Below, one piece after another: positions 1 to 64,000 of a stretch of DNA of 64,000 bases (positions are counted from its first letter, which is position 1; the number at the start of each line of letters is the position of its first letter). Origin of the DNA: Hysterium pulicare CBS 123377. Taxonomy: Eukaryota > Ascomycota > Dothideomycetes > Hysteriales > Hysteriaceae. The position numbers and the translations under genes are program-made. The notes below the pieces were generated by a model. That model was not told where the DNA came from and did not search any database. It was given only the letters and a program-made list of their open reading frames with translations. The stretch covers positions 1 to 64,000 of the forward strand of contig AJFK01000302.1 of the NCBI GenBank assembly GCA_000467715.1. Direction: 5' to 3'.

Positions 1-290
1 TAATTCTAATCTAAATTCTTAAGGTAGATTTAGTAGCTATAGTAATAGCTAGCAAAAAATATAAAGGTAGCGTAAGAAACTTCTACTAGTAAAGTAATAA
101 TGCGCTAAAATAAGTTAGAATATTATAATATTATTAGATTAAAGATATAATATATATGCTATAGTAGCATAAAGTATTATAGATCTAGAACTATATAATA
201 TATCTGTTGTAGTGCAAGAAAAGCTATATTAAACATAAGGAACTTACATTAAAGGCACTATTATATACCATTTGGTTAGGGAACTAAGAC
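1..290. repeat. AT-rich, probably RIP-mutated repeat edge
   Basis: The first 290 bases are very rich in A and T, full of TA steps and with no open frame. At about 290 the composition changes abruptly to ordinary fungal DNA. This is the usual look of a repeat damaged by repeat-induced point mutation (RIP) in Pezizomycotina. No family can be named. It continues left beyond the window. Confidence 0.6.
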
Positions 291-3200
291 TACGACAGCG
301 AGCAAGGTTACTGTTCGGAGGCGAGAGATTGGAGTGTAAGGTACTTGAGGCTGGAGAAATAAAGAGGACATATCTACAAAACTACTATCAAGTTACAATA
401 GGAGAGTAAAATGACTTGGGAATAGTGTTGGTGTTGTTCGGAAAGCCTGCAAGTTACCGTGGAATGGGGATAATAGAATCAGGATAGTGAGGACTCGAAC
501 TTGGGTACGGCAATGGAAGAGGAAGTCAACTTCGCGATGGTGCATGGTTTGTAACTTTATGGAAGATTCGGTCAAACACCCAAGGGAAGGGAGGTAAGAT
601 TGCGGGATAAGAGCACGTAGATCCGGAGATTCACGTAGCAAACTACTGTCAGTGCACCTAGCAATCTCCTGGGTTATCGCTCACGACTGCTGATTATGTA
701 GGTGTTATTCTCGGCCTCTGCAACCACTTCCCAGCCCGCGGTATGTGTACTCAAAAGATCTTGATGGTGATTAGTGATGATCCTGCAGGAGGAGAAGGAA
801 ACTGTGGCGGCGTAGCTTTGGACTATCGGAGGTAGTATGGTTGCTGGACGAAAATGAGGGCGGAATATTATGCCTTGTGTTGGGAGAGATCGAGTGCCGT
901 TGTGGTGATATTGACTCTGGTACGAGTTGTCAAGTGTGACGAGTGGGAACCATCAACAGGCGTAGGTCGCGAGTATCGCTGACGATTTCCTGACTTGAAA
1001 CAACTCCACAGACCGTGGTATACCTACTCGAACAGAGTGTAGATGAATATGAGACGCGAGTGTTACGTTGTGGTCGATACAACGAGTGAGGATTTCGGAG
1101 CCAGGTCTTACCAATGGATTGCCACGAGAGAGGATGGAGCATGATTGCTGCTTCCAAAAAGAGTTCATGACGGGTTTGTAGTGATTGTTGAAGTGAGCAA
1201 CATGCCAATTCGTAAGAAATCCTCTGCAGTGATATGACATCCCGTCTTAGGAGCTATTGCCGTGAATCCACAGAGTTCCAACCAATGCAAAGGCAGCATT
1301 ATGCGTAAGGAAGTTACGGAGTAAGCTGGAGGCAATCTCTACATTGTTAATGGGGCGTAATCGATTGGAACAGGACTGATTCGGCGGACGGAATCTGACT
1401 GCGGAGACTCGACGAAAGAGGGTGGTTTTAGAGGGGTTGCGATGAAGCCTGGGAGACGGGCACGGCTGCGGGAACATGTCAGTTCAAAGACCTGATTGAA
1501 TTATGGGGAGATGCCTCTCACCTCAAGGTTCGGCTGTAGTCAAGCTACGCCCTTGCCTGGCGTGCTCGATCTGTATCTCAGGGAGGTTATCGGTGTAGAA
1601 AGTTGGATTGCAGCTACTTTTGGTCCGAAAGGTATCAGGCAGGGAGGAGCGGAGGTAGTTGCTGCATTATGCTGTCGTTGCATTCGATTTTTGAGGTGAT
1701 TGAGGATGAGGATGTGAATTGCAATGGGCTGGCGATCATGCACATTTGACACTGCGAACAACAAAGTCAGTCTTCGGACATCGTGGATCGAGGCGGGAAG
1801 AGTCTTGACATTAGCTGCCACCAACCGCGAGTACTCTGACTCTCCCCTGGATCTGCTGTCCCCACAACAAGGCCATGTGCGTAGTGTACTAGAGAGATGG
1901 AGGGGAGGATCAGAGACGACCAACACGTCGTGGAGGGATGTTGATTGCGGTAGAGGGCCTCTGTAGCGAGTAATTGGTTAATTCCAGAGAGATTCGGGCA
2001 TCTACTTCATGCCTCAGCCTCCGTTCATGCTCGGTGGTATACATCATTGACCTCCGCCAGTTCACCTTGCGTCCACACGATAATATCTTTGTTAGCTAAG
2101 CTACTCGGCTTAATCTGAGACATTATCCTGGCATGTATCCTCAGCTAATGTGAGACAGCTTGCTTGAACCGAGAATGTTGGAGAATGAGAGGCTGGCGAT
2201 GATGACAACCGAGGTTGAGTCTGACAGAGGGTACCATCGGCGAGGTTTAGATAGGATGACGGGGATTGTGTGATGCTGTCATGATCAAGGGATTGAGGGA
2301 TTGGGGATTGCGGAATTGAGGATTGCGGAATTGAGGATTGTGGATTGCGGATGACCTTTGCTGTGATTAATAAGTCAGTCCTGAACAATCTTGTAGGTTT
2401 AGGAGGAGTCTACGGACCGCAGCTTGGTATCGTAGCCGATTCTCAGCCCGCAGATGCTGGCTTTGAAGGTTGCATCTCCTGGCATTGTATTCGATCCTAT
2501 CTGCCACTGGGGGCTTTGTCCGCCCATTGGAACCACTCTGTATACTGAAGGTATGTGTGCTCGAAGGATTTCGTGGAAGGATCGGAGGAGACTGCTGTAG
2601 TATAGTGCGGTTGAGTTACGACTATTGCGATGACTGGTATGGGTAAGAGCGACATTGCCTGTAGGAGTCTGCAATCTATGGGATGTCTGAACGCTAACGC
2701 TGTGATCCATGTGCCAACTCCCGACTTACACTGCAGTTCAGCCACTTCAATATTCCAACCTTTGCTATAACATAACGTACGAATCCACGCCTCTGTACCT
2801 CCTCGGAGAACGACGCTCGAAGCAATCTCTCACGGCTATGAGTATTGTCGTTTATCCCTGCGTCCTGCCAGTCGTCCGATGTTTAGAGAGATGCGTGGAA
2901 GAGAGGCGGAGGCAGACGCTGCACCGTAATGGTGAGGACAGGAGCATCGTCCGATGCAGAGAGTATGATCGCTAGAGCACCGAGCTGGATGAGATCGATG
3001 GGACATGAAGGCGGCTGTGACGGTTGACTCTTGCTAGATGAACTACTCCATGAATAAGAAGTCAGTCTCTGGATCTTCATCTGGCATTTTATTGAACGGT
3101 CCAATCACCTGGATGCAGGATTCCCAGTCATCGCCGAGTTGCGTCCGGCAATGTTGGAGCTCCGTTGATGCCTGGAAACAGCAGCGATTGAGTCCAGTGT

Positions 3201-6200
3201 GAATTGCTGCTCTATCAAGAGATCTCTGCCCCCAGAGTCGGGCTTTGAAGCTTCGAGCCAATAAAGCCAGCCATCTAGTCGTCCGAGGCCTTGTGGTAGA
3301 ATCGGCGCGTCTATCGATGGGACATCATTATGGGGAGCGATGCCGGAGCGATCGACGACGCCCGGGACTCAATAGAACATACTAGCGTAGAATCCCTGAA
3401 TATCGTAAGTAAGAATGGAGATAGTTATCGTGTGTCTAGGCGTGCATCACCATGAAGAAGTTGGTTGACAGATGCTGAGCTCGGATGTTCGATCTCACGG
3501 ACTTGGCAGCGGGGCACACCTGGCACGCCCACCCCTGACAGCCCACGCTGAAACGCGACTTGAACGCGGGGTCACATCACCATCTCCAAGCAAGCAGCAA
3601 AGCAACGACGGCGTAATGTGTTCATGCGTTTCTAACGACGAGGGGAATTCGAACTCGAAAGAGAGCCCGATACACTTGGAAGGCTCCCCTGGCGATTTCC
3701 GGACTTCGATCAGTGGAGCCATCGGATTCGGAGATGGCTACGAAGAAGTCGGTCAATGCCGCAAGCACGCTGTGTCCTGTTGACCGCCGCTTTCGCTTCT
3801 GCTTCTTTGGCCCTTTCTTATAAGTTTCCCGTCGGGTCTTTCCTTCTGGGTGTAACATCCTGGTGAAATGGGATGAGCGACGGCGAAGTCTGCATGGCGA
3901 TGAGAAGTCAAGGATAATGGAGAGGCAGGAATCTCCGATATGGGTTGTTTGAGCCACAGTAGCCTGTTCTGCGATTGCAACTTTGGAGCTCCCGAAATGG
4001 AGACGTGCGGTGTGGTTGGGACTTGGGAGTGGGGGGATTTACGAAGGCATTGAGGAATCTTAGGGATCGCAATGGGAACCATCAAATCTCATGACTAGTG
4101 ACTCGTCGATGCGAACATAGCTCGAGAGACTCGAAGGATAACATAGTCACAAGGCGAGTTGAACTACTTTATTACATAGGACGCCATTGCCAGAAGTTGT
4201 TTGAGCCAGCACCACGAGAGGGCTGTAACGGAAGAATGCGACTATCGGTGACATCTCGGAATAACGAAGAGCTCAGGGGCGCGCGGATTGGACGAGTCTA
4301 ATCAGACGCGATCACTGGTTCGAGAGTGGAACGAAGTTGGTGGCACTACCGCCTGTGCTTGGGAATCGGTACGGTGATCAATGGTGGTGACGGAGAGCTA
4401 GCAGGACGAAGATACGATGAGCGCGAGGAGGAAGAGCTAGTCAGATTCATTCGTCGGCGAGACCCTATGAGGCCCCAGAAGCAAACCTCTTGTAACTACA
4501 CGACGAAGAGCTGCATGGCTTGGGGCAAGAGCCATGAGAAGCGTGAGGCTTGTAGCGTGGTTGTATAGCATTCAAGCTTAAGAAATAGTGAGTGTTACTG
4601 CTCGGTGTGATGACCGATATTGCTACGTTCAATTCTCTGGCAATCACACAGTAACTGACAAGAAGAAGATGCTGACATGTGGCATCGGCGAGGTTGTAAT
4701 GATGTTGAAGATCTACTAGATCCCAGCGATTTCATCGACGAGCCTGTAAAATCTTTAGACGGAAGATGTTGCAGCATGTCATCGAAAGCTTAACTCTGGA
4801 GCAACATCGGATCGGCGGAGGATGAGCCAGATACAACATTCAAGATCCATCGAAGCTGGAGGCAATGGTCCCATTCTGCCAGGGAGCGCTGATTACTGAC
4901 GGTGCTGCACGGTTGCACGTAGGTTACGGCACACAAACGACAACTTCAGGTTCTAGGCTGATCTCTATTGCCATCCACGGTGCTGTCTTCCTATTACTTG
5001 TGGTGGGCTCAAGCACGGCTGGGAGGTTGACTTGGACGGCAGCGACAGAAGTCAGAGCCAGATGTAACGTCTCAGGTATGACAACCGAGTCGTAGGGCAC
5101 TCCACATGGCGGATAGGTCTTAGAATCTTTGCAGAGAACATGTCGAGGTTCATGTCTTCAACTCGTGACGATATGCGATCTGTGAGGTAAAAACGCAGCG
5201 CAGCGCATCACCATGCAGCTGCGAGCCCCTATTGGAACTCGGGAGGCATATGTTGGGCAAGTTGGAGATATCGTACACTTTACGGCCGCATGTGTGACCT
5301 TGCGCTGACGGCAAACAAAGAGTAACTATTTTGGATGGCGAGAAGTATAGACTTCGATGCTTCTCTGATTTCAGCGAGAATAACATTGAGGTCAAAACCA
5401 ATGCCCACGCGAACTTGATGACGATCGATCGAATCGCTGTCCTTCACTTTGTGGGGTTCGTCAAAGCCGAAAGGCAAGCTCTGGAAATGAGATCCAGCTT
5501 GAGGTGATTGTCGTTCAGCATTAAGAATGAAAGCCGTGATTGAACTTGGATGTTTGACCCAAGAGACCCCAAGATCCGAGGTCAACAAGCGTGATACGTC
5601 AATATTAGGAAGTATGGACATGATGCTTGAATAGGATATGAACTTATCAAGCGTGTGAGTTCGGACTACAACCAATAACATGCTTGAGAAGAATGGAAGG
5701 AACACGGTGCTGCCGAGATCCAGTTGCAAGTGGTGAGGGGCCATCCTTGTGGCGATGTTCAAGTGCACAGAGTATCCATGAGTCATTGGAACAGTGAGGG
5801 AGCGGAAGATCGCAAAGGAAGCGGCCTCTGAGCAGGCCTGGGATGAATGACCGAATCTGCCGCCAGCAAGAAGGAGCGTAAGCTCGTAGACCGAGTGTTG
5901 GCCCAAGGGCATGGCCGGTGGTTCGTTAAGGTAGATTGGCGTTGAAAGACTTCAATCGCCCGGACGTGATGGAATTCAAAGCAAGGCCATCGTTGTATGG
6001 CTTTCACAATCAACAACAGAGCGTCGAATTTGATCTTTGGCTTCGACTATAGCTCCTGAAGGCTGTGCATGTGATGTGTGACGAAGTCGCTGAGCTGGGT
6101 GAGGCCGGCCATGACCTCCGCAAATGCTGATGATCTTCTCGAATTCGTAAACTTGCAAGAAGCCACAGCATTTGATATCAGATAATGGCGAGGAAGCTCG

Positions 6201-9200
6201 ACGGCAGGCCGCATTTTCGGATTGGTGATTAGTACGACAGATCCGCAGATCGTGAATCCACGGAGCCATACCGTGCTTTCGTGAACAAAGAAAGCATTGA
6301 AGTTCAAATGGTTGGGTGTGTGTAACTAGGCTTTGCTGTATGAATCTTTGGCCCGAGATGGATCCATAGAAATTTACTTTGAACTCCGCGATCCATACTC
6401 ACGAGCGACGGAAGAGAGACTGGAGATCGTTCATTGAACCAAAGTAGCCGTGCAGACTTCAGCTCACGAGAGAAGCGTTCGACTGAGTAGAAGCCAAACA
6501 ACGAGCAGTCCCTGGAGGAATCAACGGCAGCAGCGAATGATTGCTCGGAGCATGCTCATTAGTATGTCCACTCCGCTTCAGCGTGAACTCAGTAGATTCT
6601 GACCTCGGAGGTGATTCCACAACGCTTTCAACTCAAATGCCGAGGCTGCTGGGGTCATCCACGCTGGAATAACTGACTAAGTGAGAATGTCCGTCTACGT
6701 TATGGATGATGAAGCAAGTAGGGGAGAGCACAGGTTCCAGAGTACGGTCATATCTCAAGGGGAGTACTTGAGGCTGCTGAGAGTCGCATCTTGAGGCCGC
6801 GACTCCGGCGTAATTGCAGGAGTAGTCAGGGCACAGAGATGCTCAACCCCGGCAACTTTTGCATATGAATTGCCACGGAGCAGAAACGTTCCTGAACCAT
6901 GAAGCAGACTCTAGGTTGGCTACGATAGAAAGACGTGGAAGAGCTCCGTGTTCAACATGAAATTGGCGGTGCTCGAATTAATTTTGCCACTCCATTGGCG
7001 GCGGCGGCGGGCGCTGAGAGCCAGTGCAGGGCGGGCATACCATATATAGCAGACTGGTGGAAGGGGTGAGCTCGGCGTTGCCTTGGGTAAATGAGAATGG
7101 CCAGATATAGGGATGACATCAAATTTTAGAGAGTTACCTTGGCGCACTTGGAGCTGTCGAGAGTGTCAACTGGTGACGACGCATTTGAGGAACGAGCCAC
7201 GAAGCAGACGCTGCAGTGATAGCGGTGGGTATTGCAATGGCTGAGTTGTACGGGGAGGCCATAGGTAGTGCTACTTCATATATGCCAACATGGTATCAGA
7301 ATGAATCAGGCGGAGACCAGGTGCTCGTGGCTGCCGTCACGGCTGCCACATATCACACTACTTTCGAGTGCGGACACAATCGGGCAGTGAAATGATGTTC
7401 TTGAACATCCTGATCGATTTTGTGGCTCTCAGTAGTGGAGAAGGAATAGTTGATGAGGTCCATGAGCCGAGATCTCGATGTGATCTTCAAGCTCATTGAC
7501 ACTTGCGAAGTACGAAACACCCAGGAAACCAAATTCGTTCAGTATCGACCAATGACATTCACAGGGGGCGATATACACTTGGTTTCCATGCGATGAATTA
7601 GGACCAAGAAGAACTTAGGACAGCATCAGCAGGCTGCATGATTAGGCACCGGGCATCCCGTAGGATGTGGCGAGAGGAGACAGATATGATGGGGCTTGGA
7701 GAGTAGGGCATCTCATGTCGATAAGTGAGGTATGGACGGCGAACACGATGAGTAAAGAATCTTATTCTTGAATCCAACTTGAGTGAGCCAAGCTTTTGAG
7801 GCAAAGCTGCAAGACCGATTGCCAACGTAGGCAACGAGTCAGGTCTACATGGACTGCAATAAACGCAATGTTGCCTACGACTAGCAAAATTTGCATTGCC
7901 CACAAAGTGACACTCGAAGCCAGACTTAGATATCCGAATATGATTTGAAGTTCGAAGTCGAATTCTCGTGAGACAATGAATTGGGTGGTGGGGCCAAAGC
8001 CCGAGCCGACGAAAATAAAGCGGGTGACGTGGTCAAATTCAGTAGCTATGCGGCAAGGCCGTGAATGAATGAGCTGTGGACAAATTAATGCCATTGAAGG
8101 GATTTCCCAGATCTGGACGATGAACGCGACAATGAGTACAGGCGGAGAAGGCGTCACGAGCAAGAAAGGAGTTTGTGGCAATTGGCCGCACTTCGTGCTT
8201 TGACGGGCATGGAGAAACTGTGTTCTGCGGTCCGACAGCTGGGGTTGTCATGTTGTGAGCTGTCTTCAATGCAGTTAACATATTGAGGGATGCTAACATA
8301 GATACGGGCTTGAATAGACGGGGCGCAATGAATGAGCATGGAGCGTTTGAAGTACAAGGCCACAGATGCTGGACGGGAACAAGAGCTAAACTATGGCGAC
8401 TGCGCGTGTGTTGAGGGTTGACAGTAACCTCACGAGAGCGAAGTGGTAGGATTCAATCACCCGAGCAAGCGGGAAGGGAACGTAAAGTCGAATGGCGTGG
8501 AACGCAGAGGTAGTGCGGAGCCCAAGGTCCAAAACCTGCAGCGGCTGATAGTGCATATGCTGAGGAGCATTGTTGGCGGGTACAGAGCCCACTCGGAGAT
8601 TCGTGAGGCTCAATCAATCTGTTGCAACCCGGTAAAGAGTTCAAAGGGCAGGGGATGTCGCGCATGACGGGAAGCTAGCACTAGCGAGTAAAGCTACAGT
8701 AGACTGAAGGGCGCCTTTGGACCTACGTGGGTGAACTCAATATCGAGAAAAGTGATGGTAGAATGCGGGGAGGGCCTATGAAAGCAATTTTGGACTGTAC
8801 GCTGCAGTGCTCTAGCAGGACGTGAGCTACGAACGAGTGGTAACGAGTTGGGATGGGCTCAGCTTACGTTGTGACAATGAAGATCTTCAACATGGAAGAT
8901 GTAAGTTAGAAAATCAGTAATACTTCGGACATTCGAAGCCACATTCTTGGAATGCTAGGCGCAGAGGCTTTGGCTGGAGGAATGTGAGTAGAGAAGTAAC
9001 TGGACTTGGGGAGGCAGGGAAGGGGCATCGGCGCTGAATCAAGCCGAATCATGGGATGGCCTGGAAGAGATTATGAGAAAGCATAGCCGAGAAGAGTCCG
9101 CGGAGTGAAGGGTTACGGATCACCGGCGAGAAAATAGATGAATACCCCATCGGACAGCAACGGCGAGGGAAACCAAACGGGAAAAGCGAGGGCGCTGGAC

Positions 9201-9392
9201 ACGCACGTGTGATAAGGAAACTGCATGCCTATTAGAAGGTACGGATCGCGGGGATTACTCAACGAATAAGAGATAGGGTTGAGGCCAGCAAGCCCGAGGA
9301 TATGGAATAGTTGGGTTACCTAGCGGTGGGTTGCTGGAAGCTGGAGTGCATGGGGCGAATGCGTGAGAGACTCTTCGGCCGCATAAGTTCAC
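291..9392. other. gene-poor, purine-rich intergenic DNA
   Basis: About 9 kb in which the longest open frames (up to 210 codons) resemble no known family. The + strand is visibly rich in G and A over most of the stretch. A few short phrases recur, such as GTATGTGTACTC near 742, GTATGTGTGCTCGAA near 2552 and TACTCGAA near 1026. They resemble the exon-like part of the array at 12.2-13.4 kb, so this may be an older, eroded part of the same array. I see no RNA gene or recognisable transposon here. Confidence 0.45.
2285..2350. repeat. short tandem repeat, GGATTG-rich
   Basis: Degenerate tandem repeat of a 6-8 bp unit (GGATTGA or GGATTGC variants, partly arranged as 15-bp steps such as GGAATTGAGGATTGC). 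It reads as a simple microsatellite. Confidence 0.7.
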
Positions 9393-9580
9393 TGATGGGG
9401 TGAAGAAGAGTTTGATTAAGCTCAACCACGCGTAAGCGGCGATTATATTTAAAGCTCTCATTTATAGTTGTTGATTTCATTCAATGATGTAACGATGTTG
9501 CTTTGATTTTGCGTTGAGTTCTCATTGGTATTTAGTTTCTTTGGTTCTGGTACGCTATCGTCAACTGATGATGGGGTGAA
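9393..9580 (-). mobile_element. short non-autonomous retroposon-like element, copy 1 (long form)
   Basis: A 164-bp segment (9405-9568) is flanked by a 12-bp direct repeat TGATGGGGTGAA (9393-9404 and 9569-9580), as expected for a target-site duplication. The same left end (GAAGAGTTTGATTAAG) begins a second copy near 11284. Copy 2 lacks the right-hand third. If the element is read on the minus strand, the shared end is 3' and the variable end is 5', which is how LINE-driven retroposons are truncated. No ORF, terminal inverted repeat or clear tRNA-type promoter is seen. Confidence 0.65.
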
Positions 9581-12220
9581 TTGTAATCGAGGAGTACGAA
9601 CGACCATTGAGAACTCGAACATCTGGCTGATGTGGATGCTCCATCTCGTTGAAGACGGAGTGACGTACAGCGACAGCTGAGAGCTAAGAATTGTCAGCGT
9701 AGAACCATAGTGGTAGAGTGTATGTATGTCCGGAGCTGGAGGAGATTGCACTCCGTTGAAAGTTTGTAGTACACGAAGATGTTGACCCAACGATTGTGTG
9801 CAGGTCTTTATCGTGGACGGGGCGGGTGACATACTCATGGGAGTTGAGGATAGCCAGTTGCTAGAGGGATGCATCCGATGATTGGAGTCGAATGGCGAAG
9901 ACCCGAGCTGTCATCGAACTTGAAAAAGTGTGAAGTAACAGCAGGTGCAGATTGCGATCGCCTGATATCGCTGAGGGCCATGGTTTACGGATAATGTTAT
10001 TGGTGTGACGATCAGGGAATGGAGACATGAAAGAAAGGAGAGATCTCGAGCAGATATCCTTCAGGGCAAACCTAATCATAATTCACGATATCAGCTGTGT
10101 CGTGTTCGAGTAGCCTCCGCAGAAGACTCACTGATGATGCATCTGTAAAGTGACTTTGATAATAAATGACGGGTTCGGAAGAGAAACTTGTGCTCGGTCT
10201 ATTTCGAAGGATGCAAGATCGGGAGATACTAAGATGTCAGCTAGGTGACAAACATCAGCATCGATGGACGCAGGGTAACTCGAGCAGTCATAGCAGACGT
10301 GGTTGTGGAGTGACGAAAACTGTGAGCCGTGGAGGTGAGTCAAGCTCAAGGTCCGCATACCGTGGAAGTTTGGTGTTCAGAGTAGCAGTTTCTGCCCGGA
10401 GAATGTCTTGTTGACACCGTTGAATATCTTGCGTTGGCTGGAATTCAAATCGATAAAATTGAAGCTGGAACCTGGAATCTAAGTCCATGATTTTGAGAGT
10501 ATACGATTGTGGATTTGAAGAATGGCTGCATGTAGTCAGCGAGGAAACAGATCAGGACAAAGTCAGGGGTTGCTTAGCAGCCTGGCTCATTACTGTGGAG
10601 CTTGGGATTGGAACTGACGTATACCCAAGGACGTGAAGCTTTCAAGGAAGATATCGGCGAAATAGAAAGTAAGCCAATGGCAAGGACGCAAGGCAGTGGG
10701 GATGCCGGGACTTACCTCACAGCAGTGGCAAAACTGAGGAAGTGGACTGGTGCTATTCAAGCTGTTAGCAGGAATCAGGCACGAAAACATGATCCGAATG
10801 CATGAATGACAGCTCAGAGCTATCTGTGAGGGATGTTCAGGGCAGATTATGGACACACAAAGCAGCTGTTATCCGTGGCTTACCAACTGTGCCGCTTGAC
10901 CGTGGGAATAGCGAGAGTTTAGTTTGGTCGAGATCGTTAGGTTGTGACGCGAGTGACCAGCGATGATGTGAAATCCGAGCTGCATAGAGTTGTCCTGAAT
11001 TGGGGTCAGCAGTAGATGAATGTGTCAAAAGGAACATAACTGTGCGATCCTGAAGTAGCGCAGGACTTGAAGACCATTGCAGATCCACCGACTGAGGAGA
11101 GCCAGATCGTGGATTCTTCTAACATGAAGAGGGATGGCGTTTTCTGCCATCGCAATGGAATGGTCCGAGATGTTTCTAGACCGAAGTCTTCATGTCTGAG
11201 ATCTGTCAGTGAGTAACCATCGAAATGATGACCATACATGCCCTAAATAACGCTTGCAATCGAAGCGTGGAAAGAAGATGTGGAAGAAGAGTTTGATTAA
11301 GCTCAACCACGCGTAAGCGGCGATTATATTTAAAGCTCTCATTCATGGTTGATTTCATTCAATGATGTAACGATGTTGCTTTGATTTTGCGTTGAGTTCT
11401 CAAAGAAGATGTGGACTCTGTGAAGGATCGGTAGATGTTCATGATAGCTTAACCGGGAATGGTCGTACAAGTTAAACTCGCCGTAGAGCGGAAAACTCGG
11501 TCAGTGAGTTGTCAGGGAGAGAAGATGGTGACCATACATTCAGGAGATCAAAGTCACGACGGGGCTGGATGCTACGAGATAACACGTCAGTCATGAATGG
11601 ATTCTTCTCGGAGTGAGCAGAGCAAACGTATGTGGTACTGTGGACTTCGTACCTCGAATCGGATATGGAACCACCTAATGAACCTCTGGAAATTGGAGAC
11701 GTACCATCCGGTGTGGAACTGGGGTGAAGGTCTTATATTCGATCATCTGGGAGAGGACAATGAGCACTCAGTACTATAGTGGTACATTGGCTTACGGGTT
11801 GTAATGATTACGATACTTTTCGAGATTGGAAAGCTAGGAGATGCGAAAGCCGACGGTACGGAAGCGATGCCTTCTTGTGGAAGGACCGGTGTCGAACACA
11901 CGCGCGGAATTGTGGCTACTGCGAGACGTCAATGCCAGTCCAAGTGGGTCCCGAAGATACATGCCCGTGGAAGTCCTAATTACTCTGAATTGAGGGCTGG
12001 ACGACATAGATTGTCACAAGTCAGTGAATGCTCGGAAAAATTAAGTAACTTTTGCTTACGGATCAGGAACGTTGGATGAGTAGCGTGCCCATCCGGATGA
12101 TGAAGTCAGGGAGGCTATGCAGGATGTCAGCAAATGTTCAAAGAGAGAAACTGGGAGAGGGGTGTGCTTGGCCGAGAGCGTGGCTTCGTTGTCATTGGCT
12201 AAGTGGAAAGTGGGATGATC
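9581..12220 (-). repeat. eroded left part of the intron-like array
   Basis: Minus-strand intron-like segments recur irregularly. One at 10319-10359 has donor GTATGC, a TTGAC branch-like site and acceptor CAG; another ends at the GTAAGC donor near 10900. The phrase ATACATGCC or ATACATTC recurs just beyond donors near 11235, 11535 and 11955, as it does in the clean array to the right. Branch-like GTCAG..AATG blocks occur near 12017 and 12119. Spacing is less regular than at 12.5-13.4 kb. No coding frame is seen. Confidence 0.4.
11271..11414 (-). mobile_element. short non-autonomous retroposon-like element, copy 2 (truncated)
   Basis: A 118-bp segment (11284-11401) nearly identical to the left two thirds of copy 1, flanked by a perfect 13-bp duplication AAAGAAGATGTGG (11271-11283 and 11402-11414). 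The duplication shows this is an insertion into pre-existing DNA. The high identity to copy 1 suggests fairly recent activity. Confidence 0.7.
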
Positions 12221-12225
12221 GTAAC

Positions 12226-13426
12226 CTGCATCATATCAGTCAAAAGTCAATGTCTGGGAGATGGGTGTTTACTATTTTTAATCACACCGAAGAGTCCCAG
12301 CTCAAAAGTAGAAACGAAGGCCAGCGCTTTTGAGAAGTTAGCAATGGCTCGGAATCAACAGGAGAGATGCGCACGCAAGGACATTGAAGATTTTCCACGG
12401 GGTATGGAGTGGACAAACAGCCTGTGGCAAGTCATTGAATATTAATGAGCATGGCACGACAGGCAGTAATGGAGATCCGGAGAGTTTGGAACTGAGCTCC
12501 TGTATCAAGTCAATCAAACGCAGGGGCCTGGGATAATACATGTCTGCACGCCAGGAGGATTTATTCTAGCCAATTCATAGAAGTTCGAGTATCTGCGAGA
12601 AGTTATCTATGGACCACGGAAGCAAGGTTGATACGTACTTGCAGTAGATCAGTCGGTTGCTCCCCTCGATTCCGGGAGATTCGGTAACTGCGGGATGTCA
12701 GTATATGTGCTTGAGGATGGAGAGGTACTTATTTGCGAAGGGCTGAGGAGTCTCAACTTGAGCGATGGGAGACGAAGAAGCATCTGAGAGAAGTCAATGA
12801 ACGTTTGGCAGAGCGGCATGATGCTTGCCTGCTGCGGACCAGGTAGTTGCCATCGGCGTGTTAAGGAGATGGTGAATCTGCCAGAAGTCAGTCAATGCTC
12901 ACGAAAGCTAAGAGAGACCTGCCGGTGAATACCAGTTTGTGCAATCCAATCGAGGTACCTGTCAGATGTCAACCGATGTCCAGGAGCCTGGAGTGATACA
13001 TGCCAACTGCGAATCGTATGTGTCTCGACGAATCCAAGAGACGGGGAATCTGCCAGCAGTCAGTCAATGTCTACAAAGTCGGGGGGACTTACCGGTAAAG
13101 ACCGCTTGCTACGATCCAGTTTGAGCTGCCTGCCAGAAGTCAGTGAATGTTCGGGGAAGCGGACGGATGGATACCCATGAAGACCGGATTGCTGGAAGTC
13201 GAGGAGAGGAAAGAGACCTGCTTCAAGTCAGTTGACGTCCACAATGATTGGGAAAGATACATATTAGCAGACGGCTTTTGACGAATGGAGCGTACCTGCA
13301 AAGAGTTAGCAGATGTCCACGCATTCGAAGTAATACTCACCTCCAAAGACCAGACGGTTCGACTCCAGAATGACGAACTGGAACCTGCAAGTGTCAACGA
13401 GTGTCCATGATGATAGGAGCACTTAC
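12226..13426 (-). repeat. regular array of intron-like segments (~90-bp period)
   Basis: Twelve clear segments begin (on the + strand) at 12226, 12500, 12593, 12688, 12784, 12878, 12959, 13050, 13130, 13218, 13296 and 13385. Each is 40-47 nt. Read on the minus strand each has a GT donor (GTAAGT, GTGAGT, GTATC and similar; GC at 12784-12828), a branch-like block (CACTGAC, TTGACTGAC, GCTAAC) and a CAG acceptor. Most steps are 78-96 bp. Degenerate units fill the one gap, near 12330 and 12422. The 35-50 nt pieces between them are also alike, often ending GGTCTTTACCG-like before the donor. So the unit is a tandemly repeated exon-plus-intron. Splicing five exons gives an open frame that then stops, so protein coding is doubtful. 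Confidence 0.7.
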
Positions 13427-13527
13427 TTGTGAAAGCCCAGTTCAGCTCGGTGGCCCTCTTGGCTTCACCCTGAGGTTACTAGACCCCAGCACCACGATGA
13501 GGTGCGAGCATCGCTGGGGAGGGGAAA

Positions 13528-13695
13528 GATCGAGTCCTCGACAGAGTATCAATCGACCAAAACCCCGAGACTCGAGTCCTCAATTGAGTATCAATCGGAG
13601 TCTCTTTTAACGTGCATGAACTCCGGGTCCTCCCTTGGAGTGTCAACCGGCAGAGGCACGGGCGGCGTTGGCCCTCCACGGGAGTATCGACAATC
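13528..13695. repeat. four diverged 42-50 bp tandem repeats
   Basis: Four copies of a unit built around GAGTCCTC...GAGTATCAATCG start near 13528, 13570, 13620 and 13669. Later copies are more diverged. They lie exactly where the + strand changes from purine-rich to pyrimidine-rich. Confidence 0.6.
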
Positions 13696-16153
13696 ATCCG
13701 CAAGGAAAAGGAAAAAGAGAGCGGCGGGCAATAGACAAAAGCTCTGGTATTTCGAAATTGAATGACGTTGTTGGGGCAGTAGCTAGAGTGTGCACTTTCC
13801 TTCTTTCCAAGTGGCCGCAGTAGTCCAGCAGAGAAATCCAGAGAAATCACAAAGTCCCACGTCTTCGATACCAAGCGCTGGACTGCACTACCGGAAACAA
13901 TTCTTCTCATATCATCGTTACAAAAAGTTTAGATGCACAAGTCATTTTCGGAGGAATTGTGTTCGCACGCCCTTATCCACTTTCGTGAACTCTGGGGAAA
14001 TCCGGGGTTGCTGCGGAGCTCCCACATCCTTCCATCGTAAAGACGGGACGACTCCTCGATCACGCAGACACCACAACTCCGCCATGCAGGCATTCCAGCT
14101 GCACGGGTCCTTTTTTTTCTCAATCGCTGCTTTGTCGAGGCTCCATGTTTTCCCTTTAGCTGGGCGAATTCCTCGGTTTCGTTGGCTCGGCATATGTCCA
14201 ATACCTTGCCCACCGGAGCGATGATTTACAATCTGCCCATGAATTAACCGGCGGAACGCCTTCCGCCCAAGTTCTGATCTTCGATCCAGTTAAATCGATT
14301 ATATCAGCTTGAACCACCTGTGCATACCTTTCCAAACGACTTTGATGCGCCACTCAGTTTCGCATTCGGAGCGTCCGGAGGTCCAGCTATGACGAATGCG
14401 TTCTCCCAGGCTCATACTCGGCTTCGAAGACCGTTGCCTACTCTGGGAGCTTTTACCTCGCGTGAATCGCGCTCTCCAGCTGGTCAGGAGCTACTTCAAG
14501 GAATATGGCGAGGTACGTAAGATCTTTCCCACACAAGTCAGCGATAGTATTACTCACAGGATGTTTCAGAACTTTGTGCATTCCCATGCCCAGGCATTTC
14601 CTCCCCCACACAGTCCCATCGGTGACGACTTGCGAGGTGGATCCCGAATACTTGGGCGGCGGACTTGGGCGGCGCCACACTGCGGAAGCTATTTCGAACC
14701 TTGGAGGGAGCCAGGGGCTCGCATGGAGCTTATTTGAACATCACTTACATGGATATTACGCTCAGGACAGTTTCACAGATCCCGCGGCATCTAGAACACG
14801 ACTCGCACAACTCTCGACTCCTCCGAGTCATTTGGGCATAAATGGAGCGCGAGCGATGTCGGTCTACCAAGTCCCCTGATTTGTGCTTTCAAGCTTCTTC
14901 GTGTCCATCAACCGTGCGTGTCATCGAAGATCGCCTTTGGAGTCGGCGGAAGTCGTCAGCGGCGGCCAACCACATGATCTCGCTCGGGCAAACCAACCTG
15001 TGTATGTGGCTTGACGTTTCTATGAGATTCGAATACTTCCAAGAATTAGCGGACTCTAGAAACGTGTCCTAATTGAGGTTTACCAAACTCATCTTCAATC
15101 ACCACTCAATTAAATTCGACATGCCCCAGTGCTGGGTGTCTGCAGCTGGAATCCATTCGCACTTCAATCCCTCAATTACCTCTCGAGTGCTCTCGTCATG
15201 TCCGATATTGATCTCCCGAACTTTTTGGCTCCCCCTCTTCTTTTCATCAGGCGGTTCATGGTCGCTCAATTCAATACTTCGACATGAAGCCATCAAGAAG
15301 AGGCGAAACGAAGGAGTTCGATCGGATCCGCGAATACTCTACCCATATCTTGATTTGATCTTCAATGGCAGCTCCGCCACGCTCTCTCGATGCTGACGGA
15401 TTTTTCGTTGAAGTTCGCACATAAACTCCAGAGTCCATTTTCCTATCGCATCGTCGCTGACCTCCGCCGGTAAACTAGGATGTGCTACTAGAGAAATACT
15501 GGATACTTCTGCAATTTGGAGGATAAGCATTTTGTACGAGCCTGGAAGCTGTCCAGGATTTGTTCAATGATTCTAGAAAACCCGTATACCCGCAACGTTG
15601 GTTTGGACTTCAAAGCCACCCATGCCTCAAGAACCACGGGAGTATCTATCAGCAACGCTGGCTGCAATTCTGGCAAGCGCACTCCTCTGTTAACACCTCG
15701 CTCATCCTCGTCCCTTACTACCATACCATTTGACTCTAACAATTCGCTAATAGTGGTTCTATTCGCCAGATTTCCACCAGATTAGTATTGATGTCTTCTT
15801 CCTTCGTGTGGACTGCGCGGACTTTAACAGCTTTCAAGTATAGGAAATGGTTCCAAAATGGAACTCTGCCGTACTCGCTGAACCAAATTCTGCAAGCTCG
15901 CCTTGTCTACTAAACCCGTACGATTACGGCTACCATACCATACCTACGTTCATCGCCAACAAAGCCGTGGTTGCTGGTTTACAGGGGAATTCCGGTAAGT
16001 ATACTATCATGACAATCTTATCCCTGCTGACAAGATTCTGTAGCCTCAAGTCCGTCCTGCGTCTCCTCGGTTTGGCTGGATAGCTTGCTATTCCGCCGTC
16101 TACCTTATCCTCAGCCCGTACCTCTCAACCAATGTCATCTTCGCTACAATCAT

Positions 16154-16239
16154 ACAACAGGTAGTACAGGGGGGATCCCTCACACATGTTCGGGCAACCA
16201 TCAATCATGTTTCCGGGCGAAGCCATGTCAAATTTCTTT
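16154..16239 (+). repeat. diverged ~85-bp repeat, copy 1
   Basis: Shares blocks GTAGTACAGGG, GGGCAAC, GGGCG.AGCCATG and CAAATTTCTTT, in the same order and spacing, with 17240-17321. The two copies lie about 1.08 kb apart in the same orientation. This points to an old tandem duplication of roughly 1 kb, most of which has since eroded. Confidence 0.6.
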
Positions 16240-17239
16240 TGATAGCTAATACGAAGCTGGAGCGTAGGGCCAATTACTCACCTCATTGAGCCCGAAACAT
16301 CACCACGTTTTAAACGTCCGAAGACTCCATCGCTACATTGTGGTGTCCTTCAGATACCAATTTCCGTTCGGCGAAGAGACTGTTATTTCTCCTATTACTC
16401 GAGCCATAAACATCTACTCAGCTCCACATCTCTTTGCCCTGAACGGCAAGATTATGACCATTTTATTCTCAGACCTTCCACTATTTGGAGAGCGCAGTCC
16501 TACATCTACGCCATAGAAATTATTCCTCCGCGGTCCATTGCAACGGTGTCGGAGGCCTTCCTCATTTAACCATTGACCTCCGCACGCCGAAGTCTCCTCT
16601 CGCAGTCTCTTCTTGCAGCTCACCTCCGCGTGAAGCCGGAGCTCCTTATTAGCTGCGACTTTCTAATGCGAAACGTTACCTGCGTCGCTTCTTGACAATC
16701 CTTCAATCCAGCGTCCCACAGTTTCGTTCTTTGCGGCTGCAACGTTATCTCTCGGCCAGCCAGTACTTGCAAGGCCCTCAAATACGATTCATCGTTGACT
16801 GCCACAGTCTAGCCACCGATCAAACCAGTTATGACCAAAATTCTACCTCTTCTTAACCTGTTCCACGGCCCAAGAAATTGAGCTGTGCCGTTGCCGATCA
16901 ACAACCGCCAACCGCTAATAACTCAACAGCTTCAACTATCGTCAAACTACATTAATGGCAAGTCTACCGTCAAATCAATGTCTACTCTACGCTAATAAGA
17001 GGTTCGGATGCAAATAGCTATGCACATCGACCTTACTGCGATCTCATTTCAAATCTACGTTAATACATCCAGCTCGCCTTCCCACTCCACCAGAACCCCC
17101 GCCTGCGAATTCCAAGGTGCTCCTTTCTTCGTCACACATGCCGCTCGAACCTTCACCCCTGCTATACCACCATGACCGATAATTACCACCGACCAGCGTT
17201 TTCTCCACCGACCAGGGTTTTCTTCACCACATCTATAAC

Positions 17240-17321
17240 ATACAGGTGGTACAGGGCGGGCTTTTCACAGATGGGCAACTATTTCATGCTACCATAGGGC
17301 GGAGCCATGCCAAATTTCTTT
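17240..17321 (+). repeat. diverged ~85-bp repeat, copy 2
   Basis: Second copy of the repeat at 16154-16239. The copy ends just before a GTAAGT donor-like site near 17331. Immediately upstream, at about 17189-17231, a 20-bp phrase (ACCGACCAG.GTTTTCT.CACC) is itself tandemly duplicated. Confidence 0.6.
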
Positions 17322-20300
17322 GGGTAAGTTCTAGCCGCTCGCCTGACTGAGGACTTGACACTCCAGCCAGCCGAGGCCCTGGATTGATGCGATCACTAAC
17401 ATCTCTTTGACGAGAGCAAGCACAAATCTGTAGACAAGTAATCAACCATCTTATCCATAACTCTTCTTCACCCTCGCAAGTTGTGAATTCGTGGTGAACT
17501 GGCAATGCTTCCATTTCTATCTCAATTTTTAGTAACCAACCCGTGTCACTATGCCTCTCGGGCGTTCAACCTCACGGTCCAATAGTTCTGACCCTCGCAG
17601 TCCAATTTTGGATTGCGCAGTCCAATCTATCTACTCGATATTTCATCAGTTTGGTTTTCTCACTCCAGTAATACATCTCAACCTGCCTACTCCAAACCTT
17701 CACATGTCTTGCCATCGAACAATGTAGTCGTGCAGTCCAATGCAGCTGTCTCTTTTTATCCTCTCACTGCGGAGTCAAAAGGATTGGCACTACAATAGTG
17801 GAGTACTTAGACAACCAGAGGAGCAAAGCTTGATTTCAAATAATGTCCCTGGACTTTGCATCTACCTAGATGACTATGTGTCGGCATTGAAAGATGGATT
17901 GAACTGTCCCGGTGGGAGTGTGGTAATTCAAGTTACCATTCTGCTAAAGTTCACAAACAATGCTCCAAGCCCAGCACAACCTCCGCAGTCGAAACACTAC
18001 GGACTGCGCGAACTAGAGCATCAAATCCAAGCGTGCGCCTCAAGAGTGATCTTACTCCGTCCTCGAAATCGACAATGAAGAAATCCTGTGTCAACCCCTC
18101 GGACGCGTTCGGCGACCTGAGCGCTTTCAATTTCGAAAGAATATCGAACTTATTATCGAGTGCTCGGAAGCCAATTTCCAGGACCCTCGATACCATGCTG
18201 TTGAGCGGGGAGATCTCCAACATGCGCAGATCGTCGAGAAGTCCTACCTGGCCGTCTCTGCGCACTCCAACGGAGACCTGGAAATCGAATACAAGGACAC
18301 GCCAGATTATCAGAGCTGTACGCGATCAAGCTTGAAGTACCCCGCAGACACGATGTATGATGAGCTCCCTATACACGATGTCCACGAAAGTGAGTGATAC
18401 TCATGTCAAACCAAGCATGGAGTGGGCAGGTCTGATAGCAATGGACGGTTGGGCGAGAAGGATCAATCGCCCTTCTACTCCGCGCCCGCGAGTATCAAAG
18501 TCCATGCAGAACCTTCTAATCTTCAGCTTGCTCGCTGACATGAAGCTAGCCTTCCAGGCACGAAGTCTAAAGAGATAAGTGTTGGGCTTACCGTGTTGGA
18601 GTACAGTCCCCAAAATTGGGCCCTTTGTCCGTGACTATCACAATTTGACAACACCCTTACCCAGCCCACGTCACTACTACGCTGGCTGCTCCTAGGGACG
18701 TTGCGGGGTTTCGGTGGATTGACCGTTCTTTAAGTCATCAATATCTTGCCCGTATAGCCAGTGGGTTCCTTTGGTCTCCCTAGCCGAGATTCAGCGGTAG
18801 TTCCAGCGGATAGGACGGTACGTTCTTTATTGTGGTGGCAGATTTGGCGTCTTAGATTCTTGGAGAGCTCTAATTTTAGTCGGAATTACAATGGTTAAAG
18901 AATCTGAATAGCAGAATAAATTTACTACTCAGAATTCTTCTTAGTAACTTGGAGATTTGACCTTGTGCTCCATCTTGGATCATCCGCTGTCTTTGGAACG
19001 CCTCGGACACAGGACTATCCTCTTGCGTACTATCTCCATTGCTAGTTAAGTTTTTACTAGATAATCAGATCACCTTCTAAAATATTGTTCAGTACTCCTC
19101 TATGTGACTGGGCTTCATAGTCTCATAACCCAATCAAAATCCACGGTGGGGGCCGAAGTGGTGCAAGAAGTCAAATGGATCAGATTAATTGGAAACAAAA
19201 GTTCGTACGCGCCAGTGTGTTAATGAGCTACTGACCATGATATCGAAACCACGGAAACGGAGGTAGCGAGAGTAGGTTTGCTTCTGGTCAGCTAGTCAAG
19301 TGGTCTGCTGAGACTGGCCGAGGTGTGACAGAGCGACTCCATCAATTGCTACGGACTCGAGACCAATTGTTTTGTATCACCTGTGGAGTTGAAAGGTACA
19401 TACTCTTGATCTCGACTAATAGAGTAATCCGCACTCGACCTTGACTATTATAGACTTGTTGCGCTGCGAACGCCATCAATGACAAGTATCGGCTCTTCGG
19501 TGGACTTCGGGTTAAGATCTTGCGCAAGTACGGACCGGACATGCCGCCCTTTCGCGACAAAAGATGATCCCTTGATATGGGAATGTTGTGGAGAGAGGAA
19601 AGAGGACGCGTGGCGACCAGCTGTGTGATTTTTTCAAGGGCTGAAGCAACTCATCGCTCCTTGGTCTAAGCAAAGGCATGCGATGGGAGTTATCGTCGCC
19701 ACAGCAGCCCAAGACAACTACGCGATCGACTGGGAGGAAACTGGCTTTGGACCGCACACCAAACTGGGCCAAGGTTGATACTGGCACTGCACACCGGCAA
19801 TTTGTACTACAGGGCTGAAATGCATAGGTGAGAGTTTCAAAATACTGAATGAGTGAGCAATCGTACGGGTGGCAGAACCGGAGTCGGAATTAGCAAGGTT
19901 GAATATAAGTTTGAATTGTAAAGAAGAGCTTTGATGTTCATGGTCGTTGCTGACATCCTGCGTGCTTCACCAACTAAGTACAAAGAAATCGACATATGGA
20001 GCACGTGGACCAATTAGGGAGAAATATTCCAGGAAGAACTGTTCGTTCGTACTTTTGAGATACTACCTGTCCGCCCATGGACCCCAAAAAGCGTATCCAA
20101 CATCGAAGAAACTCGACCGCCAGGAAGGCAGCCCAAAAGCAGACCAGTTTCACTGTCGTCCGGAAAGACGAAGGCATCCAACTATAACCCGCTCGGCTGC
20201 CCAGGTATATCAAGAAGCAAATGAGAGGATCCTTACCGCACGTGTCGGTTAAGGAGAGGAAAAGACAAGATGTAAAGCTAAAAGAGATTCGTCCATGTTG

Positions 20301-20587
20301 ACCATTGCAACTGGACATGACGTGCACAAAACGCCAAATGATAAGGAAGAAATATGGAAGCGTAGCAGAGTCAGTACTTAGTCGATCAAAAAGTGTGATT
20401 TTGAGACCCCGCGGGTGGAGTGTGTGGTGAGCGGGTTGGTTAGTACTAATAGACCAATGACGTGAAGTAAATACCAGAGATTGGACCTCAGGGCTTGGCC
20501 TGGAGGGTTAGTATCCAATTGAAGCAAGTGACCATAATAACCAAGGGAGAAGGTAGCATTGGGAGATCCGGATAGCATCAGCTTGAG

Positions 20588-22339
20588 TCACGGCTGCTCA
20601 GGCTTGCGCGGCCGACCGCGACCGCGCCTAGGCGGTTCTGTGTCAGCGATGGCATTGAGCAGCCGAGCGTTGAGCTCAGGTTTGAAAGGTGCAGAATCAT
20701 CTTCCAAGTCGGGAGGTTCGAGTAGGGAGCGATTTGGTCTTGGCAGACTGGAGCCAAATGATGCCGGCTTGGTTGAGGTGTGAGCAGAAGGGCCCGCCTT
20801 CCCAGCTGAATAAGATTCTTCTGCAACCGTTGATTGTGAGTTGGTCGATTTTCGCTTGTAGTAACTAATCTCTCTTAGACTCACAGGAGCCTTCAATCGG
20901 TGCGAGGAAATAAGATCTGCGTATTCCGGCGTGTCTTTGAAGGCGTCTGACACTGGATACCATGCATCAGACTTCTTGAAAACGGCTTTGAGGTCCACAG
21001 TGGTGTGGGGCAATGCATCCGGGAGCGTCTGGTCTTCTTGCAGAACATTCAACTTCTGACCGGCCAAAGTTTGCGTACCACTGACATCGTATACCGAGTA
21101 ACCCAGTCCAACCTCAGCTTCGTGCTCCAGGAATTTTGTATGCTGCCTTCCATACGCATGCACTTTATTCCTCATCTCCTTAACAAGCTCCTTGACTTCT
21201 TTCGGCAGTTCATTGCCTAGGAGGGCTTTCGTAGACTGGCTGACCAGATCGTAGATACCCCGAGCGTAAGCAGTGGAGTGTACAAACATCGCCACGTAGG
21301 AATCCTCCAAAACTTTGCAGTGTCGTACTAACGTTTCCTCGGTGTAGTAGTCGGCGCTGGCTGGGAGGTCCACTGGGCAGTCTGCCTCCATATCAATATT
21401 TAGATCAGCAGGTGGAGATGGTTCACGCAAGGCTAGGGGGCTTAGGGCTGCGGAGAATGGATTCGACCGGCCAATTCGCGGTGGCGTGCGAGAGCGCATC
21501 CGAGGGCGTTTAGGTTGGGTAATCTTCGAAGTTGGGTCCTGAGGTTCAAGTGAAGAAGCATCCTTCCTTTTTTGCTCTTTCGAGGTAGTCCCGCGAGCCA
21601 ATGAGTCCTTAGGTTGGGCCTTCGAAGGCGTTGGTGCCTTCACATTGCTGCTGAAGTTCAGCGCATCTTGTCCTGTTGAGCGGGGACGTATCTCCCGTGT
21701 TGTTACGCCTTTAGGGTTCGGATATTGCAACCTTGTGGCCAGTACTAGGCCAGAATCGTCAGGGTAAATCCAACCACGCATATTCTGTTGTACTTCTTCA
21801 TCATTGAGTGGTTCATAAACCCCTCCATCATTGTCAGCAGCACACTCCACAGCTTCGATATCCGTGATCGAGAGGATTGTGCCCCTCTTCTGCGTTGGCT
21901 CGACCAGCCATCTTTTGTGGTGTTCCTTTTGCCCTGGAGAGTCCGCGAAATCTGGGCCCGCTCCGCACAATAAGTGTGACCCGTCATCGGTCGCGAGGAC
22001 CATACCATCAGCGCTCACAGCCGCGCGCCCCATTGGTCGACGATTGGGGTACACGACACCCCGGCGATTGAAAATAGATGGCCATCTTCGTATAGCCTCT
22101 TCCACTTCCAATTCCCCATCGGCAATTATCTGCAGGATATGTCCGACGGTTCGATCTTCGTGATGACTGCGAGCTTGGGGCAAATTATTGACACTGACGG
22201 CTCTACGACCCTTTGCGTAGGGGAAGTAGTCGAAAGCCCTGAGATCATCGGAATCCACAGGTCGGTCGGCGATAAGATGCTCGCCGTCCCTCTTCTCCCA
22301 GACTCGGTACTTCCTGTAACTCGTTTCCCCAGGCGACAT
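20588..22339 (-). CDS. GETSYR-family nuclear protein with AT-hook (583 aa)
   Basis: Single-exon gene, uncharacterised, and the paralogue of the gene at 29054-31162. Shared parts are an N-terminal region (about residues 1-215) starting MS.GETSYR, with NRRPMG, L..GAGP..A..P.QK and a QNMRGW..PDDSG block, and a middle helical region (about 330-450) with FVHSTAYARGIYDLV and an AGQKLNVL block. A basic linker (KRPRMRSRTPPR) looks like a nuclear localisation signal. The C-terminus RRGRGRPRKPEQP is a classic AT-hook, a minor-groove DNA-binding motif. Nuclear, chromatin-associated action is inferred from these motifs. The ATG at 22339 is chosen because the family match begins there. I do not recognise a named domain in the conserved parts. 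It lies beside the His-Me finger gene, on the same strand and downstream of it. Confidence 0.85.
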   Translation of the reverse strand: MSPGETSYRKYRVWEKRDGEHLIADRPVDSDDLRAFDYFPYAKGRRAVSVNNLPQARSHHEDRTVGHILQIIADGELEVEEAIRRWPSIFNRRGVVYPNRRPMGRAAVSADGMVLATDDGSHLLCGAGPDFADSPGQKEHHKRWLVEPTQKRGTILSITDIEAVECAADNDGGVYEPLNDEEVQQNMRGWIYPDDSGLVLATRLQYPNPKGVTTREIRPRSTGQDALNFSSNVKAPTPSKAQPKDSLARGTTSKEQKRKDASSLEPQDPTSKITQPKRPRMRSRTPPRIGRSNPFSAALSPLALREPSPPADLNIDMEADCPVDLPASADYYTEETLVRHCKVLEDSYVAMFVHSTAYARGIYDLVSQSTKALLGNELPKEVKELVKEMRNKVHAYGRQHTKFLEHEAEVGLGYSVYDVSGTQTLAGQKLNVLQEDQTLPDALPHTTVDLKAVFKKSDAWYPVSDAFKDTPEYADLISSHRLKAPVSLREISYYKRKSTNSQSTVAEESYSAGKAGPSAHTSTKPASFGSSLPRPNRSLLEPPDLEDDSAPFKPELNARLLNAIADTEPPRRGRGRPRKPEQP

Positions 22340-24638
22340 AGGTGCGGTTGCTTTGTCTGGAAGGTCGTAAAAGCTTAGAAAGATTCAGTTAGCTTCCGAT
22401 CAAAAGCATGTATGGCTGCGCGGCCAAGGCTTTCATCGTACCTTTATCGGTAAAGCACAGGGTGACCCACGCAATCGAACTGAGATCTTGAACCCGCTTC
22501 GTGTGGAAACGGTTACTGGAACTTCTGGCAAAGACAGGTGGAGAAACTATGAGTATCGTAGCGTTTGTGTGGTCAGACGAACGAAAAAGGGCTGGGAAGC
22601 GTAGTCGTGCGTGAGGAAAGTGGTAAAGCAGTGGGAAACCGAGTGCGTGGCCGCCTTTCGATCGTTTATGAATTTGTCGGGAAAGTGCACGGTCTAAGAA
22701 GATCCTGCTACCGTGAAAACTGGAAATATAAAATGTTCGAGGGAGATGCAGAGGATCGTTCAGCTAAAGAGACGTGCAATGGCTGCAATGGCAGTATCGT
22801 TGAAAGAGAAGGTTATAATTTTGGAGTTGGAGGCTGCAATTGAAGTATAAGTTAGATAAGCGGTCTAGCAGGAGAAATCAGGTTACGGCCGCAAGCATTG
22901 GATCGTTAACTCGGAAGAATACTCATCCACAGATGCTCAAATTATGACATGCATCTGGATGCTTGTCAAGCCAGCTGGGGACTTCACGAGCAAAACTTTC
23001 TTGGGCCAGAAGTAGTCCTACAGCTCCATCTTGAGAGTGGCAAAAGTTATTGTATCGATTCGAGCAGACTATGTGGCCGATGAGCAGGTCTCAATAGACA
23101 TATGGAGATGAATAGCTAGAGCTGGGACTTCGGGGGCAGTGGTTGTGGAGAGTGGAAACGGTTACAGGACTGTGGGACCGATATTTAGACTACAAGGATA
23201 GCGACGCGCTCGCATTGAAAGATGCAGTAATAAATGAATTGGATCTTTGAAGTCTACATAATTTTGAGCACTGGTGCCCGCGATATTGACGCGGTTGAAA
23301 GTATGCGGGCTTATGCGCTTATGTAAGTGGACGGACCTTGGCACCTCCGCATCTTCGACTCCGCAAACCATTCTTTTTCGTACACACCTGCGAACTTCAA
23401 CAATGCAAAGAATCGAACTATTCGACCTAAAGCTTAGTGCATTTATCTCCTGACCTTCCAAATCTCGTCTTCGCTAACCAGTCCAGGGTCCCGCCGAAGA
23501 CCTTACGATCGCGGTCCTTCAGCCTCGCCAGCTCCTTACAATGATCCCGAATACCAAAACCTGTCGAGAGTGCGGAATCAGCCTGGACTGATGCTGCTGT
23601 GGCGAATTATGTGACAAAGCTGGTCGTTTGAAGAGCTAGAAATAATGGCTACTTGCCTGGTGGAAGGATCGCAGGTCGCGTCGATGCCCATCATGACATA
23701 GACTTCTCCAGACGAGGGAGGTGGCTGCAGGGCGGAACAAAGAATGGGATTGATACGTGGGCCGCGGACTTGCACCGGAGAGGTCTTTGCTGGAGTGGAT
23801 AGCTATTCACTCGAGTAAATAGTCAATTAATGCTCTTGGCTTTGGCAAACGCACGACTCCCTCTCCCCGTCATGTCGTGCTGTCCTAGTATGACTTCCCA
23901 GCCCTGTAAGCCCTGCTATGCCTGTTTGTCTGAGCTGGCTGTGTGTGCCTCGGCCTTGTGAATGCGGCCGAATGCACCTTCAAGATCAAGATCCCTACGC
24001 CTTAGGAATGCATCTTGAAGATCAATATCCATACGCTGTAGGACTGGGATGCGAAGGTTATGAATGATCGAGATTCATAGTCGAACGTCTGCAGACTGCA
24101 ATTACATACATACTTCATGAGATGTTACCACCACCACCGCGTTCCAACCCATTAGAAAAGATGGTGAGCGTCAAAGAGGCAACATTTCTACCACGCAAAC
24201 ACAAAAACCGCCACCACCTTCTCTCTATGAGAGACGTAAATCTGTCCGGATGGTCAACTCAAAGTGTGGAATTTGGCGAGAGCACACCTAGACCCCAGCA
24301 TGCTATCACTGTTCCAATACTAGATGAAGGAGAATTTGCCGAGATTCGCGGAGTCCAGCTAGGAGGCGGAATCAAGCCGTAAGGTCCACCCGTCAGAGGA
24401 GCAGTCCCTCGTCCCAAAGATGAAGTTTAACGACGCCGATGCTTTTTCAGGCCGTATACATCATTCGTAGAACCTCTATGGGCGTCCCTCCAATGCTCCA
24501 TCATATCTTCGGCTATTTCCCTGGGGTCTGAATAAATCGTACCTCGAAGTCTGTAGGTGCAATTTGGGAGGGGACAGGTCCGCAGAGCCCTATACTGAGT
24601 ATCGAATAGATTCTCCTAAAAGAACTGTCACTGGACTG
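22340..24638. other. intergenic region
   Basis: No supported gene. Short frames near 22565-22843 (+), 23162-23461 (-) and 24122-24382 (+) have no recognisable motif. Apart from a 36-bp tandem duplication near 24 kb nothing stands out. Confidence 0.5.
23975..24046. repeat. imperfect 36-bp tandem duplication
   Basis: Two adjacent 36-bp copies (23975-24010 and 24011-24046) both read roughly CA.CTT.AAGATCA followed by ATCC.TACGC..TAGGA.TG. They differ at several sites, so the duplication is not recent. Confidence 0.75.
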
Positions 24639-27363
24639 CTAGAGCCGACACGGATGGATCAGATCTGCTGAACTTACTGTCACTGCAAACTCGTCTTCGG
24701 GACCGCTTCTGGAGGATCCAACCACGCACTGAACAGGCTGACCGCAGTGGCAACGATCATCACGATGGCAATCATCGCGGTCCAAATTGATCAGATGGCT
24801 TTCAAGCTGAATGTGGGCTGGCTCGATGCATAAACGTCTCCCGCAAAGATGTGAGACTTCGCGGGCCTCTTCACCCTTAATCTTACCGGCTCCACCTACA
24901 CAGTCGTCAGCGATAAATCACACAACCTGGAAAGTGGGCGCTTACTCCAGATGAGGAGTGCCCAATCGTTGGAGGTTAGTTGGCCAGTGGCCAGCAGGAC
25001 CACCCACGTCAGTGGAAATGTCTCCGTGTGGTTACGATGCCCGCAGAGGCCGCTGCACGCTTTAAGGGTGATAACCACTCTGTGGTTGGCCTCGGTTTTG
25101 GCAAACTGGAGGCAGTGACCCTCCAGACCACCCTTTGCATGTTGGTCAACGTGATCCCAAATGAGGGCATTCTCCCCATCCAGAAACCAAGGTGGGAGGT
25201 CCAGCAGGTTTGGCTTGTACAGCCTGAGAAGGCCCCAAATCTGGAGCCCCGCATGGAATCTGAACTTTCTGTGACCATACGCTCGGACAGCGCACACCAA
25301 TCGCTGATAATCTGGATCGGACTTGAGAATACCAGCCAAGCTGACAATGGGCGCCTTGACTATCGGCCGTGGAGTGCTTCGAGCCCTTTTCCGGATAGCC
25401 GTATTTGTCGCCTCTGCAAACCTTTTTGCTCTGTTCCCTACCTTAGACAGCCTGGGGCTGGCTGGCTCATCGTCATCCTGCGAATCGGGGATCGTGCAAG
25501 GGAATCGGCTGGGCTGCTTAGGGGACGGAAAGGTGTTTGCGTAGCCTCGGACTGACGGAGGAAGTTGCACGGCAGTCAAGAACCGTCTGCTGGGGTGTGG
25601 GCCTATTGCAGTCGTTTGTGGATGCTGATCGTGCTTCCGAGCTGACTTCTCGCCTGCCCGGTCGTTCCACGGATTTCTCGGCAAGATGGAATTCACGGAT
25701 ATCTCTCTTAACGGCCTTGGCTCCGTGTATGTAGTGTTGGTTCCCTTCAGTTTCGATTGACCAGCCTCGCCGTTGTGAGCTCCGCTTCCAACCGACCTTC
25801 CAGCTGAGTTTGAGACAGGATACTCTGGTGGCCTCGTGATCCGGAGGCCAACGCGCGTATGCTCCAATGGTTGCACTTCACTATCGTTGGCCAATTGACT
25901 CCCTCTAGTAACCGGCCGCGGTTGTTGGGTGCTCTCGCCCTCTGCGGCCTCGTGGTTGAGAGCCTCTGAATCCTCCACCTGCGCTGCCCTGGAGCGTGTG
26001 AGACGAGCTGACAGGAGGCTGCGACGCTCCCCTGCATCACTATTCTCGCTTTGGTCTCTGTAGTCTTCGTCTGACTCTCGGTCGTTACGCTCATCAGCCC
26101 TCCGGAGTTCGTGCTCCTCCCTCCTTCTCTCGTCCCACTCTCGCGCTTTCGCCCCTTTACCTTTTCGCCTATGCTTCTTTCTAGAGTAAGAGGTTAGTTA
26201 GTTATCATGCACTCCAGATCCCAGCCTTGAGTACGACAGTCCACGGTCTCTCTCACGCGGTGACGGAAGCCACTTGTGGACTATCGCGGAGCCCAAATGG
26301 ACTGTACAGACCACCAGGACCTCCTCCTGGCTATCCGTGAGCATGAACGACTTACGTTGTCTCTCCTGTTCTTTCTAGCGTGCTAGGCTTCGAGCCTTGC
26401 TGTCCATCTTTGGGCTTGCCCTTGCCCTTGCCTTTCTTCCTGCCCTTGCCCTTCCATTTCTTCTTGCCCTTGCCACTTTGCTTCTGTTTAGGAGTGTTTC
26501 TCTTCTGCTTTGGAGCTTGAGGTCCCAGAGCGACCGACTCGGGCTCGGGCTCGGAAGCCGAGCTTTCGTACTCGCCAGCATCTTCTGTTTGCTGTCGAGC
26601 ACGGGGTTCAACCAACTGGGACTCGGAAGCGGGGCTTTCGCATTCGCTGGAGTCCTCTGGCTGCTGTTGATCATGGGCTCCAAGTGACTCGGAATCGGAA
26701 TCAGATCCATCTGATCCGCTGGGGTGGATATTCGACTCTACTATCGCACGGGTGTTTGCGTCTTCATCCTTGCGTTGCTCTTCCTCATTGTCTCGCGTTT
26801 CGTGTTGCCATGCTGCGTCCACAAGCTCCTCAAGCCACCCCATTGTAACGCCGTCTTCGTGCTCCCGTGTTTCCTCTTGGGGCTCGTGGACATCGCCAGC
26901 TTCATGGACTTCGCAGGTCTTGGAGGCGTCGCTGCCCTCCTGGTAGTCGTCGACCTTGCTATCATCACCCTCGCTCAGGCTTTCAATATCCTCCCAATCA
27001 CCCTCAGGGTCTTCCTTCTCTATTGTCGCCTCCTGGTCCTCGAACACCTCCTCGTGCTCGCTGTCGAAATCTTCCCAATCCCCCTCATCCTCCTCCCCTT
27101 TGTCCTCCATTGTCTCCTGCACACGCACAGGCGAATGCAACTTTGACGGCGAGGTGATTGGGGTATGAAAGGAATCATCGGAGCTTTGGCTTGAACAGGG
27201 GGGCGAGGGTGTAGCCCCGTGGTCGAAGGCTGCCTTGTCTTCGAGCTCAATTGGGACTTCGAATTTATCCTCGGCCGCCGGCTCCACAGGTTTTGAACTC
27301 CTTTCAAGTGGTTAATTCAGGTGGCCGGCTAGAGGAGCTTGATGCATCTTACTTGTTCCCCAT
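24639..27363 (-). CDS. I-PpoI-like His-Me finger (zf-His_Me) nuclease-domain protein, 815 aa, four exons
   Basis: My model joins 27363-27353, 27300-26356, 26180-24946 and 24895-24639; introns are 52, 175 and 50 nt, and the sum is 2448 nt, in frame. The start is the ATG at 27363, giving MGNK. Residues about 1-320 are disordered: acidic (GDWED repeats) and then very Lys/Gly-rich. A globular part follows from about residue 590. The C-terminus holds H746-x-C748-x4-C753-x4-H758-x8-N767-x5-C773-x5-C779-x-C781-x5-C787. This matches the spacing I recall for I-PpoI: catalytic His98, metal-ligand Asn119 and zinc ligands C100, C105, H110, C125, C132, H134, C138. The active-site His and Asn are both present, so DNA cleavage is possible but unproven. 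The last exon could splice once more at the GTAAGT near 24675; otherwise TAG ends it at 24639. Neighbours are two GETSYR-family genes. Confidence 0.85.
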
Positions 27364-29053
27364 GTTCTTGGTCTGAGGGGTTCAGTCACAATTACGAAGA
27401 AGTAGCTGTAGATTGGACTTTGCAACGTATAAAGAAGTGTACTTAGGGGAGGGATATTGCGGGTTGGTGGAGAAGGTCATGGATGGTTTGACCGCTAAGC
27501 TGTTACGTGACACTAATTTCCTCAGGCTTGGGCAGGCTTTGTGGCAAATGCTACGTTAACCTCTGCACTGGGAAATTTGATCCGATCGAATGCGCGCCCG
27601 AAGGTACGCAGTCGTATGATTACGGGGGCGGAACTTCTGAAGAATGAAAGCGCGGTCTGGACGGCTGGAAAGTACGCAGAACCTCCGAGGGCAAGCGTAG
27701 GTCATGACCAAACAGAATCGACTTCACGATATCCCCATGATCAAACACGCCGTAAAGATTGGCAGCGAGAAAGTAGAATCTCTCGGCTTTGACGGTCAGT
27801 AAATCGGTGTGCAGGCACATCATATCATGCTGGAGTCCTCGTGGTGGATGGGTGCAGCGGGATTGGTCATATCGGTACGAAGAAACCTGCGCCCACCACG
27901 AATTCCGCTTCTTTGCTGCTACCGAAGAAGTGGCTATGAATATTATCGCATGATCGAGAATACGGCTCAGATGTGGAGTCAATAGTGATTCGAGGACTTG
28001 TTCTCCGGAGGCGTTTTGTTGCGATAGCACCCGCACATCTGGACCAATCCGACGTGACCGCTTCTTAGGAATTTCTCGCGATAACATGTGCAGTCTTTAC
28101 CGCTCCATCATATCGCCTGCACGGTACGTAAAATCATATTTTCTTGACCGCTTTCGGGCTGGAGTGAGCAGAGTTGTAGCCAAGGCTACAGTCCAAAGAC
28201 TTCTCCTCTCGTGATTATAAAAGCCCTCCTCGTAGCCCATTTGAATTCAAATCTAGCAAGGTCTTCTCGTCTTTGAGTTCGTATCCTCTTCGCCTGCCAG
28301 GGCTGTCATGTTTCCATGCGCCTAGGCGGGAGATCAACGTGGGGTGGCACGGCTAGCCCCACTGAGGTCAACATTCCGGCCCCTCGGTCACAGCCCACAG
28401 CCCTACAGCCTCACCTGCCTGTTCGCCATTACGATCAACGCCTCAACTTTTATTTCCTCGTCAATATTACTTCCTTCTTGCAATCCGTTCACGCTTGACC
28501 TTCGCAATCGACGTTGCCCTCTACCCTCTGTTCTGTCGTTCCTTTGGATCACTCGGTAGTGAGGTTGACAAGCGGATACACGTCCGGCAGCGCGCTTGCT
28601 CTTCAACACAGCAGTTGAATCTGAGGGTAAGACTCTTGAGGCCTTTTGACTTTGCACTCGATGAACTTCAATTCATACTAATTCTGCTTCCACCCGAACA
28701 GCCTAAGGCCTCAGCATTCGACCACGACCGTAAAGCCCTCCTCGTAGCAGAATTCGCGCTCCTCGATTCAGCTCTATTTCTCGTTGGATCCAAGGGCAGT
28801 AAGAGCAGCTTGGGGGTAACCTCACTTCCACGACGATAGCTGTGCTTTGATTCTCGGTAATTCAACGTGAGATCCATAGTCATACCCTGAGCCCACATAT
28901 TGACCGGCAAACTCCAATTCGTCCGTTAAGCATAATTACTGACTACTCGGATGCTCAGACAATCCCACCTCCCTGAACGTTAAGCGTTATTGCAACTTCA
29001 ATCCACCTCAAGCTCCACGCACCTCCTCACCTGACTACGTCTCCACATTCGTC
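27364..29053. other. intergenic region and 5' flank of the 702-aa gene
   Basis: Contains one doubtful open frame (27620-28087, minus, listed separately). The last 600 bases before 29054 are rich in C and T on the + strand, as expected for a fungal promoter and 5' leader. No other gene is seen. Confidence 0.5.
27620..28087 (-). CDS. doubtful hypothetical ORF (155 aa)
   Basis: A single uninterrupted frame of 155 codons with mixed composition and no recognised domain, signal peptide or membrane segment. It starts upstream of, and on the same strand as, the His-Me finger gene. Its length is only a little above chance for DNA of this composition. It could equally be an eroded gene piece or noise. 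Confidence 0.25.
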   Translation of the reverse strand: MLSREIPKKRSRRIGPDVRVLSQQNASGEQVLESLLTPHLSRILDHAIIFIATSSVAAKKRNSWWAQVSSYRYDQSRCTHPPRGLQHDMMCLHTDLLTVKAERFYFLAANLYGVFDHGDIVKSILFGHDLRLPSEVLRTFQPSRPRFHSSEVPPP

Positions 29054-31162
29054 ATGTCTCACGGCGAAACCTCGTATCGGCGATATCACATCTGGAATGA
29101 GAAGGACACGGATATTGCCTACAATAGAATTGTTGAGAAGCCTAACAACAACAATGATCGTCGCGCATACGACTTCCTAACATATGACGGCCGAAAGATC
29201 ACTTGTGACACAGCCTTGCCAGCTGCGGGCACACACATTCCCTGCGAGAGCGTGGGCTACTTGGCTGACATGTTACAAAGAGGTACGATCGAGAAGAAAA
29301 CTCTACATAATCGCTGGCCTACTGTCTTCGATTCGGCTGGGCGAGTGTATGCCAATCGTCGCCCGATGGGTCCACCCGCTCTTCGAGATGGAAAAGTACT
29401 GGCCGTCAACGGGGGTGCTTATCTCTTAGTGGGTGCGGGGCCCAACTACGCGAACGATCCCAATCAGAAACAAGGGGATAAGAAATGGATAGCAAAGGCG
29501 ACGTCCACTCCGACCGCTGTAGTTGTCACTGATATCACCGGTGTAAAGACCTCTCGAGACAACGACGGCGGACTGTTCAAACCGCTAAATGAGAAACAAA
29601 TTCGGCAAAACATGCGTGGTTGGGTGTTTGTCGATGATACAGGGGACGCCCTCGCCGAGCGATTGGAGTACAAAAACAAAGAAGTCAGCTTCCAGCATTT
29701 CAATCTACCCAAGGTGCGCAAACGAGGCACAAAAGTAGCTACTAAAGTTTCTGTCGAGTCGCCAGAGCCGACATCATCGGCCACGGAATCCAGACGCAAG
29801 GTGAAAGGTTCGAGGGCGTCCTCGAAGGGCCTGAAACGCCGCATAACCCAGCCCACTCCATCCATAGAACCCGACGCAAAACGAGCACGCGGGTCGAATG
29901 TATTCAGCGATCTAAGCTCGCTGGGCTCACAGGGGAATACAGGCGAGGCGCCTAAGAATGGTGTGGACGACCCTGTCATAGCCCATATGGACCTTGAAGA
30001 GGAAGATGAAGAGCAGCGAAAGTTTGGGGTTCAGTTAGGACTGGTTGAACATACGCAGGTTGTGACTCACGCCTTCATCGCGACTTTTGCGCATGCCACC
30101 GCACATGCGAAAGGCATGTTCGACCTTGTGAACGACACATCCAAAGTTCTTCTCAAGGCTCTCAGTGAGCATCCGTCTGCCAACCCCGAGGTCAAAACTC
30201 TCATTGGTGATCTGCGCCAGTCGGCTCATGAATACGGAAAGCAGTTTAGCCAAGATTTGGCTAGTCTCACAATGTTTGGAACCCTGGGCTCCGCGATCGA
30301 TGTCGAGAGAACCCAAAAGGCAGCCGGACAGTCATTCAAAGTCCTAGAGTCTTTATTGAGTCCATTCCCAAACCGGCTACCACACACAAATCGGGATCTC
30401 GAGGTTTTTTTTAACCAGCAGCCCGCCGAATACAAAGTATCAAGCTCCTGCGCGGAGAGTCCATTGTATCAGAACATGGTTAGAGCTCACGCAAAGACCG
30501 CCCGAGCAGGCATACCGCAATACCTCTCTCAGTTGGTAGAGTGGGCAGCCCTTCCAACCACGCGACAGCCCCCACCACTCCCCCCTGTAGAGCCTACCAT
30601 GGAAGATAGTCCCGAGGGTGTTGGATCAGGCAAGGCACTCGAGCCAGTCGCGAAGACCAATACCGTGCGCCCTCCTTCTGAAGACGGCGAAGACGAAGAC
30701 CTGCCAGTCAAGGAACCTGAACACTCCAAATTGCGCAGGAAGCTCGAGACAAAACGCCCTCAAGTATTTGATGACGACCCCGAAGACGGCGAAGATGAAG
30801 ACGTGCCACTCAAGGGCCCTAAACCTTCCGAAATGCGCTGGAAGCTCAAGACAAAAAAGCGTCCTCAAGTATTTGAGAACGAATCCGAATCCGAAGGCCA
30901 AATTCCAGCATCCAAGCACAATGGTTCGAAGACATTCAAAGCAACCAAAGTGAAGGCTCCATTTGTTCGTCCTGATGAACTCGATGGCGATGATGAGAGA
31001 ACCCCTGCTCCCCCACAGAATTTAGTTCGTCCACCAAGTCTAAGCGACTCTGAAGACAGTGGAGTGAGTGCTCCTAAAAATTCCGGCAAAGAACTCCGAG
31101 CCCGCAAGAACGTCGATTACTCTGACACAAGGAGGCACAGGCCAAAAAAATCCAAGAAGTAG
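29054..31162 (+). CDS. GETSYR-family protein (702 aa)
   Basis: Single-exon paralogue of the gene at 20588-22339, lying in the opposite orientation. It starts MSHGETSYRRYHIWNEKD and shares the N-terminal blocks YANRRPMGP, VGAGPNYANDPNQK, DNDGG and QNMRGWVFVDDTG. It also has the middle block FIATFAHATAHAKGMFDLV followed by AAGQSFKVL. Basic stretches around residues 260-285 and at the C-terminus (RRHRPKKSKK) are likely nuclear localisation signals. Residues about 543-610 are two 34-residue repeats of EDGEDED.P.K.P plus a Lys-rich part ending KRPQVF, 102 bp each in DNA. Unlike its paralogue it has no clear AT-hook. Function unknown; a nuclear, chromatin-linked role is inferred. The ATG context and homology to the paralogue fix the start. 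Confidence 0.85.
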   Translation: MSHGETSYRRYHIWNEKDTDIAYNRIVEKPNNNNDRRAYDFLTYDGRKITCDTALPAAGTHIPCESVGYLADMLQRGTIEKKTLHNRWPTVFDSAGRVYANRRPMGPPALRDGKVLAVNGGAYLLVGAGPNYANDPNQKQGDKKWIAKATSTPTAVVVTDITGVKTSRDNDGGLFKPLNEKQIRQNMRGWVFVDDTGDALAERLEYKNKEVSFQHFNLPKVRKRGTKVATKVSVESPEPTSSATESRRKVKGSRASSKGLKRRITQPTPSIEPDAKRARGSNVFSDLSSLGSQGNTGEAPKNGVDDPVIAHMDLEEEDEEQRKFGVQLGLVEHTQVVTHAFIATFAHATAHAKGMFDLVNDTSKVLLKALSEHPSANPEVKTLIGDLRQSAHEYGKQFSQDLASLTMFGTLGSAIDVERTQKAAGQSFKVLESLLSPFPNRLPHTNRDLEVFFNQQPAEYKVSSSCAESPLYQNMVRAHAKTARAGIPQYLSQLVEWAALPTTRQPPPLPPVEPTMEDSPEGVGSGKALEPVAKTNTVRPPSEDGEDEDLPVKEPEHSKLRRKLETKRPQVFDDDPEDGEDEDVPLKGPKPSEMRWKLKTKKRPQVFENESESEGQIPASKHNGSKTFKATKVKAPFVRPDELDGDDERTPAPPQNLVRPPSLSDSEDSGVSAPKNSGKELRARKNVDYSDTRRHRPKKSKK

Positions 31163-32929
31163 AGCTTCTCCGGCTGCGCATCTCACGATGATGATGGCCT
31201 TGCGGTCCGTCGATCATCAAGTTTTTTTGATATCTACTTCGATTTGGCGTTGGATTTCTCGATGTCCTCGCCTTCGCAACTCACCTCCTCACTTTACCAC
31301 TTCGCTACATCATTCAATGCGAAGTCCACGATTTATTTGCGATGTTTCTTGGCGGTTGGTTTGATTTGGAGTGCTACCTATTCGAGCATCTCCTTCATTT
31401 GGATTTCACGGGTGCTTCCTGGAGGGTGCACTCGAACTACATATATCTTTACTTCATTTCCATTTGCAGGTCCTCCTGCGCAGTCAGTTTCTGTCACATC
31501 TAGGTTTTGGATTTATCATCTTTGGATTTTGCGATCACAAGGGCTTCTATTTCTTTTCATTCTTCAGGAGTTCACTATCTACCAACAGGTTCGGCTTGGT
31601 GGGCGGCGTTTGGGGATTAATTTTTCTGCTTATCCTCGCGGGAGAATAGTAGTCGGGCCATAGAATCCTATACTGGACTGTGCAGTTGGCATTTTGACCG
31701 TACAGTCCACCGCCTTATGTAGATATCAAAAGCCTCAATTCGTGCCTCTTCGTTCATTCGGCCTCATGGTCCCCGCAACCAACCTCCAAAGTCTACCCAC
31801 AAGTACGTGCAACCGCAAAGCCTTCAGATCCGTCCTTGTACTCATAAAGCTATGACGCCCTAAGATGATTTTGTTCTTCGTCGTCTGCGTAAGTGAATTG
31901 AATTCGGCGGAGAAACTCTCAAGCCGCAGAGTATCTGGAGTGGAGGGAATAACATCGTAAAAGGTCCATTAGTTTCGCCATGACATACAAGAAATAAGCG
32001 TCGCATGGCCGAAGACGCAGTTGAGAAGTTGCCATTCAAAAAAGAACTAATGCGTAAATTGATCTTGGTCTCTACATACATGGTTCAAAAAGGCTTCGCA
32101 TGGGGGAAGGGCGTAAAGCCAGATGCCCTCCGTCACGGAGTTCGAAGTTACTATGATGGCTCTGCACGCAAGCAGCATGATGAACATGGGCATGAGGTCA
32201 GAAGAACCACGAAGTTGAAAGGCTTACGAAGTTGAAAGGGACCACAAAGGTTGATCGCCTCCACAGCCAGCTGGTGAACCCTGAAGTCTAGTAAACTATG
32301 ACCTTTCTTGAACCATGTTAGATTTGGCCGAATAGATGTTATCTCGTTCAAGCAGACATAGAGCGTGGGGACCGCGCCGTGGAATTGATGCGGTCAGGTC
32401 GAGGAAGTAGGAAGGATAAACTGGTTGCCGTAAAAGTCTTGGTCACAAAGCATACGCGAATCTGAACCAAAAATCTACACTGGACTCTACATGGTAGGGA
32501 ATGTCGTGTAAGGAACGTGGCAAATCTACATTTACATCCGCACTGCATATGCGATGGTGGGGTGAAAGCTGACGATACAAGAGCACGTAGCAATGGCGAA
32601 GGCAAACAAGCTTTGGGCTGATCGGAGTGTACACAAGTCGGAGCGCGAGACTTGAGAGAACCATCGCAAGAATTGGAAGCTTGGGATGGGCCTGGTAGGT
32701 AATCGAAAGGGGGGACTTCTGTGTGTATCGTGCGGTTGAAGGCATGCGTACATGATTCGACCAAGGAATTATCTTCCTTTTCCAAAAAATAGAGTGGGTA
32801 ATCGAGTGCAACGATTAATTTTCAGCTGGGAATCCAATCCCAATGCGGCGTGCTATCTCAATGCGACGTCCCATCTCAGTGTGGAGTCTGCGTGGTCAAC
32901 GTGGAAAGCTTCCAACCATGGTGTGCCAG
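31163..32929. other. intergenic region downstream of the 702-aa gene
   Basis: T- and C-rich on the + strand just after the stop, then mixed composition. Open frames are all under 150 codons with no recognised motif. I see no gene. Confidence 0.5.
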
Positions 32930-33234
32930 AGATAAGGGAAGACGAAAAAGATTAAGAATCTTTAGACAGCGAGAACGAGGAGTTCTAGAGAGACCAGAAG
33001 GTAATACTAGAAAAGGAAGAGGTGGTTGAGAGGGATCACGTCGAAGACCCGAGCGAAAATGGGGACTCGAAGGCAGAGGATGTCCATGAGGCCAAGAAGG
33101 AAACCGAAAAGAGGAGGGCAAAGGCAGGTAGCAAAGTCCGCACCAAGGAGATAAGGAGGTCTCCAGCTACGCATATAAACGGATGCGAATCGCGATGCAG
33201 ATGATCTTTGGCGGTGCCCTCGACCTCTGGCACA
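32930..33234 (+). pseudogene. probable relic of the acidic exon of the His-Me finger gene
   Basis: Read on the + strand, 32938-33120 gives an acidic, Glu/Lys-rich sequence that lines up with residues about 60-130 of the His-Me finger protein. Shared blocks include EDE.D, DSENEE against DSEHEE, DQ, and EKE, in the same order. Two in-frame stops interrupt it: a TAA where the intact gene has a Trp codon, and a TAG. Both are the G-to-A type of change that RIP makes. No zinc-finger part is seen downstream. Acidic low-complexity sequence can match by chance, so this stays moderate. Confidence 0.5.
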
Positions 33235-35385
33235 AAACTGTCGGTGGCAGTGGACGTGGTGGTAACGAGGAGTTCACCTGCATGGTCGAGAAAAGTGAGT
33301 AGAATGCCAGGGATTCAGGAAGGACCTCGCACTTTTGAATGGAAATAGCAGCACGAGGTCATTGAGCTTTGATGCGGGGACCTACAGCTAATCAAACCGT
33401 GAATCCTAACCTTATAAACAGCCTAGGAAGCCGACAGTCGACGAGACCCGAGCTACATAATTAATGATCAGTGTCTGGAAGAATGAACTTGGGAATTTTC
33501 AGTGGTCAATGGACGAGGCCGAAAGGAAGCAAGACGGAATTGGTCTAAGAAAACCCAGCGTCTTCAAGGCTGCGGGACCGTGGAGTACAAAGTGGACCGT
33601 CCATCGAGATCTGGTGGGGGGAAGATGCAAAGCGCGTGTGCTAGCAGTTTTGGATCAAAACTTTAGCAGAAACCTGCTCAGAGTCAAATCTTTGGACAAA
33701 ATCCAGTACGCGGCTCGGTTCTCCACCACCGTGCTCCAGCTTTGCCATTATGAAGGCGAGGTGACATTGCTCTCATATGTAAGACGATGATGTTGTCTGC
33801 AGTAGGAGTTGAGTTGCGACTGCTTCGAGATCGTCAATGCCTAGACTTCATGGTTGGTCTAAAGTGAGAGCGAAAATCATATTCCCTACCTTACGGGTGT
33901 ATCATTCCTGAGTCTCCAGTAATGGTTATTGGGGGAGCTGCATCTTGAGCGTGAGGATGCCACAGATGTTTGCTGCACCAGCCGCTGCCACGTACCCGCA
34001 CATTCATCTTTATTCCGCTTGGGCAGTCGACGCTCCTCTACCACTATGAGGGTATGTCCCTGTGCCATTCGACCGTTGCTAACAAGCCCTGCAGATAGCA
34101 ACCAACGGTATGTATCTGCGTGATGTGTAGAGAAAGCGGGATCGGAGCAAAGGCATGATGGAGTTGTTGAGGAAAGGATTCGTGGGAGCGACCATGAAGA
34201 TGGCGGAGGTCATGAGAATAAGACTGTGAGAATATGGTTGGTCAGCTTTCATCATGGAGACATAATCGTAAAACGTAACTTACCACGGGCTCCCTGCTTG
34301 GGCAGGCCGCAGACGAGAACAACGAGATGCTGATGGGGAGCCTGTGGCATCTAATGGACTGCGCGGAAACCTGTGGATGTTCAACTGCGGGCATAGAATT
34401 GAATGTTTCGCGTCTATGTTGATGGATGACGTACGCATTTGAATCGATTCTCACGAATCTGGTAATCACGGCGAGGCGAACTTCGAAGCCGGAATTTTCG
34501 CGGGGACAGCGGAACACCATCGTGCAGACTTAGGTTGGCTTGGCCCAAAACCATGATTGCGGATTGATCTAGGAGACGCGACGCTGTAGAAAATTGTCGC
34601 ATTGATTGAATCTACGCGCGGTGAAGCAAGACATGGCACAATAAGCACACTTCAGGCAGTACCGAGAACTAAAGACATTCTTTAGAGCTATACGTGTGGA
34701 CTAGAGAGACCATCTACTAGAATGTCCGGAAGGCCTGCTAATTTCGAATGCCACGGTTTCTTAACGCTTGACCAGGTCACTGGTCCTGTCCAGTACCAAT
34801 GCCATCGCCAGACCAACGTAAACTCTGCCACCTGGTATGACCTATGAAGTCCATTATCGAAAAATGCTCAGAGCATGCAATGCCGTTCTAACAGGATGTT
34901 TCCATTGCTCTGACGCATTCAACTTCTACTTGGTGCTCAACCAAGATGTATGACGGCCTCCTTGCCGAAGAAATGGACGACGTGATCATTGAGCCGCAGT
35001 TCCTAGATATTATAAGCCCCTCACAGTGTACCTGTGCGATGGATGGAATAGTGTAAGTATTCTGGACCTCTCAAGTGGTTTGGTGATCACTGATTGCCGG
35101 TATGACTGTCTAAGTAAGTCTCTTGAATGGATCAAGATCTTAATGACCTTGAATCAGTATGGCTGTCACAAGCTGGTGCGGAAAAAAGAGAAGTTGACGT
35201 CTGCACTTACGTTGAGGTCTACAAACTGCTTAGATTAGCGATTCGGACTCGGAGCTGTACAACTTGCTCTCCCAAGTTAAAGCGGACATGTCACCCGGTG
35301 AACGGATTCATTGGTGCTTGCATGTCAGATTTAGACGGTCGGTGGTAAGCTTGTGCTCTTCAGAAACTATACAGGTTACTAGGGT
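33235..35385. other. intergenic region
   Basis: No supported gene. A 108-codon frame at 33464-33790 (+) and short frames at 35026-35348 (+) have no recognised motif. A possible small gene near 34720-35060 (+) with a GTAAGT donor near 35053 was considered but is too weak to call. Confidence 0.45.
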
Positions 35386-35745
35386 CTTCTTGTATGCGAC
35401 TGGGAAGTGGTGATTGTATGAGGGACCTCATCAGGGAGTGGCTTATCAACCTTGCCTGTGTCCACATCGACACTCCGAGTCATACCGATGCCGTAGAGGG
35501 AACTATCCAGACCAACCTCAGCTTCCCTCAGTAGAAGTTCCGTGTAGTCCGTTGTGTAAATGCCCACCTTGTCCTGCAGATCTCCGAGTGGGCCTTCAAT
35601 CTCGTTGTTCGGAGTTGGGTAATGCTTTAGGAGCATCTCCGTCGTGGTGGCAATACTGCTCAGAGTGCCACGCACGAGTGCGTTGGACTGGCCGTGTGCG
35701 TCCCTTAGCTGAGTGAATGCACGGTTGCCGGCGTTGATGTCTCAT
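35386..35745 (-). pseudogene. relic of the GETSYR family, middle region only
   Basis: The minus-strand frame here aligns with the middle helical region of both intact GETSYR-family proteins. Matching blocks in order are a VRGTLSSIATTTEMLL stretch (against AKGMFDLVNDTSKVLL), EAEVGLDSSLYGIG (against EAEVGLGYSVYDVSG in the 583-aa protein) and LPDEVPHT (against LPDALPHTT). The N-terminal GETSYR region and the C-terminus are absent and the frame ends early, so this is a decayed third family member. It is closer to the 583-aa protein than to the 702-aa one in the EAEVGL block. Confidence 0.75.
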
Positions 35746-36652
35746 CTCGGAGTTTTGATAGGAGAGATTGGAAATTAGAGTGAGCAAGCAGGGACCCGCA
35801 GATGAGGCTGCCCTCAAAACTAGGGGTGATCCTAGAGTCGATCAGCCTCGCTTAGCCACCGTGGAGATGTGAAATATCCGGGCTTACCTAAACCGAGGGC
35901 CAGCACGTTGCTTTTCCTGCCATTGTCATCCAACCGCCCTCATCTTCGACCTCATAGTGCCATCCGCCCTTGAACCACAGGCTCTCGACCCATGAGTGTC
36001 GTCGGGCTGCCAGCATCCCTTTTTCTACTTTACACCGGAAGCCCCTTTTCTCCTATTCTGGACAAGTGAGGCTGCACAATTGATGTAAGCCCCCAGAGGC
36101 TTTCACTTTTCCTATCTTACCACTTTGAAGTTCACGACTAACAAATATGACGCTCTAGATCTAGATCTTTCCTGTTTGTACTCTTACAACCCCTGACTCC
36201 AGTTAGCTTACTCTCGTCTTGCTTAGACCTCGCAATACGACATGTTTACCTATATTTTAGAGATCAACAGTGCACTCGATCTTCCTCTATTATTACTCAT
36301 CGTGACTTCCCATGGGCCCACTATCTACTGCAAATACTGCGTTTGGGAACCCGGCGACGAAGCATAACCAATATCGTGGAGCAGGGACTATTTGGGGTAC
36401 GAACTCGCCTTGGGAAATCTTAACAACATTTTACATGGCATGTACGAGATGTTTTTATAGGCACTCCTATTATGCGCGGCCAGCAAGATCACAAAAGCCT
36501 GGGTCATGAAAACCACGCAGCCCACTGGTACCCTCCCCTGCGAAGCGAATACGGAGGTCACAGAAGCTAAGATGGCGAATAGTTTGGCAACTACGAACGA
36601 TAATGATGAAAGTGTGTTAAATGAACTCACAGGTATAATTTCTACTTCTAAG
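35746..36652. other. intergenic region 3' of the PKS gene
   Basis: No gene is seen. Minus-strand DNA next to 36652 is the likely 3' untranslated region of the PKS gene. It also marks the left edge of the polyketide cluster. Confidence 0.55.
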
Positions 36653-39600
36653 CTAACGCTTTGTTGTTTGAAGTTGCAAGTACTTATGCGCTATTGTATA
36701 GGATAACGTGTGTGCAGATGAACCTCCCAGAATTTCAAAAACTGATATATCGACCTTCAATACCTTGAGAAACCAGTTCCGAAGCTCGGTTGCAATGAGC
36801 GAGTCGATGCCGTATGAATGAAGTGGTTTCGAAACTTCGAAATATGATGGAGAAACGGATAAAAATTTCGCCAGCTTCTGCACGATCACTGAATCCAATG
36901 TTTCTATTGCTTCTTCAATCGTTTCCTTACTTTGTATTAATACAAAAAAATCTTGGTTGCCATAGTCGTCGCCGCTCGCGTGAGCTATGGGTGAAGTGCT
37001 CGAAATTTGATGCAAGTGGCTGAACATCGGTTGACTCATCCATGACGGTTCGAGCGCGCCTTTTGCTGCCACAGATGAAGGAAGCTCGAGGCCAGTGACT
37101 ATCTGGACTCGCGACGTTGATTTCTGGCAACATTCGTCCAAGATTGCGAATAGTTCGGGTTGGGACATGGGCAGCAGTTGTTTGACGTTGACAATTTGAT
37201 CAAAAGCATCTCGATTGTCAGCAAAGACACCTTCAAATTCCATTGCGCTCAGATTGATGGACGTTGCGTTGCTGCCACGAGATACTCTGGAGAGCGCTAG
37301 AGCGTCCTCGAACGTATTTCCCGCGGCATAATTGGACTGGCCATTTGACCCAATGATGCCACTAACTGAAGAGAGGAAAACAAAGAAATCTAAATTTCGT
37401 GGCAGCAGTCGATGCAGATTCCAGGATCCAGTTACTTTAGGAAGCAAAGCTTCTCTCCATTGCGCTGATGACATGTTTTCAAATGTGACATCCTAGAAGT
37501 TTTTAGCCAAGTTTGAGATGAGGAGTTCTGACGACACCCACCCTTATGACCATTGATGATTGGATGCATCCTCGAATTGGAGGCATGACTTGACTACAAT
37601 GGTCGAGGGCCTTCCTCAAAGCATCCAAATCAGTGATATCGCATTCAGGAGCACATATCTGCACCCCAATGCTTGAAATTTCTTGCACAAACTTGGTAGC
37701 AGAGGCTTGTCGCATTCCGCTTCTGGAAAGAAGGAGCAAATGACGTGCACCTTTAGACGCCATCCAACGAGATATGCTCCGGCCTTGGCCTCCCAGTCCT
37801 CCAGCAATTACGTAGGTGCAGTCTCCGTCAAACTTTAGATTAGATTTCGAATCGAGGACGGCCTACTACTGCTTAGCTTGGAATCACGCATTCAGATGTG
37901 CCGCTTACAGAAACTTGGACTCGTGGATCAACTTCGACAACGACTTTCCCAGAGCTCTTTCCACTCTGAAGATATCGAAAAGCATTCTCGACCTGGTGTA
38001 TTGAAAATGTCTTTATTGGCTGCACTATTCGAAGAGCGCCGTCTTTAAATAGCTGAAGAACTTCGCGCAGAGCCTTTGTGATCAGCATTGGCCGCTCCGT
38101 CCCCATGCCAGCAATATCGATGGCGCTGAATGTCACATTCTGCGCGAAATGATACATGGGTAACTTTCGACGGGAAACAATATCTCGCTTGCCGACTTCG
38201 AGAAAGCGTCCGTACGGTGCGATGCACTCCCACGAAGCTAAGAGACTTTCCCCCGACAAGGAGTTTAAAATGACATCGACTCCCCTTCCTCTAGTAAGGC
38301 GTTTGATGTCTTGGGCGAATGAAAGGTCCCGACTGTAAAGTATCTGCTCTGCAGGAATGTCGTACAGCTTCATAAGAAGCTCTTTTTTAATATCAGAACC
38401 CACTGTAGTGAAGATTGTAGCGCCGCAATGCTGCGCAAGTTGAATAGCTGCTTGACCAGTGCCACCGGCTCCCGCATGTATTAGCACTGTCTCACCAGGA
38501 GAAAGCCTGGCTATATCGATAAGGGCGCGATATGCAGTGATGAAATTGGTTGGAATTGACGATGCTTCGGCGAAAGACATGTTCTCTGGAATACGTTCCG
38601 CCGCGTATTGCTTACATCGAATCGATCGCCGGAAGCTATCCAACTGACTTACAAGGACTCGGTCGCCACTCTTCAAGTAGCATTCTGGACCTGCTTTCAG
38701 TACAATCCCTGAGCACTCTGTTCCGAACGAGTTGTCGTTGACATGCCCCGTTGCCACAAGTACGTCCTTCAAATTAACTCCAACCGCTTTGATCTGGATT
38801 TCCAGCTCGTCAGGCTCTAGCCGCTGGGGGCGTTCATCCACTTCTTGGAAATACAAGGATTCAAGCAGGCCGGCTGAATGGATCCTCAAGTTCAGATTCT
38901 TGTCTCCGAAGGCTGTGAGCATTTCTTTTTGAATAGTCTTCTCCTGGACTTTTTGGTTCAGCTCGTCATCTTCGTATACGCGTGGTATTGTGATTATCCC
39001 TTCTGTCGCAATCAATTCCGGCTCGTAAATTCCAGTCTCGATGCCCTTCAAGGTGTTTTCCAGTGCTTTCGCAATATTGGAGACATGAGTATTTTTGAAT
39101 TCATTGCTCAACGTGAGCGTCGTAAAAACTAGGCCATCTCTTTCTAAGCGCAGCGTCCTTGAAAGCCCAGTTATCAATGCCTGCATAGGACATTCGTCTG
39201 AATGGCTTGAAATTTCATTGATCCAAAGAAGAGCCTTTGCCCGTGTAAGAACGGAATGGAATGCAGAATACTGCCCCTCGCTCAGTTGATCAAATCCTGG
39301 CCACGAAGAATCAAAGACAATGATAACGAGTTCGTCGCTTACTCCTGCCTCGTTTGCGACACTGTGAAAGGTCCCTATGGGCGCATCAGAGCATACAGTT
39401 TGTTCCTTAACCGATAGAGAAAGATTTGATGTCAAGACGTCATGAAAACCAGTGATTATCCGTGTCGGTGGGTCCAGAGTTGTTTTAGGGTGTGTAACTT
39501 CAACAGCCGTGGACACCATGAAGCTCACAAAATGATCCGAGGTATCGTAATCGCGGAAAACGATATCAATACCAGAGAATCTATTCTTCAGGAGTATCTC

Positions 39601-42600
39601 GTCCCACTTTGGTTCCGTTATGCAGGGACCGTTGCTCCTGTATGAATCGGTACCTACCATCCCACAGGTCAGTCTCTTTCCCTAAGAATAGTCACGCGAA
39701 TCCTACTCTGCCACCATCCGGGTAAGCAACCAAATATGAAACCTTCTATCAAGGACGTTGGCTCGGTAGGTTCGATGAGTAGTAGTTTACCGCCCCTAAT
39801 TAGGTTAAAACTTTCCAAGATCGGGGTTTATGTTTTCTATCCACCAAAGCTGACCTTTTCAAAAGTCTCCTTAGTGAGCTTAGTGTCACGTCCAAAGATA
39901 TCGTTGCATGGAGAACCTAGTTTAGAGTGAGACGGGCCTCGGCCAATTTTTCCATGCAACTTACATTCGCCGCCACTAGGACATCGTAGAATTGCTCCTC
40001 GTACCCTTGGGCTACCGGGTCCCTTTCGGCATCGAGAATGCCAAAACGGATCTTAGGGTACGATCCAAACTCATCGTTGGCCTTTGCGAGAAATGATTGG
40101 GAGACGTCGGTGAAGTCGAAGCGGGAATACCTTGCATAGTACCCATAAGAAGTAGGGCTTGTCAGCGATTCAAGTAGAAGTTTCGTAGTAGATCCAGTGC
40201 CGGCTCCAATCTCCATAATATTCATTGAAGGATTTTTGTGCGAGAGAAGCTCAAGATAAACTTTCATGGAGTTGTTAAACTTCCATGTCTTCCCTACGAT
40301 ATGGTAGTAATCATAGAGTATATTTTCCTGACTTAGCAACGCAAGGGCGTCGCATTCGCCTCTCAGGATTCCGTGTAGATGTCGCCCAAAATGGCTATAG
40401 ATCTCGCCCAACCTCCCATGTTTTTGAATTCGGCAATGCAACTCTTCGAGCGTTGAGTCGCATGGGATATCTTTGGATGCTCGCTCTTTGATCCAGGAAA
40501 ATTGGCAAGACAAATGAGAAGAGTTGAGCGGAATGTCTGTCGGACGCAATTCTCGCGAGGCCCTTGCCATCAAAGCTGAAATGAATGCCTGGAGATCACG
40601 CGAGAGATCTACAGGATCGGGACCAATAGATCGCTGACTGGCCAAAAGTTTCTCGAGCTGCTCTTGATTTACCAAAGAGACATCGGCTTTCAAGACCAGA
40701 CTAAAGCATAGTCTTCTTGCGGATTCTCCAGTCGCCCTGGTTAGTGACGATGCCGTCACAGCCTTAGCTTGGATTCCTTCTACATTGACCACAACACGAC
40801 CACATTGCGCGTCGAAAGCGCAAATCGTAGACTCGGTTGTTCGGGCGTCTACTGTCCGAAGGGAGGCGTGCGCTCGGATTAGAGATTCTACCGGCTTCGA
40901 CAACAGGCCAGTACTGGAGATCCACAGACGATCCAATCGAGTCGGTATCATAGTCGACATCTTAGAATTTCCGCCCTTACTGATTGCCGGAAGCATCATC
41001 TGCAGGATTCCATCAAGTGTGGCGGGATGTATTATGGTCGGTGAAGCGCATCCATCTTCGAACACAGAAATCTCCCCGACGGCTTGGCCAGTCTCATCGT
41101 AATGCACTTCTTCGATACGACGAAAGCTGTCTCCAAAATGGTACCCGTATTTGTAGAGGCGGCTATACAGCGTCGGACCCTTCGCAGTTTTTGTACATCG
41201 AGTCAAACTCTCTTCGGCATTGAATAACGCAAGATCATCCGCCCCTCTAGGCTCGCGGCCGTTGTCTACTTCTACGGACCGCTTGTCGGAAAATAATGGC
41301 TTGACTATGCCGCGGCAAATCTCAGATGTAAAGGTTTCTCGGTGGGCATGAATGCAAAAGTCGTAGCCAGAGTCCAGGTTTCCGGAAGAATTGGTCAAAT
41401 CTTTCAGGCGAATATGAGTCTCAACCCCCTCATCATCTCCGGGGATAGCCAATCCTGAGATGAATTCCGCATCCCGAATCTCGTAAGCGTCAATGACTTT
41501 TCCCGATTCGCCCACTATCTGGTTAACGGCCTCAAGCGCCATTACTAGCATGCCGGAAGCAGGAAAAAGGACGTCACCGTCAATCTGGTCCAATCAGAAA
41601 ATGAAGTGGATGATGTTGGCATGGGCTTACCTTGTGATCGCCAATCCAAGACGATGATGACGTTGGTGAAGAGTTGAGGAAATGCCTCCATCGAGGTTCC
41701 AATGCGTTCCAATCAGCAACCGGCGCCCCCAGGAAATTGTTTAGCCCATGTTTCCTGAGTCGAATGTTCTTACTAATGCGAGACTCGCTCCAGTAGGTCT
41801 TGGAGTGATCGAAAGGATATTCCGGCAGGAAAGGAAGGGCTATCGCATTCTCTCTGGTTGGTCCCAGTGGAGCATTCACTCTCCGTATATTGACAGGATA
41901 GCCCCAACAGTGTAATTGCCCCAACGCTCGCATCGACGTCCACACTGCGGACCGCCGACGAACAAGCGCGGAGGTGTAAGAGATTTCGAATCCGCGAGAC
42001 ATAGTATCGAGAGTCTCTCGTATTGGGCCTTGCAGAGTCGAATGAGGGCCTATTTCGAGCAATTGAGAAGCGTGAACCTTGTTGCGATGACTCAGATCAA
42101 CCTTCTTTGTGACACCTGCTCCCGAAGCTTCGCAACATGCCTTGACGGAATCAACGAATTTGACGGGAGACACCATATTCTGGACCCAGTATGTCGGACG
42201 AAGCAGCTCTTCTGCGTCAACGAAATTCCCGGTCACCGAAGAAATCATCGGAACGGTCATGTATTCCCTATTTCCTCGAGTCAGCGATCCAATTCTTTCG
42301 GAATACGCATCTGCTATGCTCCACATGTGTGGAGAATGATATGCCACGGGGACAGGTAACACCCGGTTGAAAATTTCGTCCTGATCCAGCGCGAGTTTAA
42401 CGCACTGTACCATCGCCACATCGCCGGACATCGTAACATTCGTTGGGCTATTGATGCATGCAACGCAAAGTGTACTATTTATCTGCCCTCGAGTTGCTGC
42501 ATCGATATATGTCAAAGCCGTATCATAGGATACGGCTGCGGAAATCATAGCTCCTGCAGTTTTGCCTTGACGAATAAGATCGCTTGATAAGACACCTCTG

Positions 42601-45028
42601 TGGTAAGCCAACTTCCACGCCGATTCGCAAGATATAGCTCCGGAAGCAAAACCGGCCGCAATTTCACCACTTGAATGCCCAATAATTACGGCTGGGGTGA
42701 CGTTGAAAGAGCGGAATAAGTCGACCAAGGCGATTTGTATCATTGTGCATAACGGTTGTGCGATTTCGGGGTCATGGATGCTTGATTTGGATTCGTCACC
42801 GTCGATGAAGTGGGCTGATAGATTGGATATGTAAGCAGTGGTTCGTTGTGAAGACAAATATGAAGTTACCTAAGAGTTGATGTTGGCATCCAAGTGTTCG
42901 CAGAAACCTTTCTGCTTCTGAAAGACTTCGGCGGAAAATCGGATAGACGAGAAGCTCTTTTCCCATGCTCTGCCATTGCGCGCCTTGTCCAGTGAATACA
43001 AACCCGAGCTTGGGACTGCGGCTGGACTTTACGGGAGAGGGTAAATTATGAAGCTCCTGGATAAGCCCTTCGGCAGTGCTCGCGGCAGCAAAAAACCTCC
43101 AGGTCAACAGGCTTCTTCTTTCGCATAAAGTCGACGCCAGAGCTTTGAGCAAGCCATATTCAATACTGGGGGAGCTGGTAAGATTGCTCAGATAGGACTG
43201 ATATGCTAAACGGAGTCTTTGCACTCCATGCTCATCAGCTACCGACCATACAAAAAGGTAAGGTGTAGTGATCTCTCGCTTCTCAGGTTTTGCAATCAAT
43301 GCAGATAAAGTCTGAGTTCGGGATAATGACGTGAGGTCATCGGGAGGGGTAATGGTGGTACAGTGGCGGCCACTGAGATCATGCTGTTCGAGAAAATGAT
43401 GCGCATCGTCAAGAACTACGTGCGAATTGGTACCACCAAAGCCGAAAGAGTTCACGGAAGCTCTTCGTAAACCCTTCTTGGGCCAGCTCACGGCGGCTTG
43501 GGGGAACTAACAAATGTTGACATTTTAGCTCTCTTGACGTTGATAATAAAGGGGTGCAGAGAATAATACTCACGTTAAGGTTTAAAAAGTCGGAATCTAT
43601 GGCGGGATTGAGATTTTGAAGGTTTGCGATTGGAGGAATGATGCCTTGCTCGAGGACATGAATGGTTTTTACCACCCCTACAAGACCACTCGCTCCCTCA
43701 AGATGCCCAACATTGGCTTTGGATGCACCACTGTCGTGCCGAAATTAGCATTCTATCTCAGTCAAGCATTTACTACTTACATAAACAACGGACCCCCGTT
43801 AGGCTGACGTGACCTAAAGGCTTCACCTATCGCCATGGCCTCGATAGGATCACCAGCAGCAGTACCTGTTCCATGAGCCTCGACGAAACGAGTTACGGAC
43901 ATGTCAAGTGCGGCCCGACTGTAGGTATCCTCAATCAACCTAATTTGGGCTTCTTTGCTTGGCTGAGCAAGGCTTGTACTTCCATTTTGGTTTGACCCAG
44001 AAGCGCGAATGACAGCTCTGATTGTATCCCCGTCTCGGACGGCATCTGAGATCGGCTTAATGATCAACACTCCGACGCCTTCACCACGAGAATATCCATT
44101 TGCTTGCTCGTCAAAACTATGACAGACACCGTGGGGAGATAGAAAACCCAAGTTGGACAGACCTATAGTCAGATCCAATGAGTATACGAGGTTACACCCT
44201 GAGACGATACCCTGGTATTGTAAGTTAGTTTAGGGAAGCATCAATGACCCAGATACATTTGATAAGCTTACCAATGAGGATTCTCCCCGGCGGAGTGACT
44301 GACAGGCCATGTCCAAGGCAACGAGACTGCTGGAGCATGCAGTATCGATCGTCATACTCGGACCACTAAGGTTAAAGAAAGTGCTGATTCGATTTGACAG
44401 CATCGCCCCAGCAAACCCTGTTGCAGAATATTTAGGCATCCTTTCGGGATCCTTGCCAGCAAGCAGCAGATAATCTGCTGTAAAGTATCCAGTGAAGACC
44501 GATGCATCTGAACCACTGATTTGGAGTATCGGTATACCAGCTTGACGGATTAGATTAAACGACATAACATCTGCCGATAAAGTACAACTCACCATTTTCG
44601 AGCGCCTTGTAAGTTGTTTCCAGAAGCAGGCGCTGCTGCGGGTCCATTGCAGCGGCCTCCGCAGCAGTAACCGAGAAGAAGGGAGCATCGAATGCTGCAA
44701 TATCCCTATCAAGGAAATAAGACTTTTCTGCCCGAATCTGTTGCGATCGATTAGACTAAACGGGGACACGAAAAGTACGATAGCATACAGTTCCTCGCGA
44801 TGACCCATCACTGCTTTGCCATGCATCCTGATTCAACCTCTCTACAGGAAATCTTTTCGCCGCAGATCGACCAGACACCACCAGGTTCCAGAAGGCATCC
44901 GGGGAGCTGGCGGATGGAAAATCGATGGAGAATCCAACAATGGCGATTGCATCATTGCATTCATCCGCAACGGTCTGGGGTCTCCTACTTGAGGTGTCAT
45001 ACGCCTCAGAAAAATGGGGAGGCAACAT
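36653..45028 (-). CDS. highly reducing polyketide synthase, KS-AT-DH-MT-ER-KR-ACP (2579 aa, 13 exons)
   Basis: Exons by my reading: 45028-44789, 44737-44593, 44540-44272, 44211-43781, 43730-43574, 43506-42870, 42814-41631, 41584-39965, 39916-39855, 39795-39707, 39653-37909, 37862-37542, 37492-36653. All junctions keep frame and total 7740 nt. Domains: KS from residue 25 (DTACSSS, Cys about 197; [15 protein letters not shown]); AT (GHSSG, Ser about 674); DH (GDHK His about 1020, HPATLDG Asp about 1212); MT (EIGAGTGST about 1479); ER ([11 protein letters not shown] about 2005); KR (GGLGGQG about 2215, NYAAGN Tyr about 2355); ACP (GIDSL, Ser about 2531). All catalytic residues I can identify are present and the ER NADPH site is complete, so one enzyme should make a reduced, C-methylated chain. 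There is no release domain; the divergent FSH1 hydrolase could supply release. Size is normal for the family. Confidence 0.95.
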
Positions 45029-45852
45029 CTTTGAGACAGAAAAGAAGATATGTTTGCCTTTGGCTATTCTGACAATTTCCCTTTCCCCGTTCTTCTTGAT
45101 TCGACTTTCAGATCTCCTTTCGTGCTCTATCCGACTCCACCAACACTACTAGGACGAAGGATGTGATTGCGGCGAATGTCGCAAGAGGACAGGGAGTCAG
45201 TTGTTGATGAAGCGTGTGCAACGTTGGGATATTTTGTTTCTTCTCATGCGGCCCTCAGAGGATCCAGATCACAAGGATACGAAGATGCAATAGCCTGTCC
45301 GCGGATGTCAAATGAAACTGCCATTCGAAATTAATGGCCACGGCCCCACTCGCCTGCGGTCAGCCCAACGATACCAATGAAATCCCGGCACAGCGATGCC
45401 TCGGCATCCAGGGACTCGGGTTGGCGTCGTGGAAGCGAAAACATAACTGTGCCTCGTTCATTGTTTTCCAATCCAACCCGAAAAACCAATCATCGACGCA
45501 GAAGTCAGTCGAGGATGTGGTGAAACCTCGGTGAGCCCGGCCTGAGGCTGCCGCTCCCAGTCGCTGCGGGATTGGCGTCTTACCTGCATTTATCTTGCAG
45601 GCTCATCACAGCAAGAACTACGCACCCTTATCTAGCCCCGGCCCACAAGGCTTCCTTTGGGGAGTTGTTAACAAGCGGAGCAATAAGTAATAAAGTCCCA
45701 ATGATTTTTTACTTGCATGCATATTTCAATTAAATGCTACGTTGTGAGAGTGTCATAGAAAGGTATGTTTTAGCTAACAAAGATTGGACTTCTAAGAGGT
45801 TGACGTGTTTGGAGCCTTTTAATAGTTCAGCTCTATGCAGGTCGTAAGGACG
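45029..45852. promoter_or_regulatory. divergent promoter between PKS and FSH1 hydrolase
   Basis: An 824-bp gap separates the start codons of two genes transcribed away from each other, so it must hold both promoters. It suggests the two are co-regulated. No transcription factor gene is present in the visible cluster, and I do not claim a specific binding site. Confidence 0.65.
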
Positions 45853-46628
45853 ATGCATTTTCTATGTCTTCACGGAAAGGGTACAAATAACAAGGTAATT
45901 GTCTTGAATACAAACAGGGACTGAAGAGCTACTTACCTCTCTCAGGTTTTCGAGACGCAAACTGGTATTTACATCATTCAACGGTTTTCGTGAGCGAAAT
46001 GGATTGACCTTCGCCCACAGCTGCTTTGCGATACGCCATCAATGACCACCACACCTACGAATTCGCGGAAGGCGTTGTCAAATCTGAAATGAACATGGAA
46101 ATTCGCGAATTCTTCCCGTCCGCGGACGATTACTTCGATTATTTTAACGACGATGACTATGGAAGTATGTCGAAGGTGCTGAAAGACCTTGATGCATTTA
46201 TCGCGGTTGAGGGTCCTTTTGATGGAGTTATTGCTTTCTCGCAGGGCGCTTCTGTGGCTTCCACGCTGATGCTGCAACGGATAAGGCAGAATCCTGCTGA
46301 TGAAATGGTGCATCCAGTCTTCAAGTGCGCAATTTTCTTGGGCGCGGGGGTTCCGTGTGATCCCGTAGAGCTTGAGAGGGGCCGTGTGAGGATGATGAAT
46401 TATGCAGCGGACGGTGAAGTCATCAAGGTACCTACATCACATATCTGGGGAGAACTTGATTCATCGCCTTATCCGCCTCAGCTGGCGAAACTGTGCTCCC
46501 GCGAGCAAAGAAACGTGTATGTTCATGGAGGCGGTCATACAATTCCCGGGTCTCATACAAACGAGGCCCTGCGAGAAAGCGTGAGGGTGATTCAACGCTG
46601 TATTTCCATGGCACAGTATAAACAATAG
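45853..46628 (+). CDS. FSH1-family serine hydrolase (222 aa, three exons)
   Basis: Exons 45853-45894, 45946-45964 and 46021-46628 (introns 51 and 56 nt; 669 nt in frame). The protein starts MHFLCLHGKGTNNKVFETQT, the usual FSH1 opening. The alpha/beta-hydrolase triad is visible: nucleophile Ser94 in AFSQGAS, Asp167 in WGELDSSP and His193 in GGGHTIPG. Members next to reducing PKS genes often release or trim the polyketide from the carrier protein. Divergent from the PKS with a shared promoter, it is the best candidate for that role here. No signal peptide is seen, so it is probably cytosolic. Length is normal for the family. The first two exons are short and easily missed by automated prediction. 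Confidence 0.9.
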
Positions 46629-47951
46629 ATTGAGTTGAACTTGGAAAGAGACTGACGGCGCTGAGCTCTTCTACAATTGCTCTGGGAAACATCGTTTTCC
46701 GCCATTACCCAAGCGACAAGCCAATAGGAGGTAACATCCAACCAACTTGCAACATAGCCAAATCCGCATCGACAGTGTCAGCTCTCCCACTAATATGCCC
46801 ACCTAGGAGTATTCGTACGGACTTTGACGTTACTTTCTAAGAGTGCGCCACAAGCATCAATCATCACTCCAATGTGATAGCTTCCTTCCGGCTTAAGTAG
46901 CCGTTTGATTGGAGCGGCTTATCGTAACTCCTGGTCGCCGTTCCGAATTTCCTAGATTATAGTTCACTAAAATAGCACCGTTTACGTAGTGTGGCCCCAA
47001 AAATGTCAGTATGATTACAACCATATGTACTAATAACAGGTGTTCGAAAATTGGTGCTGAGATGAGGAGACATTGCGGCGCGGTAGACCTTTCATGCGGA
47101 GCGGAGGCGTCTGCCTGCGCCCAAAGGTTCAAAGGCCCTGTCTGGACCGTGGTGGTGGTCCAGCCAATGTTGCACAGCATCGAGCGATTTAGGCAGGTCG
47201 ACGATCCTCGCTCCCGCCAATCGCTAATATTCGCACAAGATGGCAGGCAACCGGAAAGCGATAGAGCGCGGAAATCAGCATCTCGCTGGTGAGGGAACGT
47301 GGTCGCGCGCTTACGCTGGTTTGTTCTACCGAAAGTAATACCTAGGAATCACTTTAGGGCCGAGCTGTGCTAGCACTCGCTAAGAAACTTTATTCCAACT
47401 ACCTCCTGCTTCCGTGCCGTCGCTGAAGCACTTGTTAGATCCAACTGAAGGCAAACACGAATTTGCTGTTTGGATACGTCTAACCTCGAAGGCTGACCCG
47501 TTTTTTGTTTGCAAACAGTACGAAGGCAGCGGAGCGGCCCATGGGACGCACTTCTGCGGCGAGGTTAGGATCCTGGCCATCCTTCACCAACATTCCTTAA
47601 TCTGTGCTTACACTGCCCATCAGCGATGTGCATAGGTGCATTTACCCGTAAAGTGCTTGTAGAACGATAAGCAGCTACCCTGACCCCGACCCCACACGAA
47701 CGGTGTCCAACGCAGCGGTGCCGCACTCGTCTACGAGAGGGGTAAGCCAGTCGGCCGTCACAGCTCAGAAGCCCTCAGAGGTGAGGCTCTGCCACATACT
47801 AGTCATGAACACGATCAAGGCTGGAATCGATGCTGCTTAAGGCGCTTTGAGGAGAATTGAGCTCGTCATCCCTTATCACACCCTTCGCTCATTAATAGCC
47901 GTTATTCCTCTTCCATCGTTAGCTCCCGCAAGAGAGATCACCGTCCACATC
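46629..47951. other. intergenic region between hydrolase and transporter
   Basis: 1.3 kb with no supported gene. Short frames (up to 95 codons) lack recognised motifs. It holds the hydrolase 3' end and the MFS promoter. Confidence 0.55.
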
Positions 47952-49880
47952 ATGAAGGAGTCTCAAAGTCATGAGTCTCAAAGCCACGAGGCTCCGCTTA
48001 CTCCTATCGAATACAATGACAAGCCGACGGATTCTTTACCCGTCAATCCAAATGTGCACAAGGCGTCGCATTACTTGACGGGATGGAGACTTCATGCACT
48101 TACCTCAGGGTGCGCGAGTTTGGCTCGACAGTCTCTCCTGATACGAGTTACTTACGAGAAGCAGACTCTGCCTAGGAATATTCCTAGTCAACTTCGAGAT
48201 ATCGATCGTGAGCACGTCGCTCGTGTCCATCACCGATGATTTAAAGCACTTCAGCCAGAGCAGTTGGGTCATCACTGCATATCTCTTGACCTACACTAGT
48301 TTCATGATAGTACTGGCGAAACTGAGCGATGTTTTCGGCCGCAAGACCATGCTACTGTTTTCAACTTTCATATTCACCGTCTTTTCAGGGGGATGCGCTG
48401 CCGCTCAAACAATGATCCAATTGTGGGTCTTCCCCAAACCTATCCGCAAAGCCTCTCTAACACTTGCGCAGGATTGTCTGCAGAGCCTTTCAGGGAATCG
48501 GCGGCAGTGGCATCTACTCCCTGGTGACGGTCGTTCTCTTCGAAATGGTCCCTCCGGAGAAATGGCCAACATATCAGGTGCTTATAACATCACTGTTTGG
48601 GCTGTCTATGGCGTTGGGTCCTATCTTCGGAGGTTTGATAAACCTCCATTCTACGTGGACATGGGTTTTTCTGCTGAAGTATGGTATTCACATTGGAGAA
48701 AACGGCAGTGACTAACGGGTGCATGCAGCGTCCCCGGAGGCATTGTCACCATGGCAGTTCTCGCAATCTCAATCCCAAAGCACTTTCCAAACCACGTAGA
48801 CCCGAGCCAGCGGACATCATCTTCTATTTTGAGAGTGGACTTTCTGGGGGGATTTCTGCTGCTTGCAGCTATGACTCTTCACATCACCGGCCTTGAGCAG
48901 GCTGCAAATATGTACTCCTGGGCGTCCGCAATGGTCGTGACGCCAATTGTTCTATCTGTGATTGTTTGGATCCTCTTTTTTGTATCCCAGTGGTATTCTA
49001 CGAAGCCATCGGTTCATCATGAACCTGTATTTCCTTGGAGATTCTGCACAAATAGAGTGCTAGTTGGTCTTATAGCGTAAGAATCTCCTGACTATTTTGA
49101 CATTGAGATTTGATCTTGACCAGTCACTGACTTTACCATCTTAGGAACACTTTTCTGAACGGTGCGATTTCAATAAGCTGCATTATACAAATCCCTATAC
49201 GATCCCAAGCTGCGGTTGGCACATCTCCGCTCTCGGCAGGAATTCGGCTCATCCCTTTTGCGCTCACAATTCAATTCGGGGCCGGTTTGGTGGCCGTGCT
49301 TGCTAAAAAGCGCCGAATGCCTCCCGTATATCTCTCGTTCGTCGGTGCTGTACTTCAACTGCTTGGTCTTATCTTTATGTCTCGGGGCTCACCGACAAAA
49401 CCCAACTGGCAAGCGCTTTATGGCCTCGAGGTCCTTGCGGGAACAGGTGTAGGACTTGGCATTGGCGTAGTAACTTTGATGACGCCGTATGTGACTGAGA
49501 AGAGAGATCTTGGTATGTGAAGGCGGTCTGAAGCTTTGAAACACTAGAGACTTTGCTAATACACCGGCGCAGCCGTCGCTACGGCGTCGATCGTGCAATT
49601 TCGATTCCTTGGTGGTGCAACTGCACTAGCAATCGTTACCGCCGTCAGCAACAGTTGGCTTAAAGGTGTGCTCCCCAAGGTGCTGACATCGGCGCAAGTG
49701 GCAGCTGTCTTTAGAGAGACGAATGTCATTTCATCATTTCCGCCCACTGTCCAAGAAATGGTTCAAGGGATGTTCGTCAAAAGTTTCAACCTTCAAATGC
49801 GCATCCTGATAGGTTTCGTCCTTGCTCAGTTCATTTTCTCTCTTCTAATGTGGAAGAAGACTCAAATCATGTTAGAGTGA
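47952..49880 (+). CDS. MFS drug/metabolite exporter, DHA2-like (548 aa, six exons)
   Basis: Exons 47952-48109, 48165-48422, 48472-48678, 48729-49076, 49145-49512 and 49573-49880 sum to 1647 nt in frame (introns 49-68 nt). A hydrophilic N-terminus of about 45 residues (with a duplicated ESQSH) is followed by many hydrophobic helices. The MFS motif A appears as AKLSDVFGRKTML, and a motif like RAFQGIGGSG lies in the helix 4-5 area. These features fit the fungal DHA2/14-helix efflux pumps common in secondary-metabolite clusters. It runs in the same direction as the hydrolase, so product export is the likely job. The plasma membrane is the expected site. No defect is seen. Confidence 0.93.
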
Positions 49881-50746
49881 ACAGGGTGGGAAACTGGCTA
49901 ATCATTGTTTGAGTGGACATCAAATGTATTCATGATTGCATATCGGTATTCAGTAGATTGCAATTCCAGTGCTGGCACTCACTGGATATGTATGTACGGT
50001 GAAGACAACATTTAGTATTTATCCTTTACACGGAAGATTCGCGATTCTTAATCGACCTTTAGCTACTCCATATATTTCATGATATTTTAAAGAAGTAATC
50101 CACGCCTGTGCAACGTGCAAGCACAGTTGATTACACGCAGATACGGGGAATGCAAATCACCTACGATTTCTAGGCTAGGCCTCCCTGTAATCAAAAAGAA
50201 GGCAAAGAGGTATCAAAAGAAGGCAAAAAAGCATTACCGTTAATAACTGAACCGCATGTGGGCCGCAGAACCAGGGGTTGGTAAAACGGTCAGTAATACG
50301 CTGCGACCATCAGTTCTACTTCTTATCCAAGGCTTACCCCAGCTCCCGTTTTGTTTGGACAGGGGTGTAAGGTGAATTGTGATCCAATCTCACCAGCAAT
50401 CATGCATCCGTTTCGTAGGATGGTATTCACGGGGATAAAGCTGCGCCGCTTCAGTCCATTACCATTTTGCTAAGCCTGGAACCCTAGCAACTGCATTGAA
50501 TATAGAGTAAGCTCCACACTCTCCTCCTTGCCAGATGCCAAATGCGGCGTATCAGTTTCATGCCTGGATCATTCGACGGATGGCTACACAGCGTTCAGAG
50601 AGTCGGAGTCCGTCGTTCCCCATACCTATCTCCACCTATCACCTACGTCAGATATCTCACATATAAACCTAGCCAACCTTCTTCAGTCGGTCTTCATCTC
50701 CGAAGGGCCTTCTGAGGCTTTTAGCAGCCTTCGCAATGACTTGAAA
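49881..50746. other. intergenic region
   Basis: No gene seen. An open frame runs upstream of the chosen start of the next gene (from 50528) but that part has no family character and is more likely leader sequence. Confidence 0.55.
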
Positions 50747-52163
50747 ATGTCAACTACAGAATTCGAGGCAATATTGGATGGTCCGGGTCTTGCACCCCCT
50801 CCTGGAGTCCAGCCAAATTTCGTCAACGCGTCGAGTTTCGGAGTCCAGGCTTATGCTCTGTCGATATCAGTATGTATTATCATCACGATAGCGGTCGCTA
50901 TGCGCATATTTATTAGAACAAAACTCCTACATCATTTGTCACTTGAAGACTGTAAGTTTGACCTCACCCCGCTAAAGTTTCTAGAAGTTCTTACGTCTTG
51001 TTCAGATCTCCTTCTCTTTGCTTGGGTAAGTTCTACTCGCAAAATGATTCCATGGTCAACGAGCTAATGCTTCACTAGCTAGCATACACGGCTGGTTACA
51101 ACACTATTGCCGTAATGATCGCCGGACACGACCCCGGTAGGCATCAGTGGGATATGACCGTCAGAGAACTCATTAAGTATCTTTATGTGGGTACATCGTA
51201 TTCTTCTGATTTTGTATTCCAAACACCTCTTCTAACAAAGTCTCTACTCCAGTTGTTCCATGCTGGCATTATCCTATACAGCATAGTTATTCTGCCCCTA
51301 AAGCTCTCCATCATTATACAAGTTCTTCGGGCCTTCGTTCCATCTGGATCACGCAACTTCACTTTTTGGATGTCCCATATTCTGATCTGGGCAAACATAC
51401 TCTTCTACATTATTTCCACAGCCCTGGTAATCTTCGCATGTCAACCACCAGAGAAATCCTATGACCCCACCATCAAAGAAGGACACTGTCTGGACTCGGT
51501 AGCAGTCAACATTGCGGCCGCTGCGCTCAATAGTATCTCTGATGCTCTGTTGTTGATTCTTCCCCAGCAGGTTATCTGGAAGTTGTCCTTGCCTAGGAAG
51601 AAGAAGTGGGGACTTTCTCTCGCATTTCTAGGCGGAATTCTGTGCGTTTTAGTCCCAGAGAAAGATGCTACGAAGCTAATCTGCCGCATAGAAGCTTTAT
51701 TTCGGCAGTCGTTCGTCTTATCTACCTAGTCAACTTGAACCGAACCCAAGATATAAGCTACTACACAGGTCTGGTGGGTCTGTGGAGTTTCCCAGAAATC
51801 GCATTCGGGTTTCTTGTCGCATGTCTTCCTGTCCTTCGTGGGTTCATTTTCTATCTTCGAAACGCGTCATACACACCACGAATCAAGGTTTTCAAGACTC
51901 GAATACAATCGATTTTTGGCGGCAACAACGCAGTTGGTAATACACCGAGTGGGAATGAGCAGCCATCCACTCATCAATTTCAAGCCCGGTATCACTACCC
52001 GCGACCTCAGCAAATATCCGATATCGAATATTATGAGCTGGTGGTCAAAAGTGGGAATTCCTTAACGGCAAGGGTGGAGCCTGTTGATGCTGAGTCCAGG
52101 AGCACGGTGACGGCAAAACTTCCAAGTACACATACTACGAACAGCAATCAGGTGATTACCTAG
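50747..52163 (+). CDS. fungal rhodopsin-fold integral membrane protein (397 aa, five exons)
   Basis: Exons 50747-50951, 51006-51025, 51079-51186, 51253-51641 and 51692-52163 total 1194 nt in frame. Exon 2 is only 20 nt. The protein has seven hydrophobic helices and family blocks such as RIFIRTKLL, LSLEDYLLLFAW, LPLKLSIIIQVLR and AALNSISDALLLILP. These fit the Fung_rhodopsin (PF20684-type) proteins, which resemble seven-helix receptors (Pth11-like) but mostly have no known ligand. The C-terminal 100 residues are polar and probably cytoplasmic. Such genes are frequent beside PKS clusters; whether it belongs to this one is uncertain. I chose MSTTEFEAIL because family similarity begins there. Intron 3 (51187-51252) is in frame with no stop, so it could be retained. 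Confidence 0.88.
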
Positions 52164-52187
52164 ATATATTCAAAGATCTAATTGAGA

Positions 52188-52284
52188 GTTGATTTCATCT
52201 AATGATGTAACCTACGGGGTTTCCTCGATTTCGTGTTCAGATCTTATTGGTCCTGGTTCTTTGGTTCTGGTACGCTATCGTCAC
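52188..52284 (-). mobile_element. retroposon-like element, diverged partial copy 3
   Basis: Shares GTTGATTTCAT..AATGATGTAAC and, further on, TTGGT.CTGGTTCTTTGG-like and GTTCTGGTACGCTATCGTC with copy 1 near 9.4 kb. It lacks the GAAGAGTTTGATTAAG end and is clearly older. No target-site duplication is visible. Confidence 0.6.
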
Positions 52285-52554
52285 TGTTGACGACGAAAGA
52301 GTCAATGAGTCGACCGTGATCTTTACCTCTGACTCATTGGAACGTTGACTCATCGCACACTCGGCGGAATATAAAGAGCACTCCGCATTCAATCCCGCTC
52401 CGCATTCGAGTTCATACATTCCGACTACATATCTTACCCTCACGTCGCGAACAGCATCCAATCTTCATCCCCCACTATCCATTCCTCACTCTACGAACGG
52501 CAGCAAATATTTATCCCCAACGACCCACTCCCCTCCCAACTTCAACGCGCGACC
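52285..52554 (+). promoter_or_regulatory. promoter with two TGACTCA sites and a TATA-like box
   Basis: Two perfect TGACTCA motifs lie 16 bp apart (52330-52336 and 52346-52352), and a GAGTCAATGAGTC stretch just upstream (about 52300) holds reversed half-sites. TGACTCA is the classic Gcn4/AP-1 bZIP site. A TATA-like ATATAAAG follows at about 52369-52376, about 180 bp before the ATG of the 228-aa gene. This suggests bZIP control, for example under amino-acid or oxidative stress, which is inference. Confidence 0.55.
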
Positions 52555-53241
52555 ATGGTGTTGGAAGAGTTTGGCGGATGCGGCTTTGATGATGAAACGT
52601 TGCAAGAGTTGGCAGCGTCGATAGCCCATTTGCCACAACGACGCCGTATTTGGAGACCCCCCATCGTGGCCTCCGAGGACGAGCCTCCAAAGTACGCCCC
52701 GATTATCAGAGCAGAGGAACCTTCTCCAGAACCTACCGCCAACGAACTATATCAACGATGGATGCACACGGGCAGGATATCCACTGTACGAAATAGCGAG
52801 CTGTTCAGGGTCAGGCGGAAAGAGGCTGAGACGCTATTACAAGCTTATAAACATGGGGCAGAGATGGGCGCGCAAGGAACCAATTTCCGAGACGCTATTC
52901 TAGACGGAGTGGCCGAATATCTCGACGATTACGGAATATTATCTGATTTTCCCTGGGAAATCTATGTCTCTATAACTACGGAATATAAACACTCGCCTTT
53001 GACGCGATTGTTAGCGTTCTACGATGCTCTTACCTCGGATTTACGGCGAGATGACCACGTAGTGCCGGACGGCGTCGATGATGGGTATGAAAGAAGCTTC
53101 AAGGAGGAGATGCGCAGGTTCCCGGAAGACAAAACTCAACGAATGATTTGGGAAGACTTCATAATGAAGGATGGACGTTGTGAATTTCATGAGCATGTTG
53201 GAGGACGATGTTGGCGATCTGGGAAGTATGGGCGTCGATAA
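52555..53241 (+). CDS. hypothetical protein (228 aa)
   Basis: Single-exon gene with a good start context (GACCATGG) and a promoter-like upstream region. The protein is soluble and charged, with no signal peptide or membrane segment. A helical middle part includes a TRLLAFYDALTSDL stretch, and it ends with a Cys/His-rich tail CEFHEHVGGRCWRSGK. I have seen similar FH.H..C tails on small unnamed fungal proteins, some with BTB-like folds, but I cannot name a domain here. Function unknown. Confidence 0.75.
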   Translation: MVLEEFGGCGFDDETLQELAASIAHLPQRRRIWRPPIVASEDEPPKYAPIIRAEEPSPEPTANELYQRWMHTGRISTVRNSELFRVRRKEAETLLQAYKHGAEMGAQGTNFRDAILDGVAEYLDDYGILSDFPWEIYVSITTEYKHSPLTRLLAFYDALTSDLRRDDHVVPDGVDDGYERSFKEEMRRFPEDKTQRMIWEDFIMKDGRCEFHEHVGGRCWRSGKYGRR

Positions 53242-53822
53242 CTGACTGTCTCTGCTTTCACCAACCTTCTAAATAAGCCGACTTGCGCTTTTTATGTATC
53301 CACAGCTGCTTTTTGGTGGATGCATCATCCCTCTGTCTGTGTGAAGAACACTGTGTCCGATTCGGAGAGCAAGCCGACTGGGAAGAGATGGCGGAGGATC
53401 TCTTCATACACCATTACCGCGTCAGGTAAACCGCATGTAGACAAATCGAGGCAAATTGGCCGATACCCATCACCAACGTTACCTGAAGAAGAGCCTGAAG
53501 AAGAGAGTATGCAAATTCGTGATAGAAGATCGACGAATACATTAGTGGGGATGAAGAAAACACATCGAAGAAGGTCATACTGCGTAGAGAATCTTTAAAT
53601 CTAAGAAGACCGGTCTATAATCTTAGTAATGCTCTCATAATTCATACTGCTTTCGGCATTCTATGCTGGACCATCAAGAACAAGGAGTACTTTTTATGCA
53701 AACTTCCGAATCACCATGGATACGGGAACTTGATTTATGCCCTTGTACTGAGTCCAAGTCATCTTTGTAGGCCGACAGGAAAGAATTTGGTAGATTCAGA
53801 CATATCCGCAGACAACGACAAA
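53242..53822. other. intergenic region
   Basis: About 580 bp between converging genes. One 92-codon frame (53320-53598, +) has no recognised motif. It probably holds two 3' untranslated regions. Confidence 0.55.
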
Positions 53823-55052
53823 TCATGACGCTCTCAAGCCCCCAGATGGCGCAGGGGTAGGCAAAGGCGTCTTCGTTGCCCCCGTAGCAGTAGTTTTCGT
53901 CTCCTCCACCTTGCCATTACACCACATAACCCAACCATTCAGATCCATCGTCTTGATACTCGAACTTAACTTCAACTTGTGCGCCAAAGCCTCCCGTCCA
54001 CTCTTTTGATCATACAGGCAGAGTTTCCTCCTTAAGGCAACATCTGTGATATCAGGCACATACGTGCTATTTATGCTAAATTTAGAGTGAGAAATCATGG
54101 TGTAATTTACGTATTCCACATGGAAAACAGGTTTTCCCCGTTTAGGCCCTCTCGCACTGCCCGCGAATGGTTTTCCAAAAGCCTCTCCAAATTGGCCAAT
54201 TCCTCGCCGAGGGTTGGTGAAGCCCTCATATACTGAGCAATCGTCTAGGACACATGACTCGCTCACAGCGAACTCGATGTGGTCGGTCACGTTGGGCAGG
54301 ATCTCAACTGCGTTTTTGAGACCGATGGCCATGCCGTGGGCGTGGGAGAATCGAGATAGGTGGCGCATGTAGAGGATGGTGTCATCTGCTGTCAGGGGAG
54401 GGTTGAAGCCGTTGTCGTTGGTGAAGGCATCTTCGGGTAACGGTCAGTGATACGATAAGGCAAGGAGAGTGGAGGTATGAGAAGAAGCGGATGAAAGGTG
54501 GGTGTGCTGGGGATAGTCACCAATGTTATCAGGATCAACTCCATCGCATCCTTTCTTTCTCGCCAATTTAAGCCTTCTCTTCATAATTTTCAAAACATTA
54601 CTGCTCCTCACATTGATATACCGTTCACCCTCCCATAGCGGCAACGGGGAGCCCAGATCGGCGGCAGTGAAGTTACTAAAATCCGGTCTCCAATCTTCCG
54701 CTGTACCAGCGCTGAAGTAACATATCACTTTTTTGCCCAATCGATGTAGAGACTGGATGACCTCGGTAGTTGCGTCGAAGAGGTCGATGTCGAATATTGG
54801 AACGTTGGGCTTGATAGAGGGATGGTGTGGATCGATGACTGGAACCCCGGTCAAGATCATCTGCATTGGCTCCAGGACACGAGGTTGCCAGACGTGAGGG
54901 TGCAATTCGTCGTTTGAGGAGATTCCATGCTCGGCGGGAGATCTTTGAATGTGTTCATTGACTTCGAGAGGATTTGAAAGTGCCAATTGAACTAAAAACA
55001 GCACGAAGAGCGGGACCGGTGTCATCGCTGAAAGATATGTGCAAGATTTCAT
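53823..55052 (-). CDS. secreted GH114-family glycosidase, polygalactosaminidase-like (379 aa, two exons)
   Basis: Exons 55052-54521 and 54430-53823 (intron 90 nt; 1140 nt in frame). Residues 1-26 (MKSCTYLSAMTPVPLFVLFLVQLALS) form a signal peptide split by a few polar residues; the frame is open a little further upstream, so the start is a choice. GH114 blocks are clear: WQPRVLEPMQ, FDIDLFD, GKKVICYFSAGTAEDWRP, GERYINVRS, ARKKGCDGVDPDN, GFNPPLTADD, IGLKNAVEILP and FAVSESC. The family cleaves alpha-1,4-galactosaminan, a cationic polymer of fungal walls and biofilms. It ends in a Thr/Pro-rich tail. It lies tandem with and downstream of the AA9 gene, so both are extracellular polysaccharide enzymes. 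Confidence 0.93.
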
Positions 55053-55485
55053 GTGCGTTGCATAGTCAGAAACGAGCAAGGTGTTTGGAGCGGAGGGTTG
55101 CTACTAAAAAGGTAAAATACTACAAACACGAGAAGGATCAGATCCAACTGCAACATTAGCATGCTAGTAGGCAGATAAGAAGGTCGCACTGTCGAGCATG
55201 TGGAGCGGGGTCTGAACAGCAGCAAGGGTAAATGCCATGATGCAGGTCCATATTAACTGGATAGATTGCTTGAAGAATTTGCCGATTGGATGCCAAGATA
55301 AGGATTCTCGCCTCTTCGCAACGACCTCACGTGCATACGCGCCGAAGATACGACCAGTGGCCCTGGAGAAGTATTTACGTGTTGAACGAATGTATGTACA
55401 AGAATGCTTGTTTGGACTACGCCGAAGCTGTATCCTAAGACTGCTGTCGCGTGTGAATCCGCAATTGAACGTCGCTAAAATGCGC
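55053..55485. other. short intergenic gap between GH114 and AA9 genes
   Basis: 433 bp. Contains the GH114 promoter and AA9 3' end, both on the minus strand. No other gene seen. Confidence 0.6.
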
Positions 55486-56684
55486 TTAAATGCATTGAGA
55501 GTAATAATCGTTCTGTTTTGAGCATGACATGCCAGACGCGCAGGTTGAGCATCCAGTAAAGCCACTGCCACCGCATTGTGCTATCTCAAGTCAGCATGAG
55601 GTCCTCAGTAGGCAGCTTGAGACATACCGTATTTAGCAACAGCGCAGCCTCCGGTCCCTGCACTGGTACTTGTAGGATTGGATACGCTTGTTGCCTTCGT
55701 TGCGGTGCTCATCGTGGTTGGAACAGCAGGAACACTTGTTACCCCTCCACTACTCAAGACTTTAGTCGGCCCCACCGCTCCAGCCGCGGTGATGGTTGAG
55801 ATGTTTCCCCCGGTTGCGGTGACCTTACTTCCACCTTTTCCAGCCTCTGCGGTAGTGCCATCCGGAGCGACCGATGGCCCAGGGGCAACGTAGGTGGATA
55901 AGGATTGGTAGATGTTGATCTGGATACCGGGGTCTGAGGCGCCATATGCGCCAGGGAACTTGACGGTTGGTGGATTTACTGAGGCCCCTCCGGTAACGGT
56001 GATTTGATAGCAGCTCATATAGAATTGAGCTCCACCAACAGAGGAGGCGGTGTGAAGGGCAATAGCCTCAGCGCGAAGGAGGTAATCGCCAGGTGCGATG
56101 TCTGACGGGATCTTTACATCCATCTTTCCACAGGCGGTGTTTAAGTCTTTGGTTCCCCAGTAGTCATCGGACCCGGTACTGGATGAAGACGCGCGTGCCC
56201 AGGTGTCTTGGAAGACCTTGAACCATCCGCTTGAGCCGTCCGCAGTTGTGGCATCGGCGACATTGCTCATATACGCCAGAACGGGTCCGTAATGGGCTCC
56301 TCCGATGGCTTCATTCGCACACGAACGGTCTCCGGCTTGCTGATGCATTTCGATGGTGACGGTTGAGCCGGCTTTGACACTGCACTTATATGACGGTGCT
56401 CCCTGGTTAATGTTGCCTATGTTGATCTGTTACCAAGGCCCCATCTAGAGCGGATGCAAGCTTACATCGAATATTGTTGCTTGTAACATCAGTTACCGGG
56501 TTGTTAGATGTGGGCATCCTCACGCAGGTTGAACCGTTCACGGAAATCAGCCAAGCAGTCTTGCTCAGAGTTGAGGAATACTTATCATGTCAACGCCATC
56601 AACCCAGAGCTCTTGCCAGGTAGCATGAGCTGCTACTCTCCGAACAGCGAGCGCTGCAAGGCCGGCGATGATTGTCGACTTCAT
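55486..56684 (-). CDS. AA9 lytic polysaccharide monooxygenase with CBM1 (350 aa, four exons)
   Basis: Exons 56684-56586, 56535-56466, 56416-55628 and 55580-55486 sum to 1053 nt in frame. A signal peptide of 19 residues is followed by mature His1 ([13 protein letters not shown]), which forms the copper histidine brace. Family blocks are [42 protein letters not shown] and the buried-site block [15 protein letters not shown] Ser/Thr/Gly-rich linker leads to a cellulose-binding CBM1 ([13 protein letters not shown]...YYSQCI). The enzyme oxidatively cleaves cellulose outside the cell. Oddity: intron 1 (56536-56585) reads ATAAGT...AC in place of GT...AG, and no GT-AG alternative preserves the conserved residues (see findings). 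The CBM1 needs intron 3 (55581-55627) to be removed. Confidence 0.93.
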
Positions 56685-57678
56685 GGTGGAGTTATTGGGT
56701 CTCAAAGCTTTGCAGAAGCTGTTGAAGGGGAAAGGTGATGATGTCGTACATGGCGGAAAGCTGGGCGCAATTCATACATAAGCTCTTCGATTCCGGGTAG
56801 AACTTTGGTGGCGCAAACAAATTTTCCAGGGCTCTATTATTTTCCTCTTTCACGAGGCCGCGCGTGAACAGGAACCAGGTCAAAGTAGGCCAAGAATGCG
56901 TATAGCTCGGTTCATGGAAATGAAAGCATTCGTGGAAGCGAGTCAAAGCGATGCAGAGTGACCGTTGGGTAAATTAAAAATATATGAGAGTTTCATATAC
57001 ACTCCTGGGCATGCACCCCACAAACGGTCCTGCGGGCCAAACGGGAGAGTACCCGGTTCGGCTGCCGGCAAGAACTCTTGGCAGATTGAAACGTAAATGT
57101 CTTGAACTGAACAGCGAAACATGAAACCATGTTTCTGAGAAAGGAAGACATGACAAGCTGCTTTGCATAGGACGTTACCGTTCATAGAGAGTCGGAGATG
57201 AGACGATACACACCGTATATTGTGGTAAACCACTGAAGCCCGAGTCAACACCCATGTCCAATAGCATGATGTAGTAGCGCAAGGGAAGAATTTTATGCCA
57301 GCGACTGTGGCTCGCGGAGAATCTAGATCTTGGTTGTTGAGACTCAAACAGGCTCTCTCGTTGCCACACTGATCGAACGTTGACTACTCTGCACCTACGT
57401 GGCCTTAAATGATGGCTGACTTGTTCGACGAACCATAGTGGTCCACTCATAGTTGAGTAGCAGCAAAGCGAAGAGTTCAGCGTCGGATGGCAGGGCGGCA
57501 TCAGACGCTCTTCAGTTGAGCACGGCATTGCGAAGGTTGCTCGCCCGAACTGAAAATTAAGGAGAATTGTAGTCCAGTCTCGATAGCGTGCATTTCAATT
57601 GAGTTCAGCCTAAATATGAAGAGCTTCTTACCTACGCCAGATGCGAACCATCACCGGCTCAAAACATTCCATCACCCC
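56685..57678. other. intergenic region upstream of the AA9 gene
   Basis: About 1 kb. Two minus-strand frames (56943-57347 and 57175-57528) lack recognised motifs and I treat them as chance. It holds the AA9 promoter and the 3' end of the oxidoreductase. Confidence 0.5.
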
Positions 57679-58939
57679 TCATAGCTGTACTGGGTAGTCG
57701 AGTGTTTCGATCTTTTCGGGGTACTTGAGCCCGCCCTGTTTCCGTACTTCATCCATGACTTCCATGATCACAATACTTTCCGCTAGGCTCTCGAACTTTC
57801 CTTCTTTCCTGCCTTCGACCAACGCTGTCGCTGCTTCGTCCGCCTCCCAGAACATGCCTTGACCCTCTCCCTCGGCTTGGTATGTGCTACCGAAGCCGTT
57901 GTACCATCCACTGCCTTTGCCAGGACCTGGCTGTGGCCAATCCTTCTCCTCGATTGTTCCGTCATTGAGTATAACTCGAGTCTTCGTGGGACGGAAAGCA
58001 GGAGGGTAGACTTGGATTTCGCCCTTGGGACCGGAGATGCGGATGCTCGGCGTGAGGTCGTTGTTGTTGGCTGGCGAAGTGGCGATTCGAATTGAAGTGG
58101 TCGCAATAGCATGTGCATCGCCACCCTGTTCTGTGGATCGGGGGAAGTTCAACACGATCGTTGTAGTCTCGTCGGCTTGTTTGGTAGGTTCGTATGCCTT
58201 CAGAGCGGCGAGAACCTGGGGCGGCTTCCGACTTCCTTCCGGTTGAGTTAGGTAGAGAGTCTGGAATACCCATGTCAAGCTGTAGATGCCTAGATCGAGA
58301 AGAGCGCCTCCAGCAAGATCGGGATTGACCATGCGGTGCTTCCCATCACTGAATGCCTCCTCTGGATTTGTGGCCATGCTGTTGTCAGCTAGAACGCGTG
58401 CCACGGGGCCGATGCGCCCAGACGTGATCAAGTCTCGGACATAGATGGAGATTGGAAAGTATCTCGTCCAGACAGCCTCCATCAAGAAGAGGTTCTTTTC
58501 CTTTGCCTTCTTGGCCAAGGCCTTAGCCTGGGCGGCGTTGACAGTGAATGCCTTTTCGCAGAGCACATTCTTCCCTGCCTCCAAGCAGAGCATTGCATTC
58601 TGGTAATGATGCGAATGCGGTGTGGCAATGTAAATTATATCAACGTTGGAGTTTTTGACAAGCTCCTCGTAGGAACCGTAGGCTTTGGCTTCGGAGGGGC
58701 ACCCGCATTGCTTGAGGAACTCTTCGGCCCGAGATTTAGACGAAGAAGATGCGGCGGCGGCGACAGTGTGCTTGATGTGATTCACGCCCCGAGTCTTGGG
58801 GTCGCAAAGGAGGTCTTTGGTGCTTTCGAAGATATCAGCAATGCCCATACGTGTTGGAGGAGCGAGGAAGAACTCACAAAGTGATGGCTATGCCGCCAGT
58901 GGCCAGAATACCCCAGCGAATTGTTTTTGGCGAAGACAT
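57679..58939 (-). CDS. Gfo/Idh/MocA oxidoreductase, dihydrodiol/D-xylose dehydrogenase-like (401 aa, two exons)
   Basis: Exons 58939-58878 and 58822-57679 (intron 55 nt, acceptor AAAG; 1206 nt in frame). The start MSSPKTIRWGILATGGIAITF is the family's N-terminal Rossmann NAD(P) motif; it lies in exon 1 and would be lost if the gene were started inside exon 2. Other family marks are IIYIATPHSHHYQNAMLCL, GKNVLCEKAF (catalytic Lys) and GGALLDLGIYSLTW (Asp/Tyr). These place it among dimeric dihydrodiol dehydrogenases and NADP-dependent D-xylose dehydrogenases. The real substrate cannot be told from sequence. Cytosolic, with no targeting signal. Length is normal. Confidence 0.9.
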
Positions 58940-59460
58940 TGCTAGAGTATGGGTGGGCTTGCAACGATTGACTGTTGGTTTGGTTGCGCATGAGAAGCGA
59001 TGCAGAGCTTTAACACTCTCCAGATGGAAACGTCATGACGGCAGTACCGATGTCGGATGAACTACCGCCGAAGACGACGTCTCGATACAACCCAAAAGGT
59101 GGGGTATGTTGTTAAGTGGGAGAGACATGATACGTCCAGACTGGTGCTAGACGCGGGACGTGGAAGCATGGCAGGGAACGACCACAGAGTGTGGAGAGTG
59201 ATACAAAGGTATCCTGAGGGAGAGGTGTGATAGCCCAGGTGCTGACAGCTTGCACGTGACAAGCCATCCCAAGATTACTGGCATCATCACACCCTCGACC
59301 TTTATCCCCCCACACACCCAGACATTTCCACCTGCGCATCAATGCTCGTCATTGACTCCTCTCCTTTATTCCTCATGGCTCTGCAGAAGCCGCCTCACAA
59401 CGTCCAGAGGTAAACGCCCTCAGAGTCGCTGTGTCGCCCTCCGCAACCCTCCCAGCCACC
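58940..59460. other. intergenic region, divergent promoter area
   Basis: About 500 bp between the oxidoreductase (minus) and the DUF7924-like pseudogene (plus). No gene is seen. Confidence 0.5.
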
Positions 59461-60585
59461 GAGCACACAACGGAGGAGCAAAGGTTTGAACGCCACACTC
59501 GAACCGGCTTCTGCAGATGTGCAGGATCTATCCCCACGGACACTCAACTCCCCAGAAGGTGACGGCACAACCGAAGATCCTCCGCGTTTTTCCCTCCCCA
59601 AGAGGCAGTACACCTCTCAAGAAACTCGAAAGCGATCGTGCGCCGACCATACTTCCGCCGAGCCGATTTCCAGCGACTGCGTCTGAGGACGGGAGCCTAT
59701 AAGTGGAAATAAATTTGGTTGGAAGGATTGTTGTGAGGGGCACGTTGAGCCAGTTGAACATTGGACCAAGACCCAACACTGGCCAAAGCAGTATTTCGAG
59801 GAGGAGACGATGCCGCATTTCCCTTGCTTCCTGGTCTCTGGGTGTTCCAGAGCTACCTGCGAGTGTGGCGGCATCCGAACGCCTAGTACGGCTCAATGAC
59901 GACGACGACGACAACGACTTCTACTTCCTTGCGAGTAAGAAAAGAGCGCCCCCTACATGGTTGCGAGGTATAACACGTTGTTGGCGACAAAGGGCAGTTT
60001 TATGAACAAATCGGAGTTGGGCATTACACCGGAAAGCAAGAGACTATGTAAAATGCTTTTGGAAGGGACACAACCAATACCCAACGACTCCCTCTTCCGG
60101 GCTGACCCATTCGAGGGAAATATGCCGGAATCCAAACCGAAAACGAAGCCAGCGTCATTCAGGATATTGGTCGCCTCATCGTTCCATCTGCAGAGACACT
60201 TGCGACATTCGGAGCCACCAATTATAGAATTCTTGATCGAAAGCGTGAACGAAGGGTGGAATAACCCCATGCCGCTAACACCGACACGGCCACAGCCAGA
60301 TCATGCTGTTGGATTACGGAGGCTTTGACTGAGGCCCAGCTTACAAAGCTTCAACCATTTGCCGGTGCACTCATGGACACATCTACAGGAGACTCTAGTT
60401 TGTTCCAAAGCCATCGACTCGCAACCTTGAATCACGACTCCGACCAATCGATAGAACTACTTAGTCAAATCAGCCTCGAGTTACAGGATATTATCCCTGG
60501 ATACAGCTTTCACCGACACAGAAACATCGAAGCGACCACGAAAACGACGCGCCTAAAACTCTTCGAAACACACGGGTTGTCATAA
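59461..60585 (+). pseudogene. DUF7924-like protein gene, broken and truncated
   Basis: From memory of the family, DUF7924 proteins have a Pro/Arg-rich N-terminus, then NEGW..SIPI....PQPDYSVGF.R.AFTEEQL.KL.PF.G, then a conserved FLTCEVKCG core. Here 59957-60320 (+) gives the matching NEGWNNPMPLTPTRPQPDHAVGLRR, and the next frame (60322 on) gives EALTEAQLTKLQPFAGALMDTSTG. The two parts are adjacent but in different frames (about position 60320), a one-base shift. The core that should follow is missing; the text turns into unrelated sequence and stops at 60585. Upstream frames at 59486-59686 and 59703-60005 may be the N-terminal part, also split. The gene is dead by frameshift and by loss of its C-terminal half. 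Confidence 0.65.
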
Positions 60586-61123
60586 CTCCATCGTTCTTGG
60601 AGAGTGGCCTCCGCCTACTTCTTTCTTTGTCACCCACCTACAGAGCTGATTCAAACTATGGGAGGGGCATGAAAGCAAGTTCCCATCCTTAAGGTTAGTT
60701 ATAAAATAGTATGTGGGACAAGATCTTTCCATATCTGTACCACCAAGCGACTTCGCAGGACAACGATTAATGACACCCCGCCGTTTACCACCAATTTGAA
60801 CCACTGCCATCGCCTCCTACTATCAGCGCACAAGAGGCAGCGGATGCAGTTGAAGCGACGACCCGCACTTGAATGACTCGACTCCACCTCCGCTGGTCAA
60901 CAGCATGCAGAAGGGCCTATCGCGCATGTCCTCGACAGCTCACTGCGCTTTGTTAATGCTCGTTAGCTGCGAATATGGCCTTGGTGTGCGATGTTGAAGC
61001 CTTCACTCAAACTATATCACGTTAAGCTGAGGACCTTTGTCAAGGGCGATGTCTCACGTTAAGCTTCATCAGGTACTGCTCTAGACCAGGAGTTTTTCTT
61101 CGCTTGAGCAGTATCTTGTAGAG
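60586..61123. other. intergenic region
   Basis: About 540 bp, with no gene seen. Confidence 0.55.
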
Positions 61124-61984
61124 TCACCTCTTGCTAGTCTTCTTAGAAGTTGCCAGTATTCCCAGATCTGCATTACAAATGGTGTTTGAGCATCCTCCGC
61201 TTGACCCATGACAGGCATTCCCTTGAAATAGTTCGACAAGCCTGTTCAGGATACTGAATTCCATCTTCAACTTGACGCTGTATACCGCACCCTTGTACGT
61301 TGTTTGAATATTATAATGTCCCGCATATTCGATTCCAAGTAAAGTCACGTCCAACGCAACGACAACAACATTAACCCAAATCAAGTGCATCATTACCTTT
61401 CTCGACTGCGACCCGCGCACCTCACCTTCCGCTCTGAGCAGCTGAAACGTTTTCCACACGTAGATGCCGCTGATGATTGTCTCTTGAATGAAGAAGATGG
61501 TGATCTGGATCTTCTCGTAAATCGAGTATGGTGTGATGAAGAGCTCCGCTCTATTCGAGTTTGCACCGTACATCAGCACGGTTGTGGGAATGTGCCCGAT
61601 AATTGCATTGCCAATGATCATAGCTAGTATCCACCTCAACCTTCGCGCATTCCGATCAACGAGATGAAGCCTCGAATACAACACCACGCTCTGTCCGGTC
61701 ACCGTGCAGCACCAGCCGACCGCCACGAGCGAGATGCACACATATTCATTGCTCACAATATCGTAGAACTTCAGCAGAAACCCCAGCGCGTACGGGACGA
61801 GACCCCAGGTTGAGATGAGAATAGACCAGAAGTAGAGACCGTGGCGCCGCTTGAAGGTTGTGAAGATAACGACGGTTAACTCGATGCAGTTGTACCAGGA
61901 CACGGTCACGAAAACCATGATAACGAGGGCGATGTGGTAGGAGACTTGATAGTCTGGGCCAATGCCATTCGTATTGCGTGTCAT
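61124..61984 (-). CDS. DUF7703-like seven-helix membrane protein (about 286 aa)
   Basis: Single-exon frame; I start at the ATG at 61984 (MTRNTNGIGPDYQVSYHIAL) because hydrophobic helices begin soon after. An in-frame ATG lies 60 bases upstream at 62044. Blocks WYNCIELTVVIFTTFKRRHGLYFWS, LGFLLKFYD, WCCTVTGQSVVLYSRLHLV and KLKMEFSILNRLVEL fit the fungal DUF7703 family of unknown function. About seven membrane helices are visible. The Cys-rich tail CHGSSGGCSNTIC is unusual. A sensor or transport role is only a guess. Confidence 0.8.
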   Translation of the reverse strand: MTRNTNGIGPDYQVSYHIALVIMVFVTVSWYNCIELTVVIFTTFKRRHGLYFWSILISTWGLVPYALGFLLKFYDIVSNEYVCISLVAVGWCCTVTGQSVVLYSRLHLVDRNARRLRWILAMIIGNAIIGHIPTTVLMYGANSNRAELFITPYSIYEKIQITIFFIQETIISGIYVWKTFQLLRAEGEVRGSQSRKVMMHLIWVNVVVVALDVTLLGIEYAGHYNIQTTYKGAVYSVKLKMEFSILNRLVELFQGNACHGSSGGCSNTICNADLGILATSKKTSKR

Positions 61985-62044
61985 GGCGGTGGTATGGTGG
62001 GCGATACTAGGTGAATGATGGGGATCAGAGAGGGTTGATATCAT

Positions 62045-62957
62045 GCTAAAAAGTCGGAAGGGATGAACGGGGAGGTCCCCTGGAGAGTGGGCTTTTTGGA
62101 TCTACCACCTAGGTAGGCGGAAGTGGTTATGACGACTCGATTATTCATCACATTGAAGCATCCTTGGTCTTTGGGATCCAGAATTATGGCTACTGCAGTT
62201 AAAATCTGTTCAAATTCAACCTCATGGTCAACCCTACAAGAATCCCATCCTCGTTCAGTATCCTGTGTTGATCAAAGCTGCCCAAGTTTTCTACGAGGAC
62301 CGAATATTCTTTCCGTTGTCCTCTTGAAGCTTACAGCCTTTGAAGCCATTTTCAATTTTTTTCCATTAAGGAACACCCATGGTAATCGTCGGTCCGATGC
62401 CGTTGAACTCTGGTCGGGACTTGGGGGTATAAGCTTGTGCGGAGAAGCTCCCGCTTTCCGGCGTCGAGCCAGGATGACTTTTCCCTTTTATAAAGCGCCT
62501 CGGCAGCACTTAGAGATCATCTCCAACCCATCTATTCTTCAAGCTGACTAGAACTTACGAGAAGTTAAGGAGTAGGAGCCAGCTTCAAGTAAACCCAGGC
62601 TTCCCCGGCTTCGGGGTTACGGAGTAATGGACCGGCATCCAGGCACCGACCGACAAGGCGATAATGTCGTGGCTCAGATGTTCGGATAGCCGCCTCGCAT
62701 TTCACAAGGTTTCTTCCTGACTTGAGGTTCTGAAAAGGACGTTGGGCGGTAATACTGAGCAAGAACCCCCCCAGCCAGAGCTGCCACGCTCCGTAGAGCA
62801 AAGATGTTGAGAAGGGTAACTCCTGAGTACTCAATGACACCACCATGCGACGTACGTACTTCTATTGAGCCTCAATTCATAGCATCGATGTATTCCGACA
62901 TTCGATTGTATTTTTGGCCGCCTATTAATATCTTGCTAGCCCTAGAGGCCTAACCCC
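62045..62957. other. intergenic region
   Basis: About 900 bp. A 142-codon frame at 62123-62551 (+) has no recognised domain. I see no gene. Confidence 0.5.
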
Positions 62958-64000
62958 TAGAGAGTAGGAACAGGTCTTTCCGGAAAATTCTCCTCCCAAG
63001 CCAACACAAATTGCAGTACAGTCGCTTCATCATGTTCCTTGACAATAATGCAGATTCCAAATGGACGGGCATTATATTTCAATGTACCAAGAGGCACCAC
63101 GCCGACTGGATAACCGGCGGCGGCAGCATGAACACAGAAAGCTGAGTCGGCTGGGGCGGCTAGAACATCTACCCCGTTCGAATCGAAAGCATCGTTGAAA
63201 ATCTTCTTACCTGGTCCTCTAAGTCCATCTCTCAGCTCAACGATTTCCTCTTCGGACTCGGAATTCTGGGAGAGTTTGACGAGATCGTCTTGGTTCGAGT
63301 ATGCTGCGAAACTCCAGTGTCATCTACTGCGATAAGTATTGCACGATGTGGAAATTTGACTTACGTTGTGAAAGCGCAATCTCCTCGTGCTCTTCGTTGA
63401 AGGCGATGATGTCCTCAAGGGATCGCATTTTGGATTCTTCGAGCGCTGAGAGGAACCTTGGGATGCCGTAGTTCTTGAATTCCCAAACTAAAGCCACCTA
63501 CCATTAGACACTGGAGGAGCTTGGAACAAGTACGAGTCATTGAAGAGGAGAACTAGAGTGCATACGCCCTCTTCCGCCACCATCACGAGTGGATGGAAGA
63601 GAAGCGTAAGCACAAGTGCGCCGGCTGTACCGCAGTAGGATGGGTAGACGACCGTGAACTGGCTTTTGGGAGCGGGACAGAGCTCGTTTGGGGTTGGGAG
63701 CATGAAGCTTCAGCCATATTACAGATGATGAGGGTGTCAGGAAGAACCCGTTCCTCTACGTAAAGAAGCAAACAGGACCTACAGGAAATCGGCATGATGG
63801 CATGCTCGCCATTGACTTTCAGCTCACAGGTCTCGGGGACAACCGGATGTTGAATCGTGGCGCCAATTCCTTGGAGTTTGACAATGGCAGCTTCGTAATC
63901 CTCTCTCTATGATCACTTCAGTACAGTAATCTCCTAATATTAATGAACCACAGCCACTCACCATTTGCTCCTTCGTTCCCTCATTAGAACTCAACGCAAA
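62958..64000 (-). CDS. amidase-signature enzyme, 3' part only (runs off the window)
   Basis: The minus-strand C-terminal exon (63300 down to the TAG at 62958) encodes GVDVLAAPADSAFCVHAAAAGYPVGVVPLGTLKYNARPFGICII and ends ENFPERPVPTL, the typical end of fungal amidases (VD.L..P......AAAGYP...VPLG). An intron lies at about 63301-63362, and the exon before it reads WEFKNYGIPRFL...MRSLEDIIAFNEEHEEIALSQ. Further exons lie upstream; 63790-63900 gives EAAIVKLQGIGATIQHPVVPETCEL. The Ser-Ser-Lys catalytic core lies outside the window, so activity cannot be judged. Internal splice sites between 63485 and 63790 are not settled. Confidence 0.8.

Follow-up and report, generated by a model that had tools for sequence, protein, structure and literature searches.

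A tandem array of exon-intron-like units with preserved 3′ splice signals, lying behind a predicted HDV-like ribozyme in Hysterium pulicare

Fourteen consecutive exon-intron units were found head-to-tail on the minus strand of a 64 kb stretch of Hysterium pulicare DNA, with acceptors running from 13385 down to 12226 at a spacing of 78–101 bp; just ahead of them, in the same orientation, lies the motif of an HDV-like self-cleaving ribozyme (13519–13453), whose end is 26 nt from the first donor. The stretch, referred to below as the window, covers the opening 64 kb of contig C238 (168,832 bases) in a genome of 37.2 Mb and 596 contigs. The array, the pattern of similarity among its units, the ribozyme motif with its covariation and the agreement in strand are established here; transcription, splicing, cutting by the ribozyme and any function we infer from the sequence. 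The reading that we prefer, with a probability of roughly 0.4, is that of a minus-strand unit, probably untranslated, whose transcription and splicing go on today or ceased only recently, and in which a ribozyme is followed by a tandemly duplicated stretch whose acceptors have been under selection.

The intron-like segments are 39–48 nt long and are given here from donor to acceptor, the second coordinate of each being the acceptor position. The first two carry strong donors, 13426–13385 (GTAAGT, branch TTGAC, CAG) and 13340–13296 (GTGAGT, branch CTAAC, CAG), and are followed by 13260–13218 (weak donor GTATCT, CTGAC, CAG), 13174–13130 (weak GTATCC, CTGAC, CAG) and 13092–13050, where the donor is again a strong GTAAGT (CTGAC, CAG). 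At 12999–12959 (TTGAC, CAG) the weak donor GTATCA at 12999 has alternatives in GTTGGC at 13007 and a GC at 13003, and at 12918–12878 (CTGAC, CAG) the weak GTCTCT has a GC alternative at 12922. The eighth segment, 12828–12784 (TTGAC, CAG), has no GT at a length of 38–50 and offers only GCAAGC. Then come 12728–12688 (weak GTACCT, CTGAC, CAG), 12638–12593 (strong GTACGT, ATAAC, CAG), 12539–12500 (weak GTATTA, TTGAC, CAG), 12460–12422 (very weak GTCGTG with a score below 0, ATGAC, CAG), 12374–12327 (weak GTGCGC, CTAAC, AAG) and finally 12272–12226 (weak GTAAAC, CTGAT, CAG). From the start of the branch-like pentamer to the end of the AG the distance is 14 bases, apart from the units at 13385 (13 bases) and 12327 (15 bases). 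A first-pass annotation of this DNA, made from the letters alone, had described twelve such segments, mostly 78–96 bp apart and each with a branch-like block and CAG. The array and its regularity stand, with 14 units in the run and spacings that extend to 101 bp; a branch-point-like block is present in every unit (TRAY in 14/14), and the acceptor is CAG in 13 units and AAG in one.

That the tandem array is real and lies far above chance expectation, as the first-pass annotation had proposed, was borne out by motif counts, a profile search and a scan for chains. The pattern YTRAY-N6-CAG occurred 10 times in the 1.3 kb between 13500 and 12200 on the minus strand against a mean of 0.2 and a maximum of 3 in 2000 first-order resampled sequences, a count which is descriptive only, because the pattern was picked after the array had been read. 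A unit profile built from 11 array units and searched over the 64 kb window recovered its own 11 units and four weak neighbours (13459–13385, E = 0.005; 12082–12012, E = 0.005; 12000–11919, E = 0.06; 12161–12118, E = 0.13), the last three of which mark weak, decayed further units on the minus strand between 12161 and 11919. The best match beyond the array had E = 0.67, so that by this search the array stands alone in the window. When acceptor modules at intervals of 70–115 nt were linked into chains, these reached 12 members in the array and at most 3 elsewhere in 264 kb (the window and 20 regions of 10 kb). Over the whole 37.2 Mb genome, the 22-nt core was found with up to 3 mismatches in three array units and at one stray place outside, and the array DNA as query matched only itself, in a profile-free search that strongly diverged copies could escape.

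Both parts of the unit recur. The exon pieces were alike among themselves (z = 4.3) and the introns much more so (z = 13.5), with none of 300 controls as high in either case, which supports a unit of one micro-exon plus one intron with both parts recurring by descent, in keeping with what had been proposed from the letters. The likeness between exon pieces and introns was not significant (z = 1.4, 25/300 controls as high) and a lag of 44 was unremarkable; an origin of both halves from one 44-nt repeat was accordingly rejected. Smoothed self-similarity peaked at lags of 167–169 and 337, at merely 0.269 against 0.255 expected. The best internal match covered two units, 12866–12971 against 13038–13142 with 73% identity, and the array therefore grew at least partly by duplication of unit pairs.

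Within the units, similarity was concentrated at the 3′ splice signals. The seven splice-critical columns (T, R, A and Y of the branch point; C, A and G of the acceptor) had a mean identity of 95% over the 14 units against 59% in nearby columns, an excess not reached in any of 200,000 column permutations, although this comparison favours the acceptor columns, at which the units had been delimited and aligned. No unit within the run was omitted. The AG was kept in all 14 units, as was TRAY, and its R position was occupied by G in 11 units, by A in 3 and by a pyrimidine in none. Over the final 22 nt of the intron, similarity beyond chance amounted to 0.81 per nt; it was 0.23 over the first 22 nt and 0.14–0.21 in the exon pieces. 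The non-critical columns of the last-22-nt block scored 0.41 per nt, also above the exon pieces, and splicing alone may therefore not explain the conserved block.

The donors gave a different picture. The best GT at an intron length of 38–50 was scored in each unit against 186 ordinary introns of the same genome (lower quartile 4.6, 5% point 2.2); these introns were chosen via joined open frames and a score favouring GTRNGT, so that some false ones are included and the quartile may be too strict. Four of the 14 donors reached the ordinary lower quartile (5–9% by chance), 9/14 the 5% point (18–22% by chance) and 12/14 a score above 0 (34–38% by chance), while a GT of any kind at this length was present in all units except that at 12784 (13/14 against 52–54% by chance). 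Array donors are thus above chance yet much decayed, whereas the acceptors are intact. The claim that each segment has a donor could not be upheld, with only four reaching the ordinary quartile and one lacking a GT; likewise, the expectation that differences between units should respect the splice sites held for branch point and acceptor and failed for the donor.

The element upstream of the array, overlooked in the first-pass annotation, was reached through a 42-bp match between the window and contig C548. With up to 3 mismatches allowed, the ribozyme motif was found at 11 places in the genome, namely in the window, twice in C548 and once each in C217, C218, C16, C31, C381, C156, C163 and C300, and the reversed pattern at none. 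When the 11 copies were aligned to a nested double pseudoknot P1–P4, 95.6% of 227 cells were paired and 11 of 21 pairs had changed on both sides; none of 500 shuffles was as high on all five measures. The predicted cut in the window copy (minus strand) lies just 5′ of 13519, and position 13462 is, from known HDV ribozymes, presumably the site of the catalytic C. By reading of the alignment, P2 is imperfect in the window copy, and an extra base between P2 and P3 is present, being a C in 10 of the 11 copies; the C-G pair at the cleavage site was found in 11/11. Fungal variant HDV ribozymes have been described by Li and Breaker (2017, PMC5640933) as a set of 230 in 26 fungal species, two examples of which cut in vitro; their hallmarks are a C-G pair where cleavage occurs and one additional base separating P2 from P3. 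The element here shares with them both hallmarks and a covarying P1–P4, and is most simply taken as an HDV-like ribozyme of this known type, with predicted cleavage. At the curated Rfam threshold the ribozyme gave no match in the window; at a lax threshold two of the five copies tested matched HDV-F-prausnitzii weakly, with E = 0.8 and 1.2 and scores of 24.0 and 23.1 bits, where the curated threshold is 44. A transposon terminal inverted repeat was considered for the ribozyme 30-mer and dropped, the 11 scattered copies, the structure and the literature indicating a ribozyme.

The proximity of ribozyme and donor is found at other copies too. Within 60 nt downstream, 9/11 copies have a donor that reaches the ordinary lower quartile, against 31% of random positions, and 5/11 have one that reaches the ordinary median, against 9%, in a test devised after several copies had been viewed and on copies that are related by descent. 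A candidate acceptor 35–110 nt past the donor was seen at 4/11 copies; five of the 11 have only about 100 nt of downstream DNA. The five other copies with at least 1.5 kb of downstream sequence were checked for an array; none was detected in about 1.5 kb downstream of four of them by the unit profile, or in about 4.1 kb downstream of the C16 copy by the chain scan. The tight placing of ribozyme and donor on one strand, repeated at other copies, makes a transcription unit plausible.

By eye, four ribozyme copies (both in C548 and those in C217 and C218) lie very roughly 70–390 nt past the stop codon of an open frame that has the same orientation, and may therefore sit in 3′ untranslated regions of these putative genes. 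C548:28500–33300 holds two divergent open frames, one of 547 codons with a ribozyme roughly 250 nt past its stop and one of 458 codons with a ribozyme roughly 70 nt past its stop. Either ribozyme lies on the strand of its frame; the 458-codon frame contains about four 18-residue repeats. Short palindromic repeats were noticed by eye directly upstream of the window ribozyme (13520–13620, minus strand) and also upstream of one C548 copy (about 1240–1500 on the plus strand of locus L035, which has a 64-bp tandem pair as well).

Under the preferred reading, the course of events may be depicted as follows: A minus-strand transcript would pass the ribozyme at 13519–13453 and then enter the array, a stretch that would have grown by repeated tandem duplication of one micro-exon plus intron unit, partly as unit pairs. 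Selection would have preserved the branch point and 3′ splice site of each unit; most donors would have become weaker, and the exon pieces would have diverged. Because all branch points and acceptors are kept and few donors are strong, the strong donors at 13426, 13340, 13092 and 12638 would probably choose among the 14 or so acceptors and so give rise to a set of alternatively spliced non-coding RNAs. Cutting of the precursor just upstream would remove its upstream part and leave a 5′-hydroxyl RNA that starts with the ribozyme and carries the array. Against this reading stand the 10 of 14 donors below the ordinary lower quartile and the one unit without a GT at the right distance, as do the likeness of the non-critical columns near the branch point, the imperfect P2 of the window ribozyme, the candidate acceptors at no more than 4 of 11 ribozyme copies and the lack of an array behind the five other copies that were checked. 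A bolder version, which we regard as unlikely, is that of a new kind of non-coding locus in which a ribozyme is followed by tandemly repeated 3′ splice sites, a few donors vie for some 14 acceptors kept by selection, and cutting and splicing jointly set the fate of the RNA; more widely, fungal HDV ribozymes may lie just upstream of 5′ splice sites and set self-cutting against splicing. If the array is spliced, it would exemplify in nature how introns and exons can multiply together as a satellite with selection on the 3′ signals of the introns and not on the exons, and intron amplification through tandem duplication would become directly testable. If fungal HDV ribozymes favour sites just upstream of 5′ splice sites, as the nine of 11 copies in this genome suggest, this would provide a handle on their role.

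The main rival, doubtful in our view and still the strongest of the alternatives, is a relic: a gene, coding or not, that grew by tandem exon-intron duplication, lost its function and is now decaying. The weak or lost donors would be explained at once, as would exon pieces that share an open frame no more than chance predicts, outer units that fade towards 11919, and surroundings in which the first 20.5 kb of the window have only one open frame of at least 180 codons. Neutral decay should, however, strike branch points and acceptors in the same way as donors and exon pieces, and it is the former that are intact in 14 of 14 units.

An array acting at the level of DNA, either a minisatellite or a series of protein-binding sites in which the 22-nt block serves for binding or as a signal for recombination and only looks like a branch point with acceptor, is improbable. 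It would account for conservation that reaches branch-adjacent columns unneeded for splicing, for donors being the least conserved of the splice signals and for the confinement of the 22-nt core to the array. The positions that vary in the block are nonetheless those where splicing tolerates variation (R before the branch A, Y after it, A or C before the AG), and donors at the right distance exceed chance, which such an array leaves unexplained.

Less probable again is a gene that encodes a protein in rapidly evolving micro-exons, in the manner of aphid bicycle genes or schistosome micro-exon genes. The exon pieces do diverge faster than the introns, and dynamic programming found a stop-free splice path through all 13 internal exon pieces when GC donors were allowed, but such a path was matched by 30% of simulated exon sets, and with GT donors only the longest open chain was 9 of 13 pieces, matched by 8%. 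Codon scores of the exon pieces were at background (p = 0.13 for one common phase, p = 0.32 for the best phase of each piece) and under the 5% level of true coding DNA of equal lengths. The protein database yielded no match to the spliced reading at E ≤ 1, in a search whose control with a DUF7703 protein worked and brought up proteins of many filamentous fungi, though none near-identical among the best 120 of 1362. A coding gene with in-frame micro-exons was rejected on these grounds; the first-pass annotation had left the choice between a noncoding RNA and the remains of a gene, and with the codon signal absent the data agree better with a non-coding RNA than with a coding gene. A structured small RNA inside the introns was rejected too: the 11 of 14 introns that were folded had z from −1.05 to 1.57, the alignment of 11 units gave zero predicted pairs and no consensus fold, and no Rfam family matched in the 64 kb window at curated thresholds.

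That an introner-like element was inserted again and again into a single transcript is scarcely credible. Introns that are alike between far less similar exon pieces and the report of introner-like elements in Dothideomycetes (PMC4457414) might speak for it, but a single stray core match at 3 mismatches exists in 37.2 Mb, the array DNA matches only itself, and insertion does not yield the related exon pieces observed.

Spliceosomal introns, tandem duplication and fungal HDV ribozymes are all already known. The introns of snoRNA host genes are conserved while their exons drift, and the array likewise has introns better conserved than exons; it differs from such genes in having no Rfam family at threshold in the window and no consensus fold. 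Among published systems, tandem genomic duplication creating introns (PMC4974935) has in common with the array that splice sites are supplied by the tandem duplicate, but concerns one duplication in a coding gene, whereas here at least 14 units are present and a coding signal is absent. Multiplication of introns is shared with the introner-like elements of Dothideomycetes, which are described (PMC4457414) as many copies in unrelated genes; in the array it is confined to one place and the exon pieces are multiplied too. Schistosome micro-exon genes (PMC10526429) and aphid bicycle genes (PMC9168663) have many very short exons, as here, but encode secreted proteins, whereas the array has no coding signal and introns of 39–48 nt. 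Section 7 of PMC5640933 reports variable gene associations of the fungal variant ribozymes and has no mention of a downstream donor and array like those found here. Among the papers listed by text searches of open PubMed Central there was no description of a tandem exon-intron array with introns better conserved than exons, or of a tandem exon-intron array behind a ribozyme.

In the surroundings of the array, donor-acceptor pairs between 0.5 and 11.9 kb on the minus strand were within the range of resampled sequence and gave no sign of a longer intron-rich transcript. The genes farther right are fungal: an FSH1 hydrolase and pieces of a highly reducing polyketide synthase are among them, besides a fungal rhodopsin domain, GH114, AA9 and the DUF7703 protein, which has at most 66% identity to database proteins among the best 120 of 1362, the best named ones being from Pleosporales. 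An unrelated frame of the window, 26355–27311 on the minus strand, had no match in the protein database. The region with the frames 36653–44832 (minus), 46008–46628 (plus) and 48142–48711 (plus), which has the polyketide synthase pieces with the FSH1 hydrolase and an MFS transporter nearby, is likely a secondary-metabolite cluster. Two copies of a short interspersed repeat of about 120–165 bp were located at 9401–9563 and 11281–11405; this repeat has at least 43 matches in the genome including those in the window, many of them 88–100% identical, with 40 of 299 candidates scored. The plus strand is purine-rich from 1 to 13500 (0.52–0.60 in 2-kb windows) and pyrimidine-rich from 14000 to 18000 (purine 0.43–0.47), without long open frames; in a reference of 243 windows the mean was 0.506 with a standard deviation of 0.033, and a few others elsewhere were equally extreme. 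By eye, two similar stretches about 1.08 kb apart were also noticed on the plus strand at 16160–16250 and 17246–17330, and these are perhaps the remains of a duplicated gene.
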